DNA of 64,000 bases from Halovenus salina (GTDB lineage Archaea; Halobacteriota; Halobacteria; Halobacteriales; Haloarculaceae). The translations under genes and the position numbers were made by a program. Below the pieces are notes generated by a model that had not been told where the DNA came from, did not search any database, and saw only the letters and a list, made by a program, of their open reading frames with translations. Shown here piece after piece: positions 1 through 64,000 of this stretch. The stretch is from NCBI RefSeq assembly GCF_026410925.1, contig NZ_CP112974.1:1-64000 (forward strand), given 5' to 3'. Within the stretch, counting starts at the first letter, position 1. The number at the start of each line of letters is the position of its first letter.

Positions 1-719
1 CAGGCGCATTGAACGAGCGTGGCCGAGATGTCCTGTTTGTTGATCTTGACCCACAGGGGAATGCCACAGAGAACCTCGGAATGCGCGAGCTCTACGACTC
101 GGACCCGCCCACGCTGTTCGATGTCCTGACCGAACCCGACAAACGAGAGACCATCGTTGACCTCGTCGAGTCACATCCCGAGATGGATGTCGTTCCATCC
201 AGTATCGACATGACAGCCGTCGAGCCGGAACTCACACTATCACGGCGGAGCGGCGAGCAACTCCACCTCTGTCTTCAGTACGTTGCAGATGACTACGACT
301 ACATCATCGTCGATTGCCCACCGTTCCTGGGGAACCTGATGGACAATGCACTGTTCGCAACGCGAAACGTCCTGATTCCGGCACTCGCCGAGGACACATC
401 GAAGCGGGCGTTCGAACTCCTGTTCGACCACGTTGACTCCTTGGCGGCTGATTACGAGATCGCTGTCAACGAACGGGGAGTCGTAGTAAATCGAATCGAT
501 GTTCGGAAGACACAGGCCAATGAGATGATTGACTGGGTCAACAATGCGTTTGAGGGAACGCCAGTATGGGAGGTCCGGGAGCGGGCGGCAATCCAGCGAG
601 CGCTAAAAAACGGCGGGTCGATTTTCGTTGAGGAACCCGAGTGCGACCAGCTCGATGTGTTTAGCAGCATCGCTACAAATCTGGACGAGCAGTTCGGCTT
701 TGCGGAGGTGACAGCATGA
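1..719 (+). CDS. parA: ParA/Soj-like partition ATPase, 5' end outside window
   Basis: Deviant Walker-type ATPase that segregates plasmids or chromosomes with a partner protein and a centromere site. Codons are open from base 3, and the first in-window start (TTG at 9) is internal: the reading frame enters as GALNERGRDVLFVDLDPQGNAT, which in ParA proteins follows the KGGxGKT loop, so the Walker A loop lies just upstream of the window. Visible motifs are the A' segment FVDLDPQGN and Walker B YIIVDCPP at about residue 100 of the in-window part, then a typical ParA C-terminal half. The gene overlaps the next one by 4 bases (ATGA), indicating a parA-partner operon. Confidence is high for the family; the replicon it serves is inferred to be this one. 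Confidence 0.93.
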   Translation, partial: GALNERGRDVLFVDLDPQGNATENLGMRELYDSDPPTLFDVLTEPDKRETIVDLVESHPEMDVVPSSIDMTAVEPELTLSRRSGEQLHLCLQYVADDYDYIIVDCPPFLGNLMDNALFATRNVLIPALAEDTSKRAFELLFDHVDSLAADYEIAVNERGVVVNRIDVRKTQANEMIDWVNNAFEGTPVWEVRERAAIQRALKNGGSIFVEEPECDQLDVFSSIATNLDEQFGFAEVTA

Positions 720-1141
720 GAGACAATCAGGAGGGCAATGAGAGCGAGGATAGAGCCAGTCGATTGCGTGAACGGCGAAATCAGGTGCAGCAGAAGGCAA
801 ACACTGTTTCTGAATCTACGGATGGTAAATCTTCAGAGCCAACCGAATCCGCCTCGTCGGAATCCGACGACCAGTCAGAGGGGTCGGTGAAAGACGAACG
901 CATAGGAACGTACATGTACTTGCAAGAGAGCCAGCAGAAAGAGCTCAAAAAGGTCTACAATCAGATCAAGGCAGAGTATGAATACGAGTACGATACTGAA
1001 TTTGAGAAGAACAGACAATTCTACCCGCTTGTTGTGGAGTACGGTATCCAAAGTTTGGACAGTTTGGATGTTTCGGAGATACAAGAGAGATTAGAGAGTT
1101 TCACAGATTCGGCAGATAGGGGCGGTTACAAACGAGATTAG
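716..1141 (+). CDS. Small acidic ParA-operon partner protein
   Basis: A 141-residue protein translated from an ATG that overlaps the parA stop. Residues 1-60 are low-complexity and Ser/Glu/Asp-rich (disordered); residues 60-135 carry a helical region rich in Lys, Glu and Tyr (KELKKVYNQIKAEYEYEYD) that could dimerise or bind DNA. It shows no ParB nuclease/HTH signature. Position suggests it is the centromere-binding or adaptor partner of ParA, as small downstream genes are in many haloarchaeal parA operons; this role is inference. No recognised domain was seen. Confidence 0.75.
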   Translation: MRDNQEGNESEDRASRLRERRNQVQQKANTVSESTDGKSSEPTESASSESDDQSEGSVKDERIGTYMYLQESQQKELKKVYNQIKAEYEYEYDTEFEKNRQFYPLVVEYGIQSLDSLDVSEIQERLESFTDSADRGGYKRD

Positions 1142-1287
1142 GGAACTATCCCGGTTGAGGAATCATGTTCTCCCGCGAGATCGACCGCGCACTTCAGTTC
1201 CTCGGAGAAATCGACACCAGCTGCTCACAAACCTGCACAATTACCACGAAAAGAGCAACCCGAGACAGTGCTGCCGCTCCCGACGAC

Positions 1288-3149
1288 GCGACCCAGAGTG
1301 GTGAACGCCGCTGTCAGTCGACTCTGTGGAGGAACTCACCAAGCGCTCGAAGGAACGATTTGAAACCCACTTCCGGGGGCGACCGAATCGCGGTATCTCT
1401 ACCGACTTTGATGAGATAGTCCGTCAACCGCCACAGATTATACAATAACCCTGCCAAGACGAAGTTACAGAACCGGACACGGTAGTCCGTTGACGACGTC
1501 CGTGGCAGACAATCCTTGATCGACTTGTATTGATTCTCGATATCCCACCGTCGTCGATACCCATTACACACCGCCTGTATTTCGTCTGGTTCAACCCTGT
1601 CACGATTTGTCACGAACACAGCATACGTCCCGTCTGCATCGTCATTGCGACTGGGAACATACAGATACTCCGTGCGGTGGTGGACCTCGCCGTCGACGGC
1701 TACCGGGACGTCGTGGTTCACAGCCGCATCTGCTGTTGAATGCTCTTCGATTTTCTTGATTGCAGAGTAATCCGGCTGGTAGACTGGCACTGGCGCTGTG
1801 TAGGTGATTCCCCAGCCCTCGATGACAGCATAGACTTCCTTACTGTGAAAGCCACGGTCAAGATACACTTCGTCCAGGTCGACGAACCGCTCGGCTTTCT
1901 CCAGTAGCCGGTCGACCAACTCTGCTTTCGAATACGACGGTGCATTTTCTTCTTCCCATGTGGAGTTCTCTTTGACCGGCTCGACGCCGAGAATGATTGG
2001 CACCAACTCGCCAGCCAGCGTGAGCGTGGCGTACTTGTAACCGCGCTTGTAGGCGTTGTCTTTCTTGTAGCCACTGACCATTCTCGGAAAACCGCTTGGG
2101 AATCCCAGCGTCTTTGTCTTGCCACGGCCAGACATGGAACTGCTCGTGCGTAATATCAATCGCAGCCGTCTTGTGTCGATCAGCGAACGGCCCACCACCC
2201 TTGATTGACGAGATGATGTTATCTACGGCTGAATCGAACGAGTCCATGAGTGCATCACGGATACCGTCAATCTTCGGCGTTCCATCAGCAGCGGGTATCT
2301 CGTCGAGGGTGTGCTGTCCATCGTCACCCTCAGGCGTGGCGAATTGCTTGAGCACCCGGAGAATCGTCGAGCCGTGTGCCGTATGTTCGTCATCCGAGAG
2401 CCAGCCATACTCGCCTTCTGAATGAGCACTCCCCGCATGCGAGCAGGTCCGCGCAACCATGTCCAGAATTTCGTCGTCATCATACGTTCGATTGAGCGAG
2501 CGGCCACTCTCGAACTCGGGGAAGGCGTGTTTGCGAGCCAGCTTAATCGTCTTGGTCGCCTGCTGTTGCACCCGCTCGCGATGGGTACTGTCGTCATCAT
2601 CGGAGGTCTCAGCATCATCATCGGCCAGAATCGGAACGAGTCCCTCGCTAATCACGTCGTATTCGACTGCATAGTGTGCGATTCCGACAGCAGCTGTCTC
2701 GATGGCACGCTGTGTGTTGTCACTGAACGCGTTCCAGGCGTGGCTGAGTGTCTGTTGACGGGGTGCGTCTCGTCTCTCAGAAAGATCGAACCGAAAAGCG
2801 TGTAAGAGGCTTGGTCGTTGTCTGAGTCGCTGCGCGAGTTCGTTCTGTGACAATCCACGGATTTCGGCGTAGAGGAACGCACGAACGAGAGTTTCAGTCT
2901 CAAATTCCGTTTTATGTTGCTGGCGAGTATCCGTCAGCAACTCAGTTGGGATAGAAAGATTGCTAATCACGTCCCAGAGATGATTTTCACATTCACAGAG
3001 CATCTCACCGTGGACGACGATAGCCTCTGCGACAGCTGAGTTATCTCTACCCATTAGAAGCCCCCAAAGCCAGTCCAGGCTGCCACATCCACGTGACAGT
3101 TCACTCGCTCAGGGGGGATGAGAGCGTGAGTTGTTGTCACATGGGTCGC
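1288..3149. mobile_element. Tentative extent of the first insertion sequence
   Basis: The octamer GCGACCCA at 1288-1295 occurs inverted as TGGGTCGC at 3142-3149, and the two bracket the transposase pseudogene with sensible margins (26 and 95 bases). The bases further in match only weakly and no target duplication is visible, so the ends are a guess. The segment just left (1142-1287) holds an open frame beginning at 1165 whose product is unrecognised; it could be the remnant of a gene cut by this insertion. Confidence 0.3.
1314..3054 (-). pseudogene. DDE transposase, IS4-like fold, broken by one frameshift
   Basis: Two overlapping minus-strand frames join into one protein of about 579 residues. 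The N-terminal frame (3054 to ~2090) ends near FHVWPWQDKDAGIPKRF and contains the first catalytic Asp in AIDITHEQFHVW. The C-terminal frame resumes at FPRMVSGYKKDNAYKRGY and carries the second Asp (VYLDRGF) and the Y-x2-R-x3-E-x6-K type signature RRRWDIENQYKSIKD of IS4-like transposases. The shift falls at the AAAA run 2088-2091 (one base too many on the plus strand). As written the enzyme cannot be made; a programmed shift is possible but no slippery heptamer or stimulatory structure was recognised. The exact IS family was not assigned. Confidence 0.85.
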
Positions 3150-3283
3150 AGCCAGCCGTAACAGCATACTAATCATTACTTTGTTTAGCAGGTTGTATAA
3201 TTCAATATGATGCTTGATTCAAACAAGTGTTTTTAACCCATCATCACATATAAACCTTCACGAACAGTTGTTCAAATCGAACA

Positions 3284-3751
3284 ATGGGTGACAACGATAG
3301 GGACACTCACCAGATAGATGAAGCTGTCGCTGATCTTCTACAGAAGAAAGGAACGTTAGAGATGGTCGTTGAGATTGGGGAACACGGTTCTCAGCGACAT
3401 ACTGACTTGCGAGAAGAGTTGTTATTGAGTTCGAGCACGATTCAGCAACGTCTCAAAGACGGGAAAAAGCAGGGGTTGTGGGAGCAACTACTCGAAGAAC
3501 GGGGTGATATTGCAGCGAAGGTGTATCGACTTACCCCACTCGGAAACGTTATTTACGACATTGCAGTCGATTTAGAACTCAACCAGTTGTATCGGTCAAA
3601 GCGCGGTATCATCCGGGCAATCGATAACCGAGAACGCCGGGTGATTGTGGATTCGTCCCCCTCAGATGTGGAGTGGCTCTCTGAGATCAAGATGGAAGAA
3701 CACAATCTCCATTCAGTTCAGAAGTTCCTGCAACAATTCGTCGACAAGTAA
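3284..3751 (+). CDS. Winged-helix transcriptional regulator
   Basis: A 155-residue protein with an N-terminal winged helix: helix-turn-helix around QRHTDLREELLLSSSTIQQRLKDGKKQGLWEQL (about residues 37-70, quoted here only as a region) followed by a wing and the phrase YRLTPLGNVIYDIA, typical of HxlR/PadR-like archaeal regulators. It starts 28 bases after an AT-rich stretch with a TATA-like element (ATATAAACC near 3249), consistent with a leaderless or near-leaderless transcript. It stands upstream of the ABC exporter operon and could control it. The ligand is unknown. Confidence 0.75.
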   Translation: MGDNDRDTHQIDEAVADLLQKKGTLEMVVEIGEHGSQRHTDLREELLLSSSTIQQRLKDGKKQGLWEQLLEERGDIAAKVYRLTPLGNVIYDIAVDLELNQLYRSKRGIIRAIDNRERRVIVDSSPSDVEWLSEIKMEEHNLHSVQKFLQQFVDK

Positions 3752-3990
3752 CTGAACAGAGTCCTGAGAAAATACAATATTGTTGTTTTAATGATATAAT
3801 GGTTCTATATAGTATGTAAATTGAGATGACCAGTCCTAAACATAAGTAATAGCAGCATTTATAATAATCAGATAACACACTTATATGATTTTTGTTATTA
3901 AAACACAATTTCGAAATTATTTGTTTTAATGTAATTTACACTGCTAAATAGCAGCTAATTTAATAAGAAATTGTTGACAACGTTGAACTG

Positions 3991-4718
3991 ATGAGTTCGA
4001 CTCCGAATCCCACAGCGATCGATGCGTCGCCAAACACTCGGCCAGACAGTACAGATCGAGCTGACAGCGCCGTGGTTCTCTCTGCATCCGATATCGAGAA
4101 AACCTACGACACCTGGTTGCCATTCGGCCGAACAGTCGATGTACTTGATGGTGCAACCATGGAAATACGGGCCGGCGAAATCATCGGAATCGTCGGTGAG
4201 AACGGGAGCGGCAAGTCTACGTTGATGCAGATTCTCGTCGGTGCGCTTGAAGCTGACGGGGGCGCAGTGGAGGTCGACGGGCAAGTCGGCTGGTGTCCCC
4301 AGGAACCCCGGTTGTACGACCGGTTGACTGTCGAGGAAACCTTCCACCTGTTCGGTGAGGCGTACGACATGACCCACGAGGAAATCCGCTCGGCACGCAA
4401 TCACTTTTCAGAGACGCTGGATTTCGAGCGCTTCCTCGACTATCAGGTTCGTCATCTTAGCGGTGGAAATCGACAAAAAATCAATCTCAGTGTCGCATTG
4501 ATGCATGACCCTGACGTTCTACTGCTCGACGAACCCTACACAGGCTTCGACTGGGACACGTACCTCGCCTTCTGGAACCTGACTGAACAGCTGATTGAGA
4601 GGGTGTTGGCATCGGTATTATCTCGCATTTCATCAACGAACGGCAACGCTTCGATGGCATCTACGAACTCGTCGACGGTACCCTTTCTTGGGAGGAGATT
4701 GAAGATGGCGACGACTGA
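3991..4718 (+). pseudogene. ABC transporter ATP-binding subunit with a -1 frameshift
   Basis: ATPase of an ABC-2 type exporter. Walker A GENGSGKST is at about residue 70, the Q-loop segment GWCPQEPRLYD follows, the signature is LSGGNRQKINLS and Walker B is DVLLLDEPYTGFD. After LTEQLIER the frame is lost. Inserting one G in the run at 4601-4603 restores GVGIGIISHFINERQRF, i.e. the H-loop (ISHF), ending at a TGA at 4716-4718 to give 242 residues. As written, the frame instead runs through the downstream permease start and makes an artificial 493-residue fusion. The start follows an AT-rich 240-base gap. Either the exporter is inactive or the base is a sequencing error. Confidence 0.85.
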
Positions 4719-5472
4719 GAGGTCACTACCGGGAACGGGGCACCGCGTCTGGACGGGAGTACGAGCACATGCGACGGCGTTTTTCCGAGAACCACTCTAC
4801 CTCGTGCTCCTGATTGCGCTGCCAGTGGTGGAAATCTGGTTTGCTGGCTCCGCGCTCGAATCGCTCCCAGACGCCGCGTTTACAGAAATGGATGTGTCTC
4901 TGATCACTACAGGTAGAATGTTCGGTGCGATATTCGCAACGGCAGTCTTTGCTGGCATCGTCGGCTTGTTTCAGCGACTCAGTGCCGAAGACACAGACCG
5001 ACGGCTGATTATCGCTGGCAGTTCGCCCAGTCGACTGTTCGTTACCCGAGCCCTGACGATTCTCGGAATTACGACTGTGGTCGCGGTCGTCTCGACGATT
5101 GCCCTCTTGGCGTTCGAGCAGGTAGCGCGCCCGGGACTTGTGTTTGCGGTTCTCGTGACTGCCGGCATTCTGTATGCTGCGTTTGGGATACTCGTCGGGT
5201 CGCTGTTGTCTGGGGAACTGGAAGGGTCGCTGGCGCTGGTCTTTCTTGTCGATATCGACGTAGTGCTCGCAACAGGACTTCTTCCCACGGATCTGTTTGT
5301 CGGAGAATTGTTCCCACTGTTCCATCCGTATCAGCTACTGGAGACTGCAGTCGTGGGAGGCGATGTCAGTAGTGGTCATGTACTTCCGTCTCTGGGATAT
5401 GTCGTCGTTGTTAGTGGCGTTGCAGCACTGGTGTATGCCCGTACGACAACCATCAATGGGGGTGCAGGCTGA
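4705..5472 (+). CDS. ABC-2 type permease subunit 1
   Basis: Start chosen at the ATG at 4705 (MATTERSLPGTG), which overlaps the reconstructed ATPase stop (4716-4718), a normal operon junction. The 255-residue product has about six hydrophobic segments, beginning LYLVLLIALPVVEIWF and continuing through GRMFGAIFATAVFAGIVGLF and later TM pairs, as in ABC-2 permeases of two-permease exporters. It would form the membrane channel with the next gene product and the ATPase. The substrate cannot be told from sequence; adjacency to metal genes is only suggestive. As given it is also in frame with the frameshifted ATPase. Confidence 0.8.
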   Translation: MATTERSLPGTGHRVWTGVRAHATAFFREPLYLVLLIALPVVEIWFAGSALESLPDAAFTEMDVSLITTGRMFGAIFATAVFAGIVGLFQRLSAEDTDRRLIIAGSSPSRLFVTRALTILGITTVVAVVSTIALLAFEQVARPGLVFAVLVTAGILYAAFGILVGSLLSGELEGSLALVFLVDIDVVLATGLLPTDLFVGELFPLFHPYQLLETAVVGGDVSSGHVLPSLGYVVVVSGVAALVYARTTTINGGAG

Positions 5473-6203
5473 TGCGAACGCGACACGTACAGACAGCGGT
5501 TACGACAGGGTTGCGTGAATACGCTCGCACGCCGGTCTTGCTTGCATTGCTGTTGTTCGCTCCCGCGTATTTGATTGGTCTGTTTGGGTATCTTGCACCG
5601 GAGACACCCACACCTGTTGATGTGCCGGGTGCTGGTCAGTTGACGGTTCCACTTGCGGATGTGCTGACTGTCGGTGGGGTTCTTGTTGCGAACGCGCTGG
5701 TCGGTGGGCTCGTCGGTTTGTTTGTGGTTCAGTCGGCCACCGACGCAGACGGACGACTCGTCATCGCAGGGTTTGAACCGGCGTCACTGTTGCTCGCCCG
5801 AGGCACCCTCGTTGGTGTTGCAGCTATCGCAACAGTCACCGTTTCGATGGCAGTGACACTCCTGTTCTTCGAGCCAGCGAACGTGGCTATGCTGGCGACA
5901 GCCGGCTTCTTGACGGCGCTTACCTACGGAATGGTCGGCATCATCGTTGGTTCTCAGGTCGACACCTTGGCAGGCGTCTGGATTCTGTTGTTCCTGCCGA
6001 TTCTCGACGTGCACCTGTTCCAGAATCCACTGGCAACAGAGACGGAACTGATTGCAACGATTCTTCCCGCTCATTCGACGACGAACCTCGCCACTGACGC
6101 GGCTTTCGAAGCCGGCATCTGGTTGTTGAATCTCGGAACAGCGATCGCCTATCTCGTCGTGACAACGGTGATTGCCACCGGCCTATATTACCGGGAAACG
6201 TAA
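5472..6203 (+). CDS. ABC-2 type permease subunit 2
   Basis: A 243-residue membrane protein, paralogous in layout to the preceding permease: LREYARTPVLLALLLFAPAYL as the first TM, then five further hydrophobic segments, with a matching motif DADGRLVIAGFEP versus DTDRRLIIAGSSP in the upstream subunit. This shared motif shows the two permeases arose by duplication and probably act as a heterodimer. The stop of the first gene and the start of this one share bases (TGATG), so translation is coupled. Ends at 6203, 119 bases before the metal ATPase gene. Confidence 0.85.
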   Translation: MRTRHVQTAVTTGLREYARTPVLLALLLFAPAYLIGLFGYLAPETPTPVDVPGAGQLTVPLADVLTVGGVLVANALVGGLVGLFVVQSATDADGRLVIAGFEPASLLLARGTLVGVAAIATVTVSMAVTLLFFEPANVAMLATAGFLTALTYGMVGIIVGSQVDTLAGVWILLFLPILDVHLFQNPLATETELIATILPAHSTTNLATDAAFEAGIWLLNLGTAIAYLVVTTVIATGLYYRET

Positions 6204-6267
6204 CTGCCTTCATCACTATTGGCGGAATTAATAACTCAGTCAATTTTGGTTGTTAATAAGTGCTGCA

Positions 6268-6293
6268 AAACCCCGATTACAAACAGCGGGTTT
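6268..6293. promoter_or_regulatory. Inverted repeat ahead of the Zn/Cd ATPase gene
   Basis: AAACCC at 6268-6273 is inverted as GGGTTT at 6288-6293, centred about 40 bases before the ATG at 6323. The TTTAAC at the right arm could serve as a TATA-like element for a leaderless start. The dyad could be an operator for a metal sensor or the terminator of the ABC operon; sequence alone does not decide. Confidence 0.35.
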
Positions 6294-6322
6294 AACAAAA
6301 TAGCAGCGTCGACGAACAGATA

Positions 6323-8971
6323 ATGACGTCTCCTGAGAGAGAGTCCTCTGATACGCCTCAATCTTTTCATTCACACGAGTGTAGCCATGACCACAACGAC
6401 GGTCATGACCACCACCATGATCACGACCATGCCCACACACGTGAGACAGGGACCGATTCCTCAGATATCGAAACCCAAGGAGATGTAGTCCAGCTGTCGG
6501 TCCCAGAGATGGATTGCCCCTCCTGTGCCGGCAAAGTCGACAATAGCGTACAGAAAATCGACGGAATCCTCCAGGTCAGGCCGCAGGTAACTACAGGAAC
6601 CCTGACTGTCACCTACGATGGTGAGCAGACAAAGCCAGACGCTATCGTCGACCGCGTCGAAAAGGCCGGTTACAGCGTCACAAATACCGGCGAAGACACT
6701 GTGACAATCACCGCCCCTGAAATGGACTGTCCGTCCTGTGCCGGCAAAATTGAGAGCGCACTCGACGGACTTGACGGCATTTCCACCTACGACACCCGCC
6801 CGACGACCGGGAAAATCGTCGTAACGTACGATACAGCGACCGTCAAGACGGACCGAATTGTCGATACAATCGAAAACGCGGGCTATGATGTAGCGGCCAC
6901 GAGTACCAGCGGTGAAGAGGCGAGCGCAACAGCCACCTCCCAAGACAGTATCTGGACGAGTACGCGTGCGTTAAAAACCTGGGTGAGCGGTGGCTTCGTC
7001 GCGCTCGGATTCGCTTTCGAGTTCCTCCTTGTCAGCCAGAATGGCGAACTCGTCAGCGGTCTTGGCACCGAATTACTGCTATCTGATGCCCTGTTCATCA
7101 TCGCAGTTGCGTTCGGCGGACAGGAGATTCTCCGCAACGGCTACTACTCCGCGCGCAATCGGAGTCTCGACATCGACTTCCTGATGTCGGTTGCCATCCT
7201 TGGCGCACTTGCATCGAGTCTTGTGTTCGGTGAATCCTACTACTTCGAGGCGGCGACGCTGGCGTTCCTGTTTAGCATCGCCGAACTGCTCGAACGCTAC
7301 TCGATGGATCAGGCCCGCAACTCCCTTCAGGAGTTGATGGACCTCTCGCCCGACGAAGCAACTGTCAAGCGTGATGGTGATACTGTCACTGTTCCGGTTG
7401 ACGAACTCTCGGTCGGAGATATCGTGGTGGTGAAACCGGGCGAGAAAATTCCCATGGATGGCATCGTTGTCGACGGGTCGAGTGCAGTCAATCAGGCTCC
7501 GATAACAGGCGAGAGCGTGCCGGTTGATAAGACCACTGGCGACAACGTCTTCGCCGGTACCATTAACGAGGAAGGCTACCTCGAAGTTGAGGTCACCTCT
7601 GAATCCGGTGACGACACGCTCTCACAGATCATCGAGATGGTCGAGGATGCCCAGTCGAACAAGACCGACCGCGAACAGTTCGTGGAACGGTTTGCCGCGT
7701 ACTACACACCACTCGTCGTCGGGTTCGCTGTGCTTGTCACGGCCGGGAGTCCGTTCGTTCTCGGAGTGGAGTGGTCGGAGGCTGTCGTCTATGGTTTGAC
7801 GTTGCTCGTGCTGGCGTGCCCGTGTGCGTTCGTGATTTCGACTCCCGTTTCGGTGGTGTCGGGCATCACCAGCGGCGCGAAAAACGGTGTTCTCATCAAG
7901 GGAGGGAATCACCTCGAAGCGATGGGCAACGTCGACGCCGTAGCACTCGACAAAACGGGCACGCTGACGCGAGGGGAACTCACGGTCACGGATGTCGTGC
8001 CCCTCAACGGAAATACCGAGGAGGATGTCCTGCACTGTGCCCGGGGTCTGGAACGCCGGAGCGAACACCCGATTGCCGACGCAATCGTCGAGAAGGCAGA
8101 GTCCGTCGGCGTTGGCGGTCGAGAGATAGCAAACTTCGAGAGTATCACCGGCAAGGGTGTCAGGGCCGACCTCGACGACAAGACACACTACGCAGGTAAG
8201 CCCGGCCTGTTCGAGGAGTTGGGCTTTGACCTGTCACACGTCCACGCGACGACAGACGGAGGTGTCGTCACGATGGACAAATGCGAGCAGGAGAACTGCC
8301 TCTCACTGCTCGATGAAACTGTCCCGAAGCTGCAAGACCAGGGGAAGACGGTGGTGCTGGTCGGAACGGAAGACGAACTCGAAGGCGTCATCGGTGTTGC
8401 GGACGAGGTACGGCCAGGCGCAAAGCGTGCCGTCCATCGTCTGAAAGAACTCGGCATCGAGCGAACGGTCATGCTCACCGGCGATAATGCGCGGACTGCA
8501 CGCGCGATTGCAAACCAGGTGGGCGTCGACGAGTACCGTGCCGAACTACTCCCCGACGAGAAGGTCGCCGCAATCGAAGAGCTACAGGCGGACGGCAATC
8601 AAGTCGCCATGGTCGGTGACGGCATCAACGACGCGCCTGCACTGGCGACTGCGAACGTTGGCGTCGCGATGGGTGCAGCGGGGACTGACACCGCACTGGA
8701 GACGGCCGACATTGCGCTGATGGGTGACCAGTTGTCGCGGCTCCCGTATCTGTACGAGCTCTCCCACGACGCGAACGGCGTCATTCGACAGAACATTACC
8801 GCCAGCCTGCTCGTGAAAGCAGGGCTGGCACTCGCAGTCCCGATTCCGGGGATTCCAGTCCCGGTCTGGGTGGCAGTGCTCGTCGGTGATGCCGGGATGA
8901 CACTCGGCGTCACCGGGAACGCGATGCGTCTCTCTCGAATCAAACCAGAGAGTGAATCGACGGAGGGGTGA
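6323..8971 (+). CDS. zntA: Zn/Cd/Pb-exporting P1B-type ATPase
   Basis: An 882-residue heavy-metal pump. The N-terminus is His/Asp-rich (HDHHHDHDHAHT), followed by two heavy-metal-associated domains each with MDCPSCAGK. Membrane region and pump core follow: actuator TGES (ITGESVPVDK), transmembrane CPC (LACPCAFVIS), phosphorylation loop DKTGTLTRGE, SEHP motif (RRSEHPIAD), nucleotide-binding GDGINDAPAL, and a final membrane segment with VGDAGMTLGVTGNAM. The CPC plus a Lys in TM7 (LLVKAG) and DxG in TM8 match the P1B-2 group, which exports Zn, Cd and Pb rather than Cu. It overlaps no frame error and looks intact. Followed after 7 bases by the CDF exporter gene, so the two probably form a zinc-efflux operon. 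Confidence 0.93.
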   Translation: MTSPERESSDTPQSFHSHECSHDHNDGHDHHHDHDHAHTRETGTDSSDIETQGDVVQLSVPEMDCPSCAGKVDNSVQKIDGILQVRPQVTTGTLTVTYDGEQTKPDAIVDRVEKAGYSVTNTGEDTVTITAPEMDCPSCAGKIESALDGLDGISTYDTRPTTGKIVVTYDTATVKTDRIVDTIENAGYDVAATSTSGEEASATATSQDSIWTSTRALKTWVSGGFVALGFAFEFLLVSQNGELVSGLGTELLLSDALFIIAVAFGGQEILRNGYYSARNRSLDIDFLMSVAILGALASSLVFGESYYFEAATLAFLFSIAELLERYSMDQARNSLQELMDLSPDEATVKRDGDTVTVPVDELSVGDIVVVKPGEKIPMDGIVVDGSSAVNQAPITGESVPVDKTTGDNVFAGTINEEGYLEVEVTSESGDDTLSQIIEMVEDAQSNKTDREQFVERFAAYYTPLVVGFAVLVTAGSPFVLGVEWSEAVVYGLTLLVLACPCAFVISTPVSVVSGITSGAKNGVLIKGGNHLEAMGNVDAVALDKTGTLTRGELTVTDVVPLNGNTEEDVLHCARGLERRSEHPIADAIVEKAESVGVGGREIANFESITGKGVRADLDDKTHYAGKPGLFEELGFDLSHVHATTDGGVVTMDKCEQENCLSLLDETVPKLQDQGKTVVLVGTEDELEGVIGVADEVRPGAKRAVHRLKELGIERTVMLTGDNARTARAIANQVGVDEYRAELLPDEKVAAIEELQADGNQVAMVGDGINDAPALATANVGVAMGAAGTDTALETADIALMGDQLSRLPYLYELSHDANGVIRQNITASLLVKAGLALAVPIPGIPVPVWVAVLVGDAGMTLGVTGNAMRLSRIKPESESTEG

Positions 8972-8978
8972 TTCGTCG

Positions 8979-10070
8979 ATGAACCCGAACGACGAACACA
9001 GTCACCACCAGCACGCAGACGACGGCGCTGGGAGTCAGGAGTTCGAGGCTGGTGAGAGTCACGACCATACAGATATCGACGAAACCAGCACACACAAACT
9101 GGCGCTGGTAGCAGGAATCAATTTCGTCGGATTCGTCGTGGAACTTGCGGGTGGCCTGTTGTTCGGGTCGGTGGCACTGATCAGCGACGCGTTTCACATG
9201 CTGTTCGATATGTTGGCGTACGTGATGGCGTTCAGTGCGAGCTACGCGGCCGAACGGTTCGACCGTGGTGACGAGTGGTCCTACGGGCTCCATCGACTCG
9301 AACCCGTTGCAGCGTTTCTCAACGGCATACTGCTCGTTCCGATGGTCGGCTACATCGTCTGGGAGGCCTACAAGCGGTTTCTCGAACCGGCCAGCATCAA
9401 CGCCGAGTTGACGCTGGTGATCGCCACTGGGGGATTACTCGTCAATATCGGGTCCGTGTTCGTTCTCCAGGGCGGTGAGATGAGTCTCAATGAGCGTGGC
9501 GCGTTTTATCATCTTCTCGGCGATGCGGGTGGGTCAGTCGCAGTAATCGTGTCGACGCTCGCGGTCTCGGTACTCGATATGCCGGTAGCTGATCCACTGG
9601 CTGCAGTGTTGATCGGCCTCCTCGTGTTGTGGTCGGCCGGAAAAGTTCTCGTCGAAAGTACGTCTATCTTCCTCCAGCACAGCCCCATGTCGATGGCGAC
9701 ACTCCGTGATGAGGTGACCAACATCGATGCGGTTGCGAGTGTCGAGGACATCCACGTCTGGCAGGTCTGTAGTCAATTGACCGTCGCGACCGTCCAGGTC
9801 CAAACCACCTCCAACTCTGCCGACGAACAACAGCAGCTCAGAGCAACTGTTCACGAGACGCTCGCTGACGCTGGTATCAACCATATTACCGTCGAGATTA
9901 TCGGTCCATCGAACGTGCAGTCGACTGAACACCGACAGCACAGTCACCAGGGTGGGGTCGTTTACCAAGACCGACTATCAGTCTCTTCATTCGACGACGG
10001 TTCCTCCTCGGGGACAGGTTGTACGTGGAGTGGACGCATCATATCATGGTCTTCGTGCTCGATCATGTGA
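8979..10070 (+). CDS. czcD: Cation diffusion facilitator (ZnT/CzcD-like zinc exporter)
   Basis: Start taken at the ATG at 8979, eight bases after the ATPase stop and behind GGAGGGGTGA; an in-frame GTG at 8952 lies inside the upstream gene. His-rich head (DEHSHHQH), then six TM segments with the two Zn-site HxxxD pairs: DAFHMLFDML and FYHLLGDAGG, which define the Zn-transporting CDF group. The C-terminal cytoplasmic domain has VEDIHVWQVCSQ. The frame then continues about 36 residues into the antisense of the convergent multicopper oxidase gene with a non-family tail (after IGPSNVQSTEHRQ), overlapping it by 109 bases; the native end may have been nearer 9960. Confidence 0.88.
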   Translation: MNPNDEHSHHQHADDGAGSQEFEAGESHDHTDIDETSTHKLALVAGINFVGFVVELAGGLLFGSVALISDAFHMLFDMLAYVMAFSASYAAERFDRGDEWSYGLHRLEPVAAFLNGILLVPMVGYIVWEAYKRFLEPASINAELTLVIATGGLLVNIGSVFVLQGGEMSLNERGAFYHLLGDAGGSVAVIVSTLAVSVLDMPVADPLAAVLIGLLVLWSAGKVLVESTSIFLQHSPMSMATLRDEVTNIDAVASVEDIHVWQVCSQLTVATVQVQTTSNSADEQQQLRATVHETLADAGINHITVEIIGPSNVQSTEHRQHSHQGGVVYQDRLSVSSFDDGSSSGTGCTWSGRIISWSSCSIM

Positions 10071-11811
10071 CAATGCCACATGTACTCGCCCGTTTGGTCG
10101 TTGAACAGTCCCTCGTACTCACCAAAGTGGACAAGGAGATGGACCACGTCACCAGGATTAACTGAAACCACGTCATTCCATCCCTGTTCGAACGGCTTGG
10201 GGTCTCGAAGTTCATTCTGGTCGATATCGTCCTCAGCAGGGTCATATTCAATAGATTGTCGTCCAAGCACCTGGAAGTGAACGAGATGGAGATGAATCGG
10301 GTGGGACATCCCGGTAAGATTGGCAACACTCCAGACTTCGGTGTCACCTACTGTAGGGGTTTCTGTGGCGGGGTCTGTCAGTTTGTGCCCGGACTGGTTT
10401 TCTTGTGTCCCGAGCAGAAACATCGGCCGCCCATATTCATCATCTGACTGTATCAATGGCAAATATCGTTCGTTGTCGGCTGCATTGAGGGGGATATCTG
10501 GAACCTGTGTCAGTGTCTCTGGAACCTGTTTCTTGTCTGACCCATTCCCAGTCTTGTCCACGTCGACGAGCATAATTTCGGGCAACGGTTCCTCGTCGTC
10601 TCCGTCAACCGAACCAACGTACCTCGCTGGCGCGTTGTTGTGGAGCAGAAGCGTCTGGTCCGCATACTCGGAGAAATCCACGACGACATCGGCCCGTTTG
10701 CTGGACCCCAGTTCAAGTCGGTCTTCGAGTTGGACTGGGCGTGGGAGTAACCCCCCATCGTTTCCAATCTGGATGAAGGATGGGCCATCACCGACAATCG
10801 TGCCTGAACTCTCATCGTATTCGAGCAGTTTGAGGCTGTAGTACCGGCTGTTCGCTCCGTTGAGCATTCGGAGTCGATACTTCGTTGGTTCGACGGACAG
10901 ACGCGGCCACGCTTTCCCGTTGACGACCGAGACATCGCCGTAGAACTGGGGCACAATGCTCGGTTCGAGGGGTAACTCATCTTCATCATCTTGGTTCTTT
11001 GGGCCTGTTGGATAGAACAGTGAACCGTCCTCATTGAAACGCCGGTCTTGAAATACGAGTGGTATCTCGTAGCCGCCTTCAGGTAGGCCAAGACTGCGTT
11101 CGTGTTCGTTGCGAAGGAGATAGAAACCCGCAAGCCCAGCGTAGACGTTCAACCGTGTGATACCGAGTGAGTGGTCGTGATACCAAAGCGTCGCTGGCGG
11201 CTGCTCGTTCACGTAATAGTAGTCTTTTTTCTCGAATTCGGGACCGGTCTCTTGAAAATCCCGAGTGTACCATGCCTGTGCATGGCCGTCGCTTTCATCC
11301 TCAACGTTCCCACCGTGAAGGTGAGTTACAGTTCGGACTCCTGTTGAATCATATGGTACAATGTCACTGTGAATTGTCGTGTCTTCGGGAAGGAGATGGG
11401 TGTCTGGTAGATTATTTTTCCACCGGACATAGATTGGCTCGCCTTGCTGAGCTTCTATCGTCGGTCCAGGATACTGCCCATTGTATCCCCAGACAGTTGT
11501 CGCCGGGAGGTCGCTGTGGAGTTTCTGTTCGACTTCACGCATTTCGATCTCGTAGTACGGCTGGCCGTTTTTCGTTCCAGCTGGGTCCACTGTATCCGGC
11601 CGAGGGGCTTCGTCCACCCACTTGGTAAGTTCAGGCGAGGTATGGCCTGTTGAAGGGGTCGCTCTGGTGAGGGCGTTTCATTTTCCGCTGCCGTGGTCTC
11701 TGTGTCGCTCGCTAAACAGCCAGCACTGGTCGACACACCGGCAACTCCCACTGCAAGGAGAAAGTTGCGTCGAGACAACTCGGCACCGGTGGCTCCAAAA
11801 CGTCTGGTCAT
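9962..11811 (-). pseudogene. Tat-exported multicopper oxidase, frameshift between leader and body
   Basis: The body (11617-9962) is a three-cupredoxin multicopper oxidase with all four copper-site blocks: THLHGG, WYHDHSLG, HPIHLHLVHF and MWHCHMIEHEDHDMM. The leader lies in another frame from 11811: RRNFLLAVGVAG then SAGC, a Tat signal with lipobox. Adding one A in the run that reads TT at 11622-11623 on the plus strand joins RLNLP to KWVDEAPRPDTV and yields one lipoprotein of about 616 residues, anchored outside the cell. Such enzymes oxidise Cu(I), Mn(II), phenols or act as bilirubin/laccase-like oxidases; next to metal pumps a cuprous oxidase role is plausible. The GTG at 11617 could still give a leaderless cytoplasmic form. 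Confidence 0.88.
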
Positions 11812-11976
11812 GGGACATTCGACGTTATGTAGAGCCGCAATATAGGGGGACGGCGCAATCCCAGTTCACGGGACAGCGCGTGAACATATTCGGCGAAAAT
11901 AGGAACTTTACTCACACGACCAAGAGTCAGTACTCTTCCCGACCTGGAAAATACTTCTTGATTTTTCCTAACTCTG

Positions 11977-12435
11977 TCAGGGCGCTGTGTCTGTTTGTCG
12001 TGTCTGGCTCGTGCGTGCCGTTTCGTTTGCGCCGAATACAGCTATCGTTACAAACAGGAAGCCAAGTAACGACAGGTTCGGAATCGATAACCCAACGACT
12101 GGAGCCTGCCACTGTATGATTGCACAGGGTCCACTGAACGAACACGAGTCGGTCGTCATCTGAAGAATAGAATGATACCCGGCGATGCCACCACCGAAAA
12201 CAGAGAGTGGGAGAGCAGTCCGCCAAACGCCCGGCCGCCGTTCAGCGGTAGCAACACCGAGCACGACCACCAGTGGATACATCAGGATTCGCTGATACCA
12301 GCATAGCTCACAGGGGACGAGCCCGAGTCCGAGACTGAACCACAGGCTTCCGACAGTTGCGACGGTAGCGACGAGGGTTCCGGCTACAAGCCAGAGCTGT
12401 GTCCAATCTACGCGGTCAGGAACTGGCGATTGCAT
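11977..12435 (-). CDS. dsbB: DsbB-like thiol-disulfide quinone oxidoreductase
   Basis: A 152-residue four-TM protein. Start chosen at MQSPVPDRVDW (12435), since the upstream in-frame extension is inside the DsbA gene. The first redox pair is CELC in PCELCWYQR, followed as in DsbB by WYQR; the second pair sits in DSCSFSGPCAIIQW in the next extracytoplasmic loop. DsbB reoxidises DsbA and passes electrons to quinones. Its 5' end overlaps the 3' end of the DsbA-like gene by 20 bases, so the two form a disulfide-formation pair that could help fold the exported copper oxidase. Confidence 0.9.
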   Translation of the reverse strand: MQSPVPDRVDWTQLWLVAGTLVATVATVGSLWFSLGLGLVPCELCWYQRILMYPLVVVLGVATAERRPGVWRTALPLSVFGGGIAGYHSILQMTTDSCSFSGPCAIIQWQAPVVGLSIPNLSLLGFLFVTIAVFGANETARTSQTRQTDTAP

Positions 12436-13359
12436 TTTCGACAGCTTGTCTCGTTTGTTCGGGGCTCGCGAGCGGGTTGAACGACGACCCTCCAACGACG
12501 AGTGCTGGTGTCCCTCTGATACCAGCCTCCTGTGCCGCCGCTTCTGTTTCCTGGAGTGCAGTGCTGTACCGAGATTCCTCGACTGCCGCCCGCACGACGC
12601 CGGGATTAGAGACGCCGGCCTCGCGGGCGAACTCTGTCAATCGATCTGCGGTCGCCCACTGCTGACTTTCTGGCGGCTGGTTTTCGAATACGTACTCGTG
12701 GTAATCGAAGTACGAACTCGGCTCGTTGTTGTAGACTGCCAGTCCTGCGTGTCCGGCATTCGGGGCATCCGGTCCCAGAAACGGCTCCCCGCCGAGATAC
12801 GCGACATTACGATAGACGATCGCGAGTTCTCCGGGTTCGACGTAGTCTCGAATCAGTTTCTGCAACAGCCCAGTACTGAACTGCGCGCAGAACGGGCATT
12901 TGTAACTGCCATAATAGGTAATAGTCGTCCCGGCATCCACAGATCCGATTGTCGCGTACTCGTACTGGTCGGCTGAATTTGCTTCGTTATCCACTCCACT
13001 ACCGGACTGAGAGTTCAGGTATGCACCAGCACCAGCGATAGTGCCTGCCACCGAGACACCACCCGCGAGGAGAAAGTATCGTCGGGGAGGCCTGTAACGG
13101 CAGCCCCAACAACCTGGCTGGAGAGACGATCCGAGAACGTGATTGAGTCGACAGCTGAGCTCGCCTGCTTGCGGTCCATTCGCCGTAAATCATCAGGGTG
13201 GGCTGTGAGCCAGTGTTTGAACAGTTCATATTTGGAGGCATCGTCAGCTAATTGTTCGCCACAGTAGTGACATGCGCGGTGCTGATTCCACGTGTGGTCT
13301 CGGACATTACCGCCTGAATCGAATTGCTCCTCACAAATTGGACATTTTTGTGATGACAT
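12416..13359 (-). pseudogene. dsbA: Zinc-finger/DsbA fusion protein with a frameshift
   Basis: The 3' part (13051-12416) is a DsbA/thioredoxin-fold oxidoreductase with CPFC (SYKCPFCAQF) and the cis-Pro loop RGTPALVVGG. In its frame upstream of 13051 one reads RRYFLLAGGVSVAG, a Tat or membrane leader, but no start codon. The frame starting at 13359 (MSSQKCPICEEQF) encodes two C2H2-type zinc knuckles, CPICEEQF..HTWNQH and CHYCGEQL..HWLTAH, and reaches TGLP exactly at the leader. Adding one C to the GGGG (plus strand 13084-13087) joins TGLP to RRYFLLAGG, giving about 314 residues: cytoplasmic zinc fingers, one membrane pass, external DsbA domain. The fusion layout is itself unusual. The alternative is two overlapping genes. 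Confidence 0.75.
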
Positions 13360-13434
13360 TAGCTTGCAGTTGGTGGTACTAGCTGATATTCGAGACAAAT
13401 CTGTTTTGATTGGATATACATTGTCAGGATGTTC

Positions 13435-14162
13435 TCAGACTCCACCGGTTGCTGTGAGGTACGCGCTCGCGAACTGTACTGCGTTGTACGCACCGTGAAT
13501 CATGGCTGGAACGGTGAGGTTCCCGGTATACTCGTAGGTAGCACCCAAGATGAACGCCAGAACGAATGCGATACCGAGGTATACTAGCTTCCCTCTCCAT
13601 TCAGTGAGAAGAGATGAATTGAGGCAAATAGTGCGCTTGCAAGCATGATTGCACGGGTCGGATGGAGTGTTTCTCGAAGTATTCCTTGAACGAGACCACG
13701 GAATAACAACTCCTCCCCAGGACCCACCAACAAGAACGACAGGGGGATGAGAAGTAAAAACACCGCTGGATTTTGCTCGCCGACCGTTACGATCTGATTT
13801 TCTGCCGATTTGATGCCGAGCGCCGAGAGAATCACCGACGTTCCAAGAAGCAGGCCCAGAAGTGCGAATATTCCAACGACGATTACGGCAAAATCACGCC
13901 CGTCCGGGATGGTAAATGGGACGAAATCGAAATCACGATTCCGGATTCTGAGATAGAGGAGGGCAACCCCTCCAAATGTAACCCCCTGCAGCATGAGTGT
14001 GTTCAACAAAAGCCGTAACGATGGGCGAGATGCGAGATCGATTCCAAGCCCGCCAAAGATTGAAGCAGCGGCGAAGGTGGTAACTCCTCCAATCAAGATG
14101 GAACCGTATGTGAGTCCAATTGCACTCCCAACTGCGGTGAGTCGTGATGTTGAGTATGTCAT
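13435..14162 (-). pseudogene. CPBP/CAAX-like intramembrane protease, frameshifted
   Basis: The first 192 residues have four or more TM segments and the CPBP motifs GPGEELLFRGLVQG (EExxxR) and ASIHLFSL (first His motif). The frame then ends at a TAG after NGEGS. Restoring one G at the CCC run 13591-13593 (plus strand) continues as GKLVYLGIAFVLAF and PAMIHGAYNAVQ, the final CPBP His/Asn motif, ending at 13435 for about 242 residues. CPBP proteins are membrane metalloproteases; in archaea substrates are mostly unknown. Start at MTYSTSRLTAV has no better upstream option. Confidence 0.8.
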
Positions 14163-14427
14163 TTGATGCTATTAATATCTGGAGGGGTTGTGCTGGGATT
14201 CTCTCATTCTTTTCGAAGATATGTTGCGAGTACGGTTGTGAGAAGACTGAGGAGTGTCAGTGTTGCGACTGCGAGATGCATGGTCACAATTACTGGTTTG
14301 AGATCCCATGTGACGGTGAAAACGTTTTTCGAAGGTGGTTCCACTGTAGTATGTCTTCGCTCATACACTTACTGGGGAACTTTTGTATGTCGACATCTCG
14401 TATTGGTACACCACTAATAAAGAAGTA

Positions 14428-14654
14428 GGGCGGAATCCTATTGAGTGGGATTCTGCTTTTTGTTCACACCGGTCTCATTCTTTGGCTCTGAAGAAGTACA
14501 ACGGAGGGGGAAACTACTTGAGAATTACACTTGTGTCGGCAGCAAGTAAGAGACAATGCACCCCAACGAATTGGATAAACAATGATTCTATACTTGCCAC
14601 TCATTCTGTATAATGGCATTTGCAGGCCGAATTCCCACTGAATGAGATTCCGCC
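14428..14654. repeat. 227-bp inverted-repeat element (MITE-like)
   Basis: The gap 14163-14736 has no gene. It holds an imperfect inverted pair: GGCGGAATCCTATTGAGTGG at 14429-14448 and its inverse, CCACTGAATGAGATTCCGCC at 14635-14654; matching continues inward for several bases. The interior (~170 bp) is AT-rich and non-coding. This is the shape of a MITE or a decayed IS. No convincing target duplication was found, although both outer flanks read TA before the repeat. Confidence 0.5.
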
Positions 14655-14736
14655 GTATCTTCATTACGGAGGTACTCCATGTTCCTGTTAAGAAAGCCCA
14701 CTATTTGTTGGGAAAAAAGCTATCTTAAAGACTTCA

Positions 14737-15699
14737 ATGACACATCCCAATCAAGGCGGTGAACCATCTTCAGAGGACCACAAACGGGGACCAACGCAAG
14801 GAGAAGGAGACACCTGTCCCGAGTGTCAGGGCAAAATCACACAGACTAGCGAGCGGGGAGAGGCTACGTGTGAAAACTGTGGGTTGGTTTTCGAGGAAAA
14901 TCCAATCGACAGAGGTCCCGAATGGCGCGCCTATAACGCCAACGAGCGCGATGAAAAGAGTCGGGTGGGGACTCCAACGACTCATCTGATGCATGATAAG
15001 GGGCTGAGTACGATAATCGGCTGGCAAAACAAGGATGCCTCCGGCCAGGCTATCTCCGCTCGTAAACGTGCCCAATTACAGCGCCTCCGGACGTGGGATG
15101 AGCGATTTCGGACAAAGGGTGCCCACGAGGAAAATCTTAAGCACGCTCTTGGCGAGATCGATCGAATGGCATCAGCTCTTGGGCTTCCAAAACCGGTTCG
15201 TGAAACGGCAGGTGCCCTCTACAGGCGTGCTGTCAAAGAGAATCTGTTGCCTGGACGCTCGATAGAAGGAATGGCAACTGCCTCATTATATGCAGCTGCT
15301 CGACAGCATGACCTCCCACGTTCGCTGACGGTTGTCACTAATGTCAGTCGTGTCGAACAACTTCGTATTCAGCGGGCATACCGACACCTCTCTCGTGAGT
15401 TAGGATTAGAAATCGAGCCGGAAGAACCCTCACAGTATCTTCCTCAGTACGCATCATCGCTTGGGGTGAGCGATGAGACAGAACAATTGTCCCGTGAACT
15501 TCTGGAGGTGGCGACAAATCATGCGATTCACAGTGGAAAAAGTCCAGCAGGATTGGCGGCCGCAGCCCTCTATGCCGCGGCCCAACTCACAAATGAGAAA
15601 CTAACACAGGAAACAGTGAGTGACGCTACGAATATGAGCAAATTGACGATACGAAATCGCTACCAAGAAATTCTTGAGGTATACGAGGAACATGACTGA
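14737..15699 (+). CDS. tfb: Transcription initiation factor B (TFIIB homologue)
   Basis: A 320-residue TFB, which binds TBP-TATA-BRE and recruits RNA polymerase. N-terminal zinc ribbon CPEC...CENC at about residues 27-50, B-finger/linker with RGPEWRAYNANERDEKSRVG and HDKGLSTIIGW, then two cyclin repeats (first ending GRSIEGMATASLYAAAR, second KSPAGLAAAALYAAAQ) and a C-terminal HTH (VSDATNMSKLTIRNRY). Haloarchaea carry many TFBs; an extra copy on an accessory replicon could redirect transcription of nearby genes. The reading frame is intact, unlike several neighbours. Confidence 0.95.
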   Translation: MTHPNQGGEPSSEDHKRGPTQGEGDTCPECQGKITQTSERGEATCENCGLVFEENPIDRGPEWRAYNANERDEKSRVGTPTTHLMHDKGLSTIIGWQNKDASGQAISARKRAQLQRLRTWDERFRTKGAHEENLKHALGEIDRMASALGLPKPVRETAGALYRRAVKENLLPGRSIEGMATASLYAAARQHDLPRSLTVVTNVSRVEQLRIQRAYRHLSRELGLEIEPEEPSQYLPQYASSLGVSDETEQLSRELLEVATNHAIHSGKSPAGLAAAALYAAAQLTNEKLTQETVSDATNMSKLTIRNRYQEILEVYEEHD

Positions 15700-15951
15700 G
15701 TGTAAAATTCACTCATCCGGAACACGACTCCTGAGTCGTCTCTGGATTGGACGCCAATCTGATCGGATTCCCGACTCGGGACCACCCGGACCTCCTCGAT
15801 AGCAGTGTCACCATGTCACCACCACTTCGACAACTCCGCCAAGGGCGTCTCTATCACGACCAGGAGATCGCAGTCCAACGTGATGTTGTACGTCTACAAG
15901 GCGACCAGGATGCCAATATCAGAGAATATCCTGACGTATTTCTATAATTCA

Positions 15952-16329
15952 ATGGGGGACAATTCATTGCCTTCCGGAGATACACCGGAACTACAGGATG
16001 TGCTTGATGCGCTGGATGATCCAGACTGTCGGGCTATTCTCCGTGAAACGACTGAACCTATGACTGCCAACGAACTCGTCACCGCCTGTGATATCCCACG
16101 GTCAACACTGTATCGAAAATTAGAACTTCTCAGTTCAGCATCTCTTGTTGTGGAGCAAGAGACGATCAATCCAGGAGGAGGACGGGTCACTCACTATAAA
16201 CAATCGTTTGACGACGTGATAATAACTATGGATGACACAGGTGAGTTTTCAGTAAGTATAGGAGAGCAACAGCAGTCGACTGACGAACGTCTTGCAGACA
16301 TCTGGTCCAAGATGGGAGATGAGGTATGA
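15952..16329 (+). CDS. ArsR-like winged-helix regulator
   Basis: Start set at MGDNSLPSGDTPEL (15952); the open frame extends 49 codons further upstream but that part reads unlike a regulator. The 125-residue product has a winged helix with LDDPDCRAILRET and MTANELVTACDIPRSTLYRKL as the HTH. Its stop overlaps the next start (ATGA), forming the HTH plus small-membrane-protein pair seen repeatedly in haloarchaea. The 250 bases before it (15700-15951) hold in-frame coding-looking debris but no assignable gene. Confidence 0.8.
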   Translation: MGDNSLPSGDTPELQDVLDALDDPDCRAILRETTEPMTANELVTACDIPRSTLYRKLELLSSASLVVEQETINPGGGRVTHYKQSFDDVIITMDDTGEFSVSIGEQQQSTDERLADIWSKMGDEV

Positions 16330-16604
16330 ACGAGATTATAACAGCAATTGCAGTGGTCAAGTCAGTAATCTTACTTCTCGGCGGTGGGATCACTTACATC
16401 GCATTCAAAGCCTATCGACGAACTGGTGAGGAGTCGTTGCGGGTTCTGGGTGTCGGGTTCGGTATCATCACTCTTGGAGCATTGCTTACAGGCGTGGCTA
16501 ATCAGTTCTTCTCGGTCTCATTAGAAGTCGGGGTCCTTATTAACAGTATATTCGTAGCTCTCGGCCTTGCAGTCATCATGTATTCCCTCCACATTCAGAG
16601 CTGA
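16326..16604 (+). CDS. Small membrane protein paired with HTH regulator
   Basis: A 92-residue protein with three hydrophobic segments (AIAVVKSVILLLGGGITYIAF, residues ~6-26; LRVLGVGFGIITLGALLTGV; VGVLINSIFVALGLAVIMYS). Translationally coupled to the regulator by ATGA. Such pairs are common in haloarchaea (DUF7521-like); the membrane partner is proposed to sequester or signal to the regulator, but no function is established. Confidence 0.75.
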   Translation: MNEIITAIAVVKSVILLLGGGITYIAFKAYRRTGEESLRVLGVGFGIITLGALLTGVANQFFSVSLEVGVLINSIFVALGLAVIMYSLHIQS

Positions 16605-16896
16605 CAGCAGGTGTCCATGAACCGTTCCGTATCTGTTGCTTGAAGCCACTGGAGCGCGGTTGAACGATGGTTCATTATGAAATAGCGATCTGGGTGGGTG
16701 CGACCGCCAAAAAGAGACAGATGATGAGACATCACCTAAATAACTGCTTCAGATGAAACCTTATTGCTAATAGTTAAACACATTTTTGATTAGCTTGTTA
16801 CCACAGCCATAACTCTTCCACAGATTCGGACCGAGAGAGATGTGCTTATGATTCTTGGAGCACAATACCCGGTAATGGAACAGCGATCGGACAAAA

Positions 16897-19479
16897 GTGC
16901 TGAGTTCCTTCGTATGTTTCGCACAATGGAGGCTTCGGACGTTGGCTACTGAATCAACCTGTCCTGGCAACTGTAGCTTGTGTGGACGTGAACTTTCTAT
17001 ACCTGCCACTGAAAACGATGAGGAGGTTTCGTTTTGTTCGCCTGGGTGTCAGGATGTCTATACAACACTCGGTGCTGCCGAACCTCGGGAACGAGATATT
17101 AAACCCAGCGGGAGAGAAAGTGGCCGCGCCACCGAACACAATATAGCAGACAATCGTGACAACGGGCCGAGTGACGGCCATGCTCGCACATTCTTCCGCA
17201 TTGATGGGATGTACTCTGTGACGTGTGAAGCCTTTCTAGAAGCAGTTGCCAACGGACAGGAAGGAGTTATCGATGCTGAGGCAAGCTATGTGACCGAAAC
17301 GATACGGATAGAACACGAACCTGACGGAGTCTCCAAGACCGAGCTCAGAGAGGCACTGAGTACGCTCGGGTATACGGCATCGTTGCGTGAGCACGCATCG
17401 GGTGCTGGACAGGAGGCAGCAAGTACAGCTCGACAAGCACAAGAAACGCCAGGGATGCAAAAGCGACCGGACGACAATATCTTAGAGTTTCGCTACGCTG
17501 TTGGACTTCTTTTCGGCGCGTTTCTGATGATGCCGTATGTCGCGATCGTGTATCCAGCCCATCTCGCCTCGGTTTTCAATTGGGAGTTCCTCGAAATTTT
17601 TGAGGGAAGCTTCCAACCGAGTGGTGCGGGTGCGGTTTTTTTCCTCCGCCTCTACCTCGTGTTGTCGGGCATCATTCTCTTTTTTACAGGATTGCCAGTG
17701 TTACGCGGCGCGTACATTAGTCTAAAAATGCGACGCCCGAACACAGACTTGCTTGTTGCAATTACTGCGCTAAGCGCCTACGCTTATGGCACAGTCGCGA
17801 TTCTTCTTGGACGGAACGATGTTTTCTTTGATCTGACTATTGTGGTCGCTGCTGTCGTGACAGCAGCAATGTTCTACGAGTCAGCAGTCAAACAGCGCGC
17901 ACTGGGGCAACTTACAGAACTTACTGTTTCACAAGTAAATACTGCAGAAGTGTACGACGGAGAGGGAACGACGAGAGAAGTGGCGGTCGAGGAGCTGACA
18001 TCGGGTGAACGTGTACTCGTCCGACAGGGTGAACGAGTCCCCGTTGATGGCGTACTGTTGAGGGGCCCTGTACTGTCGATGAATCAGTGGTAACAGGCGA
18101 ATCTCTTCCAGTCTTGAAGCAAACGGGTGACGATGTTGTCGGTGGTTCAATCGTCACAGATGACGCAGCGATTGTCCAGGTTGGAGAAAACGCTACGAGC
18201 AGTATTGACCGAATAACGACAGCAGTCTGGAATCTGCAGAGTGCAGATCACGGCGTTCAGCGTCATGCCGATCAGTTAGCCTCACGTATTGTTGGGTTAA
18301 TCGGCGGTATCGCCCTTCTCGTGGGCATTGGAGCAGTGGTATTTGGAATCGGAGTCCTGGAGGCAATCCGACTGTTCTTGCTGGTCTTGCTCGTGGGGAG
18401 TCCGTGGGCCCTCGGGCTTTCGACACCACTCTCCGTAGCGACAAGCCTCAACGAAGCCTTACAGCGAGGTATCGTCGTGTTTGATGAGACCGTTTTCGAG
18501 CGTCTTCGCGACATAGACATCGTCGTGTTCGACAAGACGGGAACGCTCACGACTGGAGAAATGGACGTGATCGAAGCTGATGCTCCGACGGACCTCCGAA
18601 ATGGCTGCGGAACTGGAGAATCGAGCGTCACACCCCGCTGCAAAGGCAATCGCAACTGCGTTTGCCAGTGAGGCGGGGGACACTAAGTCGCCTCTCTCTG
18701 ATGGCGGGAGGAGCACAGAGAGCGACATCAAACATTCAAGAACAGTCAGTGAATTCACGAGTTATGCATCCGGAATTGAGGGAGTCGTCGATGGCAAAGA
18801 AATCCTTGTCGGTAATCTCGACCTCTACGCGGAGCAAGGATGGGAAGTGAGCGATGATCTTAAATTACGAGTCAGCGATGCCCGAGGCTTCGGGCGACTC
18901 CCGGTCATCGTCGGCCGAGATGGAACGGCAGAAGGAATCATTGTTGTGGGAGACGAACCCCGAAGTGGCTGGGATGACGTCGTAACTCGTCTCGGAAATC
19001 AGGGAACGAAAATAGTCGTCCTGACCGGCGATGATGAGGAAGCTACGGACTTTTTCAGCCAGCATGACTTCGTCACGCACGCGTTCGCAGATGTGCCGCC
19101 CGAGGGGAAGACTGCGACAATTCGGCAGCTCAAATCCGAGGGGCAGGTTGCGATGGTCGGTGACGGGACAAACGACGCACCAGCACTCGCGGCGGCCCAT
19201 CTTGGAATTACACTCGGAAGCGGCACCGCCTTAGCGGCTGATGCCGCAGATATTGCCATCGCTGACGACAAAATCAGTTCCGTCGAGATAGCATTCGACA
19301 TCGCGAGCGCGGCGAGCAGTCGTGTTCGACAGAACAATAGATTAGCCCTCGTGTACAACGGGTTGGCAATTTCTGCAACGGTTGTTGGCTTGTTCAACCC
19401 ACTGACGGCTGCCGTCGCGGTAATAACCAGCGGAGGCCTCATCGCCGCTAACAGTTCGAGGACCCTGATAGAATCGTAG
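16897..19479 (+). pseudogene. CcoI/FixI-like heavy-metal P-type ATPase, two frameshifts, atypical SPW membrane motif
   Basis: Three successive frames join into about 860 residues. The head has a TRASH/zinc-ribbon-like block CSLCGREL...FCSPGCQDVY, as at the start of CcoI/FixI copper pumps, then a degenerate metal domain RIDGMYSVTCEAFLE with one Cys. The core has TGES, DKTGTLTTGE, SHPAAKAIA and GDGTNDAPAL. The first shift lies at the single A at 18072 (one A missing; repair gives VTVDESVVTGESLPV), the second at AAA 18599-18601 (one A extra; repair gives DLRMAAELENRASHP). The membrane site that is normally CPC reads SPW (18399-18407), so both metal-binding cysteines are absent. The catalytic cycle motifs are intact, so the ion could differ from Cu. 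As written no full pump is made. The start at 16897 is uncertain. Confidence 0.85.
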
Positions 19480-19626
19480 CTAACTTCCCAGCAGTCCGGC
19501 AACGATGTTGGATAGTTTCGAGCGGTGGTCCGAATCTGGTTGGCTGGATTCTTCCTGAGTCGTAGAGGATTCTATCTTTTCGTCTGAATTCCCCTCACTT
19601 TCGGGTCTTTGACAGTAAATGCACAT
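19480..19626 (-). CDS. 48-residue CxxC small protein
   Basis: A short minus-strand frame beginning MCIYCQRPESEG with one CxxC pair, a Ser/Glu/Asp-rich middle and a hydrophobic end (LSNIVAGLLGS). Its stop abuts the end of the copper-type ATPase gene tail to tail. CxxC plus acidic composition is typical of haloarchaeal small zinc or copper proteins. No family was recognised, and a chance frame cannot be excluded. Confidence 0.45.
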   Translation of the reverse strand: MCIYCQRPESEGNSDEKIESSTTQEESSQPDSDHRSKLSNIVAGLLGS

Positions 19627-19721
19627 CCTTAGATGATTTCGGTTCGGGCCCCACATGTACCTACCGGAAGTGAGCCAAAGCCGATAGAGAAACTTTCCTA
19701 AGAGTTTTGCTACCTATTGCC

Positions 19722-20924
19722 TCAGTCGGCTGGGACTGCACAAACAGAGCTACTCTCTCGGGTCGCTGTTCTTGCCGAGTAAACGAGCGTCCCGGTGAAC
19801 AACACGATAGCGCCGACGACGAAAATCACCCCGAGTGGTGAGTCCGAATCGACAAACAGCCAATACAGTGGGGCCGCGATAGTGGAACTCACGGCCACGG
19901 TTGCGATATTCGCGACAAGTGGGCCACAGCAACCACAGGTACAGGAACCGACAATTGCTGCCGTTCCTGCGGTCCCTTCAGTCGTCCCTGCAGATTCGTT
20001 GACCCGCCAGCGCCGAGCGATGAGAGCTGCATTGAGTCCGACGAGAACACCGATAACACCGTTCAGTATGACAACTCCTGGTGAAATTGCGATAAACATC
20101 GGAATTTGCGGAAGAGCGATCTCTAGTGTCGGCCACTGGACGAGTTGATAGACAACTGGCAAGACGACGACAGTGGTCTCTGTCACACCACCATCCTCCC
20201 AGAAAAACGAAACATATCCCGTTCCCATCAGGAAAAACAGTGTAGCCACGACGGCGACACCGAGACTGAACTGCCGGACGACGCGATCTTGCAGAACAGC
20301 ACGGAGGACTCCCCAGGCGTCAGTCCAGATGATGTATCCCACGAGTACAGGCGTACTCAAAACGATGAGGTAGCCGAGTGGGTGGGTGATGCTGGTGAGG
20401 TCCGGGAACAGTTCGGGGTAGAGAATCCAGGCACCCATCAGGATGCCGAGAAAGGTATAGCGCGGACGCGTCGGCCATCGGGTTATCCCAACGATGATGC
20501 TCACAATCATTGTGAGGAGGCCTGTCATCAGCGCGATGGGTGTGTACCACGCCCGCGGGAACGGCATTGAATCTGCCGTGTACGTGGGGTCGGGCGAAAG
20601 ACCTTCGAAGACGATTGCACCCAAGCTAGCAAGGACTATTCCCAGGAAGACCACACCAAGCGCACGAGTTGGCGAGAGTCGCTCAGTGCGCTTTGCAAGA
20701 GCGCCTCCGACGAGTACCGCTATACCGACCAACAGAACCACGAGCCCGTGCCACTTTGTGACAAAATGTGGCGTTACGGCCTGTTCACCACCATGAGCGG
20801 ATACAGCAGGTATCTGTGTGGCAAAGGTCACAAGAGTGAGTACCACTGAAAGCACTGACCGTCTCCATAACGACCGTCTGTGTCTCTGGCTGTCGGGAGG
20901 GGAACTGCTGGTATTAGCCACCAT
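19722..20924 (-). CDS. Polytopic membrane protein with signal peptide and Cys cluster
   Basis: A 400-residue protein with a leader (VLSVVLTLVTFATQIPAVSAHGG) that would expose a His near the mature N-terminus, then about ten TM segments in pairs. Near the C-terminus lies CTCGCCGPLVAN, four cysteines in six residues inside or next to a TM segment, suggesting metal or redox chemistry. The location next to copper-type genes supports a metal link, but I recognise no named family. The frame is intact, in contrast to the neighbouring pump. Confidence 0.7.
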   Translation of the reverse strand: MVANTSSSPPDSQRHRRSLWRRSVLSVVLTLVTFATQIPAVSAHGGEQAVTPHFVTKWHGLVVLLVGIAVLVGGALAKRTERLSPTRALGVVFLGIVLASLGAIVFEGLSPDPTYTADSMPFPRAWYTPIALMTGLLTMIVSIIVGITRWPTRPRYTFLGILMGAWILYPELFPDLTSITHPLGYLIVLSTPVLVGYIIWTDAWGVLRAVLQDRVVRQFSLGVAVVATLFFLMGTGYVSFFWEDGGVTETTVVVLPVVYQLVQWPTLEIALPQIPMFIAISPGVVILNGVIGVLVGLNAALIARRWRVNESAGTTEGTAGTAAIVGSCTCGCCGPLVANIATVAVSSTIAAPLYWLFVDSDSPLGVIFVVGAIVLFTGTLVYSARTATRESSSVCAVPAD

Positions 20925-21090
20925 TAGTTGTTCAAAATAGGCTGTCTCGTTTTTTTCTTTCGCTGTGGGCCGGAGTCACAACCACAAACACCTGACTAGA
21001 GAAATCTTACAAATTCGGATATTATATTTTACATTCCTTTTACGATCCAATCCACCAGAAAAATGCGCGATTTCAAGCGTTGTTGAAGAG

Positions 21091-21252
21091 TCACGAAGAG
21101 GTAGCCATCCGGTAGCGGAAAGAAAGATATACAATTACTACACCGAATGTCACGGTGATTAGCCATTCGCCTGCTTTGGCTGTGGAGAGCATTGCAACGG
21201 TGTTGAGAGCGATTCCGACAACGTATATCGCTTGTAATCGGCTATCGATCAT
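21091..21252 (-). CDS. 53-residue small membrane protein
   Basis: Short minus-strand frame from ATG at 21252 reading MIDSRLQAIYVVGIALNTVA then MLSTAKAGEWLITVTFGVVI, two hydrophobic hairpin segments, ending in a short basic/Ser tail. Good TM alternation and haloarchaeal codon use support it. It sits alone between the membrane protein gene and the three-gene operon. Function unknown. Confidence 0.5.
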   Translation of the reverse strand: MIDSRLQAIYVVGIALNTVAMLSTAKAGEWLITVTFGVVIVYLSFRYRMATSS

Positions 21253-21595
21253 TAATCACGAAAGTGCTGCTTATGTTTAGTTCTTGATTTCTGTATCCAC
21301 GGAGTTTGATCTCGTGTACTGATTGTCCCTTAGGTTGAAAAGTAAACTGATCTCTAAATCCGGGAGGTCCTGTGGAGGTCGAGGACCATGTCGGAGAGTA
21401 TGGTTTCAATTCGCCCTTCTTGTCAAAATTCCGGTTGTTTGTAGAAAACCATCTGCTGAACCTGTGGAGTTTAGACATCAAAAATTGATATCGTGATATA
21501 CCATTTATCCTGCAGGATTATTGGGGTCATGTCACCCAGGTTCCCACCCTGTCCTTTGGTCTGCTAATTGTTCTGTGACACTCTTCTCGTGTCTG
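21253..21595. other. Intergenic stretch without supported gene
   Basis: Open frames here (for example minus strand 21242-21481) lack coding character. The right part (21530-21600) holds the presumptive terminator side of the minus-strand operon that follows. Nothing further seen. Confidence 0.4.
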
Positions 21596-21856
21596 TCAGT
21601 CTCGGCCCGGGACGACCTCGCTTTCCAGCCACTCGCGGTCAAGAACCTGATTATCGATCAGGATGTGAAGCACTGCGATTCGAGCAGCTTCTTCTCCTTT
21701 CATCGATTCGATGTACTCGATGGTCTCGGTCGTGTGCCGAACCGACCGATGTCCAAATCCGAGCCAGGCTGCTGACTGATCAATGAAGGCGTGGACTCCT
21801 TCGTCAGTGTAGCCGAGTAATTGCTCGTCGACAGCCATGTGTTCGTCCCGATTCAC
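21596..21856 (-). CDS. Small protein, third gene of zinc-finger operon
   Basis: An 86-residue acidic, mostly helical protein (YTDEGVHAFIDQSAAWLGFG, MKGEEAARIAVLHILIDNQ). Its ATG overlaps the stop of the preceding gene as ATGA, so it is the distal gene of a coupled three-gene unit. No domain recognised. Divergent placement beside the type IIG enzyme could mean an accessory role or merely shared history. Confidence 0.7.
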   Translation of the reverse strand: MNRDEHMAVDEQLLGYTDEGVHAFIDQSAAWLGFGHRSVRHTTETIEYIESMKGEEAARIAVLHILIDNQVLDREWLESEVVPGRD

Positions 21857-22182
21857 CGACGCCCACCTCGTGATTCGGATGAGACTCTGGGTTCCTGTTC
21901 TCTGCGCTCTTCTGCGAGTTCAGCAGACCGACCAATCAAATCCCGCGGCAGTGGCCGTCCTTCCTCGAGCATATCCCGATACATATCGAGCCACTCGTTC
22001 ATCATGGACTGCACTTGATCTCTGGACTGGTCTTGCAACTCATCGTCATCGATATTCTTGAGGATGTTTTCCGCAGGATTCGTCCGTAGGACAACATCGA
22101 GTGCCATGTCGATGTTACGCTGGATGAGTTGGTTCCGGTCGAAGGAGTCTTTGAGTTCTTCGCGGGGGGTTTGATCTGTCAT
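21853..22182 (-). CDS. Small helical protein, second gene of zinc-finger operon
   Basis: Start chosen at MTDQTPREELKDSFDRNQLI (22182), because that ATG overlaps the stop of the upstream gene as ATGA; the longer in-frame start at 22296 would overlap the upstream gene by over 100 bases. The 109-residue product is helical and acidic, with IDMALDVVLRTNPAENILKN and a C-terminal Arg-rich tail. No family recognised. Confidence 0.7.
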   Translation of the reverse strand: MTDQTPREELKDSFDRNQLIQRNIDMALDVVLRTNPAENILKNIDDDELQDQSRDQVQSMMNEWLDMYRDMLEEGRPLPRDLIGRSAELAEERREQEPRVSSESRGGRR

Positions 22183-22451
22183 TGGAGCGTTTCCTTGATT
22201 TGGTCGTCGAGGTTGGTCAGATGCTGATTCACCCGCTGATTCCGTTTCTTCCGTTGGTGAGCGATCTCCGTTTTCTGGGTCTGGATCTGGTGCCATACAG
22301 AATCCTCCGTGGATGGTTGGTCAATGGTTTGCTCGCTGTTCCTCGCAACCTGAGCCACTACTGAAGCCAGCTCACCCTTCTCGTGGGAACGGAGGTGTTG
22401 ATGTATCCCACTTGCTTCGTATTCTTCGTTGCAGACGGGGCATTCTGGCAT
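22179..22451 (-). CDS. C2H2-type zinc-finger small protein, first gene of operon
   Basis: Start taken at MPECPVCNEEYEASGIHQHL (22451). The 90-residue protein has one CxxC...HxxxH zinc finger (CPVC...HQHLRSH) followed by a helical, Gln/Lys-rich coiled-coil-like tail. Single C2H2 proteins of this size are common in haloarchaeal mobile DNA and viruses. It heads a three-gene unit joined by two ATGA overlaps, transcribed away from the restriction-modification gene; the 140-base gap between them must hold both promoters. Confidence 0.72.
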   Translation of the reverse strand: MPECPVCNEEYEASGIHQHLRSHEKGELASVVAQVARNSEQTIDQPSTEDSVWHQIQTQKTEIAHQRKKRNQRVNQHLTNLDDQIKETLQ

Positions 22452-22591
22452 GAGTCTCCCCGTATTATGTGGTATGTTGACAATCAACTTATTTTTTACC
22501 TCTGAGTATGTTGCAATTGTGAACGATTCGATGATGTTCGTTGTGTCTATCAATAGTTTCTTTGTGATTCGTTTTCCCTTCTAGTGTATTC

Positions 22592-25500
22592 ATGAGTCAG
22601 GCTACGCTGAGTCCGTCGCCCTATCGCAATTCGAGTCTCTTTTCTGGGTATTATCTCGACGAGCGAATTGATGATCTCGAAGAATGGGACTGTGACCAGG
22701 AAGCCCACGAGACCTTCGAGGAACTACAACGTCTATGGGACGAGGAAGGCGGGCTGGTTGCGGGATACAAGGAACATGCGTTGTTGGGTTCGTGGATTGA
22801 TGAGGTACTTGATATCCTAGGGTTCGGTAGACAATCAGAGACGACAATCCCCCGAGGGAATGGCTACAACGACCGGTTGCTATTCGCCTCTGAAGAAACC
22901 CGCCGAGATGCCGCCAAGCGTGGACTGGATGGGGACACCGAAGCGATGTACGGGATGGCAGCCGCTGTCTTAGAGGCAAAGCAGTGGGATGTCGATTTCA
23001 CCAAGAAATTCAACGAAGATCGCTCGTACCGAGATGCCTCTCACCAGATCAAATACTATCTCGAACGGACGCCTGAGCGGTTACAGTGGGGAATTCTCAC
23101 GAACGGCAAGAAATGGCGGCTCTACGGGACCAAAGACTACGCCACAGAGGTCTACTACGAAGTCGACCTTCCCGAACTGCTCGAATCTGGTGACATAGAG
23201 GAATTCAAATATTTCTATGCGTTCTTCCGGCCCGACGCATTCCGTGAAACTGGCGGAACAACGTTTCTCGACCGGGTCTGGAACGAGTCAGAAACCGCCG
23301 CACAGGAACTCGGTGAGGATTTGCAGGATAATGTATTCACCGCGCTGCGGGTTCTTGGTGAAGGATTCATCCACACGAATGACCTGAACATCGACCCTGA
23401 CGATGCAGCGGCACGAGCAGAACTGAAAGAGCAGTCATTGGTGTTACTGTACCGGCTGATGTTCGTGCTGTATGCCGAATCTCGGGGACTGATCCATCCC
23501 GACGACCCTGACGCCCAAGAAGAGTACGACGAGCATTTCTCGCTCGATGAAGTCAGGCTGGAGATTCACGACCGGATCACATCGGGTGACTCATACGACG
23601 ACTGGAGCGGGTACGCGACCCAAATCTGGGGACAGTTAGAGGACCTGTTCAATCTAATCGACGAAGGCCAGGAAAACCTCGGTATCCCTCCGTACAATGG
23701 CGGCCTCTTCAATGAGGAAGAACACACGTTCCTAGCCGACAACGAGGTTGCAGACCGATACATTGCGGAGGTCATTCATCGATTGGGGACGACCGAAAAC
23801 GAAGAAGGAGAGCCAGTCCCAGCCGACTATGCCGATCTCGATACCCGTCACCTTGGCAGTATCTACGAAGGGCTCCTCGAACACGAATTCCGCATTGCGT
23901 CAGAACCGTATGCTGCCGTCGCTGAAGACGGTGGACAGGTCTGGAAGCCAGGAACGGAAGTGAGTGTGGCTGAGGCAGTCGAGACAGTCGAGGAGGGTGA
24001 GTTGTACGTCGTCAACGACGATGGTGAGCGGAAGGCCACTGGAGCCTACTACACGCCTGACTACGTGGTGAATTACATCGTTGAGGAGACGGTTGATCCA
24101 CTGCTTGATGAGATTAGAGCCGATTTAGAGGCTGACGGGCTGGACCCGAGCGACCAGGAGTACTTCGGTCGATTCTACGCAGAGGTACAGGAGTTGAAGA
24201 TTCTTGACCCGGCGATGGGTTCAGCGCACTTCCTCACAAGTGCTACCGCGTATCTGACCGAGCAAGTGATGGAGATTGTTCGTGAACAGGAGCGCCAGGG
24301 CCGGAACGAGCAAACGATCAGAAGAACAATCGCCAAAGAGTGTATCTACGGGGTCGATATCAACGGGATGGCAGTCGAGTTAGGGAAGCTCTCGATGTGG
24401 CTGGAGACGCTGGCAGCTAACAAACCGCTGGCGTTCCTCGATCACCATATTAAGCACGGAAACTCACTCGTGGGTTCGGATATCTCGGAGGTTTTGTCGG
24501 ATGATTCTGAGGAGAACGGTGGGCAGTTGACGCTAACACAGTCGTTTGCCCACGCTCGCCAGCAAACGCTCGAACACGTTATGGATCTCATGGAGGAGCT
24601 GCTGGCAATCGACAACAACGACTTGGCCGATATCAAGTCGATGGAAGAACTCTACGATGAAATCCGTGACGACCCACTGTATCAGCGATTGTTCGAGATT
24701 GCGAACGTGCATACTGCCGAAGAATTTGGACTGGACATCCCCGAAGGGGTGTACGAGGAGATGGCTGGTGCAATTGAAGACGAAGGTGAGTGGGGGGAGA
24801 TTCGTGGGAATGACTGGTTCAAGAGTGCACAAGCGATGGCTGATGAGGAAGAATTCTTCCACTGGGAACTGGAGTTCCCTGAGGTGTTCTTTGGATCTGA
24901 TGGGGATAGATTAGGGGGTGCTGGGTTTGATGCGATTGTAGGGAACCCACCGTATATCCGCATTCAAACTCTTCGAAATAACACTCCCCAGCAGGCATCA
25001 TACTTTACATCTAAATATCAATCTGCAACAGGGAATTTTGATATTTATGCTAATTTCACTGAAAAAGGTGAGATGCTACTTGGTAAAAACGGAATTCTCG
25101 GATATATAGAGCCACACAAGTTTTTCCAGAGTGACTTTGGTAAAGGGTTGCGTGAGTATCTTTCAAAACGAAAGTCTCTTTATAAGATAGTCTCTTTCCG
25201 ACATAATCAGGTGTTTGAAGGGGCTTCTGTCTATACCTGTCTCCTTTTCATCAGAAAAGCCGAAACGACTGAATTTGAGTATGCCGAGATACCCCCTGAA
25301 CAACTGTCTATGGGAGAGAATCCATCATTCAGATACATTGAGGCAGACTATGACGATAATCCGTGGATATTCCGCGATGCACAAACTGAAGCAATTTTAG
25401 AAAAAATTGCCGACGCTGGTCCGGACCTTGAAACCGTTACAAACCGTATATATCAAGGTCTTGTGACCAGCGGCGACTCGATATATTTACTTGAAAAGAT

Positions 25501-26866
25501 TGAGGAAGCGGATGATGATTACGTAACAGTACGTAGTCAAGAAGACGGTGAGGAGTGGACACTCGAAACAGAGCTATTGAAACCTCTATTAAAGGGAGAA
25601 GATGTTCATCGGTATTATCCTCTCAACCCGAATTATTTTGTTATCTTTCCTTACTTATTGAGTGACACGGATGATGGGAGAGACGCTGAATTTGTCACAG
25701 AGGATGTGCTTGCAGAAAATTATCCCCGAACATATGATTATCTAAAGTCACATGAAGAATCGATCCGAGCAAGAGAAAGTGGTAAAATGGATCGTGATGG
25801 TTGGTATGATTATGTATATCCAAAAAACCTGACTGAATTCGAAGAAGAAAAAATACTGACGCCTGAGATTAGTTATGGAACGAACTTTACTTACGACTCT
25901 GACGGATTATACCACAAGACAAAGGTGTATGGTATAAAAACTAACGACAGCTATGTTAGTGAGAAATATCTCCTTCCAATCATTAATACCGATGTACTCT
26001 GGTACTTTTTGAAGAATACAGGATATGCTCTTCGTGGAGGGTATTTCACATTCAAAACTGATTATTTGAATCCTTTTTCGATACCCATTCCGTCTAACGA
26101 TTCTACAGATTTCGACAAAGAACACTTCGTATCGAATTACGAGGGATATGTCTCGGGAAGTGATACTCTTGAGACGTTCGATATTGATGAAATAATAACG
26201 GGGGCAAATGAGGCCCTTCCAGAATTAGCTAACGAAATGATAGCTCTCCGTGATAATCGTGAATCACTTAATCTGTCTCTTCTTGACTATCTCGGCTCTT
26301 ACTCAGAAGAGACTACTCTTGCAGATATTGGCTTTACACAACCACCACAGGGATCAGCTGATTCAATTCTTCAAGAGACGACAGAGCAGAAACCAAACCT
26401 CCGTCTCGGTGAGGTCACTGTTTCCCGTGAATCCGATACAACGGTCGAAATCCGATTGACTGCTCGCTACAAGCCCGACGACGAGGATGCGTATGAAACC
26501 GACCAATGGGGCTATACTGAGACTGACCCACTGCCTGCACTCCGAATCACGGATCTCACCGAAACCGAGGCGGACCTGATTGAGGCGTTCGTCCCGGTTG
26601 CTGTTGACGAGGCAGGCGGATTCGCAAACTTCCGTGAGACTGCGACGAAGACGAATTCGCTGGTTGACCGGCTACGGAAACTGACATTGCCTGCCGTCGA
26701 TGAAGTTCGTGAGGGCTTGGAGAGCTACATTGCGACCAAAGAACGAGCTGAGGAACTGGAGGCCAAGATTGAGAAGACTGACGAGCTAATCGATGAGATT
26801 GTCTACGAGCTGTACGGACTCACCGACGAGGAAATCGAGATTGTGCAAGAAGCGGTCAGCGAATGA
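22592..26866 (+). CDS. Type IIG restriction-modification protein (Eco57I-like)
   Basis: A single 1424-residue chain that would cut and methylate DNA. The N-terminal nuclease-like part has AAAVLEAKQWD (ExK, about residue 128) and QIKYYLERTPERLQWGILTNGKKWRLY, as in type IIG enzymes. The methyltransferase core has GAYYTPDYVVNYIV (~483), SAM motif DPAMGSAHF (~539) and the adenine-specific catalytic NPPY (~785), so N6-adenine methylation is expected. The C-terminal part includes a target-recognition region (YQGLVTSGDSIYLL) and ends with a helical stretch. Bases ~24950-26390 are clearly richer in A and T than both ends, suggesting replacement of the recognition part. Pgl/BREX PglX is an alternative, but no BREX genes adjoin it. 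The frame is intact. Confidence 0.9.
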   Translation: MSQATLSPSPYRNSSLFSGYYLDERIDDLEEWDCDQEAHETFEELQRLWDEEGGLVAGYKEHALLGSWIDEVLDILGFGRQSETTIPRGNGYNDRLLFASEETRRDAAKRGLDGDTEAMYGMAAAVLEAKQWDVDFTKKFNEDRSYRDASHQIKYYLERTPERLQWGILTNGKKWRLYGTKDYATEVYYEVDLPELLESGDIEEFKYFYAFFRPDAFRETGGTTFLDRVWNESETAAQELGEDLQDNVFTALRVLGEGFIHTNDLNIDPDDAAARAELKEQSLVLLYRLMFVLYAESRGLIHPDDPDAQEEYDEHFSLDEVRLEIHDRITSGDSYDDWSGYATQIWGQLEDLFNLIDEGQENLGIPPYNGGLFNEEEHTFLADNEVADRYIAEVIHRLGTTENEEGEPVPADYADLDTRHLGSIYEGLLEHEFRIASEPYAAVAEDGGQVWKPGTEVSVAEAVETVEEGELYVVNDDGERKATGAYYTPDYVVNYIVEETVDPLLDEIRADLEADGLDPSDQEYFGRFYAEVQELKILDPAMGSAHFLTSATAYLTEQVMEIVREQERQGRNEQTIRRTIAKECIYGVDINGMAVELGKLSMWLETLAANKPLAFLDHHIKHGNSLVGSDISEVLSDDSEENGGQLTLTQSFAHARQQTLEHVMDLMEELLAIDNNDLADIKSMEELYDEIRDDPLYQRLFEIANVHTAEEFGLDIPEGVYEEMAGAIEDEGEWGEIRGNDWFKSAQAMADEEEFFHWELEFPEVFFGSDGDRLGGAGFDAIVGNPPYIRIQTLRNNTPQQASYFTSKYQSATGNFDIYANFTEKGEMLLGKNGILGYIEPHKFFQSDFGKGLREYLSKRKSLYKIVSFRHNQVFEGASVYTCLLFIRKAETTEFEYAEIPPEQLSMGENPSFRYIEADYDDNPWIFRDAQTEAILEKIADAGPDLETVTNRIYQGLVTSGDSIYLLEKIEEADDDYVTVRSQEDGEEWTLETELLKPLLKGEDVHRYYPLNPNYFVIFPYLLSDTDDGRDAEFVTEDVLAENYPRTYDYLKSHEESIRARESGKMDRDGWYDYVYPKNLTEFEEEKILTPEISYGTNFTYDSDGLYHKTKVYGIKTNDSYVSEKYLLPIINTDVLWYFLKNTGYALRGGYFTFKTDYLNPFSIPIPSNDSTDFDKEHFVSNYEGYVSGSDTLETFDIDEIITGANEALPELANEMIALRDNRESLNLSLLDYLGSYSEETTLADIGFTQPPQGSADSILQETTEQKPNLRLGEVTVSRESDTTVEIRLTARYKPDDEDAYETDQWGYTETDPLPALRITDLTETEADLIEAFVPVAVDEAGGFANFRETATKTNSLVDRLRKLTLPAVDEVREGLESYIATKERAEELEAKIEKTDELIDEIVYELYGLTDEEIEIVQEAVSE

Positions 26867-26876
26867 TAGACACTGT

Positions 26877-27030
26877 GTGGTCGTGATTATCGCGCCAATT
26901 TGCACCAGTCTTGAAGGGGGAAGTGCCATCAGGAAAAGATGGTGAGTGGAGCCGTTCAGCAGATTGAGTGGCACTCCAGCTAATCGCTTGATTGTGTCGG
27001 TCTTGATCACCCGTCACGAATAGGTCTGAC
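26877..27030. repeat. ~153-bp direct repeat, copy 1
   Basis: Directly downstream of the type IIG gene. Shares long blocks with 27392-27543: CGCGCCAATTTGCACCAGTC, GTGGAGCCGTTCAGCAGAT and GAGTGGCACTCCAGCTAATC. Within the unit AAGTGCC and GGCACT can pair into a stem. Together the copies flank the DUF1931 gene. Confidence 0.8.
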
Positions 27031-27126
27031 ATCCGCAAATTGAGGACACAGAGGAGTTCCGGCACGAGACAGCCGTCTGCGTAGCGTATCAGAAGCTATT
27101 TGAATTTCTCATCTCGATTCTCTTGT

Positions 27127-27294
27127 ATGGTAAATCTTGTTGTCAAAGCGGCTGTCCAGGAAGAACTCGATGAAATGAACGTCGCCTCTGATCTCTACGA
27201 GGCCCTTGACGAAGATGTTGAGGAATTGCTCGCGGACGCTGCACGCCGAGCCCAACAGAACGAGCGCAAGACCGTCCAACCACGGGACTTGTAA
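27127..27294 (+). CDS. Histone-fold DUF1931 family protein
   Basis: A 55-residue protein, MVNLVVKAAVQEELDE, followed by MNVASDLYEALDEDVEELL and RRAQQNERKTVQPRDL, which matches the short archaeal DUF1931 family, a histone-fold relative. Start chosen at 27127; nine further codons upstream are open but not family-like. Such proteins are thought to bind DNA or dimerise like histones; their function is not settled. The gene is monocistronic and bracketed by two direct repeats, unusual for a normally core gene. Confidence 0.88.
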   Translation: MVNLVVKAAVQEELDEMNVASDLYEALDEDVEELLADAARRAQQNERKTVQPRDL

Positions 27295-27391
27295 GCCCGG
27301 AACATCAATATCAACGTATTCCGCTAGCTCCGCCAGTTTACCAAAAACCGACCCAAAAACGACTGATGATATTTTGTGAATTGCAGATTCC

Positions 27392-27543
27392 GTGGTCGTG
27401 CCTACCGCGCCAATTTGCACCAGTCTTGAAGCAGGAGTGCCGTCGGGAAGGATGGGGAGTGGAGCCGTTCAGCAGATCGAGTGGCACTCCAGCTAATCGC
27501 TTGACTGTGTCGGTCTTAATACCCCGTCAGATATGTGTCTGAC
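27392..27543. repeat. ~153-bp direct repeat, copy 2
   Basis: Second copy of the element at 26877-27030, about 80 percent alike by eye. Here the internal stem is perfect: GGAGTGCC (27434-27441) against GGCACTCC (27483-27490). The rest of the gap 27295-27618 contains no gene; the final bases before 27619 are the 3' side of rpap3. Confidence 0.8.
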
Positions 27544-27618
27544 TGGTTCCGTGGGGTGCGTACGGGAGCGGTGTGGACTGGTCCTGTCTAACTCTGAGAC
27601 GGCAGTGACCAACCGGCG

Positions 27619-28380
27619 TTACGACTGCGGGTCGGTTGTATCGAGTCCCAGTTCATCTGACTCGAACTCTCCAAGTGGCTCATCATCGTCAGTGTTCTCA
27701 GCCTCCTGACTGCCAGCCTCCGCGTCTGATGTTGTTACGTCCGACGGGTCGGTTGCCGGAGTGTCTGGGTCGTCAGCTCCGTCTCCTGGTCTCTGTTGGT
27801 CTGTGACGCTATCCAGTGACTCCACGGCTTCGATAACGGCTTGGCGATACGGGTCAACTGTGCTTCCGTACTGTTGGCGTGCGAGTTCGACATACTGGCC
27901 ACTGGGTGTATTGACTGCCTCAAGCCGATCGAGGGTCTGCTGAGCGGTTTCTGCCACCCACCGATTCCGGGTCGCTTCGTCAACGACGGTGATGTGTTCC
28001 GGGCGCAGCGAGACGTTTGTCTCGCCATCGTCGGTGTCGTACGTTCGCGGTTTCCCGACAACGGCGACGAACGCAGGCGGGTCGAGTTCCCGCAGGAGCG
28101 CCGCGGCATCGGGCTGATACTGCCCGGCGTAGACAAACACGGTGCCAGTTGGATCAACGATCCGGCCCTGCCAGTACTCGTCGTCGCTGCCGACATCGTT
28201 GGTCTCGGTTACCGTCCCGACGATGAAGACCCGGTTGGCTTTCGCTCCTGTGGGGAGCAGTGCGTAGACCGGTGCCCGGTCGTCATCGGATTCGCGGAAG
28301 GTGTGTGTGGCGTCGTTAAATTCGCGTGCGAACACTCGGTGGGCCAGTTCACGTTGGGGTGCCTGGTCTTGCTGACTCAT
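27619..28380 (-). CDS. rpap3: RPA-associated protein
   Basis: A 253-residue partner of the archaeal RPA-type single-strand binding protein (COG3390 group). An OB-fold covers about residues 40-140 (NRVFIVGTVTETNDVG, YWQGRIVDPTGTVFVYAG, VAVVGKPRTY), and the C-terminus is a long acidic tail. It begins immediately after the stop of the rpa3-type gene, the gene order known for haloarchaeal rpa3-rpap3. It likely stabilises or loads RPA on single-stranded DNA. Confidence 0.88.
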   Translation of the reverse strand: MSQQDQAPQRELAHRVFAREFNDATHTFRESDDDRAPVYALLPTGAKANRVFIVGTVTETNDVGSDDEYWQGRIVDPTGTVFVYAGQYQPDAAALLRELDPPAFVAVVGKPRTYDTDDGETNVSLRPEHITVVDEATRNRWVAETAQQTLDRLEAVNTPSGQYVELARQQYGSTVDPYRQAVIEAVESLDSVTDQQRPGDGADDPDTPATDPSDVTTSDAEAGSQEAENTDDDEPLGEFESDELGLDTTDPQS

Positions 28381-29313
28381 CTACATCGACCTCGCACGAA
28401 TCAGAATTTGGTCGGGATCGTCCATCTGGCCAAGGCGCTCGAACTCGTCAACGAGGAGGTACCGGCCCATGATCGGGCCGGACACACGGTAGTACTGCCC
28501 CAGCGTGGCATCCTGAATGTCGTCAGTAACCACACTCGTATCGAGTGCGTCCATCGCCCGTTCTTGGGCTTCTGCCAGCGAGATGCCACTGACTGCTTCG
28601 GTTTCCTCTTTGCCAAAGATCACGTCCTGGACAGTGTCGCCATCGTCGAGAACGCCTTTGATTCGGAGATCGAAGTCGCCTTCTTGCTCGCCGTGTTCCG
28701 AACAGCGTCCGTTCTGGAGGACACGAGTGCAATCGTCTGCAGGACAGCGCTTGATGAGCCCACTGCCTTGTTGGATATCGACGAGTGCGCCAGCCAGTTC
28801 GGTGCTGTTGTCACCAACCTCGATCTCTTGGTCGCGGTCCTCGATCGTGGTGGTGGAGTTGAGTTTGACAGAATACTGGCCCTGGTACTCGTCAGTGACA
28901 AGATTCTGGAGATGGTAGGCGTGGCCCTCGCTGAGCGCTGGCAGATCGGATTTGGCCCATGCAGTGAACTTGATGGTCCCTGTCTCGTCACCGAGAAGAC
29001 CAACTTGGCCGATTGCGTCACTTCGTGGCTCCCACAACTCGACGACTTTGGCCGTCAGATCGACCCACTCCTCGGGTTTGTCAATCTCGGAGATGGAGAC
29101 GGTTTGATTCTCCATATCGCCATCATCCGGGTCGATATTTGTGTCGTCAAGATAGTTGTTCATGATACTGCGGCGAGCTTCGTCAGTCGGTACTTGATAG
29201 TCCTCAACGAGTGTGGTCAGTTTGTCGTGAATCTCAGCTGGCTCAACATCGGCGCTGTCGGGGAGTTGGTCACAGATATCTGTGGCTTCGTGGGAAAGAT
29301 CAGTTTCAGTCAT
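28381..29313 (-). CDS. rpa3: Replication protein A (RPA3-like ssDNA-binding protein)
   Basis: Start set at MTETDLSHEATDICDQL (29313); a 73-codon in-frame extension upstream reads as non-coding. The 310-residue product has OB folds (DLTAKVVELWEPRSDAIGQV with TGTIKFTAWAK and YQGQYSVKLN) and a zinc finger CPADDCTRVLQNGRCSEHG, both typical of haloarchaeal RPA3. It coats single-stranded DNA in replication and repair. An RPA pair on this replicon could be its own or a duplicate of the host genes. Confidence 0.88.
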   Translation of the reverse strand: MTETDLSHEATDICDQLPDSADVEPAEIHDKLTTLVEDYQVPTDEARRSIMNNYLDDTNIDPDDGDMENQTVSISEIDKPEEWVDLTAKVVELWEPRSDAIGQVGLLGDETGTIKFTAWAKSDLPALSEGHAYHLQNLVTDEYQGQYSVKLNSTTTIEDRDQEIEVGDNSTELAGALVDIQQGSGLIKRCPADDCTRVLQNGRCSEHGEQEGDFDLRIKGVLDDGDTVQDVIFGKEETEAVSGISLAEAQERAMDALDTSVVTDDIQDATLGQYYRVSGPIMGRYLLVDEFERLGQMDDPDQILIRARSM

Positions 29314-29632
29314 GGTGGGTGGTGTTGTGTTGTCTCCATTCGATGCGACGGGAGATATCGATTGTGGCGGGTGGAAAACGAAAGTCGTGTTGATTGGCGG
29401 CGAGAGCAGATGAGTGAAATCGTGACCACGGTTCCGACATCGGTTTGGGACGACAAGCGTGAAATCGTCTACAGGATGCAGTACCACTCCATTCCAAGCA
29501 TGGTGGTCTTTCGAGGGGGCGTATAAGAACACGAGCGGTGGTCCATCTCTCTGTAAGCTGTTGCTTGGTGTGAAACAGTGCTGACAATCTTTTTGTCGGA
29601 TAGTACGTGTCTTTTGATAGAAACGTTACAGT

Positions 29633-31399
29633 ATGTCCCCTCCCTTTACCTCCAACAACGACGCCAGTGCGACACAGACGAGTCAGACTCGACGCCGATT
29701 CCTGGTCGGGATGAGCGCCCTGACAGCAGCATTGGCTGGCTGCACCGGCGATAACGATGAAGAATCAGACGACAACTCTGCCGACGACACGCCAACCGAC
29801 AACACGCCAATTGATGATACTCCGACTGACACTCCAACTGACACCCCAACGGACACGTTCGACCCGGCAAGTGACTTGCCATACGGCCAGTGGCTGACGA
29901 CAGACCAGAGTGGGCTGTTTTTTGCCTACGCCAATTTAGATAATCTTCCGGAACACGGCGTAACTGGCACTAATGGGTCTTCAGAACCATCCGTCGACGA
30001 TCCGCTGGCTCTGTATCCGCTCGTCATAGGCGGGGCAGCTGTCGGAGTTAGCCAATTGACGCTCTCATTTGCTGGGCTCGGCCAAGCCGTGAGCTCCACG
30101 GCTACGTCCGACTCGACAGTAAGTGAGATTACTGCCACAAATAGGGTCATAATCGCCGAAGGCTCCTTTGCAACCGACCAGTTGCACGAACGATTGATCG
30201 AGCCTACAGACGAAACGTTTGGTATTGCCTACGAACAAACCAGCACAGACCGTGGGTTCGACCGGTATGAGCCCGTTGAAGCTCCTGATTCAGTGAACGA
30301 TCCACCTGTGGTAGCAGTCGCAGACGAGACAGTCATTGTTGGGCCAGATACCAGCCAACTCGAGCAGACAATTGCCGCCGGAGACGGGGACCAGTCCAGG
30401 ATCTTCGAGACAAACGAAAACGTGACAGAACTGCTCGAACAGGCCGGGTCCGGTGACCTTGTAGTTGGTCAGCTCGGGCCAGCAACGGGTGAACGACTAT
30501 TCGGAGACTTCCAGCCCAACACTGACATGCAGTTTGGACCACAGCCCGGCGAAAACGTGGTGTCGGCAGTGGAGTTCGACGCAGGTGGAGACACGTTCGA
30601 ATCGCGGTTTGCCCTTACCGCGACCGAACTCAGTGCGGACAGACAAGAGACAATCAAGACGTCATTCGGAACAGCGACAATCGACAACTCAAGATCAGTC
30701 GAGGTGAGTGACGACCACATCACTGCGACCGGAACGTATGATATCGAACAACTGACTGAGGACTCGACAAAGAAAGAACTCTCAGAGGCAGCGGCTGCAG
30801 AACTGGTGTCGCCAGAGGCGCTCACGTTCCAGTACGAACCCCCCGGTGACCAGCAGTTCGGTGAACTCTGGGTAACAGTCACCGAAGAGACTGACGCAGC
30901 AGGAATTAGGGTAGAGGCTGATTCGGGCGGATACGCCGAGATCCAGCCACAGGAACGGTCTGTCGGCACTGATGACAGTGTTGCGGCACAAGTTGATCCG
31001 GAAGGAGACTCGGTGACCGCCTTTGCCGTTAACAGCGAGGGTGCAATCGGTGAACTCACGACGGTGTCCGTCCCCACAGACAACTTGTCTGAGAAAGCGG
31101 CCAGCCAGGCGGTTCCGGCAGATGCACTGTCGTTTAATTACGAGTCCGCTGATACTGGCGATTTCGGGTCGCTCACGATCGAAGTCGTTGCCGACACTGA
31201 CGCCAAGACACTCGTCGCACAACCACAGGAGGCACCGAGCCTGTTCACCGACCGCGTCGGTTCGCTGACCAGCGACGAACCAGTCGGTACTGGTACAACT
31301 CTCCAGACAGCCGTGGAGCCAGATGGCGATGAGGTCATTGTGTATGGGACTGTCGACAGTGCCACTGGGGAGGTTGCCCGCTGGCAAGGTCCAGAGTAG
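29633..31399 (+). CDS. Tat-exported lipoprotein of unknown function
   Basis: A 588-residue protein with Tat motif TRRRFLVGMSAL and lipobox LAGC at about residue 37, followed by a Thr/Asp/Pro-rich linker with repeated DDTPTDNTP-like units. The body is acidic and soluble. Near the C-terminus two homologous segments occur in tandem: LVSPEALTFQYEPPGDQQFG...TDAAGIRVEA and VPADALSFNYESADTGDFG...TDAKTLVAQP, about 95 residues apart. It would be anchored to the outer face of the membrane. No family recognised. Confidence 0.8.
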   Translation: MSPPFTSNNDASATQTSQTRRRFLVGMSALTAALAGCTGDNDEESDDNSADDTPTDNTPIDDTPTDTPTDTPTDTFDPASDLPYGQWLTTDQSGLFFAYANLDNLPEHGVTGTNGSSEPSVDDPLALYPLVIGGAAVGVSQLTLSFAGLGQAVSSTATSDSTVSEITATNRVIIAEGSFATDQLHERLIEPTDETFGIAYEQTSTDRGFDRYEPVEAPDSVNDPPVVAVADETVIVGPDTSQLEQTIAAGDGDQSRIFETNENVTELLEQAGSGDLVVGQLGPATGERLFGDFQPNTDMQFGPQPGENVVSAVEFDAGGDTFESRFALTATELSADRQETIKTSFGTATIDNSRSVEVSDDHITATGTYDIEQLTEDSTKKELSEAAAAELVSPEALTFQYEPPGDQQFGELWVTVTEETDAAGIRVEADSGGYAEIQPQERSVGTDDSVAAQVDPEGDSVTAFAVNSEGAIGELTTVSVPTDNLSEKAASQAVPADALSFNYESADTGDFGSLTIEVVADTDAKTLVAQPQEAPSLFTDRVGSLTSDEPVGTGTTLQTAVEPDGDEVIVYGTVDSATGEVARWQGPE

Positions 31400-31435
31400 T
31401 CAGGTGATTCTGTTCCCGGGTGTTCATACCCGTCA

Positions 31436-31462
31436 TGCAAGACTCGCGCTGTCTCTCTTGCA
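31436..31462. repeat. Hairpin, copy 1 of a repeated stem-loop
   Basis: TGCAAGA ... TCTTGCA (7-bp stem, 13-base loop beginning CTCGCGC) just after the lipoprotein gene. A near copy with the same stem and loop start is at 33353-33379. It could be a terminator or part of a mobile end. Confidence 0.5.
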
Positions 31463-31580
31463 CGGGAACTTGTGACGAATCACGAACTAAGTAGTTGCCT
31501 CGCCAGATGAGAGACGGGCATCTCAGAGAGTGGGAGCAGAGCCAGGAGGTTATTCGTGCGGTAGTCGAATATCGATATGC

Positions 31581-31719
31581 GGGCACGTAGTTCAGTCCGG
31601 CAGAACACCCGGATCAAGATCGGCTCACCGGGGACGTGAGTCCGCGCGGCACGTCCCGCGGCCATCGGTCAGTGGGCCGATCATCCGGACGGCCCTGGGT
31701 TCAAATCCTCGCGTGCCCA
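31581..31719 (+). tRNA. tRNA-like gene with a 65-base intron; isotype uncertain
   Basis: Folds at canonical positions: acceptor GGGCACG with CGTGCCC plus A73, T8-A9, D-stem GTTC/GAAC with GG in the loop, anticodon stem CCCGG/CCGGA (one mismatch), 5-base variable loop, T-loop TTCAAAT. The T-stem CTGGG/CCTCG has one mismatch and one wobble. A 65-base insertion (31619-31683) sits between positions 37 and 38, the usual archaeal intron site, and is itself strongly folded: ATCGGC/GCCGAT at its ends and GGGACGTG/CACGTCCC inside. The anticodon as written is CAA (Leu), yet the arm layout is class I; CCA (Trp) would result if one C were missing. Could be a decayed or virus-derived tRNA. No C/D boxes were seen in the intron. 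Confidence 0.5.
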
Positions 31720-31770
31720 TCTTGGAACCGGGTACGTTCGCACAGCGAGACCCCCCACTGTTTCATCTGT

Positions 31771-31864
31771 TAGCGTGTCGTAGAATCGTTCACAACTGCT
31801 CAGTAGCGATGTGGGCTGGCCGCTGAGGAAACTACCGATAAAACTGATATTCGAATTGGTATGC
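31771..31864. repeat. Dispersed ~95-bp repeat, copy A
   Basis: TAGCGTGTCGTAGAATCGTT through CGAATTGGTATG. Related to copy B at 38184-38276 over its full length, and its left part resembles the ends of the TA-carrying element at 50784 and of the IS at 52962. The rest of 31400-32079 outside this repeat, the hairpin and the tRNA-like gene is AT-rich and empty. Confidence 0.6.
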
Positions 31865-32079
31865 AACATACAGAGAGTGAGTTCAGCAGTCGATCACTGT
31901 CGACTCGTCCTAATCATTTACAAGCTATTACATCAGTAAGGATTTGGTTTTGTTATCGATAATATAAAAACAATTATTCGGTCTCTATTTAAATTTGCTT
32001 GATATATTTTATATACTTGAAAAGTGTTATTGCAGTTTCGCTCTACTCGATAACGGGCTCCGAAGTAGACCTGGTTGTA

Positions 32080-33207
32080 TTATCTGAACCGATCTGGGTC
32101 TTCAACCTCAAATGTGAACTCTTCTCCCTCGGAACTCCCGTAAATCGTTCCAAAAACTTCGCGGCCGTCGTCGTGCCTAGCCTCAATTTCATACTCCCCG
32201 TGTTCCTGTGATGGGGCTGCGATTCCCGTTTCTGAGCCATCTTCTGCAATCATGTATCCCTCTCCATCTGTCGTGAAATTGTTCTCACCACTTCCGCCTG
32301 GTGTTCTGATACTAATTGGCGTGAAATCTTCCAGTGGTTCGCCAGCAGTATCGACGAGTTGGACTTCGGTTCGGTAGGCTTCAGGTATTTCGACCCGACC
32401 GAGGAAAGTGACCTCCGAAGTTACTTCTTGTCGTCCAGCCAGGTCGAAGACAGGAGGAACACCGTTGAACTCACCCGGTTCGGTATACAATGGTACTCCA
32501 CCAATAGTGTAGCGAGGCTCGTAAGGATGGTCAAGCACGAAGTGGCCTGAGTCATCAACTGATGTCCGGGTGTACTCAAACTCGCCATCTTTAACCGCGA
32601 ACGCTTGAATTCCTGCGCCGCTCAATGAGGAATCACCCTCCGAGACGACAGATCCGAACAGGCTAGGTTCGTCTATGGCTGCGAATACGTCAACGTCAAC
32701 AGACCTAGTTTCTTCGCCAAGCGTGAGTGTGAGGTTGTACCGACCAGCATCGATTACTTCGGCATCAAATTCAGCTGTCAGTGGGAGTGATTCACCTGTT
32801 GCAATACTCTCCTCAACCGTGGTTCTGACCGGTCCGAATTCGACTGTGATTTCTGCTGTCCCATCAGCATCGCCAGAGTTTTCGACAAAGGCCGTAGCTT
32901 CGTACGTCGTCTGGTCCGGCATGATTACTCGCTCAGCCTGGACATCAACCAAACCAAACGCAGGCTCAGGCTCCGGCGTCGGCGTCTCTTCTTCCTGTTC
33001 CGGTGTTGGTGTCGTCGTCGGTTCCGGCGTCGGCGTCTCTTCTTCTTGCTCGGGCGTTGGTGTCGTCGTCGGTTCCGGTGTCTCATCCTCTTCTTCATCA
33101 TCGTCGCCGGAACACCCAGCAAGGACGATACTGCCAGTGATGGATCCACAGACCTGTAGGAAGCGGCGTCTCTCTCTTTTCACATTTGCAGGCACAAATA
33201 GCGGCAT
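32080..33207 (-). CDS. Tat-exported lipoprotein with PT-rich stalk
   Basis: Start set at MPLFVPANVKRERRRFL (33207). Tat motif ERRRFLQVCGS, then lipobox LAGC. A stalk follows in which the unit PEPTTTPTPEQEEETPT is repeated twice head to tail, encoded by matching DNA repeats around 32990-33080 that are prone to slippage. The body has a CARDB-like segment (YEATAFVENSGDADGTAEITV) and later carboxypeptidase-regulatory-like beta folds (GAGIQAFAVKDGEFEYTRTSVDDSG). It is probably a cell-surface protein. No enzymatic motif seen. Confidence 0.8.
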   Translation of the reverse strand: MPLFVPANVKRERRRFLQVCGSITGSIVLAGCSGDDDEEEDETPEPTTTPTPEQEEETPTPEPTTTPTPEQEEETPTPEPEPAFGLVDVQAERVIMPDQTTYEATAFVENSGDADGTAEITVEFGPVRTTVEESIATGESLPLTAEFDAEVIDAGRYNLTLTLGEETRSVDVDVFAAIDEPSLFGSVVSEGDSSLSGAGIQAFAVKDGEFEYTRTSVDDSGHFVLDHPYEPRYTIGGVPLYTEPGEFNGVPPVFDLAGRQEVTSEVTFLGRVEIPEAYRTEVQLVDTAGEPLEDFTPISIRTPGGSGENNFTTDGEGYMIAEDGSETGIAAPSQEHGEYEIEARHDDGREVFGTIYGSSEGEEFTFEVEDPDRFR

Positions 33208-33690
33208 ATTATATTTTATGAATACCACACTATATTGAAGGAATATCACATAATGAGTTTGTGATTTTTCAAGCAAGTTTATGTTTATTGTCTATCCATG
33301 TACAAGGGCTTGAAATATTGGTCTCGACAGGCCAAGATTTGGTTCGCCGTTTTGCAAGACTCGCGCGTTCCATCTTGCACACGACTCTTGACAAGAAGTG
33401 GATAGGCAGACCGTGCGATGGGTTCTGTGACACGCTATATATTTCACCATCCCGCGTGCCGAGTGAAACTCCCCGGTATCGATTTGTAACTCGGACTTCG
33501 TGAATGCCGAACACGGCAGGCTGTGAATGGTATGTCCGTTTTCACACACCCCACCGTTTCCGCTGTTTCCTGAGAACGTACTTTGAGGGACTGCCGTGGC
33601 TCTGTTCGCAGAGTCCTCCGCTACACCCGCAGAATGGGCAGGATTTAGTCCTCGACAGCGGCAGTCCCGACCCGGTCTGAGCATGTCTGC
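33208..33690. other. Intergenic stretch with second stem-loop copy
   Basis: Holds the hairpin TGCAAGA/TCTTGCA at 33353-33379, same stem and loop start (CTCGCGC) as at 31436. Overlapping minus-strand frames at 33292-33684 and 33269-33514 show no coding character and no family match. The 5' part must contain the promoter of the PT-stalk lipoprotein. Confidence 0.45.
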
Positions 33691-34335
33691 TCAACTCTGG
33701 GGTGGTGCGAGATTCTTCATCGAGAAGTCGGACTTGGGGACGTACTCACTGGCGAGGCTGGTGAGCTCTCGCGTGCGCTCGATGTCGGCCAGATTGTGCT
33801 TCAGCAGCGGGAGCCAGTCTCCGTGTTCCCAGGTTTCGACGGCACGTTTCGAGTCGTCGAAGGGATCGCAACTCTCGTCGCCAATCAGCCGGTCGTAGAC
33901 GCCGACGAGATCGCCCGTGTCGCCCGTGTCGAACCGCTGAATGGCTTCCATCGTGTCCGCGTAGGCAACGTCGTCAAACGGCCATGCGACGTTATTGCGG
34001 TGACACGCTGAGCGCAGGAACGGGAGGTCGAAGCCACCGTTCCAGGTCTCGCCGTTGTAAGCGGTCAGATACTCGTCCTCGCCGAGTCGCTCGTCAACAT
34101 ACCCGTCGACGGCTTCGAGCAGCGCCGCTTCATGCTCGACGACACGGAGGCCGACTGGATTCTCGACACACTGCCGAAGTTCGTCGAGAAGGTGGTCACT
34201 GTCGGCGTGACGACCACCCGTGTTCAATACCATCCAACTGCCGAGATCGTCGGTGAATCCGGCGACGGTGATGACGGCATCTTGTGCAAGCCCTGATGTT
34301 TCGATATCGAACGCGACTGGTGAGAGAGTTCCCAT
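33691..34335 (-). CDS. DnaQ-like 3'-5' exonuclease domain protein
   Basis: Start set at MGTLSPVAFDIETSG (34335). A 214-residue RNase H-fold exonuclease: ExoI motif AFDIETSG with DxE, ExoII AYNGETWNGGFDLPFL and a C-terminal LLKHNLADIERTREL with the ExoIII-type Asp. The architecture resembles the proofreading domain of family B polymerases without the polymerase. It could trim DNA or RNA ends. It is transcribed divergently from the CNNM-family gene. Confidence 0.82.
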   Translation of the reverse strand: MGTLSPVAFDIETSGLAQDAVITVAGFTDDLGSWMVLNTGGRHADSDHLLDELRQCVENPVGLRVVEHEAALLEAVDGYVDERLGEDEYLTAYNGETWNGGFDLPFLRSACHRNNVAWPFDDVAYADTMEAIQRFDTGDTGDLVGVYDRLIGDESCDPFDDSKRAVETWEHGDWLPLLKHNLADIERTRELTSLASEYVPKSDFSMKNLAPPQS

Positions 34336-34683
34336 ACGAGAATAGTCTGTTGGGATGGGAAATAAAACCAAGTAAACCAGACTGAAAGTGTAATTCGGGA
34401 TATTCCGATAGGTTTGTATTTCTATTATTTCTGTGATATCGTCTATTTACATCGTATTGGTGTTTTTTGGTGGCATCAGACTAGTGAATACTGGTGACAA
34501 TGCCAGATGGAACCCTCGGTGATTCAAGACGTTTCTCTGGTGACATCCTCCGCACCGTTCACCGCGAGATTCTCTCGCTGAATCAAGATAGCCAGGGGTT
34601 ACTTTTTGGCGCACCTAGTAGGCGGTAGTATGTGGACTTCCCTGCTCACAGCACTATCCGAGGGTTGGCTTTTATAGTACACT
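34336..34683. other. Divergent promoter region, no gene
   Basis: 348 bases between the exonuclease start and the GTG of the CNNM gene. AT-rich around 34380-34500, where both promoters likely lie. TTTATAGTACACT ends directly at the GTG at 34684, compatible with a short leader. Confidence 0.35.
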
Positions 34684-36015
34684 GTGCCGATCACCGGCAT
34701 CGAACTGGGTCAAACAGCAGTCACCGCTATCGGTTTGAGCCTGATTTTGCTGCTCTTGGTCGGGTCGGGGTTTTTCTCCTCGTCGGAGATTGCGTTGTTC
34801 TCTCTCCCAAACCACCAGATTGACGCGATGGTCGAACGAAACCTGCCCGGAGCGAAAGCGGTCAAGTCTCTCAAAGAGGACCCTCATCGCCTCCTCGTGA
34901 CGATTCTTGTCGGAAATAATATCGTCAACATCACTATGTCCTCTATCTCGACAACTATCGTCGGCTTCTACTTCGACGCCGGCACAGCAGTCATCGTCTC
35001 GTCGCTCGGTATTACGTCGATGGTGCTAGTATTTGGCGAGAGCGCACCCAAATCGTACGCCGTCGAGAACACCGAACTGCACGCACGACGCGTTGCCCTC
35101 GGACTAACCGCTGTCAAGAAGGTGCTGTGGCCACTCATAACGGTGTTTTACTACCTGACACGCATCGTGAACCAAATTACGGGCGGCAGTCCGTCCATGG
35201 AGTCGACGTACGTCACGCGGGATGAGATTCGGAATATGATTCAGACGGGCGGGCGCGAGGGCGTCCTTGACGAGGAGGAACGCCAGCGCCTCCAGCGTGC
35301 TCTGCGGTTCACCGACGCCAGTGCCAAGGAAGTGATGACCCCGCGACTCGACATGGCGGCTATTTCGAGCGAGGCGACCGTTGAGCAAGCAATCAGAAAG
35401 TGCATCGGGTCAGGACATGCTCGTCTCCCGGTGTATGAGGGCTCGCTCGACAACGTCGTCGGTGTCTTCGACATCCGTGACTTGACCGAGTCGAACTACG
35501 ACGAATTCGCCGACAGCAAGGTCGAAAATGAGGCCAGTCAGACGCTTCACGTTCCCGAATCGAAGAACGTCGATACACTCTTCTCCGAGATGCGCGAGAA
35601 TCGACTGCACATGGTCATCGTGGTCGACGAGTTCGGTGCCACTGAGGGTCTCATCACGATGGAAGACATGACCGAAGAGATAGTCGGTGAGATACTAGCG
35701 GGTGACGAGGAAACGCCGATTCAGTTCGCCGGTGACGATGCTATCCTTGTGAACGGCGAGGTCAACATCGAGGAAATCAACGAAGCGCTCGACATCGTAC
35801 TGCCAGAAGGCGAGGAGTTCGAGAGCATCGCAGGCTTTGTGTTCAACCTTGCAGGCCGGCTCGTTGAACAGGACGAGGAGTTCGACTACGAGAACGTCAC
35901 ACTTCGAGCCGAACAGGTGGAAAACACCCGTATCCAGAAAGTCAGGGTGACAGTCGACCGCGACACTGTCGGCGCAGTCGACGAAGACATACCGGACGAG
36001 AACGACGCTGATTGA
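34684..36015 (+). CDS. CNNM/CorC-type transporter with CBS pair
   Basis: A 443-residue protein with the CNNM (DUF21) membrane domain, about three TM segments plus an amphipathic helix (GFFSSSEIALFSLP and VFGESAPKSYAVEN are typical), then a CBS pair (MTPRLDMAAISSEATVEQAI; VPESKNVDTLFSEMRENRLHM with VVDEFGATEGLITMEDMTEEIVGEI), then a CorC_HlyC domain. Family members move Mg or Na ions with CBS domains sensing nucleotides. Start is GTG at 34684, directly after an in-frame TAG. Followed by a Usp gene. Confidence 0.92.
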   Translation: MPITGIELGQTAVTAIGLSLILLLLVGSGFFSSSEIALFSLPNHQIDAMVERNLPGAKAVKSLKEDPHRLLVTILVGNNIVNITMSSISTTIVGFYFDAGTAVIVSSLGITSMVLVFGESAPKSYAVENTELHARRVALGLTAVKKVLWPLITVFYYLTRIVNQITGGSPSMESTYVTRDEIRNMIQTGGREGVLDEEERQRLQRALRFTDASAKEVMTPRLDMAAISSEATVEQAIRKCIGSGHARLPVYEGSLDNVVGVFDIRDLTESNYDEFADSKVENEASQTLHVPESKNVDTLFSEMRENRLHMVIVVDEFGATEGLITMEDMTEEIVGEILAGDEETPIQFAGDDAILVNGEVNIEEINEALDIVLPEGEEFESIAGFVFNLAGRLVEQDEEFDYENVTLRAEQVENTRIQKVRVTVDRDTVGAVDEDIPDENDAD

Positions 36016-36129
36016 CCACAGTATCTCGGCGGGAGTCGCCTCTGCGAGGCGTCGACAGCAGGAAGGGAGTCACATAGAGAGACAGTACAAACTATTAGGG
36101 GAACAGATGACGAACCAGCACACAGACAA

Positions 36130-36999
36130 ATGTACGAGAACATCCTGCTTCCGTACGACGGTAGCGATGGTGCAACTGAGGTACTCTACCACGCCAGCGA
36201 GATCGCACACTGGGCCGGTGCGACCATCAACGTCATCTACGTTGCCGATACCGCGCGTGACAGTGTCACGGTCGTCGAAGGCCAGACTGTCGATGTCCTC
36301 GAACGACAAGGCGAAGATATTCTTGAGGAGGCCGCAAAAACACTTGACACCCTCGGGAACAGGTACAAGACAGACGTCGTCCAGGGTAATCCAGCCCCGA
36401 CCATCATCGACTACGCCGAGCGATACGACCAAGACCTCGTCGTGATGCCAACCCACGGCCGTGAGGGGGTTTCACGATATCTTCTCGGCAGCGTCTCCGA
36501 GAAGGTCGTCCGTCTCTCGTCGGTTCCCGTACTCACAGTCCGCATGCAACCCGACGAACAACTGGCGTTCCCTTACGAGAACATCCTCATCCCGACCGAC
36601 GGGAGTACCGCAGCGACACACGCTGCGGAGTCGCTGATCGAACTCGCGGCGGCGCTAGATGCGACTGTACACGTCCTGTCTGTCGTAGACGATACCGTCG
36701 GTGAAGCGGATGTCCGTTCGACGGCGTCCGAGACGGAGAGCGAACAAGCCACGACCGACGCTGTCGAAACTGTCGTCTCACAGGCCAACGCCTGTGGAGT
36801 GGCGAACACTGTCCGCCACATCGAATACGGCTCACCCGTCGAGGAAATACTGGAGAGTATCGAATCACACGAAATAGACGCTGTCGGGATGGGGACGACC
36901 GGAAAACGCGGGACTGACCGCATTCTTCTCGGAAGCGTGGCAGAAAAAACGGTTCGCTCCGCACCCGTTCCCGTGATGACTATCGCGGACTCGGAGTGA
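36130..36999 (+). CDS. Tandem universal stress protein
   Basis: A 289-residue protein made of two Usp domains: MYENILLPYDGSDGATEV to VLTVRMQPD, then YENILIPTDGSTAATHA to PVMTIADSE. The second domain has the nucleotide-binding GTTGKRGTDRILLGSVAEK loop; the first has PTHGREGVSRYLLGSVSEK. Usp proteins bind ATP or act as stress chaperones. It is often paired with ion transporters in haloarchaea, as here with the CNNM gene 114 bases upstream. Confidence 0.93.
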   Translation: MYENILLPYDGSDGATEVLYHASEIAHWAGATINVIYVADTARDSVTVVEGQTVDVLERQGEDILEEAAKTLDTLGNRYKTDVVQGNPAPTIIDYAERYDQDLVVMPTHGREGVSRYLLGSVSEKVVRLSSVPVLTVRMQPDEQLAFPYENILIPTDGSTAATHAAESLIELAAALDATVHVLSVVDDTVGEADVRSTASETESEQATTDAVETVVSQANACGVANTVRHIEYGSPVEEILESIESHEIDAVGMGTTGKRGTDRILLGSVAEKTVRSAPVPVMTIADSE

Positions 37000-37069
37000 C
37001 ATACGACGGCCAACTGGTCACAGCAAGCTCGTTATGTGACCCGACGGTCTGCACGGCTGGGGGGAATTA

Positions 37070-37198
37070 TTACGTAGTCGCTACGATATAGCCGACTACA
37101 CCTCCGAGTACGACGACCAACACAGCCGTGACCAACAGTATTAACGAGAGCAAACCGACCTCAGTGGTCGGCTCGTCGGTGTCTGGGTTCTCTGCCAT
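37070..37198 (-). CDS. 42-residue single-TM protein
   Basis: Start set at MAENPDTDEPTTEVGLLSLI (37198). An acidic head is followed by one TM helix (LILLVTAVLVVVLGGVVGYI). The longer upstream frame is the inside of the adjacent MITE and is not part of the gene. Common haloarchaeal small membrane protein type, function unknown. Confidence 0.6.
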   Translation of the reverse strand: MAENPDTDEPTTEVGLLSLILLVTAVLVVVLGGVVGYIVATT

Positions 37199-37229
37199 AG
37201 TTCGACGTTGGCACTGCAATACTAAAACT

Positions 37230-37356
37230 TGCTCTGTTGAATAGCGGCCTCTGATCAAGGTAGAAGCGACACCGACTTTGGGACCACTTGGTACACCCAC
37301 TCACGAACCGATCTACATTATCCTTGCCAACACAATCACCGCTATTCAACAGAGCA
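37230..37356. mobile_element. 127-bp MITE with perfect 18-bp inverted ends
   Basis: TGCTCTGTTGAATAGCGG at 37230-37247 and its exact inverse at 37339-37356. Flanked by an 8-bp target duplication CTAAAACT (37222-37229 and 37357-37364). The 91-bp interior codes for nothing complete. It inserted about 30 bases upstream of the small TM protein start, within its promoter area. A partial end of the same type (TTGCTCTGTTGAA, minus strand) lies near 57245-57257. Confidence 0.88.
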
Positions 37357-37456
37357 CTAAAACTGACGCTGTTGTCAGTGTTGGGACTCACCGCTTTCAC
37401 GTGATGGCCTACATCTTTTTACACCAGAGCGGTGAACAGCAGGCTGGTGAACACTG

Positions 37457-38050
37457 ATGCAGCGATATTCAATCTCGTTCGACGATGAGCTGGCAGGGTG
37501 GGTGGAGTCTCGGGCGGCGGAGCGTGGTGTCTCCAAGGCGAAGGTGATTCGGGATGCGGTTGCGACTGCCCGAGAGAGCGACACCGATCTGGTGCAGACT
37601 GGTGATGTACTCCGTCGATTAGAGGATCTCGAACAGCGCGTTGATGCGCTCGAACAGACCCGGGAGGAAGCGGTTGGCGACGAGCTCGCGGAAACATTCG
37701 CTGACCACCGTGATCTTGATGTCTCGATAGAAGACGAGACGCCCAACACCGAACCCGATGAATTTCTTGCCGAGATCAAAGCATATCTTGCCGATCAGCG
37801 ACCACGGACTGAGACCGGGCAGACGGCGATGCTGACGGCGTTCGAGCGATTGCGGGGGGTAAAGAGGGCACAGACGGCTGACCTGCGTGAGTACGTGTAT
37901 GAGCGCCACAGCGAGGAGTATACCGACGCGAACTCGGTGTGGCAGTCGGTCCAGCGAGATTTCGACGATGTTCCGGGCGTTGAGAAGGCTGGTCACGGTG
38001 AGTGGGTATACGCTGGCGACGAGACCGCTCGTGAGGAACTGAATTCGTAG
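37457..38050 (+). CDS. RHH-type DNA-binding protein with C-terminal helical domain
   Basis: A 197-residue protein with an N-terminal ribbon-helix-helix (MQRYSISFDDELAGWVESRA, with SKAKVIRDAV), a coiled coil (LRRLEDLEQRVDALEQTREE) and a C-terminal helical region (TAMLTAFERLRGVKRAQTAD...) resembling a winged helix. This layout fits plasmid-borne regulators or partition-linked proteins of haloarchaea. Located between the MITE and the helicase-nuclease island; no partner gene is adjacent. Confidence 0.75.
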   Translation: MQRYSISFDDELAGWVESRAAERGVSKAKVIRDAVATARESDTDLVQTGDVLRRLEDLEQRVDALEQTREEAVGDELAETFADHRDLDVSIEDETPNTEPDEFLAEIKAYLADQRPRTETGQTAMLTAFERLRGVKRAQTADLREYVYERHSEEYTDANSVWQSVQRDFDDVPGVEKAGHGEWVYAGDETAREELNS

Positions 38051-38474
38051 CGTGCTTCGACAGTGCGTCAGCGACCAACCTCTGTTTCATCAACCCCATT
38101 TCGAGTATTGACCGATCTGCTGTCTGTCGATTCTTCAGCGGAAATGGTGGGGTATCTGAGAAAGCGAGATGGACTGATCTGACAGCGTGTCATAGAATCA
38201 GTCTCACCCGGTCAGTCGAGCTGTGGACTGACCGCTGAGAGAAAACACCCCATAAAAAGGATGTTCGAATTGGTATGTACAGACAGAAATCAGCCACTGG
38301 GCGATTCAATCTGACCGATCACGTTGTTCGTGAAGTGCCGACGATACAACGCTTCCCACGACCGATTTACCGGCAATTCTGGTTGTCAATACAATTACCC
38401 TCGTCTGTTTACTTTCACCACGCGGCTGCTCTTTATTTTCATTCCTTCTGTACTGAATATCATCCTCAGATTGT
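38051..38474. other. Promoter region of the helicase-nuclease pair, with dispersed repeat copy B
   Basis: No gene. 38184-38276 is the second dispersed repeat, beginning AGCGTGTCATAGAATCAGTC and ending CGAATTGGTATG. It is nearly identical in its first 30 bases to the left end of the TA-bearing element at 50784. Confidence 0.6.
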
Positions 38475-40586
38475 ATGAGTCGCCAGCACCCTCCAAATCT
38501 CTCTATCCAGCCCGAACAAGTCCATATCTGTCAAGAAGATAAATTAGTCAAGCGTGCCCGTCGAGCCCGTCAACCCACAGATATTGTGATCGCCCCTGAA
38601 CAGTTCCATCAGCGCAACCTCAAACGAGCCATTGCCAGCACAAACAAGCCGCGCAGTTCGCTTGCTTTGCTTACTCCAGTGACTGTTGCAACCGAGATTG
38701 TCACTGCGGAGCATACATATCCGACAGTCCTTGATCGAATGGACCGCCTCCGCTTGATTGAGGAGGCACTTGAGTCACAGCCCGCGGCAATTTCCCGTCT
38801 AACGCGAGTCTTTGGTTCGTCGATTGTTGACCAAGCGACGGAAATCGAAGCCGCTCGTGAAGAGCTCTCGGTACTGACGGGATACCAACCGTCGCGCCTC
38901 TCAGCACTTGAAACCGTCTGTAACGAAATCTCGACGGTCGCTTCGCAGGATGCACTGGATCTCCTTGTTGGAGTCCGTGATCTCCAAAAGCGGTTTCAGG
39001 AGCGACTCGAGGGATATGTCTCTGCTGAGTCAGTTGTGAGACACAGTTGCGAACTGCTTGTTGAGTCCGACGGCGATGCGTGGCCCGACATGTACGCTGA
39101 CATCGAGCGTGTCAACGTTGTCGGAATCAGTACGTTAGGCACGCCCTTGCTCGAATTTCTGCGCGCACTTGAGCGAACGACCTCGGTCACGGTCCACCTG
39201 TATCTCCGCGCCCAGACCGGCCCCCGAATCGCAGACCGACTCCCTGCTCGGCTCCAAGACTCGCCAACGCATCACAATGTCAAGACTCCCTCGGGGGCCC
39301 CACCACAACTTGCGAAATGGCTAACTACGCCAGCAACAGAGATTGTCGCGGAGACACGACAGCACGAAGCCCGGGTCGCGGTTGCACTCTGTGAGTCACT
39401 CCTCAGAGAAAGGGCCACCGTGAGTGAGATTGCTATTGTCGCTCGGGATATCGATCAGTACGAACAGCCACTGACACGCGCGGCAAGTTCCTACGGGCGG
39501 CATCTCTCAGTCTGGACGCAACTGGAACTAACCCGAACACTGCCGTACAGACTGCTGACAGCAACCTGTTCGGTACTGGCTGCTGAGGCGACCGGTCAGG
39601 TCGATACCGAAACACTGTTTCGCCCACTCACCTGCTATTGGCTAGATCCAGAAGCTGAAGATGGACACGGTAATCCGCCGTCACTGTTGACGCCAGCGGA
39701 ACTCAGTGATCTTCGACGCACACTCGGTGCCAATTATTCTGGCTCTCTGCAAGCGTGGCGTGATCACCTTGACGCCACACCATCGGTTGCACCCAGTGTC
39801 CGGCGCCGTCTACAGCGTTATCTCGAGTGGTGTCACCACCATTCGAGTTCTCCACAACCGGACGATATCCTCTCTGTTCTCGGCCCTGTTATCGATAGGT
39901 TTGAACAGGTTGTCTTGCCTGGTATCGAGCGACGAGATACTGCCGCGTACACGGAAACCTCACGTGCTGGGCGGGCCGTACAGCGTATTGCTGGCGATGA
40001 CGATGGTGAACACCTGCTTCGAGAGGCCCGAGAAAAGTTCAGCAGGTGGCGTGACCGCCATCAGATCGAGGCCTCGTGGGCCACAGTCCAAGAGGTGATC
40101 GAAACCATCGCAACAGCACGCCCGGGCCGGCGGGAACACGATAATGCGGAACGAATCGATGTTCTCGACGCGACTGACACATGGCTGCGGTCGTATCCAT
40201 TTGTTATTGCTATGGGCTTCGTCGACGGCTGCTGGCCTCAACAACCCCACGGGATGTTTCCGCTTGAACTGCGAACTGCAGTCGTCCGCGGTGACTCACC
40301 TCAGGCTCGCCGTCTCGGTATCCGAGGCGCATGGACCGAACAACGAGACTATGATCACGCTGCTGATGCAATCCGTACGGCGACAACGCATTTGATTGCA
40401 ACTCGGTTTACCGAGGATATCGAGGGTGTGCGTTATCAGCGGTCGCCGCTGCTCGATGAGATTCCGACGACAGAAATCAGTGACCAGGCATATCATCACC
40501 TCATAGGGCCAGATGCAGTTCTGCCGGGTCACATCCGCGAGTCACTGGCTGGAAGGACCCCTCCAGAGGGGAGTGATCGACGATGA
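38475..40586 (+). CDS. AddB/RecC-like inactive helicase subunit
   Basis: A 703-residue protein without a Walker A loop, but with the layout of AddB/RexB-type helicase-fold subunits: RLIEEALESQ in the N-terminal half, VVGISTLGTPLLEFLRAL, the block ARVAVALCESLLRERATVSE with IAIVARDIDQYEQPL, and late IAMGFVDGCWPQQPHGMFPL, which corresponds to the helicase motif near 'GxxDGxxP'. No C-terminal nuclease Cys cluster is apparent, so it is more AddB-like scaffold than nuclease. Its stop overlaps the next gene's ATG (ATGA). It probably forms a two-subunit DNA-end-processing machine with the next protein. Confidence 0.7.
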   Translation: MSRQHPPNLSIQPEQVHICQEDKLVKRARRARQPTDIVIAPEQFHQRNLKRAIASTNKPRSSLALLTPVTVATEIVTAEHTYPTVLDRMDRLRLIEEALESQPAAISRLTRVFGSSIVDQATEIEAAREELSVLTGYQPSRLSALETVCNEISTVASQDALDLLVGVRDLQKRFQERLEGYVSAESVVRHSCELLVESDGDAWPDMYADIERVNVVGISTLGTPLLEFLRALERTTSVTVHLYLRAQTGPRIADRLPARLQDSPTHHNVKTPSGAPPQLAKWLTTPATEIVAETRQHEARVAVALCESLLRERATVSEIAIVARDIDQYEQPLTRAASSYGRHLSVWTQLELTRTLPYRLLTATCSVLAAEATGQVDTETLFRPLTCYWLDPEAEDGHGNPPSLLTPAELSDLRRTLGANYSGSLQAWRDHLDATPSVAPSVRRRLQRYLEWCHHHSSSPQPDDILSVLGPVIDRFEQVVLPGIERRDTAAYTETSRAGRAVQRIAGDDDGEHLLREAREKFSRWRDRHQIEASWATVQEVIETIATARPGRREHDNAERIDVLDATDTWLRSYPFVIAMGFVDGCWPQQPHGMFPLELRTAVVRGDSPQARRLGIRGAWTEQRDYDHAADAIRTATTHLIATRFTEDIEGVRYQRSPLLDEIPTTEISDQAYHHLIGPDAVLPGHIRESLAGRTPPEGSDRR

Positions 40587-43500
40587 GTGACACCGTGCCT
40601 CCACTTGAGGGAACGCAGGCGAGGATCCGCGAGGAGTATTTTGAACACGATTCCGGACTGTTTGTCTTGGATTGTAAGCCTGGCTTCGGCAAGTCCACGA
40701 CGCTAAATGAGATTGCCGCTGAAACACTCGTTCGAGCCGATGCAGCGGGAGAACAGTGTCCCGAACAACAGCTCTGTGTCGTTTCCTTTTCCCGTGAAGA
40801 CGCAGCCAGCATCGAGCCAGGAATCAAAGACGCACTCGATGCGTTCGCGGCGGATACTACGGGAACGTATCCTGTCGACATATCTGTACAGACGGCTCGG
40901 CGACTCAAGCGACGGCTCCAGTTGACAGACCAAATCGGAACGATTGATAGCGTACTACGGAGTATCTTCGAAGATATCGCAGCAGAACTGGGCTTCGATG
41001 GGATGCCGAGTGTCGGGAACACATCACAGCTATCACTCCTTCGTCAACAGTGTATGGCATCAATCCGTACAGACGAATCCTACGCGCGGCAGTGTCAGCG
41101 TCTTGATGCTGCATATCCGCCTGAGGACGATGCAGACGGTGATCGTCTCCATGGACTGCTCGAGAACGCTCGCGCCAAGAAACGTGATCGACGACTTTCG
41201 ACTGCCGAATTCGAGAGTCGCCTCCGAGCAACTATCGATGATGTCTATCCCAATGGGCCACCACAGACCCGTGCAGACCTGCTTGCCGATATTAGTGCAT
41301 TCTACAGCGACGCTGTCGCCGCAGAGTTTGAGCAGACACTCCCAGCCGACCAGACGACGACGAGCGAGGCCGTCCTGAACGATCAGGATTGCTATCAGGA
41401 ATGGCACAGTTGTGTCGATGATTTCTGTACTCTCTTGGATGCGTACGAACGAGCGTACGACGACGCCTGTCGCAAGCAGGGCGTGGTCTCGCATGCAGAC
41501 ATTGCCTACTGGATCGCCGAGTACTTCGACCGAACCCTAACTGACGTAACAGGTGCAAGCCAGCAGACAGCAGAGGCATACCGAGACAGAGTACAACGTC
41601 GATACGCGACCAAGTTCCAGTCGCTGATTATTGACGAAGCACAGGATATTTCCATTGCACAACACGACGCTCTCGCCCCATTCGTAAGCGAGCAGACCCG
41701 GGTTCTGATGGCTGGTGATGTCGACCAATGTATCTACGTCTGGCGGAATGCACGGCCAGAGCAATTCGGCACTGCTTTCGACGGTGGTGAGTACTTCGGG
41801 ACGAACTGGTCAGTCCATCACTCCTATTCGGGATCTCAGACGTATCGGATGCGTCCAGACATCGCTACGGCAGTCGACACGATATTTGGAGACGTATTTA
41901 CCGATCTGAGCCGTGGTGGGGGTGAAACCGTCACAGCAACCACAGAATACACGCCGTTGAATGCGAGACGATCTGCTTCAGCAGATCCGGCCGTACACGT
42001 TGCGGCATATTCACGGCCGGCCGACCCGCCAGGGACACCGGACTGGTTTGAAGCTGAGCAGACGCCGCTGGCGAATTACCTTGCTGGCGGAATTGCAGAC
42101 GGCACGCTCGATGTCAACACGGATGGCGATGACACGATAACGGTGCTGTTCTCACGCCGATTGAATATGGATGCGTTAGAAGCACAGTTGAGCAGTCGAG
42201 GATTATCCGTCGTCAACGCAAGCGCCCATCTGTTCGAGAATCCACTCGTCACACTCATCTGTCGGGTCGTCTGGTGGCTTGTCGATCCATATGACCCTGA
42301 ACGGACCCGTGAGTTCATCCACTCAGAGTGCCTTCCCCTCTCTGCAGAAAGTACCGCTCTATTCAAAGATGTCGAGTATCGGATTGATGAGATCAGCGAA
42401 CGCATTGAATCCGAAGGCCGAACAGCAACTGAAGATGGATTCATAGCTGGGCTGGAAACACTTGCTCACCGCCGCGGACGGCAGACGGCTGATCCAGCCG
42501 AGGTATTTGTCGAAAAAATAATCGAAACCTTGTGCCTGCGTGCGGATCCACTCGATCAGAATAATGCACCAGACCAGCGACTGGCAGCCTGCGATGCACT
42601 GCTGTCGTTGATTGCCGACTGGGAAAGTGACGACAGATATACTGTCGAGGAACTGGCCAAGATTCTGGAAGGCTACGTCCAGAACCCCACGGATGGGATT
42701 GTACTCCCAGTGTCGAACCCCGAACAGTACGATGTCATATTTCGAACGATCCACAATATGAAGGGTGACGAAGACGATGTCGTCTGTGTCGCAGATCTGA
42801 GCGGTTCGATAACTTATTATGGACCCCAAAATGAGACGTTCCTCGCCTTTGGGGAGACGTTGGCGCTTGCACCGCCGGAAACAGTCTCGCGGACAGACCT
42901 CACACCAAGCGATCAGGGGCCGACACAGCAGAACTACGGCTCGCTTCGATGGGCGAGTGATGTCTGGATAGATGGGCAAATTGCCGGCGCACCATCCCTT
43001 AGTGACGTAAGTCAGCGATACTGTGCAGAGCAGTGGCGGCTACTGTACGTGGCACTTTCACGGGCGCGCGATCATCTTGTCATCTCCCTGCCTTCACAAT
43101 GCTACCATACGGACCCGAACGACGCATGGAGTGCAACAATCGCTGATGCACTCTCAACTGATCAAAGCCCGTCAAGAGGCCAGTACGAGATACCGGCCCT
43201 GTACACAAAACACCAAGACACACTCACTGTCGGCATTAACGACGTGACATTTCCAAAGGAGACGACAGACCAGACGAATCAGCCGACACCACGCTCCGCT
43301 CAACCACCAGCCGACAACAAAGCCGGATGGACAAGTCGGTACATTAACGGGACATCACTGTACCAACTGACCTCCAACACAGACAAGTCGACACTGCCCC
43401 ATATCATGGGGCGGCGGCCAGAAATCAACACTGTTGGGAGTACTGCAACCGAAATGGACCTCCCTAGCGGGATCAAGCCAGAACAGCTGGGAATTGTCAC

Positions 43501-44056
43501 GCACCGAGTTTTAACAACTGCTGTCTCACGAGATGTCTCAACAACAGCACTCGAATCGTTCACCCAGCCGCTGCCAGCAATCCTCAGAGAGGGTATCGCA
43601 GAGCTGCAGACTCACATCCCACCAGAGGTTCACGAGTCGATCCAGGTGTACCTCCGTGAGGAAATTTGTCCCCAGTTTGTCCAGAGCGACGCTTGGCAGC
43701 AGATTCAGCAAGCAACGACCTGCTACGTTGAAGAACCACTTGATGCAGTGCTGGACATTGAGGGGATAGCGATCGAGACCCAAAATCGAGCCGATATCAT
43801 CTCCGTTCTCCCTTGGAGAGAATGGGCCATTCACGAACTCAAACTGGCCCATAGCCCCATAGACTCACAGACGAAAAAACAGCATCAACTGCAGACTGCG
43901 TTCTATGCTTGGGTACTAGAACAGCAACTGCCTGCAGACTGTTCTGTGACTGCACAGCTGACGTATTTAGGTAACTCAGTGGAGTCAGCTAGGGTCTCTC
44001 CGCCTGTTGTCCCAATTCCGGAGTGGGTCACGCGATTAGTCGAAGTGTCGCCGTGA
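40583..44056 (+). CDS. AddA-like UvrD helicase fused to PD-(D/E)XK nuclease
   Basis: An 1157-residue protein. The SF1A helicase has Walker A CKPGFGKSTTLNEI (~residue 33), Walker B LIIDEAQDISIAQHD, motif III AGDVDQCIYVWRNA and motif VI region LLYVALSRARDHLVISLP. The C-terminal 300 residues form a RecB-family nuclease with RADIISVLPWREWAIHELKLAH (D-x13-ELK) and the following QTAFYAWVLEQQ (QxxxY). This is the architecture of AddA/RecB, which resects double-strand breaks and destroys foreign linear DNA. Translationally coupled to the AddB-like gene. Convergent with the zinc-ribbon gene that ends six bases away. Confidence 0.88.
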   Translation: MSDTVPPLEGTQARIREEYFEHDSGLFVLDCKPGFGKSTTLNEIAAETLVRADAAGEQCPEQQLCVVSFSREDAASIEPGIKDALDAFAADTTGTYPVDISVQTARRLKRRLQLTDQIGTIDSVLRSIFEDIAAELGFDGMPSVGNTSQLSLLRQQCMASIRTDESYARQCQRLDAAYPPEDDADGDRLHGLLENARAKKRDRRLSTAEFESRLRATIDDVYPNGPPQTRADLLADISAFYSDAVAAEFEQTLPADQTTTSEAVLNDQDCYQEWHSCVDDFCTLLDAYERAYDDACRKQGVVSHADIAYWIAEYFDRTLTDVTGASQQTAEAYRDRVQRRYATKFQSLIIDEAQDISIAQHDALAPFVSEQTRVLMAGDVDQCIYVWRNARPEQFGTAFDGGEYFGTNWSVHHSYSGSQTYRMRPDIATAVDTIFGDVFTDLSRGGGETVTATTEYTPLNARRSASADPAVHVAAYSRPADPPGTPDWFEAEQTPLANYLAGGIADGTLDVNTDGDDTITVLFSRRLNMDALEAQLSSRGLSVVNASAHLFENPLVTLICRVVWWLVDPYDPERTREFIHSECLPLSAESTALFKDVEYRIDEISERIESEGRTATEDGFIAGLETLAHRRGRQTADPAEVFVEKIIETLCLRADPLDQNNAPDQRLAACDALLSLIADWESDDRYTVEELAKILEGYVQNPTDGIVLPVSNPEQYDVIFRTIHNMKGDEDDVVCVADLSGSITYYGPQNETFLAFGETLALAPPETVSRTDLTPSDQGPTQQNYGSLRWASDVWIDGQIAGAPSLSDVSQRYCAEQWRLLYVALSRARDHLVISLPSQCYHTDPNDAWSATIADALSTDQSPSRGQYEIPALYTKHQDTLTVGINDVTFPKETTDQTNQPTPRSAQPPADNKAGWTSRYINGTSLYQLTSNTDKSTLPHIMGRRPEINTVGSTATEMDLPSGIKPEQLGIVTHRVLTTAVSRDVSTTALESFTQPLPAILREGIAELQTHIPPEVHESIQVYLREEICPQFVQSDAWQQIQQATTCYVEEPLDAVLDIEGIAIETQNRADIISVLPWREWAIHELKLAHSPIDSQTKKQHQLQTAFYAWVLEQQLPADCSVTAQLTYLGNSVESARVSPPVVPIPEWVTRLVEVSP

Positions 44057-44061
44057 TCAAA

Positions 44062-44916
44062 TTACTGCCAATTTTCTGGATCAGCAGCGATTGCTGCAAG
44101 ATCGTCTGCAAATCTTCTCGCATCTTCAGGAAAGAGTGTCGTCATCCGGACGTGTGTGCGACGGGGACTGATATCAGTCATGACCGACGACTTATGATCC
44201 GGATCGGCCTCAGCCTTTGTTTTTTGTTCGGCTTGTAGTGACTCAATCTCCTCGATTGCAGCCGGTCTGAACCGATGTCCGGTCCCAGCAATATCACAGA
44301 CAACATCGGCGTATTTCCCTTTGATTTTCACTTCTATGTAGGGTCGCTGCTCGTCGGTAGCACGCTGGTGAGCTTTCTCGATAGATTCAGATGCCGACTG
44401 CTCGTCTTGGGGACACTCGACATCGCCCGTATCGGTGGTATATCGAATAGGATCAACCTCATCGGTTGGTGTTTCCAGCCGCCGATCCGTCTCTGGTGGA
44501 TTCTCGACATCGGGTCTGGACCTATTGTACTTCCAAGCACAGGTCGGGCAAACAGTTGCATCTAACTTATCATTGTACTGAGTCGCGCTATTGGATTTCC
44601 CACACCACGAACAGTCGCCGTCACAGTCGACAGTTGTCCACGAGACGTTGCGATACGGAACCAGTCCTTTCAGATCGGCAATAATATTGTATCGCCTATA
44701 TTGGAGATCATCGATCGTGTCCTTACAGTGACGGCACCACTTGGTATCCGGGCCACCATGATCCGCCGGTACGCCGAGGGTACCCCACTCTGGATCGGTC
44801 AACGCTGGCTCATCAAACTCCATGACCTCTACAAAGTCGGTGGATTCGGCGTGATGACAGGCGTGTTTACCCAGCAGGTGCCACCGGTCAGTAGGTGTTA
44901 GCCCCATCTCAGCCAT
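44062..44916 (-). CDS. Zinc-ribbon protein, last gene of six-gene operon
   Basis: A 284-residue protein with several Cys/His pairs: KHACHHAE, WCRHCKDT, CSWCGKSN and VCPTCAWKY, suggesting two or three zinc ribbons in the first 130 residues. The C-terminal half is acidic and carries VKIKGKYADVVCDI and RRTHVRMTTLFPEDARRFADDL. Helical end (DDLAAIAADPENWQ). No enzyme motif. Distal gene of the minus-strand operon, 56 bases after the HhH gene; converges on the AddA-like gene. Confidence 0.65.
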   Translation of the reverse strand: MAEMGLTPTDRWHLLGKHACHHAESTDFVEVMEFDEPALTDPEWGTLGVPADHGGPDTKWCRHCKDTIDDLQYRRYNIIADLKGLVPYRNVSWTTVDCDGDCSWCGKSNSATQYNDKLDATVCPTCAWKYNRSRPDVENPPETDRRLETPTDEVDPIRYTTDTGDVECPQDEQSASESIEKAHQRATDEQRPYIEVKIKGKYADVVCDIAGTGHRFRPAAIEEIESLQAEQKTKAEADPDHKSSVMTDISPRRTHVRMTTLFPEDARRFADDLAAIAADPENWQ

Positions 44917-44972
44917 CTGTCTATGTGATCACGGGAGACTCAACCCTATCAATCAACCGCCTCAGCATCCCG

Positions 44973-45707
44973 TCATCGATCCGTACCAAGCCACTCGAAT
45001 CCATCTGTCCTGTACTTTGGTTCGGAAGCGCCACTCGGGACCAACTTCCCAGCGACGGGACCCTCCTGCAAATCGAGAATTAGTGGACTATCGACACTTT
45101 GCAACTCACGTTCACGTGCTGTCAGATTGCCTCCATCACTGGCCTCTACATCGGCCAGAGCTGTCTGTACTGCTGTGGCATTCTCCTCGCTAACGTACGG
45201 GACATCTGCGAGCGTCTCAACATCAGCGTCCCGAATCGCAGCGATCGTCTCGAAGGTATTGACAAGGCCACGTAATCCAGTACGCCCAAGACCGTGAATA
45301 TCAGCGCCAATTTCACTCACGACCAGATACGTATCCACCACAGTTTCGACTGTGTGGAACTGATCGTTGATCCAGTCAGTCGCTGCATCCACTGTCCGGA
45401 CAGTCGTCTTGGCTTTCATTGACGAGAGTTCGTACTGCTCCGTTTCGGAATCGTATCTCACCGAGATTTGGTTGTCGGGCGTTGATGTTTCTTGATCGGA
45501 AGAGAGGCCGCCGTAGTACACGAATCCTAGTCGTGTCGCAATGGGCTGCTCGCTGCCCAAGAGCAACTGGCCGAGCAGGCGCTCCTCTTGCCGATCAGCG
45601 TCGGTTAGTCGTTGGCCAGGCTCGGGCACGACACCAACAAGCCAGTCTTCGGGCACCGATATCTCCAGTAGCGGATCGAGTGCTGGTGCGTATTCAATCG
45701 TGGTCAT
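44973..45707 (-). CDS. Helix-hairpin-helix-containing protein
   Basis: Start set at MTTIEYAPALDPLLEISVP (45707); a start three codons earlier is possible. The 244-residue protein has an unassigned alpha/beta N-terminal domain and, at about residues 140-190, a helix-hairpin-helix-like pair (LGRTGLRGLVNTFETIAAIR, DVETLADVPYVSEENATAVQ), as in DNA-repair proteins of the RadA/UvrC/ligase type. It likely binds DNA without sequence preference. The family was not recognised. Confidence 0.6.
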   Translation of the reverse strand: MTTIEYAPALDPLLEISVPEDWLVGVVPEPGQRLTDADRQEERLLGQLLLGSEQPIATRLGFVYYGGLSSDQETSTPDNQISVRYDSETEQYELSSMKAKTTVRTVDAATDWINDQFHTVETVVDTYLVVSEIGADIHGLGRTGLRGLVNTFETIAAIRDADVETLADVPYVSEENATAVQTALADVEASDGGNLTARERELQSVDSPLILDLQEGPVAGKLVPSGASEPKYRTDGFEWLGTDR

Positions 45708-45733
45708 ACTGGACATAACCGGTACTACACACT

Positions 45734-47509
45734 TTAGAACTCTTCAAGCAGATCCTCTAACATCGGACGCAGTTTGTACTTCTGATAGTGGTCGTCTCGA
45801 ATAGTTTCAACGTATTCGCGCCACTCACTGAGTTCATCGGCAGCCTGTGCTGCCTCACCGGCGCGTCTGAGCCAGCGGACGGCAGTTCGGTAGTTGTCGT
45901 GCTTTCCCTGTTCGATGATTGGATCGGCCTGGGATTTGCACGTGCTGATCACCCACTGGGGGCGTTCTGCCGTGACAGCTGTGACGACGGTTTCGATCAC
46001 GCTGGATCGACCAGATCGGTCGGCAACATCGATAGCATCATCGTAGAGGCCTTCCTGGAGAAACACTTCCGCAGCGTGGCCGGATGACGGGTTCTGCCTT
46101 CGGAGGGAGGCAAGCAAATTGGCTCGGACGCCCTCCCAGTCTTCGGCGAGTTCCTCGACAGCCTGGTACGTGTTCACTGATGGACTCTCCTCAAAGGCAG
46201 TAATCGCTGCCCGAAGAGCGAGGTCATCCTTATTCATGCTGACTGCCCGGTCACGAAGCCACTCTGCCAGCGTATCCCGATGGTACCCCTCGACTGTCAG
46301 CCCGTGTTCGGCAACCTGTACTGCAGCTCCCGGGTGGCCGTTTTCCCGAAGTGTTCGTGCCACCTCCAGTAGGGGTTGCGGTCTGGATAACGTCTCAATG
46401 GCAGTGTCGACAGTTTGGTCAATCTCGCCTTCTTGTGCGAGCATTTTAACGTAGGATTGCGACTTCCCAGCTGCTTTCGCAAGGTTGAGATATTCGTCGG
46501 TACGCTCCTGCCGTTCGAGGACAGAGAGACGGGATGTGGTGAGGCCATCGATATACATCGGTTCGTCTACATCCAACTCGCCGTCACCGAGATTTCCCGC
46601 AAGTGCCTGCTGGAGGGGCTCGTCGTCCCACCCCTGTCGTGCTGCATCGGCGGCCACAGCCAGTGTCGGCCTCCCAGTGAATCGCCTGATATTGTCGTCC
46701 CACTCACCAAGTCGGTTTGCCCACTCCTCACAGTCGCTCTCGTCCAGATCAGCCATCAGAATCGCCTCTGTGAAGGTTTCTCCTAGCGTTCCGACCGTTT
46801 CGTAGAGTTGGCTGACATCGTGTGGAAGCAAGTCCGCCCAGCGATTGGTTGCGAGTACCTCGGTAATCGCTTCGAGGATATCTAGTGCGATGTCGCTGTC
46901 GCCAGCGTCCAGTGCCTGTTGTGCTTGCTCGATCAATCCGTCAAGTTCCGACGCCATGCGCTCGGCTTCAGCGTAAGCGTCGTCGTGTCCTTGTTTTCCT
47001 GGCTTTGGGAGCGCGTGATTCGCCTGTTTGCGGATCGATTCGGTGTTCACTGAGATTTCTGTGTCGGTGGCTGTCTCCTCTGTCGTCGAGAGGCGCGCTT
47101 CGATCCAGTCTGCCATTTCTGGCCGCTGGTCAGCGAGTTCACTGACCAGTTCTTGGAGCGTATCTCGATTTGCCTCATCAACGAGTTCCGAGATCGTCGG
47201 TTTATCGCGCACGCTCTTGGGATCACGGAGACACGTTAGCAAGACAGCAACTCGGTGTTTACAGATGCCACCGTGATCGTAGGGACACGAACAGTCCGTC
47301 TGTGCGACACCAGCGTCGTCGAATTCAAGCGTCACCGTGTAGGGCTGGTACTGGCTCCCTTCGACTTCGGCTCGAACTGTCTCACCACGCCGAACGACAT
47401 CACTGACCGCGCCGCGCTCGTAATAGGACTGCCCGCGGTCGTACGACTTGGATCTGGCACGTTCTCTAATGGTTGCTTCAGTCAAGGTCGGCCACTGCTC
47501 GTTACTCAT
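45734..47509 (-). CDS. SWIM zinc-finger protein
   Basis: A 591-residue protein. SWIM motif CSCPYDHGGICKHRVAVLL (CxC...CxH) at about residues 73-90, after SKSYDRGQSYYERGAV, typical of SWIM-domain proteins next to SNF2 helicases or in transposon-linked loci. The remaining ~450 residues are alpha-helical repeats (TPR-like, for example LEVARTLRENGHPGAAVQVA), suitable as a scaffold. SWIM fingers bind DNA or proteins. Lies centrally in the minus-strand operon. Confidence 0.85.
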   Translation of the reverse strand: MSNEQWPTLTEATIRERARSKSYDRGQSYYERGAVSDVVRRGETVRAEVEGSQYQPYTVTLEFDDAGVAQTDCSCPYDHGGICKHRVAVLLTCLRDPKSVRDKPTISELVDEANRDTLQELVSELADQRPEMADWIEARLSTTEETATDTEISVNTESIRKQANHALPKPGKQGHDDAYAEAERMASELDGLIEQAQQALDAGDSDIALDILEAITEVLATNRWADLLPHDVSQLYETVGTLGETFTEAILMADLDESDCEEWANRLGEWDDNIRRFTGRPTLAVAADAARQGWDDEPLQQALAGNLGDGELDVDEPMYIDGLTTSRLSVLERQERTDEYLNLAKAAGKSQSYVKMLAQEGEIDQTVDTAIETLSRPQPLLEVARTLRENGHPGAAVQVAEHGLTVEGYHRDTLAEWLRDRAVSMNKDDLALRAAITAFEESPSVNTYQAVEELAEDWEGVRANLLASLRRQNPSSGHAAEVFLQEGLYDDAIDVADRSGRSSVIETVVTAVTAERPQWVISTCKSQADPIIEQGKHDNYRTAVRWLRRAGEAAQAADELSEWREYVETIRDDHYQKYKLRPMLEDLLEEF

Positions 47510-47565
47510 TGTTCTTGTCGCGTGCTACGGCAGGCTCTGTGTTATCTTCTGCTCTGACAGCCGCA

Positions 47566-48540
47566 TCAGTCAGTGTAGTTGGTGCCAGGCGTGAGATCGT
47601 CTGGTCGCTGATCAGCAGGATACGAGACGGTTTGTGTACCGCACTCTCCGCAGGTGTACCGGCCTGGGTGCCGAGTTTCGTCACAGTGCTGAGCGTAGCC
47701 GACGCTGAAACAGCCGTTTGGACAGGCATAGACGACCTGTGGGTTGGTCCAAGAGATACTCTCGACATTACAGGTGCCGGGATCGAATGCTGTTGGTGTG
47801 TCTTGTCCATCACAGCTGACCAGCTTCGTGTCACACTCAGGGCACGAGTACCGCCAGGGATTCTTAATTCGTTTTGATCGCTGCTGGTAGCCCCACTCGG
47901 TACACCCGTTCGGACAGGCCAGCAGGTAGGGTGCTGACTGTGGCGTGTTCGTGTCGTTCCGATCGCCTTCTTGCTCCCACGGAATACTCGCCACGTCGCA
48001 AGTCCCAGGTTCAACTGCCGATGGATTTTCACCGGCGTCGTAGCTCACAAGCCGGGATTCACACTCCCCACAGGCGTACTTCCAGGGAAACTTGATCCGT
48101 TTGGATCGCTTGAGATACCCGCGCTCAAAACAGCCCGCTGGACACGCGAGCACGTAATCTGCATCGACCAGATCCTCACCTTCGTAGCGGGCGGTCGGGT
48201 CTGCTCCCGCTCGGCGGGCCGCGTCCTTCCACTCCGGGCCATGGGGCTGGACATCTCGTCCATATTGTGAGATCACATATGCGTGAGCTACTTCGTGCCG
48301 AACTGTGTCCTGCCAGTCAGCACTGAAATCGTCCTTGAACAGTCGGCGAGCGATGCGAATCCGATACTGGTCATCAGTACCCTCGCCGTCAGGCCCCTGA
48401 TAAACTTGACACGCACCAAGTTTCCGCTGGAAGGAGTCAGTCACGTCAATACGAAATGCGTCGCTAGGAAGCGTCTGGAAGTCCGCTCTGTCGAGCGTAG
48501 CTCTAATCTCCTCGGCCACGCGCGTCCGGTGATCGCCCAT
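47566..48540 (-). CDS. SprT-like metalloprotease with three zinc ribbons
   Basis: A 324-residue protein: SprT/Spartan-type domain with the zinc protease motif TVRHEVAHAYVIS (HExxH) near residue 83 and a downstream HGPEWK His. Three homologous zinc ribbons follow in tandem, each starting ACPxGC and ending with CxxC...VS (ACPAGCFERGYLKRSKR; ACPNGCTEWGYQQRSKR; ACPNGCFSVGYAQHCDE). SprT/Spartan enzymes degrade proteins crosslinked to DNA. Family members usually have one ribbon, so the triplication is odd. Operon partner genes encode DNA-binding folds. Confidence 0.88.
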   Translation of the reverse strand: MGDHRTRVAEEIRATLDRADFQTLPSDAFRIDVTDSFQRKLGACQVYQGPDGEGTDDQYRIRIARRLFKDDFSADWQDTVRHEVAHAYVISQYGRDVQPHGPEWKDAARRAGADPTARYEGEDLVDADYVLACPAGCFERGYLKRSKRIKFPWKYACGECESRLVSYDAGENPSAVEPGTCDVASIPWEQEGDRNDTNTPQSAPYLLACPNGCTEWGYQQRSKRIKNPWRYSCPECDTKLVSCDGQDTPTAFDPGTCNVESISWTNPQVVYACPNGCFSVGYAQHCDETRHPGRYTCGECGTQTVSYPADQRPDDLTPGTNYTD

Positions 48541-48656
48541 CTACCATACTCTCGACTGGTAGCAATGATCAGTCTCACGGTCTACTACACTCTTGACCTC
48601 CTCCACCCCCTGAAGGACGTGGAATCCGGCCATCGGATTTCCGCCGAGTGTGGCGA

Positions 48657-49505
48657 TCAACTATCGCTAGACCCGTATCCGTCGGCAGCTCGCTGGAGAT
48701 CGAATGCGAACTGGTCGTCAAACTTCTCAAGTCGCTTGGGATGGACAGCGTCACCGAGTACTTCCAGCAGTCGATTCATCTGTTCGTTTGTGAACGAGAC
48801 TTCGTATTTCAATTCCGTCTGTGGCTCCCAGTACTGTGGAAAATTCGGCAGATCTTGTTTGAGCGGGCGTTCGAGTGAGCGTAGAAACGTCAGATCTTCT
48901 CTGGTATCCGGCGAGTCGAGTAGTCGTTCGAGCAGTGTGATGCCAGCCTCCGGGTCAGCAAACGTAACGTGTTTCAGAATGCCCATCGCCCAGGGTTCAC
49001 TCTCTGTGTCAGTCTGGTCAACGACCCGATCCAGAACCGCCCTGTCAGAGTGCCCAACTGCCCAGCCAACTGCTGCTGCTGATTCCCACCCCCATTCGGT
49101 GTCTGCGTCGATAGTAATCTCCATGAGATAGTCGACGACCCACTCGGGGATGGCGTCGGGTCCCTGATTGATTCGGGTACGAATTACATATCGGGCGACG
49201 ACATTGGCGAGTATCTGTGAGCAGTGGTGGTCATCGACTCCTGGTGGATACGCATCGGTACACTCCCGAAGAAATGTCCAATCAGTCTCTCCACTCTCGT
49301 CTGTTGTGGCAGTATCCACTAGGTCGATTACTCTCGGACGGCGTTCTTTCGTCACCTCACGATACCGGCTGCCACCCCCGCGTTCGAGTGCCGTTGCGAC
49401 CGATTTGTCCCACGCAGCTAGCAGCGTGTATACGTCGGTCTGATTACCAGATGTCGTCTCTTCCAGCGCGTTGGTCAAGGGAGCAATATCGCGTGGCATT
49501 GTCAA
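48657..49505 (-). CDS. Helical-repeat protein of unknown function
   Basis: A 282-residue, mostly alpha-helical protein with HEAT-like segments (AAAVGWAVGHSDRAVLDRVV, MGILKHVTFADPEAGITLLE). Acidic, no catalytic or zinc motif. Second gene of the minus-strand operon, eight bases after the pRiA4b-type gene. A scaffold role is inferred only from fold impression. Confidence 0.6.
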   Translation of the reverse strand: MTMPRDIAPLTNALEETTSGNQTDVYTLLAAWDKSVATALERGGGSRYREVTKERRPRVIDLVDTATTDESGETDWTFLRECTDAYPPGVDDHHCSQILANVVARYVIRTRINQGPDAIPEWVVDYLMEITIDADTEWGWESAAAVGWAVGHSDRAVLDRVVDQTDTESEPWAMGILKHVTFADPEAGITLLERLLDSPDTREDLTFLRSLERPLKQDLPNFPQYWEPQTELKYEVSFTNEQMNRLLEVLGDAVHPKRLEKFDDQFAFDLQRAADGYGSSDS

Positions 49506-49513
49506 TTACTCAT

Positions 49514-50065
49514 TCATTTTTCGGGATACTGCGGTGGTGCATCGCCTTGTTTGTCGACAATAACCGGCTCGCCATCCAGTGACCCCTCTCGGATTTCCTC
49601 TACTTCAATGTGATGTTCCCAGCCGTCACCGAAATCGAACTCGTAGAACAGGGACTGAGATTCGATAAGATCGAGTTCGTCGATAGTGGTTTCAGCGGCA
49701 TTCCGCTCTTCAGGTGGGTTCTTCCGAAGATCTCGAAACGTGTCTCTGGTTTCCTCGGAGACATCGTCGGGGATCGCGTGTTCGAGAAAGCGGTCGATCT
49801 GCTCGTCATCCATGGGAGGCCAACTCTGCTCACCGCTATACATCTCTGGATGGGCGTAGCTTCGAATCGAGATTCCGTGTTCGTCGCGGAGAAGAAACTC
49901 GTAGGCGTGGGTATCCCGTCGCTCAAACGCATCGAAGATTGCTTCGTGAACGTCGGTCAGCGTGTGCGATCCATCGACTTCGATGTCGCGCCAGACTTCG
50001 GTTTCAGGTTCGAATTCCAGCGGCGGGTTCGGATGTAGCCACACCCGGAAGCGGTAGCTGGTCAT
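49514..50065 (-). CDS. Plasmid pRiA4b ORF-3 family protein
   Basis: Start set at MTSYRFRVWLHPNPPLEFEP (50065). The 183-residue product has the hallmarks of the pRiA4b ORF-3 family: an N-terminal YRFRVWL...WRDIEV strand pair, HTLTDVHEAIFDAFERRDTH and FYEFDFGDGWEHHIEVEEI near the end. The family is common on plasmids and near mobile DNA, function unknown. First gene of the six-gene operon; the 417 bases upstream (50066-50482) hold its promoter and no other gene. Confidence 0.85.
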   Translation of the reverse strand: MTSYRFRVWLHPNPPLEFEPETEVWRDIEVDGSHTLTDVHEAIFDAFERRDTHAYEFLLRDEHGISIRSYAHPEMYSGEQSWPPMDDEQIDRFLEHAIPDDVSEETRDTFRDLRKNPPEERNAAETTIDELDLIESQSLFYEFDFGDGWEHHIEVEEIREGSLDGEPVIVDKQGDAPPQYPEK

Positions 50066-50850
50066 ACTTCTTCTTTCGCGTCCAATCTTGTAGGTATTCC
50101 CCATGCGGGATGGATAGTTGACCGAACTCCTGGTTCTGTGGTGTCGCCTTCTGCCACGATATGTTCGTGGAGATCAAGGATGAGTTCGAGAGGGGTATGC
50201 GAGATTGTCACCTCTCTGGCTTTCTCACGCCCCCCGTTAACCGTTTCGCGGCCTAGGCCTCCTTATTACCCATTCACAGTTCCACCGTCGTTCTGAGATT
50301 TTCTGTTGTTTCTATAAGGTCAGAATTTGCGGCAAGAAGATATATCGTCATGTGGTGTATGAAAACCAAGTTCTACTGCAGTCCTGCGATTTTCTCGGGA
50401 AATACGGTGTGTGTAGCCACTCGTGCTTAACGTAGTAAGACTAAGTGGTTATGAGTACAAGCCCGCCCTCCGGTCAGCACGAATGGTCCATCTCGCTCAG
50501 CTCGACGCTCCTCCCCGGAAAGACGGTCTCGAAGCAGCCATTCAGGATCGAATGGCCGATCTTGACTCCCGAAAGTACCGGAGGAACAACGCCTACGTCC
50601 TCCGGCTGTTCGCCAAATGGTTGCAACGAGAGCGTGGCGTTGAGACAGTCGAGGCAATCGACAGTCAGGACCTTCGCCAGTTTGCCCCCGCATTGCGAGA
50701 GTCCTTGATGACGAAGAATCGGACATCAACGCCGGCAGTACCATCACGTAGTATTACGACTACGTCGCTGCCTGGGTTTGATGCAGCGTGTCATAGAATC
50801 AGTCTCACCCGGTCAGTTGAGCGGGGGTTGACCGGTGATAGCAGTCGGGT

Positions 50851-51210
50851 TCAGGGAGTAAGTCCTAGTGAGACACGAATGGCATCCTCAACGTCGTCCA
50901 TCTGTGACTGTGAGAGTTGCCCGTACTTTTGCGTGATTCGTGCGCTGATGTCAACAGTACGGATCTGGTCAAGCTGGACATGTGAATCCATCTGTAATTC
51001 GGGCATCGAGCCGGGGAGATTCACGTGAAACGGATATCCGGTGTGTCCTTTCGATATCGGCGCAATAATTGTTGTCGGTGAATGCTGATTACCCATATCG
51101 TTTTGAATCACCACCGCGCGACGGGATTTGTATATTTCACTCCCGCGTGTATCCTCATCGTGTTTGCCGCCGAGATCAACTCTCACGACATCACCTCGCT
51201 GGATATTCAT
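50851..51210 (-). CDS. PemK/MazF-family toxin (mRNA endonuclease)
   Basis: A 119-residue MazF/PemK-fold protein: MNIQRGDVVRVDLGGKHDED, RGSEIYKSRRAVVIQND with the conserved Arg-rich strand, SPTTIIAPISKG and the C-terminal LDQIRTVDISARITQ. These are the family's typical blocks; such toxins cleave RNA at short sequences. It starts on the antitoxin stop (ATGA overlap), the usual antitoxin-first order. Confidence 0.92.
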   Translation of the reverse strand: MNIQRGDVVRVDLGGKHDEDTRGSEIYKSRRAVVIQNDMGNQHSPTTIIAPISKGHTGYPFHVNLPGSMPELQMDSHVQLDQIRTVDISARITQKYGQLSQSQMDDVEDAIRVSLGLTP

Positions 51211-51443
51211 TCGTTGCTGGGCGGATCACCGAGATGGTCGTTTGCCTCCCTGCTGACCGCAGACCACGTCTCATTCACGTCAGCAGCGTGGGACGCGTTC
51301 TCCTGATACGCCGCCGCTAGTTCCTCCTCCGTCGGGTCCATCTCTTCATCGATTGTCTCCTGGACGAGTTGTGAAAGATTAATACCCTGGTTTTCAATCC
51401 ACTCGGATTGGTCCTCGCGGATGGTGATGTTTTTCCGCTCCAT
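51207..51443 (-). CDS. RHH-type antitoxin of the PemK pair
   Basis: Start set at MERKNITIREDQSEWIENQG (51443). The 78-residue product has an N-terminal ribbon-helix-helix strand and helix, and an acidic C-terminal tail (EEELAAAYQENASHAADVNE) fit to cover the toxin. Translated just upstream of and overlapping the toxin. RHH antitoxins normally repress their own promoter, here in 51444-51582. Confidence 0.88.
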   Translation of the reverse strand: MERKNITIREDQSEWIENQGINLSQLVQETIDEEMDPTEEELAAAYQENASHAADVNETWSAVSREANDHLGDPPSNE

Positions 51444-51900
51444 AATAGTGTGTATTGAATGTGTATAGATAAGTCTTCTGTCGATCACCATGAGAATATA
51501 TTGATGGTCTGGCTGACTGGTAGTCGATGTACACCCTGTATTGACCGCTGAGAAGGTGTGAGATTTATTCTCTGACAGGATCTTTGATGAGCTGTCTGCG
51601 ATCAGTATCTCAACCGCAACCCAGCCAGGACAGAGACAGCCACCGAACCACTTCCCAAAGTCTCGACAGACCCAGACCGACAGTTCTGGAGTGACCGAGA
51701 ACGCGACGCAATCTGTGCAACGACAGACCGTCTTGTTGGCGCCGCGCTCAAAAATTCAGTCAATCGAGTTGCTCATCAAGCCTTTCGCTTTCTGGTGTGC
51801 TTGTTGCTTCTGACCCGTCGTCAGTCATGTGCCCGTGTATTCACGCATCGAGCGTATCGAACAGTTCGCGGTCGCTGTCGTCGTCGGTCGGACTCATAGA

Positions 51901-52245
51901 TTACACCTGCCCATCGTTCTCGAGTAATTTCCGGAGCGTAACGCCCTCGAGCTTGTAACACAACTCGGCGATGTCGCTCTCCTCGTTAAGCTCATACATC
52001 GTACTGTGGCCGTCGTTTGTTGCACGACTCTCTTCGATTACGCCGAGTTCAAGCAGGTCGTCAAGGTGATCGTAGACGGTCGTCCGGCTGACATTGGCCT
52101 GCCGACTTACATCACTCACACTGAGATCGCGTCCGCGTTCGGCGACAAAGACGCTCACAAGTTTCGTTCTCGCCGGCGGGCCAAACAGCGCCATTAGTGG
52201 TGCGTCGTCAGGATAACTGGTCGAATCTTCGGCGGTGGTTGACAT
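51901..52245 (-). CDS. Winged-helix regulator
   Basis: Start set at MSTTAEDSTSYPDDAPLMAL (52245). A 114-residue winged-helix protein: LFGPPARTKLVSVFVAERG, HTH LSVSDVSRQANVSRTTVYDH, wing and ELNEESDIAELC. Haloarchaeal type of ArsR-like regulator. Two very short acidic frames (MSPTDDDSDRELFDTLDA and one starting MTDDGSEATSTPES) follow downstream on the same strand at 51760-51898; they may be remnants rather than genes. Confidence 0.75.
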   Translation of the reverse strand: MSTTAEDSTSYPDDAPLMALFGPPARTKLVSVFVAERGRDLSVSDVSRQANVSRTTVYDHLDDLLELGVIEESRATNDGHSTMYELNEESDIAELCYKLEGVTLRKLLENDGQV

Positions 52246-52462
52246 ATCAATAAGTATTCGCGGGAGAGTCTTAATTGTTGTATAGATTCGACGCCCTTGT
52301 TCACCCAATTGGACAGGTGTGAATATTCAGAATGCGTAGAATTCTCATACAGAGGAGCAGGAGATCAAAAGTGGGTTTCGCCTTGATACTACTGGAAGAG
52401 CCTTTAATTTCCGCGCCAACGCCAGAAGTCATATCATGAATTATCTATAATTCATAAATAGG

Positions 52463-52975
52463 ATGGCGCACTCACCCTCACGGTCGGGTCAACCACCGAT
52501 TCAGCAACTCCAGACGGTGGCCGACCTCCTCGAAACCCCGACACTCGCTCGTCTGTACGCCCACCTCTTACAACACGGCCCCGTCACAGTGTCCGAGATT
52601 ATCGACGATCTCGAAATCCCACAGGGGACTGCCTACGACTACGTGCAGAACCTCGAAACAGTTGGTCTAGTCCAAAAAACCACTGAGCAGCGTCCCTACG
52701 AGTACGATGCTGAGTCACTTGCACTCACCCTCTCTACCGATGGCGAAACCCAGACGATCACACCAGCACTCATTGCAGCCGTTGCCCGACGGGATGAAGA
52801 CGATGATATCGACGTCTACATCGATCGACATGGTCTTGACGGGCTCGCTGTCGCCCTCGAGTACGCCTACGAGTACGTTGATGGGACGGTCAACCATCGG
52901 ATTGCAGCCCGGGAACTCGACCTCTCGCCGCTTGAAGCCGAGATCATCCTCCAGGCTCTAGAGAGGGTGTCATAG
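52463..52975 (+). CDS. HTH regulator, last 12 codons displaced by an IS
   Basis: A 170-residue protein, MAHSPSRSGQPPIQQLQTVA with HTH VTVSEIIDDLEIPQGTAYDYVQ (region ~45-66) and a C-terminal domain (LAVALEYAYEYVDGTVNHRI). It now ends ALERVS because the IS end supplies a TAG. Removing the IS (one CTAG copy kept) restores ...LQALEPIASEYADTAA and a TAA at about 54080. Only the tail is lost, so activity may survive. Confidence 0.82.
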   Translation: MAHSPSRSGQPPIQQLQTVADLLETPTLARLYAHLLQHGPVTVSEIIDDLEIPQGTAYDYVQNLETVGLVQKTTEQRPYEYDAESLALTLSTDGETQTITPALIAAVARRDEDDDIDVYIDRHGLDGLAVALEYAYEYVDGTVNHRIAARELDLSPLEAEIILQALERVS

Positions 52976-54032
52976 AACTCTTCTCACACCGTGATGATCG
53001 TACTTCCCGGATTGTCTCCGCGTTCGTAGTTGGTGATTGCGACGACGAGACGAAGGCACAGAGCAAGAAACACTTGCGCTCGTGCGTGGACGCGGCCTCG
53101 GGCGTGCGTTCGCCCGAGGCCGCAGTCCTTCACTGATTCGTTGGTTCGTTCGACTCCAGTACGGCGGTTGTATGTCTCATCCAACGTGGACTGCTTCAGC
53201 TGAACGTCCTCGCTGTGTTCCTCGATGCGGTCTTCGATCCTGTACTCGATGTCTTTCGGATCGTCGGTGTTTCGCGCGTTGTACGGGGCGACTGGCACGA
53301 CCCCTGCGGCCAGCAGGTGGTCGTGCCAGTCCAGCGTGTCGTAGGCGCTATCACCAATCATCCACCTCGGCTTGGTGACGGCGAGCGCGTCACGCGTGAC
53401 GCGCATCGCCGTCTCCTCTGGCGCTTGTTTGCTCTCGGTGAACTCGGCTGCGATCGGGATCTTTTGCCCGGTCGAGACGATCGTACAGCCGTAGCCGTAG
53501 TAGTACTCGTCGTCGGTTGGATCGTAGCACTTCGACGCGTCTTGATCGGCAGGCATCGCCCTCACGTCCGTTGAATCAATGCAGTAGGTCAAGTCGAGCA
53601 GGCCGCGGACGGCGGCCTGCTCGACGAAGTGATCGAACACCTCGTCAACGACGTGTTCGAGGTCAGTGAGGAAGCGATCGACCGCGTCTCGTGACGGCGG
53701 TCGATCGAAGCCACAACTGAGCCAGACAACTGTGTTGGTCAGTTCTCGCGCAACCGGACGAATCCCGTAGATGTCTTTGTAATAGCAGTGCAGAAAGCCA
53801 CGCATCAGTTCGGATGGTTCATGGTCTCGTGTTCGCCCCGTCTGCGCCGGGGCGAACACGTCAAACTCCTTGAGAAACTCGAAGGAGAGATGTTCAAACA
53901 GCGCGAGCGTCTCTGTTTCCACGACATTGAAGAACGACTCTACCGTAGAATTCTCTTGCAGGGTCGCTGGGCTCATACCACCTCAGCGTTCACCCTGCTT
54001 TCTGGTATGTAAACTGTTCTATGACACCCTCT
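52962..54032. mobile_element. 1071-bp insertion sequence with CTAG target duplication
   Basis: Inverted ends AGAGGGTGTCATAGAAC at 52962-52978 and inverse at 54016-54032, 17 bases, perfect. CTAG is duplicated at 52958-52961 and 54033-54036. One transposase gene fills it. The IS5-like enzyme and 4-bp CTAG-type target agree with IS5-family behaviour. The uninterrupted target gene can be reconstructed exactly. Confidence 0.93.
52984..53976 (-). CDS. IS5-like DDE transposase
   Basis: A 330-residue transposase, apparently intact. Catalytic blocks: first Asp in YCIDSTDVRAMPAD, second in RWMIGDSAYDTLDW, Glu in NRRTGVERTNESVKDCG. The N-terminal domain (VFAPAQTGRTRDHEPSELMR) is typical of IS5/IS1182-like haloarchaeal elements. 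With perfect ends and a clean target duplication, the element was probably active recently and may mobilise related end sequences elsewhere in the window. Confidence 0.9.
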   Translation of the reverse strand: MSPATLQENSTVESFFNVVETETLALFEHLSFEFLKEFDVFAPAQTGRTRDHEPSELMRGFLHCYYKDIYGIRPVARELTNTVVWLSCGFDRPPSRDAVDRFLTDLEHVVDEVFDHFVEQAAVRGLLDLTYCIDSTDVRAMPADQDASKCYDPTDDEYYYGYGCTIVSTGQKIPIAAEFTESKQAPEETAMRVTRDALAVTKPRWMIGDSAYDTLDWHDHLLAAGVVPVAPYNARNTDDPKDIEYRIEDRIEEHSEDVQLKQSTLDETYNRRTGVERTNESVKDCGLGRTHARGRVHARAQVFLALCLRLVVAITNYERGDNPGSTIITV

Positions 54033-54163
54033 CTAGAACCAATCGCTAGTGAGTACGCTGACACGGCTGCATAATAGTCTCGACGACGCTCTACGATCTT
54101 CGACCACTCGTACTTTGAGAAGCGAGTGGTTATTAGTACGATACAGCCTTCAGAGAAACACGA

Positions 54164-55255
54164 ATGGTCCATCTCGCTCAGATCGACGCTCCTCCCCGGG
54201 ATGACGGTCTCGAAAAGGCGATCCAGGACCGACTCGCCGATCTCGATTCGGGCAAGTACAAGCGCAACAACGCACACGTGCTACGACTCTGTGCTGAGTG
54301 GCTGCGACGAGAACGTGGTGTGAACAGAGTCGAAGAGATCACCAGTCAGGACCTTCGCCAGTTTGCCCGTGCACTGCGAGAGTGTATGGACGACGAAAAG
54401 TCGAATATCAACGCTGGCAGTACCGTCACCCAGTACTACGACTACGTCGCTGCCTGGCTGGGATGGGCTGTACGTGACCAGTACCTCGACCGCAACCCTG
54501 CCAGAACAGAGACAGCCACCGAACCACTTCCCGAAGTCTCGACCGACCCAGACCGACAGTTCTGGAGTGACCGAGAACGTGAGGCTATCTGTGCAACCAC
54601 AGACCAGCTCGTCGACGTTGCACTCGACAATCCCGATGAACAGGCCCGTCGGCAAGCCTACCGTGACCGCGCGCTCGTCTATCTGCTGGCCTACAGTGGG
54701 TGTCGCGGTGCAGAGATTGCTGCCGTCAACGACGATGAGAAACGCAATGGCCTCCGCTGGTCAGACCTGAATCTCGACGACGGCATCATATCCGTGTACG
54801 GGAAAAGCCGCGAGTGGGAGGAAGCACCCCTGTTCGAGCCAGCGATTGAACCACTCCGGCGCTGGAAGCAACTGCTCAATCCCGTGGGCGATGACTGGCC
54901 CGTGCTGCCGACAATGCACCTCCCCACACTCTATGGAGAACTACCGACCGATGTCAAGACATCACCAGACACCGTCTGGGATGATCTTCGAGATCACGAG
55001 TTGTGTCCTCCGTCGTTGGGTACCGACGGCGTCCGCCGAATTGTGAAACGTCTTTGCGCAGACTCTCAGTACGAGTTTGCCACGCCACTCAAACCCCACG
55101 GCGCACGTCGTGGGCTTGGCGACACGCTCTACCGAGAACAGGCTGAGCTCGCACAAGATGCGCTCCGACACAAAAGCATCGAGACGACCCACGAATCCTA
55201 CAGCGAAGAACGAACTCGGCGGGTGAAAGAACGCGGTGACGAACTCTTCGAGTAG
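54164..55255 (+). CDS. Tyrosine recombinase/integrase
   Basis: A 363-residue integrase. SAM-like core-binding N-terminal half (ADLDSGKYKRNNAHVLRLCA), then catalytic residues in order: Arg in YSGCRGAEIAAV, Lys in YGKSREWEEAP, HxxR in KPHGARRGLGDT, His in LRHKSIETTHE and Tyr in SYSEERTRR. All five are present, so it should be active. Its upstream 30 bases closely match those before the pseudogene copy at 50483, showing a local duplication. No tRNA or obvious attachment site adjoins it. Confidence 0.92.
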   Translation: MVHLAQIDAPPRDDGLEKAIQDRLADLDSGKYKRNNAHVLRLCAEWLRRERGVNRVEEITSQDLRQFARALRECMDDEKSNINAGSTVTQYYDYVAAWLGWAVRDQYLDRNPARTETATEPLPEVSTDPDRQFWSDREREAICATTDQLVDVALDNPDEQARRQAYRDRALVYLLAYSGCRGAEIAAVNDDEKRNGLRWSDLNLDDGIISVYGKSREWEEAPLFEPAIEPLRRWKQLLNPVGDDWPVLPTMHLPTLYGELPTDVKTSPDTVWDDLRDHELCPPSLGTDGVRRIVKRLCADSQYEFATPLKPHGARRGLGDTLYREQAELAQDALRHKSIETTHESYSEERTRRVKERGDELFE

Positions 55256-55838
55256 TTAGTACTACTTCTCTTAGGTGAGCGATTGTTGGTAGAGAGTAGG
55301 TGGGCGATTTCGCGGTGACGTGCGCTCAACTGCGCGACTTAGAAGCCGGGTACATTCGTCTTTAGCTACGCTGGACAAGCCGTGTGAAGGCTGCTCTGGC
55401 AGAGTACTGAATCGGTGTAACAGCTGTTCATATCAGACGGCAAGATGGGTTTCGCCCGTCCGGAATCTGAATCTGGATCTATTACGCCGCTGTCTTCCGA
55501 TTGGAGCGTTAGCTAAAGACGATTACCTAGTATTAAATTATAAATAATATGCGAATGAATGTCTAGGCGTCCTCGCTTGCCACCATGAGGACACCCCCCT
55601 ACCCCGTCGTTGATTGCCCACTTTCGGGGCAATTTTTGAAAACTGCTCATGAGTAGAGAGTTGTTGGTGACATCATAGCGCAGTTTTGAGGATGATCTGG
55701 AGTGCTTCATTACTCATAAAGACTAGCAGGGAGTGGTGTGCGACCCGTTCTATGACAGCCCCTGCTCAGTAGATGAGGGACAGACGCTGATCAGAGCGGA
55801 ACATCTATTCATCAGCCATCGCAACGCTGGAATCAGTC
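55256..55838. other. Non-coding stretch with an inverted-repeat element
   Basis: No supported gene. Contains inverted pair TCGTCTTTAGCTACGCT at 55356-55372 and AGCGTTAGCTAAAGACGA at 55505-55522, alike except for one base gap, making a ~167-bp MITE-like unit. At 55747-55760 GTTCTATGACAGCC resembles the inner end of the IS at 52962, probably an IS remnant. Confidence 0.5.
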
Positions 55839-56288
55839 ATGCATATCTCCAACGACTTGCTGTGTTTGTATTCGGCCACTATAACTGAGGAGGACGACAC
55901 ATATACGATTGAAGTGCCGAAGCGCGAGGTCGAACGCGGGAACATCCAGCGTGGAGAAATATACCGGGTGGCGCTTTTGTCTTCCATAGCCGATGCTCCC
56001 CCAGCAACCGGTGAACCGTCACCGGGCGAGTCAGCTGAACCCACGTCTGCTCGCCAGCACGGTGAACGAACACACGACCTACCTGTGTCGGAGGGGGAGA
56101 CACGTGAGGTTGAGATTGAAGGCCTCGGTGACCAAGGCGATGGGATTGCGAAAGTCGAACGCGGCTATGTCCTGATCGTCCCAGAGACAGACATCGGTGA
56201 CCGAGTGACCGTCCGTCTTCAACAAGTGCAAGAGAATGTCGGATTTGCTGAGGTCATCGAACGTCATCACGACGTCTCTACCCAGTGA
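55839..56288 (+). CDS. TRAM-domain protein
   Basis: A 149-residue protein. The N-terminal part (LYSATITEEDDTYTIEVPKR, REVERGNIQRGEIYRVALL) has the pattern seen in haloarchaeal TRAM proteins; the C-terminal TRAM domain has EVEIEGLGDQGDGIAKVERG, VLIVPETDIGDRVTVRLQQV and GFAEVIE. TRAM proteins bind RNA and may act as RNA chaperones. It stands alone, followed by the gene-poor region. Confidence 0.88.
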   Translation: MHISNDLLCLYSATITEEDDTYTIEVPKREVERGNIQRGEIYRVALLSSIADAPPATGEPSPGESAEPTSARQHGERTHDLPVSEGETREVEIEGLGDQGDGIAKVERGYVLIVPETDIGDRVTVRLQQVQENVGFAEVIERHHDVSTQ

Positions 56289-58765
56289 ATCGCCTCGAAG
56301 TCAAGTGGTTCGAGAGACTCCGTCTCTCGTCATCACGGAAGACTCGTCTTCCATACGACCCCGTGGCATTCGCTTTGACCGCCTGTAAATAGGGACACTC
56401 GCCGGTGGAGGTTCGCTCTCGTTGAAAACTCACATCGTCAGTCTGTCTCGGCGTTCACGCGGAGGTGGGATGCGAAGCTGGGGGATGGCGTAATCGTACG
56501 TCTGCATCGGTCTTGAGCTAAGCCTCACCTCTCGGTTGTGTGGCGGTAGCCAGTCTCTCCTGTAAGATTGGTCGTTGCTGCTGAATCTTCTGTGCCTCTT
56601 CGATCAGTCGCTCTAACAGCAGTGGCGGAGAGTATCCGAGAAACCCACCCAATTTGTAAACCAGAAGCGGGGCGTGCGACCGGTTGCGGACGCCGACGAC
56701 ACGGAACGTCTTCGTACTCTATCATCGCGTGCGCCCGCGTGTATCCTCCGTTGAAACTCTGCTTCGATCTCTACAGCAATATGCTTCAGTAGAGATCGTC
56801 CACGACATCCTGAATCTTCTTCGCCGATAAGCGTCTAGGTGGGTATCCGCTCGCACTCACAGAGAAGCCGTTTTTCCAAGGCCCCACCCATTGTGAAAGA
56901 GCTATTCGCTGAGTGATTTCTTCACATCAGTCGATGTCTCAGAAATACCGATTTGAGCTACCCATGAGTAACGTGAATAGCATGACTCACGTGACAACCG
57001 TGACAGACTCAACAATAGGGGGGCGGGGGCAATCCTATTTGCGGTTAGCAACAAGCATCCGAGTGTCGTAGGAAAGGCGACAGACGGGTGAAAGCCCGGC
57101 ACGCGGGAGGGCCGTCGCAACGTCCTCAACGTGTTCCGTAGCGAGTTCGTGAATGCTCTCTGTGAGGTTCCGTAATCTACCCATATCGCCAGAAGGCGTC
57201 CAAATCCCCTGAAATCAGCGATCAAATTCGCAGAGGGAACCGGGGTTCAACAGAGCAAGGAATGTCGTGGTAACCCCGGAGCGAGGACAGCACCGCAGCG
57301 AGGAGTGCAGGAGCGACCGAATGGAAGGAGGTCCGTGTCATCGGGTGGACCGCTACAGAAAATGAGCGCTCGGCGAGCGCAATGTGGAAACCGACCGGGC
57401 TTGGAGCGCCAGAGCCCCGAGCGCCGTCGAGGACACGCCCGCAGGCAAGCGAGCACCAGGGCAACGAGCACAGCACCGCAGGCCGCCCGCATAAGCATCC
57501 GTCGAGGACAGCACCACAGACGGTTCACCCCACAGAGGCTCGGAGGACAGCACCGGAGAGCCTCGATTGATAAGCGCGGTCGGAACCGGTGGCTCTCGTG
57601 CAGTGCTCGGGGTGGACCGCCCGGAGGCGACCCCGGCGCAGCTTGCTGCTCCTCATGTGTGGGTGCAGTTGGGTATGTGATGATGAAGTTGCGCCGAAGG
57701 CGGACCAGCGCCAGTTCATCTGGCGCGCACAGCGCGCGAGGGATGCGCGGATCGTGTTCGTTTGCGAAAGCTCGCCAACGGCGAGTGGTAGGATGCGATC
57801 TGGAAATCGGAGAAATGCGGCGTGATTCTGATGCTGAGCGGTGAGAGGCCAACGACCGCGTGGAGGAGGCCGACCAGCGGTGTTGTGCAGTAGCGAGTCG
57901 AACGACCGCGAGGAGAGAGACGATCAGCGGTGCTGTGCGATATCGAGGCCGACGACCCCGAGGAGGAGGACGACAAGCGGTTCTGTGAGGAAGAGTGACG
58001 GACGACCGACCTCGAGGGAGGACGCCGACGACGAGTCACGGGGATGCGAGCTGAAAATCGTAAGGACGTGGCGTGATGCTGTGCGTCAAGAGAGGCGGAC
58101 GACCGACCCAGAGGGAGGACGCCGATGGAGATAACGACGACGATGACGATGCTGTGATGGAGAGACCGACACGACGGAGGTCGACTGTTGTAGTAGTCGA
58201 GAGTGATAATAGAAAAGCGTGTGCGTGACAGTTGGAGTACGGCAGTAACAGCGAAGCTGGGCAATGAACACCTGGTGGACTGAAAGGGCGAGACGTGTTC
58301 GCGCCGTCGGAGAGTCGTCTGAGTGGCCACTATCTCCGAGTGTTGGCGGTTGACCGAGCAGATATGCCACTCAGCGACCGCGAACCCGTTGAGGGCTTTC
58401 AAGGCCGTCACTGCAACGCAACAAGAGGCTCTCCGCGTGTGATGAAAGGGGCGTGTCGTGAGCGCCCCGATGAGTGTGAGAAATGCCACAGTACGACCAA
58501 CAGTGTCAAGATAGCCATTCGGAGTCGACTGAATCGTGAGGAAGATCTACGCGTGAGTAACGCGCGATAATGGGTTCTGGTGTCTGTCCACGATTCGTGT
58601 CGTTCTCCGAATGCTCCGGAGAAATGGTCGCCTCGTGTAAGAGACCAATCGTTGAGTGTCCCGAGAGTAACGAGTACGATGATGCTATGCATCAAAGACG
58701 CTCGTCGTGAGAGACACTAGAAATATTTTGAGAGTTGACGATGAATGTAGCAGTGGAGGGATTGC
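56289..58765. other. Gene-poor region with decayed coding fragments and GC-rich imperfect repeats
   Basis: About 2.5 kb with no convincing gene. Fragments on the minus strand: 56518-56718 (open, no start; ...GGFLGYSPPLLLERLIEEAQ) and about 56787-56880 (GYPPRRLSAKKIQDVVDD) look like gene debris. 57245-57257 matches the MITE end (inverse TTGCTCTGTTGAA). From 57280 to 58200 several frames on both strands are open, but the DNA is repetitive: GAGGACAGCACC recurs at ~57283, 57503 and 57543, and a unit beginning GATGCGA.CTG.AAATCG recurs at ~57795 and ~58043. Large overlapping ORFs here are treated as chance. Confidence 0.6.
57035..57184 (-). CDS. Possible 49-residue protein in decayed region
   Basis: Minus-strand frame MGRLRNLTESIHELATEHVE then DVATALPRAGLSPVCRLSYD, ending at a TAG with further coding-like sequence after it in frame. 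Helical N-terminus and good codon bias suggest a real or recently real gene. No family recognised; it may be the start of a longer decayed gene that extends toward 56787. Confidence 0.35.
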   Translation of the reverse strand: MGRLRNLTESIHELATEHVEDVATALPRAGLSPVCRLSYDTRMLVANRK

Positions 58766-59389
58766 ATGAGTGAATCAGAAGACGTAGAACAAGAAGAACT
58801 GGACGATCAAGAGATGGAAGAGCTCAGCTAAGCCGATGAAACACGGAGCGAAGAGACGCCAGTGGACAACGAGTCAGGGAGCGAAGAGACAGCAGAAGAT
58901 CGTGAAGACAACGAAGACGAGGACGTTCTCAGTGGGTTTAATGATGACGTGTCCCTTGGACTCGAAGGCTCAAGCTACGTTAGATTCAGTCCAAAGGGCG
59001 AGAGGATATCCCCTAACTCCCACCTCTCACAGCGTCACCTCAGGGGCTACTACGCCTATACTATCCTCTACAACGAGAGCGAGAACGAGCTCTATCTGAA
59101 GACGCTCACGGAGGAAGAGACCGAACAATTGAGAGCAGAACGCCCTGGAGCAAAGATCAAAGAGATTGATCTGGAGGATAAGAACAGCGTCTCTGAGATG
59201 GCAATCAGAGAGATAGTGAGACAGTTCAGTATCAAAGACCAGTTCGATGATGAGCTGAGCATGCGCTATTATCCCGACTGGGATGATGAACGTGAGTGTG
59301 TCATCGTCGACCTGGACGAGGAGCCAAAGAAAGTTGGAAATAGAAACAACAACGACGACAGTGACGATGTAGAGTCCGTGGACGAGTAA
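58766..59389 (+). pseudogene. Acidic protein gene with an in-frame TAA at codon 22
   Basis: A clear ribosome site (GGAGGG, 58756-58761) precedes ATG at 58766, giving MSESEDVEQEELDDQEMEEL, then TAA at 58829-58831. The same frame continues without a gap as ADETRSEETPVDNESGSEE and a globular part (LRGYYAYTILYNESENELYL, ELSMRYYPDWDDERECVIVD) to 59389. A GTG at 58862 could restart translation, giving 175 residues. Composition is continuous across the stop, so the TAA is a recent mutation, a reading error or a readthrough site. No domain recognised. Confidence 0.65.
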
Positions 59390-60339
59390 GAAGACAACAA
59401 TGGTAGTGGTGTTCTGACACCGAAAGAAGAGAAGTATACAACAACAAGACGATTGCTCTGCTACCGAAGAAAGATAGCAAGAAGCCTCCAAAGACACTCC
59501 ACTACTATCCCCATCACCTTCTCAAAATACTGTGAGAAAAGTGGCGAGGTGAACAAAACAGAGCAGTCAAGGAACGAGCGTCACAGACATACGATACTGC
59601 CACACCCTCAGAAGAACGGGTGTGAACCATCCTAAGCGCCGGGCTGATCCCCGCGCTACATGCTCACTGGTTGGCGTCACACACGACTCCCACTCTCCTT
59701 CTACTCCCATCCCACCCCACCACTCACTCCCCGGCCAGCTCTATCGACCTGGCCGCCCGTGGCGGCCAGATCGAGAGGGGGGACCCACAGACCCAACGAA
59801 CGTTGGGTCGAGGACCGTCCCTCTCGTACGCGGACACAACACACTCGTGCAGGAACGCGACGATGGATACAGAGTCGGACAGTCACGAGACAGGCACCCG
59901 CTGATGCATCAGCGCAACAGCGGATTGAAGCGTCTGATGCATCAGCACAACACGAGTGTGTAGGCGGTCAGTGATGCATATGTGGCGCATATGAATCATC
60001 TGGCCCCGCAGTGTCCGCGCAACACGTCGAGAGAGCAGCCGCGGAGACCCCCTCAGAGGCACCCGGACTGTGCCGCTTGAACAGTCCCACAGCCCCCAGC
60101 CCCAGCTGGCGTCTGAACGAACCTGTTACTCTGTAAATAGATTGTTTGAGAAAGTGATCCTGAAATATGGCTAAATGCCAACTCAGGTGGGGGGTGTGAT
60201 GGTACGAAAATCGGCCAAATAACTGCCCCATATACCCCTCTCACGACCTTAGATTGCTTGGGCCAGCCTATAACGCGTTCTAAAACAGGCCCACAGATTC
60301 TCAAATCGCCGTTTCTGACGGTCTAATTATGTGAAAATA
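59390..60339. other. Non-coding palindrome-rich region beside the tandem array
   Basis: No supported gene; several short open frames on both strands look accidental. Holds strong palindromes: 59744-59774 (TCGA..CTGGCCGCC with inverse, 3-base loop), 59790-59809 (GACCCAACGAACGTTGGGTC), CTGATGCATCAG at 59902-59913 and again at 59935-59946, and CATATG pairs around 59980. May belong to an origin or partition locus (inference). Confidence 0.55.
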
Positions 60340-61080
60340 GTATACGCAATCATCGCTATTATTGAACTGCTCTGTGTACTGTGATTCTGTCGTATACGCA
60401 ATCGTCGCTATTATTGAACCGCTCTATGTCATGCGGTTATGTGGGTTATAGTTTCAGCACCAAACAGACAGGAAGATTATATTACCATGAACCATTTTTT
60501 GAATCGTATACGGAACCGTCGCTATTATTGAACCATGTCATGTACTGCGATTCTTTCGTATACGCAATCGTCGCTATTATTGAACTACTTTGAGTACTAC
60601 GATTATATTGATTAACTGGAGTAATGTACTTCAGACAGAATGAAAAATGCTCTACAGTAATCAAAAATTCGTATACGCAATCATCGCTATTATTGAACTG
60701 CGTTGTGTACGTCGGTTCTGTCGTATACGCAACCATCGCTATTATTGAACTACGTTGTGTGCCGTGATTATATTGATAAACAGTGGTAATGTATTTCAAA
60801 CAGAAAGAAAAATGTTTTGTGGTAATCAAAAAATAGTATACGCAATCATCGCTATTATTGAACTGTACTGAGTACTGCGATTATAGAGTATACGTAATCG
60901 TCGCTATTATTGAACTGTTTTGAGTACTTCGATTATATTGATTAATACAGGTAATGTATTTCGAACAGAATGAAAAATGTCCTGTGGTAATCAAAAATTC
61001 GTATACGCAACCGTCGCTATTATTGAACTGCTTTGTGTAGTGTGATTCTGTCGTATACGCAACCATCGCTATTATTGAAC
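60340..61080. repeat. Tandem array: ten 28-bp iteron-like motifs in ~165-bp units
   Basis: A 28-bp motif that begins GTATACGCAA and ends CGCTATTATTGAAC starts at 60340, 60392, 60506, 60558, 60671, 60723, 60836, 60888, 61001 and 61053. Distances alternate 52 and 113-114 throughout, so a ~165-bp unit with two motifs is repeated about 4.5 times. The long spacers are themselves related (GATTATATTGATTAA and GGTAATGTATTTC recur), unlike CRISPR spacers. The array is AT-rich and ends 176 bases from the 3' end of the PriL-like gene, fitting a replication origin or incompatibility/partition site. Confidence 0.92.
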
Positions 61081-61256
61081 TGTACTGTGTATTGCGATGA
61101 TAGCAATTACCTATGATAATATGCCATTATTGGGGTCATTTTCCGCCTATACAAGAAATTATTGCTGGTTGTTGAGTGAGTTGGCTGCCTCTATGAGCAC
61201 CTCCTCAGAACCCGCTCCAAAACTCCGCTTGGAACCTCCACACCAACCCGAAAAAA

Positions 61257-62810
61257 CTACCGCCGACCGTACCCGTCGTCGTCCTCGCTCAGTCGGTTGT
61301 ACACATCGTCGCTGAAATTCAGACTTTGGTAGATCGAGTAGTCACAATTTTCTCGTCCGATACACACATCTTCGAAGTTGCGATTGTCGTTGTTACAGCC
61401 AACCGGCAACGGTGACTCACCTCCGATGTCTTGCTTCTTCTCGTACCGGACTTGATAGTCCGTTACCTTCTCTCGATACCAGGGGTACTGCGAGAACCAC
61501 TCTTTGATATCTTCGACGCTGAAGTCTGTCTCCAATTCCAGGATGATACGAACCATGCTGAATAGGTACCACCGCCGTGGCGCTGAGTCCGACATAGCCA
61601 TCTCGTGAATGTTTTGCATACACGGGAGTTCCAGTAGGTCTTCAAGCTCAGTCACTTCGACAACCTTCGCGTTCGACTTGTGGTACTCAATCAGATATTC
61701 GTTCGGGTCAACGTGAGTGTCCACCTCCACATTGTCCACGTCGCTATCGTTCGCCAGATCAACGAGTACCATCCCAACTCCTTGGGGAGAGGTCAACCCT
61801 TCGAGTGTCTTCTTCACCCAGTCAATGTCAGTCGCCCCGTGGAAGATACTCGTCGCTCGTGCAATCTGTTTGCTGGTCAGCGGCTCACCAAATGCTGCCA
61901 CTTCTGAGTCCACGTGGTCTATCGCTAGCAGGATCGCTTTCAACTTCGGCGGGTACCGGTGGGCTTTGAACACTTTGTCTGCTTCGCCGTACTCAATCCA
62001 CTCCGCGATTTTGTTATTGATTCCCGTGAGCGCATCACGGTAGGTGTCCAGTTTGTCTTCCGGAATATTGTCGTAGACGATTTCTTCTAGACACCGCGCC
62101 ACACCACTCCGCCCGAAGAATGCGTCCCGATACTTTTCGACGTGATCCGAGAGGGGAACGTAGACGTACTTCCCCCTGATGATGGATTGGATGTCGCCAC
62201 CTGGCTTGTTGTCCTTCCGGGCTTCGCAATGCCGGTTCGCGTGAGCCAATGGCACCTTGAAGAATTTTGCATCTCCCAGTGGTTCGAGTGTGTCAATCCC
62301 TTCGACTGGCTCACCAGCTGGTGGGCCGTACTCATCTTCCTTATCTCGGTTGTAGACAACCGTCCCCAGAGCTGTGTATATCTCGTCACCATGCTCTGAG
62401 GTACGGGCCGCCCGGTAGACATTATTGAGATAGTATTCGTGCAGCCGCTCATGGATGATGCAGTCGCGGCTGTCCTTCTGTATCTTCGGGTGTCGCTGGA
62501 CCAGCACTGAACCGAATGTCATGAGTAGCATGAGCCGACCGGGGTCTGGATTCGTGAGGTCAATGTCCGTTGCATCTTCAGGGTCGGACTCACCCGCAAG
62601 CATTTCATCCAGTTCTGGCTCTTGGAAGGCACAGGCAGTGAACTCCGCCACGTCGTTGATCATCGCTTTCTCGTTTGCCTCCCCGTTCGTGCTATAGTAC
62701 TGTGCGCCCCGCTCAAGCAGGAGCCGCCGATTCAGTTTCGAATGGTTGCGCGGATTGACTGCCACCTGCCATGCACGGACCACGTTTTTCGTGGGGTCTT
62801 TTGTCACCAT
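61257..62810 (-). CDS. PriL-like primase subunit with Fe-S type C-terminal domain
   Basis: A 517-residue protein. The N-terminal 300 residues are unassigned, mostly helical. The C-terminal 150 residues resemble the primase large-subunit Fe-S domain: Cys in LELPCMQNIHEMAMSD, then RRWYLFSMVRIILELETDFS, FSQYPWYREKVTDYQVRYE, and three more Cys in PVGCNNDNRNF, DVCIGRE and NCDYSIYQSL. Four Cys with this surrounding pattern match the cluster ligands of PriL. It overlaps the PriS-like gene by seven bases, so the two form a plasmid or viral primase pair. Likely primes replication at the neighbouring array. Confidence 0.72.
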   Translation of the reverse strand: MVTKDPTKNVVRAWQVAVNPRNHSKLNRRLLLERGAQYYSTNGEANEKAMINDVAEFTACAFQEPELDEMLAGESDPEDATDIDLTNPDPGRLMLLMTFGSVLVQRHPKIQKDSRDCIIHERLHEYYLNNVYRAARTSEHGDEIYTALGTVVYNRDKEDEYGPPAGEPVEGIDTLEPLGDAKFFKVPLAHANRHCEARKDNKPGGDIQSIIRGKYVYVPLSDHVEKYRDAFFGRSGVARCLEEIVYDNIPEDKLDTYRDALTGINNKIAEWIEYGEADKVFKAHRYPPKLKAILLAIDHVDSEVAAFGEPLTSKQIARATSIFHGATDIDWVKKTLEGLTSPQGVGMVLVDLANDSDVDNVEVDTHVDPNEYLIEYHKSNAKVVEVTELEDLLELPCMQNIHEMAMSDSAPRRWYLFSMVRIILELETDFSVEDIKEWFSQYPWYREKVTDYQVRYEKKQDIGGESPLPVGCNNDNRNFEDVCIGRENCDYSIYQSLNFSDDVYNRLSEDDDGYGRR

Positions 62811-63319
62811 TGAATCTCACTCTCGTTGTTGCGTATCGACTCAGGAAGTGCTGGCTCCTCAATGAAGTTGAAGTCTCGCTTGCTTATTGGCGTGACAATT
62901 CTGTTGACCTCTGTGTGCAGACTGTATGGGAGCCGGATAACACGTGACCGATCCCAGGTGACTTCATCGTCAATCGGAAAGCCAAGTCGCTCGTTGATGT
63001 ATCGGCCAATATACTTGCGAGACTGGTGAGTCAATTTGAGGTAAGGGTCATCCGACTTCGCAAAGATGTGGACTCCCTGGCCACTGTAGAAGACATCCGC
63101 ACTGTCGAAGCCAACGGTGTCGGTTAGCCAGTCTCGAATCTCGAAACCGTTGTGGATGGCTTTGCGGATGTCTTGAAACTCGTATGCGTATTCGTTGGTG
63201 ACCGTCTCTGAGACAGTTCGCTCAGCGGCCTCAGATTCGTCGCTGTCCGATTTCTCGTCTGCGATGGTCAGTGGGACATCTGTCTCGGCATCGACTGCAT
63301 CTGCACGGGGTACTGCCAC
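62804..63319 (-). CDS. PriS-like archaeo-eukaryotic primase, N-terminus unclear
   Basis: The 171-residue frame has the primase-family blocks DVFYSGQGVHIFAKSDDP (SGxGxH) and DRSRVIRLPYSLHTEVNRIV (RxIRLPxSLH), which define archaeo-eukaryotic primases. The early DxD metal motif of this fold is not visible. Coding-like sequence (RRRPFGIPLAPIEEEHLREH) continues upstream in the same frame up to the stop of the HNH gene at 63419, but has no usual start codon; GTG at 63319 is the first. So the N-terminal part is either missing, started at a rare codon, or separated from the HNH gene by a stop. Confidence 0.75.
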   Translation of the reverse strand: MAVPRADAVDAETDVPLTIADEKSDSDESEAAERTVSETVTNEYAYEFQDIRKAIHNGFEIRDWLTDTVGFDSADVFYSGQGVHIFAKSDDPYLKLTHQSRKYIGRYINERLGFPIDDEVTWDRSRVIRLPYSLHTEVNRIVTPISKRDFNFIEEPALPESIRNNESEIQW

Positions 63320-63418
63320 TGGAGCAGGCTCAGAGGAGAATACATTGTGCTCTCGCAGATGCTCTTCCTCGATAGGGGCAAGTGGAATTCCAAAGGGACG
63401 CCGTCGTGAATTACCGAC

Positions 63419-63994
63419 TTACACCGACAACGCCGCGAGAAGCCACTCATCCTCCACTGTATCCAAGACGACCGACGTCGTCAACGTCTGGGAGAGCAGT
63501 GCGAACAATTCCATCTGATTCATCGTCAAATTGTATCGACTCACCACCGTCTCTACCAACCCTTCCAGTGTCTCGTGATCGCTGACCACCTGCTCACGAA
63601 TTGCCAACCGCGTCAGTTGCAGGTCGTGTTTGTTCTTCAGCCCCAACTGCTGTGCTCGCCAGTCTTGTGTGCCGTCTCGTCCCTCACCTGTGATTCCTTT
63701 GTGACACGCACGACACAGACAAATCCCCTGGTCTGGATCACGATGCCAGTGGTGGTAGTCGAACATCTCAATACCAAACTCCGGGAGTGATCGCCGACAC
63801 AGCGGGCAGCTGACTTCCCATTCCCACCCAAACTGCTTTGCCTGCTTCGTGTACTCCTCAGTGTACTCTTCCGTTCGAGGGTACGATTCACCAGTCATGA
63901 TTCCCGTCCACAGATGCCGATCCCAGTAGCCCGTCGTCACCGACTCTAACTGATCGACACTCGGTGCCGTCTCCAATGAAGTCGCAATCGCCAC
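63419..63994 (-). CDS. HNH endonuclease-type protein
   Basis: A 191-residue protein with a zinc-bound HNH module: CPLCRRSLPEFGI, FDYHHWHRDPDQG and CLCRACHKGITGEG, i.e. two CxxC pairs around HH and the final His. GTG at 63994 is used, but the frame may continue beyond the window edge. The C-terminal half is helical (LAIREQVVSDHETLEGLVET). It ends at a TAA after LLAALSV, and the primase frame continues in register behind it. HNH proteins at such loci often nick DNA; here the role is open. Confidence 0.75.
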   Translation of the reverse strand: MAIATSLETAPSVDQLESVTTGYWDRHLWTGIMTGESYPRTEEYTEEYTKQAKQFGWEWEVSCPLCRRSLPEFGIEMFDYHHWHRDPDQGICLCRACHKGITGEGRDGTQDWRAQQLGLKNKHDLQLTRLAIREQVVSDHETLEGLVETVVSRYNLTMNQMELFALLSQTLTTSVVLDTVEDEWLLAALSV

Positions 63995-64000
63995 GACACT

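Follow-up and report, generated by a model that had tools for sequence, protein, structure and literature searches.

Beside a PriL-like gene on a plasmid contig of Halovenus salina (C3, NZ_CP112974.1), short DNA motifs recur in pairs at almost invariant distances, and the question is what such an array does for the replicon that carries it. The stretch analysed here, called the window, comprises the first 64,000 nucleotides of this contig. Tentatively, we regard the array as a maintenance site linked to the primase-associated protein (PAP) encoded next to it, whose most likely role is to initiate replication or load a primosome. The strongest result is a geometry that stays fixed while the sequence is replaceable, which is absent from the first-pass annotation of this DNA. 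The features of the locus are listed in the table.

Table. Features of the array locus in the window and nuclease-like frames at related arrays
Feature	Position	Strand	Basis or remark
Tyrosine recombinase, XerC-like	54164-55255	+	Phage_integrase E=2.5e-12; TIGR02224 E=3.3e-13, under cut-off
G-rich segment (35% G, 25% C), far side of array	57000-58700		base composition
Acidic protein frame pointing at array	58766-59389	+	in-frame stop near start on C3; intact, 218 aa, on C4
Left flank of array	60130-60339		4 differences in 210 bp between C3 and C4
Site array, ten 28-bp motifs in five pairs	60340-61080	+	motif match, Tandem Repeats Finder, C3/C4 alignment
PAP, 517 aa, PriL-like C-terminus	61257-62810	-	NF038197
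Truncated PriS-like gene, C-terminal part only	62804-63319 (open frame from 63418)	-	Pfam, NCBIfam, alignment to KK48 PriS
Nuclease-like protein frames	L103:10167-12166; L105:8820-11363; L090:5043-7033; L148:13077-13985		

Ten copies of the motif GTATACGCAAYCRTCGCTATTATTGAAC were found in the array with at most one mismatch, all on the forward strand, and none in 100 shuffles. Successive motifs are spaced by 52, 114, 52, 113, 52, 113, 52, 113 and 52 bp, that is 52 bp within a pair and 166, 165, 165 and 165 bp from pair to pair. Tandem Repeats Finder reported a period of 165 (3.5 copies, score 748, 60504-61081). Both the strict alternation of 52 and 113-114 bp and the ~165-bp unit with two motifs, as first described, are thereby borne out. 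The accompanying claim that both spacings approach whole helical turns holds for 52 bp (4.95 turns at 10.5 bp) and fails for 113-114 bp, because the latter corresponds to ~10.8 turns at 10.5 bp per turn. By eye, the 86-bp spacer of the first unit diverges most among the four long spacers and the three 85-bp ones are alike, as had been noted. The recent expansion read from this pattern is doubtful, because the array of a second plasmid shares the ten-motif layout and yet differs at 63 of 741 positions. The array lies between the convergent frames of the acidic protein and PAP, and the PAP stop codon is 176 bp away on C3 and 175 bp on the second plasmid. G+C content around the array is 31-43% (250-bp bins), compared to ~54% in much of the window.

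This second array, with ten motifs and identical spacing, was found on a further plasmid contig in the assembly (C4:56315-57055). It lies within two adjoining blocks that are 96.3% identical to window 54071-56342 and 94.8% identical to 56564-63640. Between C3 and C4 the motifs diverge less than the spacers (10/280 versus 53/461 positions, p=1e-4). The PAP proteins are 98.6% identical and the Orc1/Cdc6 proteins 42.7%. Both contigs are untrimmed circles: on C3, positions 1-33902 are repeated at 101843-135744 (99.9% identity), leaving a plasmid of ~101.8 kb, and the last 30.3 kb of C4 repeat its start (99.9% identity; plasmid ~86.7 kb). These duplicated ends (~34 and ~30 kb) inflate the assembly size and gene counts. 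It is likely that the two plasmids reside in one cell; they may also stem from a strain mixture, given the contamination estimate of 6.84 for the assembly.

The gene next to the array encodes a full-length member of the PAP family (NCBIfam NF038197, E=7e-89, 298.8 bits at a cut-off of 100, residues 11-511 of 517). Four C-terminal cysteines (C397, C472, C483 and C489), which characterize PriL, are invariant in 43 aligned sequences. PriL models match weakly and below cut-off, with E=0.029 and 13.7 bits (cut-off 439) for the window PAP and E=3.6e-8 and 33.4 bits (cut-off 339) for PAP of H. aquaticum; Pfam PriL matches two of the 43 members (best 5.4e-5). Because of the invariant cysteines and these sub-cut-off matches the C-terminus is called PriL-like. 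No DNA-binding domain was found in PAP by NCBIfam, Pfam and solved-structure profile searches. As judged from codon substitutions, PAP is under strong purifying selection (dN/dS between C3 and C4 0.067), which is weaker on the PriS remnant (0.17). This remnant matches Pfam DNA_primase_S with E=9.5e-4 and 20 bits, under the cut-off of 26.8, and NCBIfam PriS models with E down to 7.4e-11, all under their cut-offs. Its match to the PriS protein of Salinibaculum KK48 begins at residue 196, and the N-terminal 175 residues of KK48 PriS matched nothing on C3 and C4 at better than E=4. The catalytic half of PriS carries the DxD motif. Since the N-terminal half is absent from both plasmids, the locus encodes no working split primase. 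The PriL/PriS-like pair proposed at first reading is therefore correct for the adjoining PriL-like gene, a full PAP, and wrong for the "split primase", in which PriS lacks its N-terminal catalytic half.

The closest relatives of the window PAP (32-36% identity) have AT-rich noncoding DNA with evenly placed sites 3' of PAP or of a PAP remnant. Nine further arrays of four sites each were identified, seven with the site CTATAG-N5-CTATAG and two, in Halococcus, with another. Counted from the PAP side wherever PAP or a remnant is known, the CTATAG sites are spaced 154/166/166 bp on the KK48 plasmid and in each of two KK48 chromosomal arrays, 154/165/166 in a third (same order assumed), 154/166/165 on the H. 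aquaticum chromosome, 154/165/165 in genome G102 and 155/165/166 in genome G217, where PAP is missing. The arrays of Halococcus morrhuae and H. thailandensis, with the site TGTTNAC-N4-TGTTNAC, are spaced 153/176/156 bp. At their second site an overlapping third half-site follows 11 bp further on, with which the split would be 164/165; their fourth site is weaker and emerged from a search with a motif derived from the other three. The span from first to last site is 484-486 bp in all nine arrays. The spacings of 153-156, 165-166 and 176 bp differ by ~11 bp, which would fit one helical turn. Compared to these arrays, the window array has five units and each site is doubled at +52.

When five of the seven CTATAG arrays were aligned pairwise between KK48, H. 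aquaticum and G102, 46-48 of 48 hexamer positions were identical compared to 46-52% elsewhere, and the same alignments contained just 2-3 gap columns in ~650. This reads as the pattern of selection on the sites and on the distance between them. Because the geometry is conserved while site and spacer sequences turn over, the arrays are to be regarded, on this comparative evidence, as a putative nucleoprotein scaffold. Neutral leftovers, that is tandem-duplicated repeats drifting along with the neighbouring gene, could account for the deviating unit 1 of the window array next to the similar units 2-4, as in tandem duplication, and for those arrays that lie beside a decayed PAP. We consider this highly improbable in view of the conserved sites against a background of ~50%, the constant span in nine arrays, its persistence (485 bp) in Halococcus with another site sequence, and the lower divergence of motifs than spacers between C3 and C4.

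Scanning without a preset motif for three sites ~165 bp apart gave scores of at least 14/29 and beat all 150 shuffles at nine of nine loci (C3, C4 and seven of the nine relatives; G217 and the third KK48 chromosomal array were left out). None of 18 other PAP loci, drawn from those listed for the genomes of the order, scored above 13/26. Five of them (L064, L070, L073, L080 and L081) beat all ten of their own shuffles by small margins, and shuffles elsewhere also reach 13/26. Inspection of L080 and L081 revealed nothing comparable, and an array in the wider PAP family at these loci was rejected.

The sites are confined to the arrays. In four genomes chosen because they hold arrays (~13.8 Mb), all CTATAG sites with at most one mismatch fall within four-site arrays: 16 in the four arrays of KK48 and four each in H. 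aquaticum, G102 and G217. The window motif was found, with up to three mismatches, in one of 392 genomes of the order, namely the source genome, and nowhere in its own assembly outside the two PAP-linked arrays. A solo site that might betray an autoregulated binder was therefore rejected for these four genomes and for the assembly. Dispersal of the motif over many replicons without a primase, named in the first-pass annotation as speaking against its reading, was not observed; in relatives, some arrays with other site sequences lack an intact PAP beside them. The 392 genomes were drawn evenly, so that any rarity is estimated from a sample; KK48 and H. aquaticum were reached through the family search. 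Two of the 392 genomes matched the exact two-site CTATAG pattern. A separate screen with an exact 12-mer was too insensitive and missed G102 and Halococcus. PAP itself is widespread among plasmids of haloarchaea, with 83 PLSDB records and 93 of the 392 genomes. PAP relatives were not found in viral contigs; in genome contigs a single-protein query found none and an alignment query six loci. The array DNA had no match among plasmids and phages, and the motif core hit 17 stretches of viral contigs by one 15-mer each, which was rejected as an array. Rfam searches of seven loci and profile searches of solved structures gave no match. Among the open-licence PMC titles and abstracts listed on archaeal primase plasmids, haloarchaeal minimal replicons, centromeres, PriL-type plasmids and evenly spaced palindromes, none describes such an array, and "primase-associated protein" in that literature refers, by title and abstract, to herpesvirus subjects.

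Four arrays, three on the KK48 chromosome and the one in G217, have no intact PAP beside them and keep their sites and spacing. Across KK48, PAP was matched three times, once in full on the plasmid and twice as a C-terminal remnant on the chromosome, compared to three chromosomal arrays. No PAP was found in the 15 kb around the G217 array, and two matches lie on other contigs of this genome. It is possible that PAP acts in trans on these arrays, from the plasmid in KK48 and from the other contigs in G217. Among nine testable array loci, PriS is intact only on the KK48 plasmid and truncated on C3 and C4. At the other six, in G102, H. morrhuae, H. aquaticum, G217 and two KK48 chromosomal copies, a search of the retrieved stretches with E up to 0.01 revealed no PriS; H. 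thailandensis was left out, as its contig begins inside PAP. Two of the KK48 chromosomal arrays (G444:C1:2608924-2609425 and 2617772-2618274) lie 8.8 kb apart in a 1.8-kb duplication that is 86% identical.

It is unlikely that the array is the only origin of C3 or C4, because both plasmids encode Orc1/Cdc6 with ORB-like inverted repeats around it and have their GC-skew minimum near Orc1. On C3 this gene (69034-70296) lies ~8 kb from the array and has its own ORB-like repeats. Orc1 is encoded away from the array on all six PAP plasmids examined (C3, C4, KK48 and three of the wider family). The skew minima, expected at the array by the first-pass annotation, are at 72.5 kb (C3) and 44.5 kb (C4), 1.6-2.2 kb from Orc1; block shuffles reached the skew range in 19 of 500 cases on C3, where skew is weak, and in 2 of 500 on C4. 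On the KK48 plasmid it is the single skew maximum, not a minimum, that is 4 kb from the array (0 of 500 shuffles reach the range), and with the adjacent G-rich segment masked this maximum comes to lie at ~9 kb on the other side. This tentatively suggests a switch in strand asymmetry near the array; judged by the sign on C3 and C4, such a switch would mark a terminus and not an origin. On none of the three plasmids does skew support an origin at the array. The coexistence of two near-identical arrays in one assembly also argues against a sole origin, which would usually not tolerate two near-identical copies together.

We infer a role in replication that is compatible with a separate Orc1 locus. 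In this proposal the array would act in cis to maintain haloarchaeal plasmids and integrative elements of one family, whose common core is PAP. A sequence-specific protein, in the simplest case PAP, would bind the bipartite sites ~165 bp apart; at 11 bp per turn this distance is ~15 turns and would place the bound units on one face of the DNA, where they may loop or wrap into one complex. The complex could then load the host primase or replisome at the AT-rich DNA beside the array, providing a second start that is independent of Orc1 or assists it. The replication reading is the most likely one in view of the link to PAP, the AT-rich DNA, the order Orc1, transposase gene, PAP and array in H. 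morrhuae, and the precedent of pRN1 discussed below.

Bacterial iteron origins and the centromeres of plasmids use repeated sites, in helical phase with one another, to nucleate a protein complex, and the array resembles them in this respect. Iterons are spaced by ~20-40 bp compared to ~165 bp here, and the array differs further in that the site sequence changes between lineages while the spacing stays. With the Orc1/Cdc6-ORB origins of haloarchaea, as outlined in PMC3528665, the array shares AT-rich noncoding DNA, repeated sites and an adjacent replication gene; in contrast to them it has no adjacent Orc1, which on both plasmids lies at a separate locus with ORB-like inverted repeats. The archaeal plasmid pRN1, in the account of PMC4234260, requires an origin element just 3' of its replication gene, and the array likewise directly follows a primase-family gene, 176 bp from the PAP stop. 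However, pRN1 encodes a primase-helicase, PAP being PriL-like instead, and uses a 100-nt stem-loop (PMC4234260). No such stem-loop was found at the window array (fold z -0.91 for 61060-61256, reverse strand; -0.17 for 60340-61080 and -1.69 for 60100-60340, forward strand). PolpTN2-like primases, as presented in PMC3973330 and PMC5862659, are mobile-element proteins with a PriL-type C-terminal region like PAP, but PolpTN2 fuses a PriS domain whereas PAP is a separate protein.

The main rival, which we consider unlikely, is a centromere-like partition or pairing site, where the bound protein tethers or pairs plasmid copies and the fixed spacing builds a compact segregation complex. It would fit sites used nowhere else in the searched genomes, large and presumably low-copy plasmids, and the ParA gene ~8 kb from the array in H. 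morrhuae. However, ParA-family matches (PF13614) lie ~41 kb (C3) and ~29 kb (C4) away, so that this is not a standard ParA-adjacent centromere. Furthermore, no neighbour protein among those compared is common to all array loci, two plasmids whose arrays are near-identical should interfere when they coexist, and arrays occur on chromosomes too. The initial description as an iteron origin or centromere of a primase-type replicon therefore stands in part: a cis-acting-looking array of constrained geometry beside a PriL-like gene on plasmids is retained, and the split primase, the sole origin and the ParA-adjacent centromere are not.

A nuclease-like protein (by eye; no Pfam match over cut-off) adjoins the arrays of H. 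aquaticum, G102, KK48 copy L105 and G217. It was rejected as general binder, since it was not found at the other loci searched. At three of the four, a BrxC/D-like ATPase lies next to it (Pfam E=1.4e-16 in H. aquaticum). By eye, G-rich DNA following the KK48 and H. aquaticum arrays resembles the G-rich segment of the window.

Tyrosine recombinases occur near several arrays, which fits integrative elements and keeps alive a reading as processing or regulation site, used in excision, resolution or transfer via the recombinase or a transfer apparatus. The gene in the window lies within a 9.6-kb stretch common to C3 and C4; such a gene or part of it was found within ~7 kb of the array on C3, C4, G217 and two KK48 chromosomal copies; near the G102 array lies a protein distantly related to the G217 recombinase (30%, E=1e-31; Pfam match below cut-off). 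VirB4, ATP-binding or DUF87 genes upstream of PAP, on the KK48 plasmid and two annotated plasmids of the wider family, and the survival of arrays without PAP point the same way. This reading is nevertheless quite improbable: no recombinase is annotated in 40 kb around the KK48 plasmid array, the one on C3 is ~5 kb off, and no transfer gene was found among the scanned window frames, which cover part of the plasmid. The span and spacing of the array are also unlike att core sites.

The PAP-linked maintenance site might even represent an undescribed class that is set by its geometry, although we regard this broader claim as rather doubtful. Four bipartite sites, here five and doubled, would form a ~165-bp ruler; a PriL-like initiator without catalytic partner would pass the site to the host primase, and the recognition sequence would be swapped between lineages while the ~485-bp span is kept in the four-site form. 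The conserved ruler, found next to one branch of the PAP family, offers a concrete handle on the role of PAP, and the arrays, with similar geometry and three site sequences, form a natural series on how fixed distances build DNA complexes.

Elsewhere in the window, positions 38475-44056 contain two paired genes, the second encoding a UvrD helicase with a PD-(D/E)XK domain; on C4, its relative is located immediately upstream of the PriS-PAP-array module. The window also encodes a 1424-aa Eco57I-type restriction-modification methylase (22592-26866) and a region with a heavy-metal ATPase and a multicopper oxidase (6323-11617).
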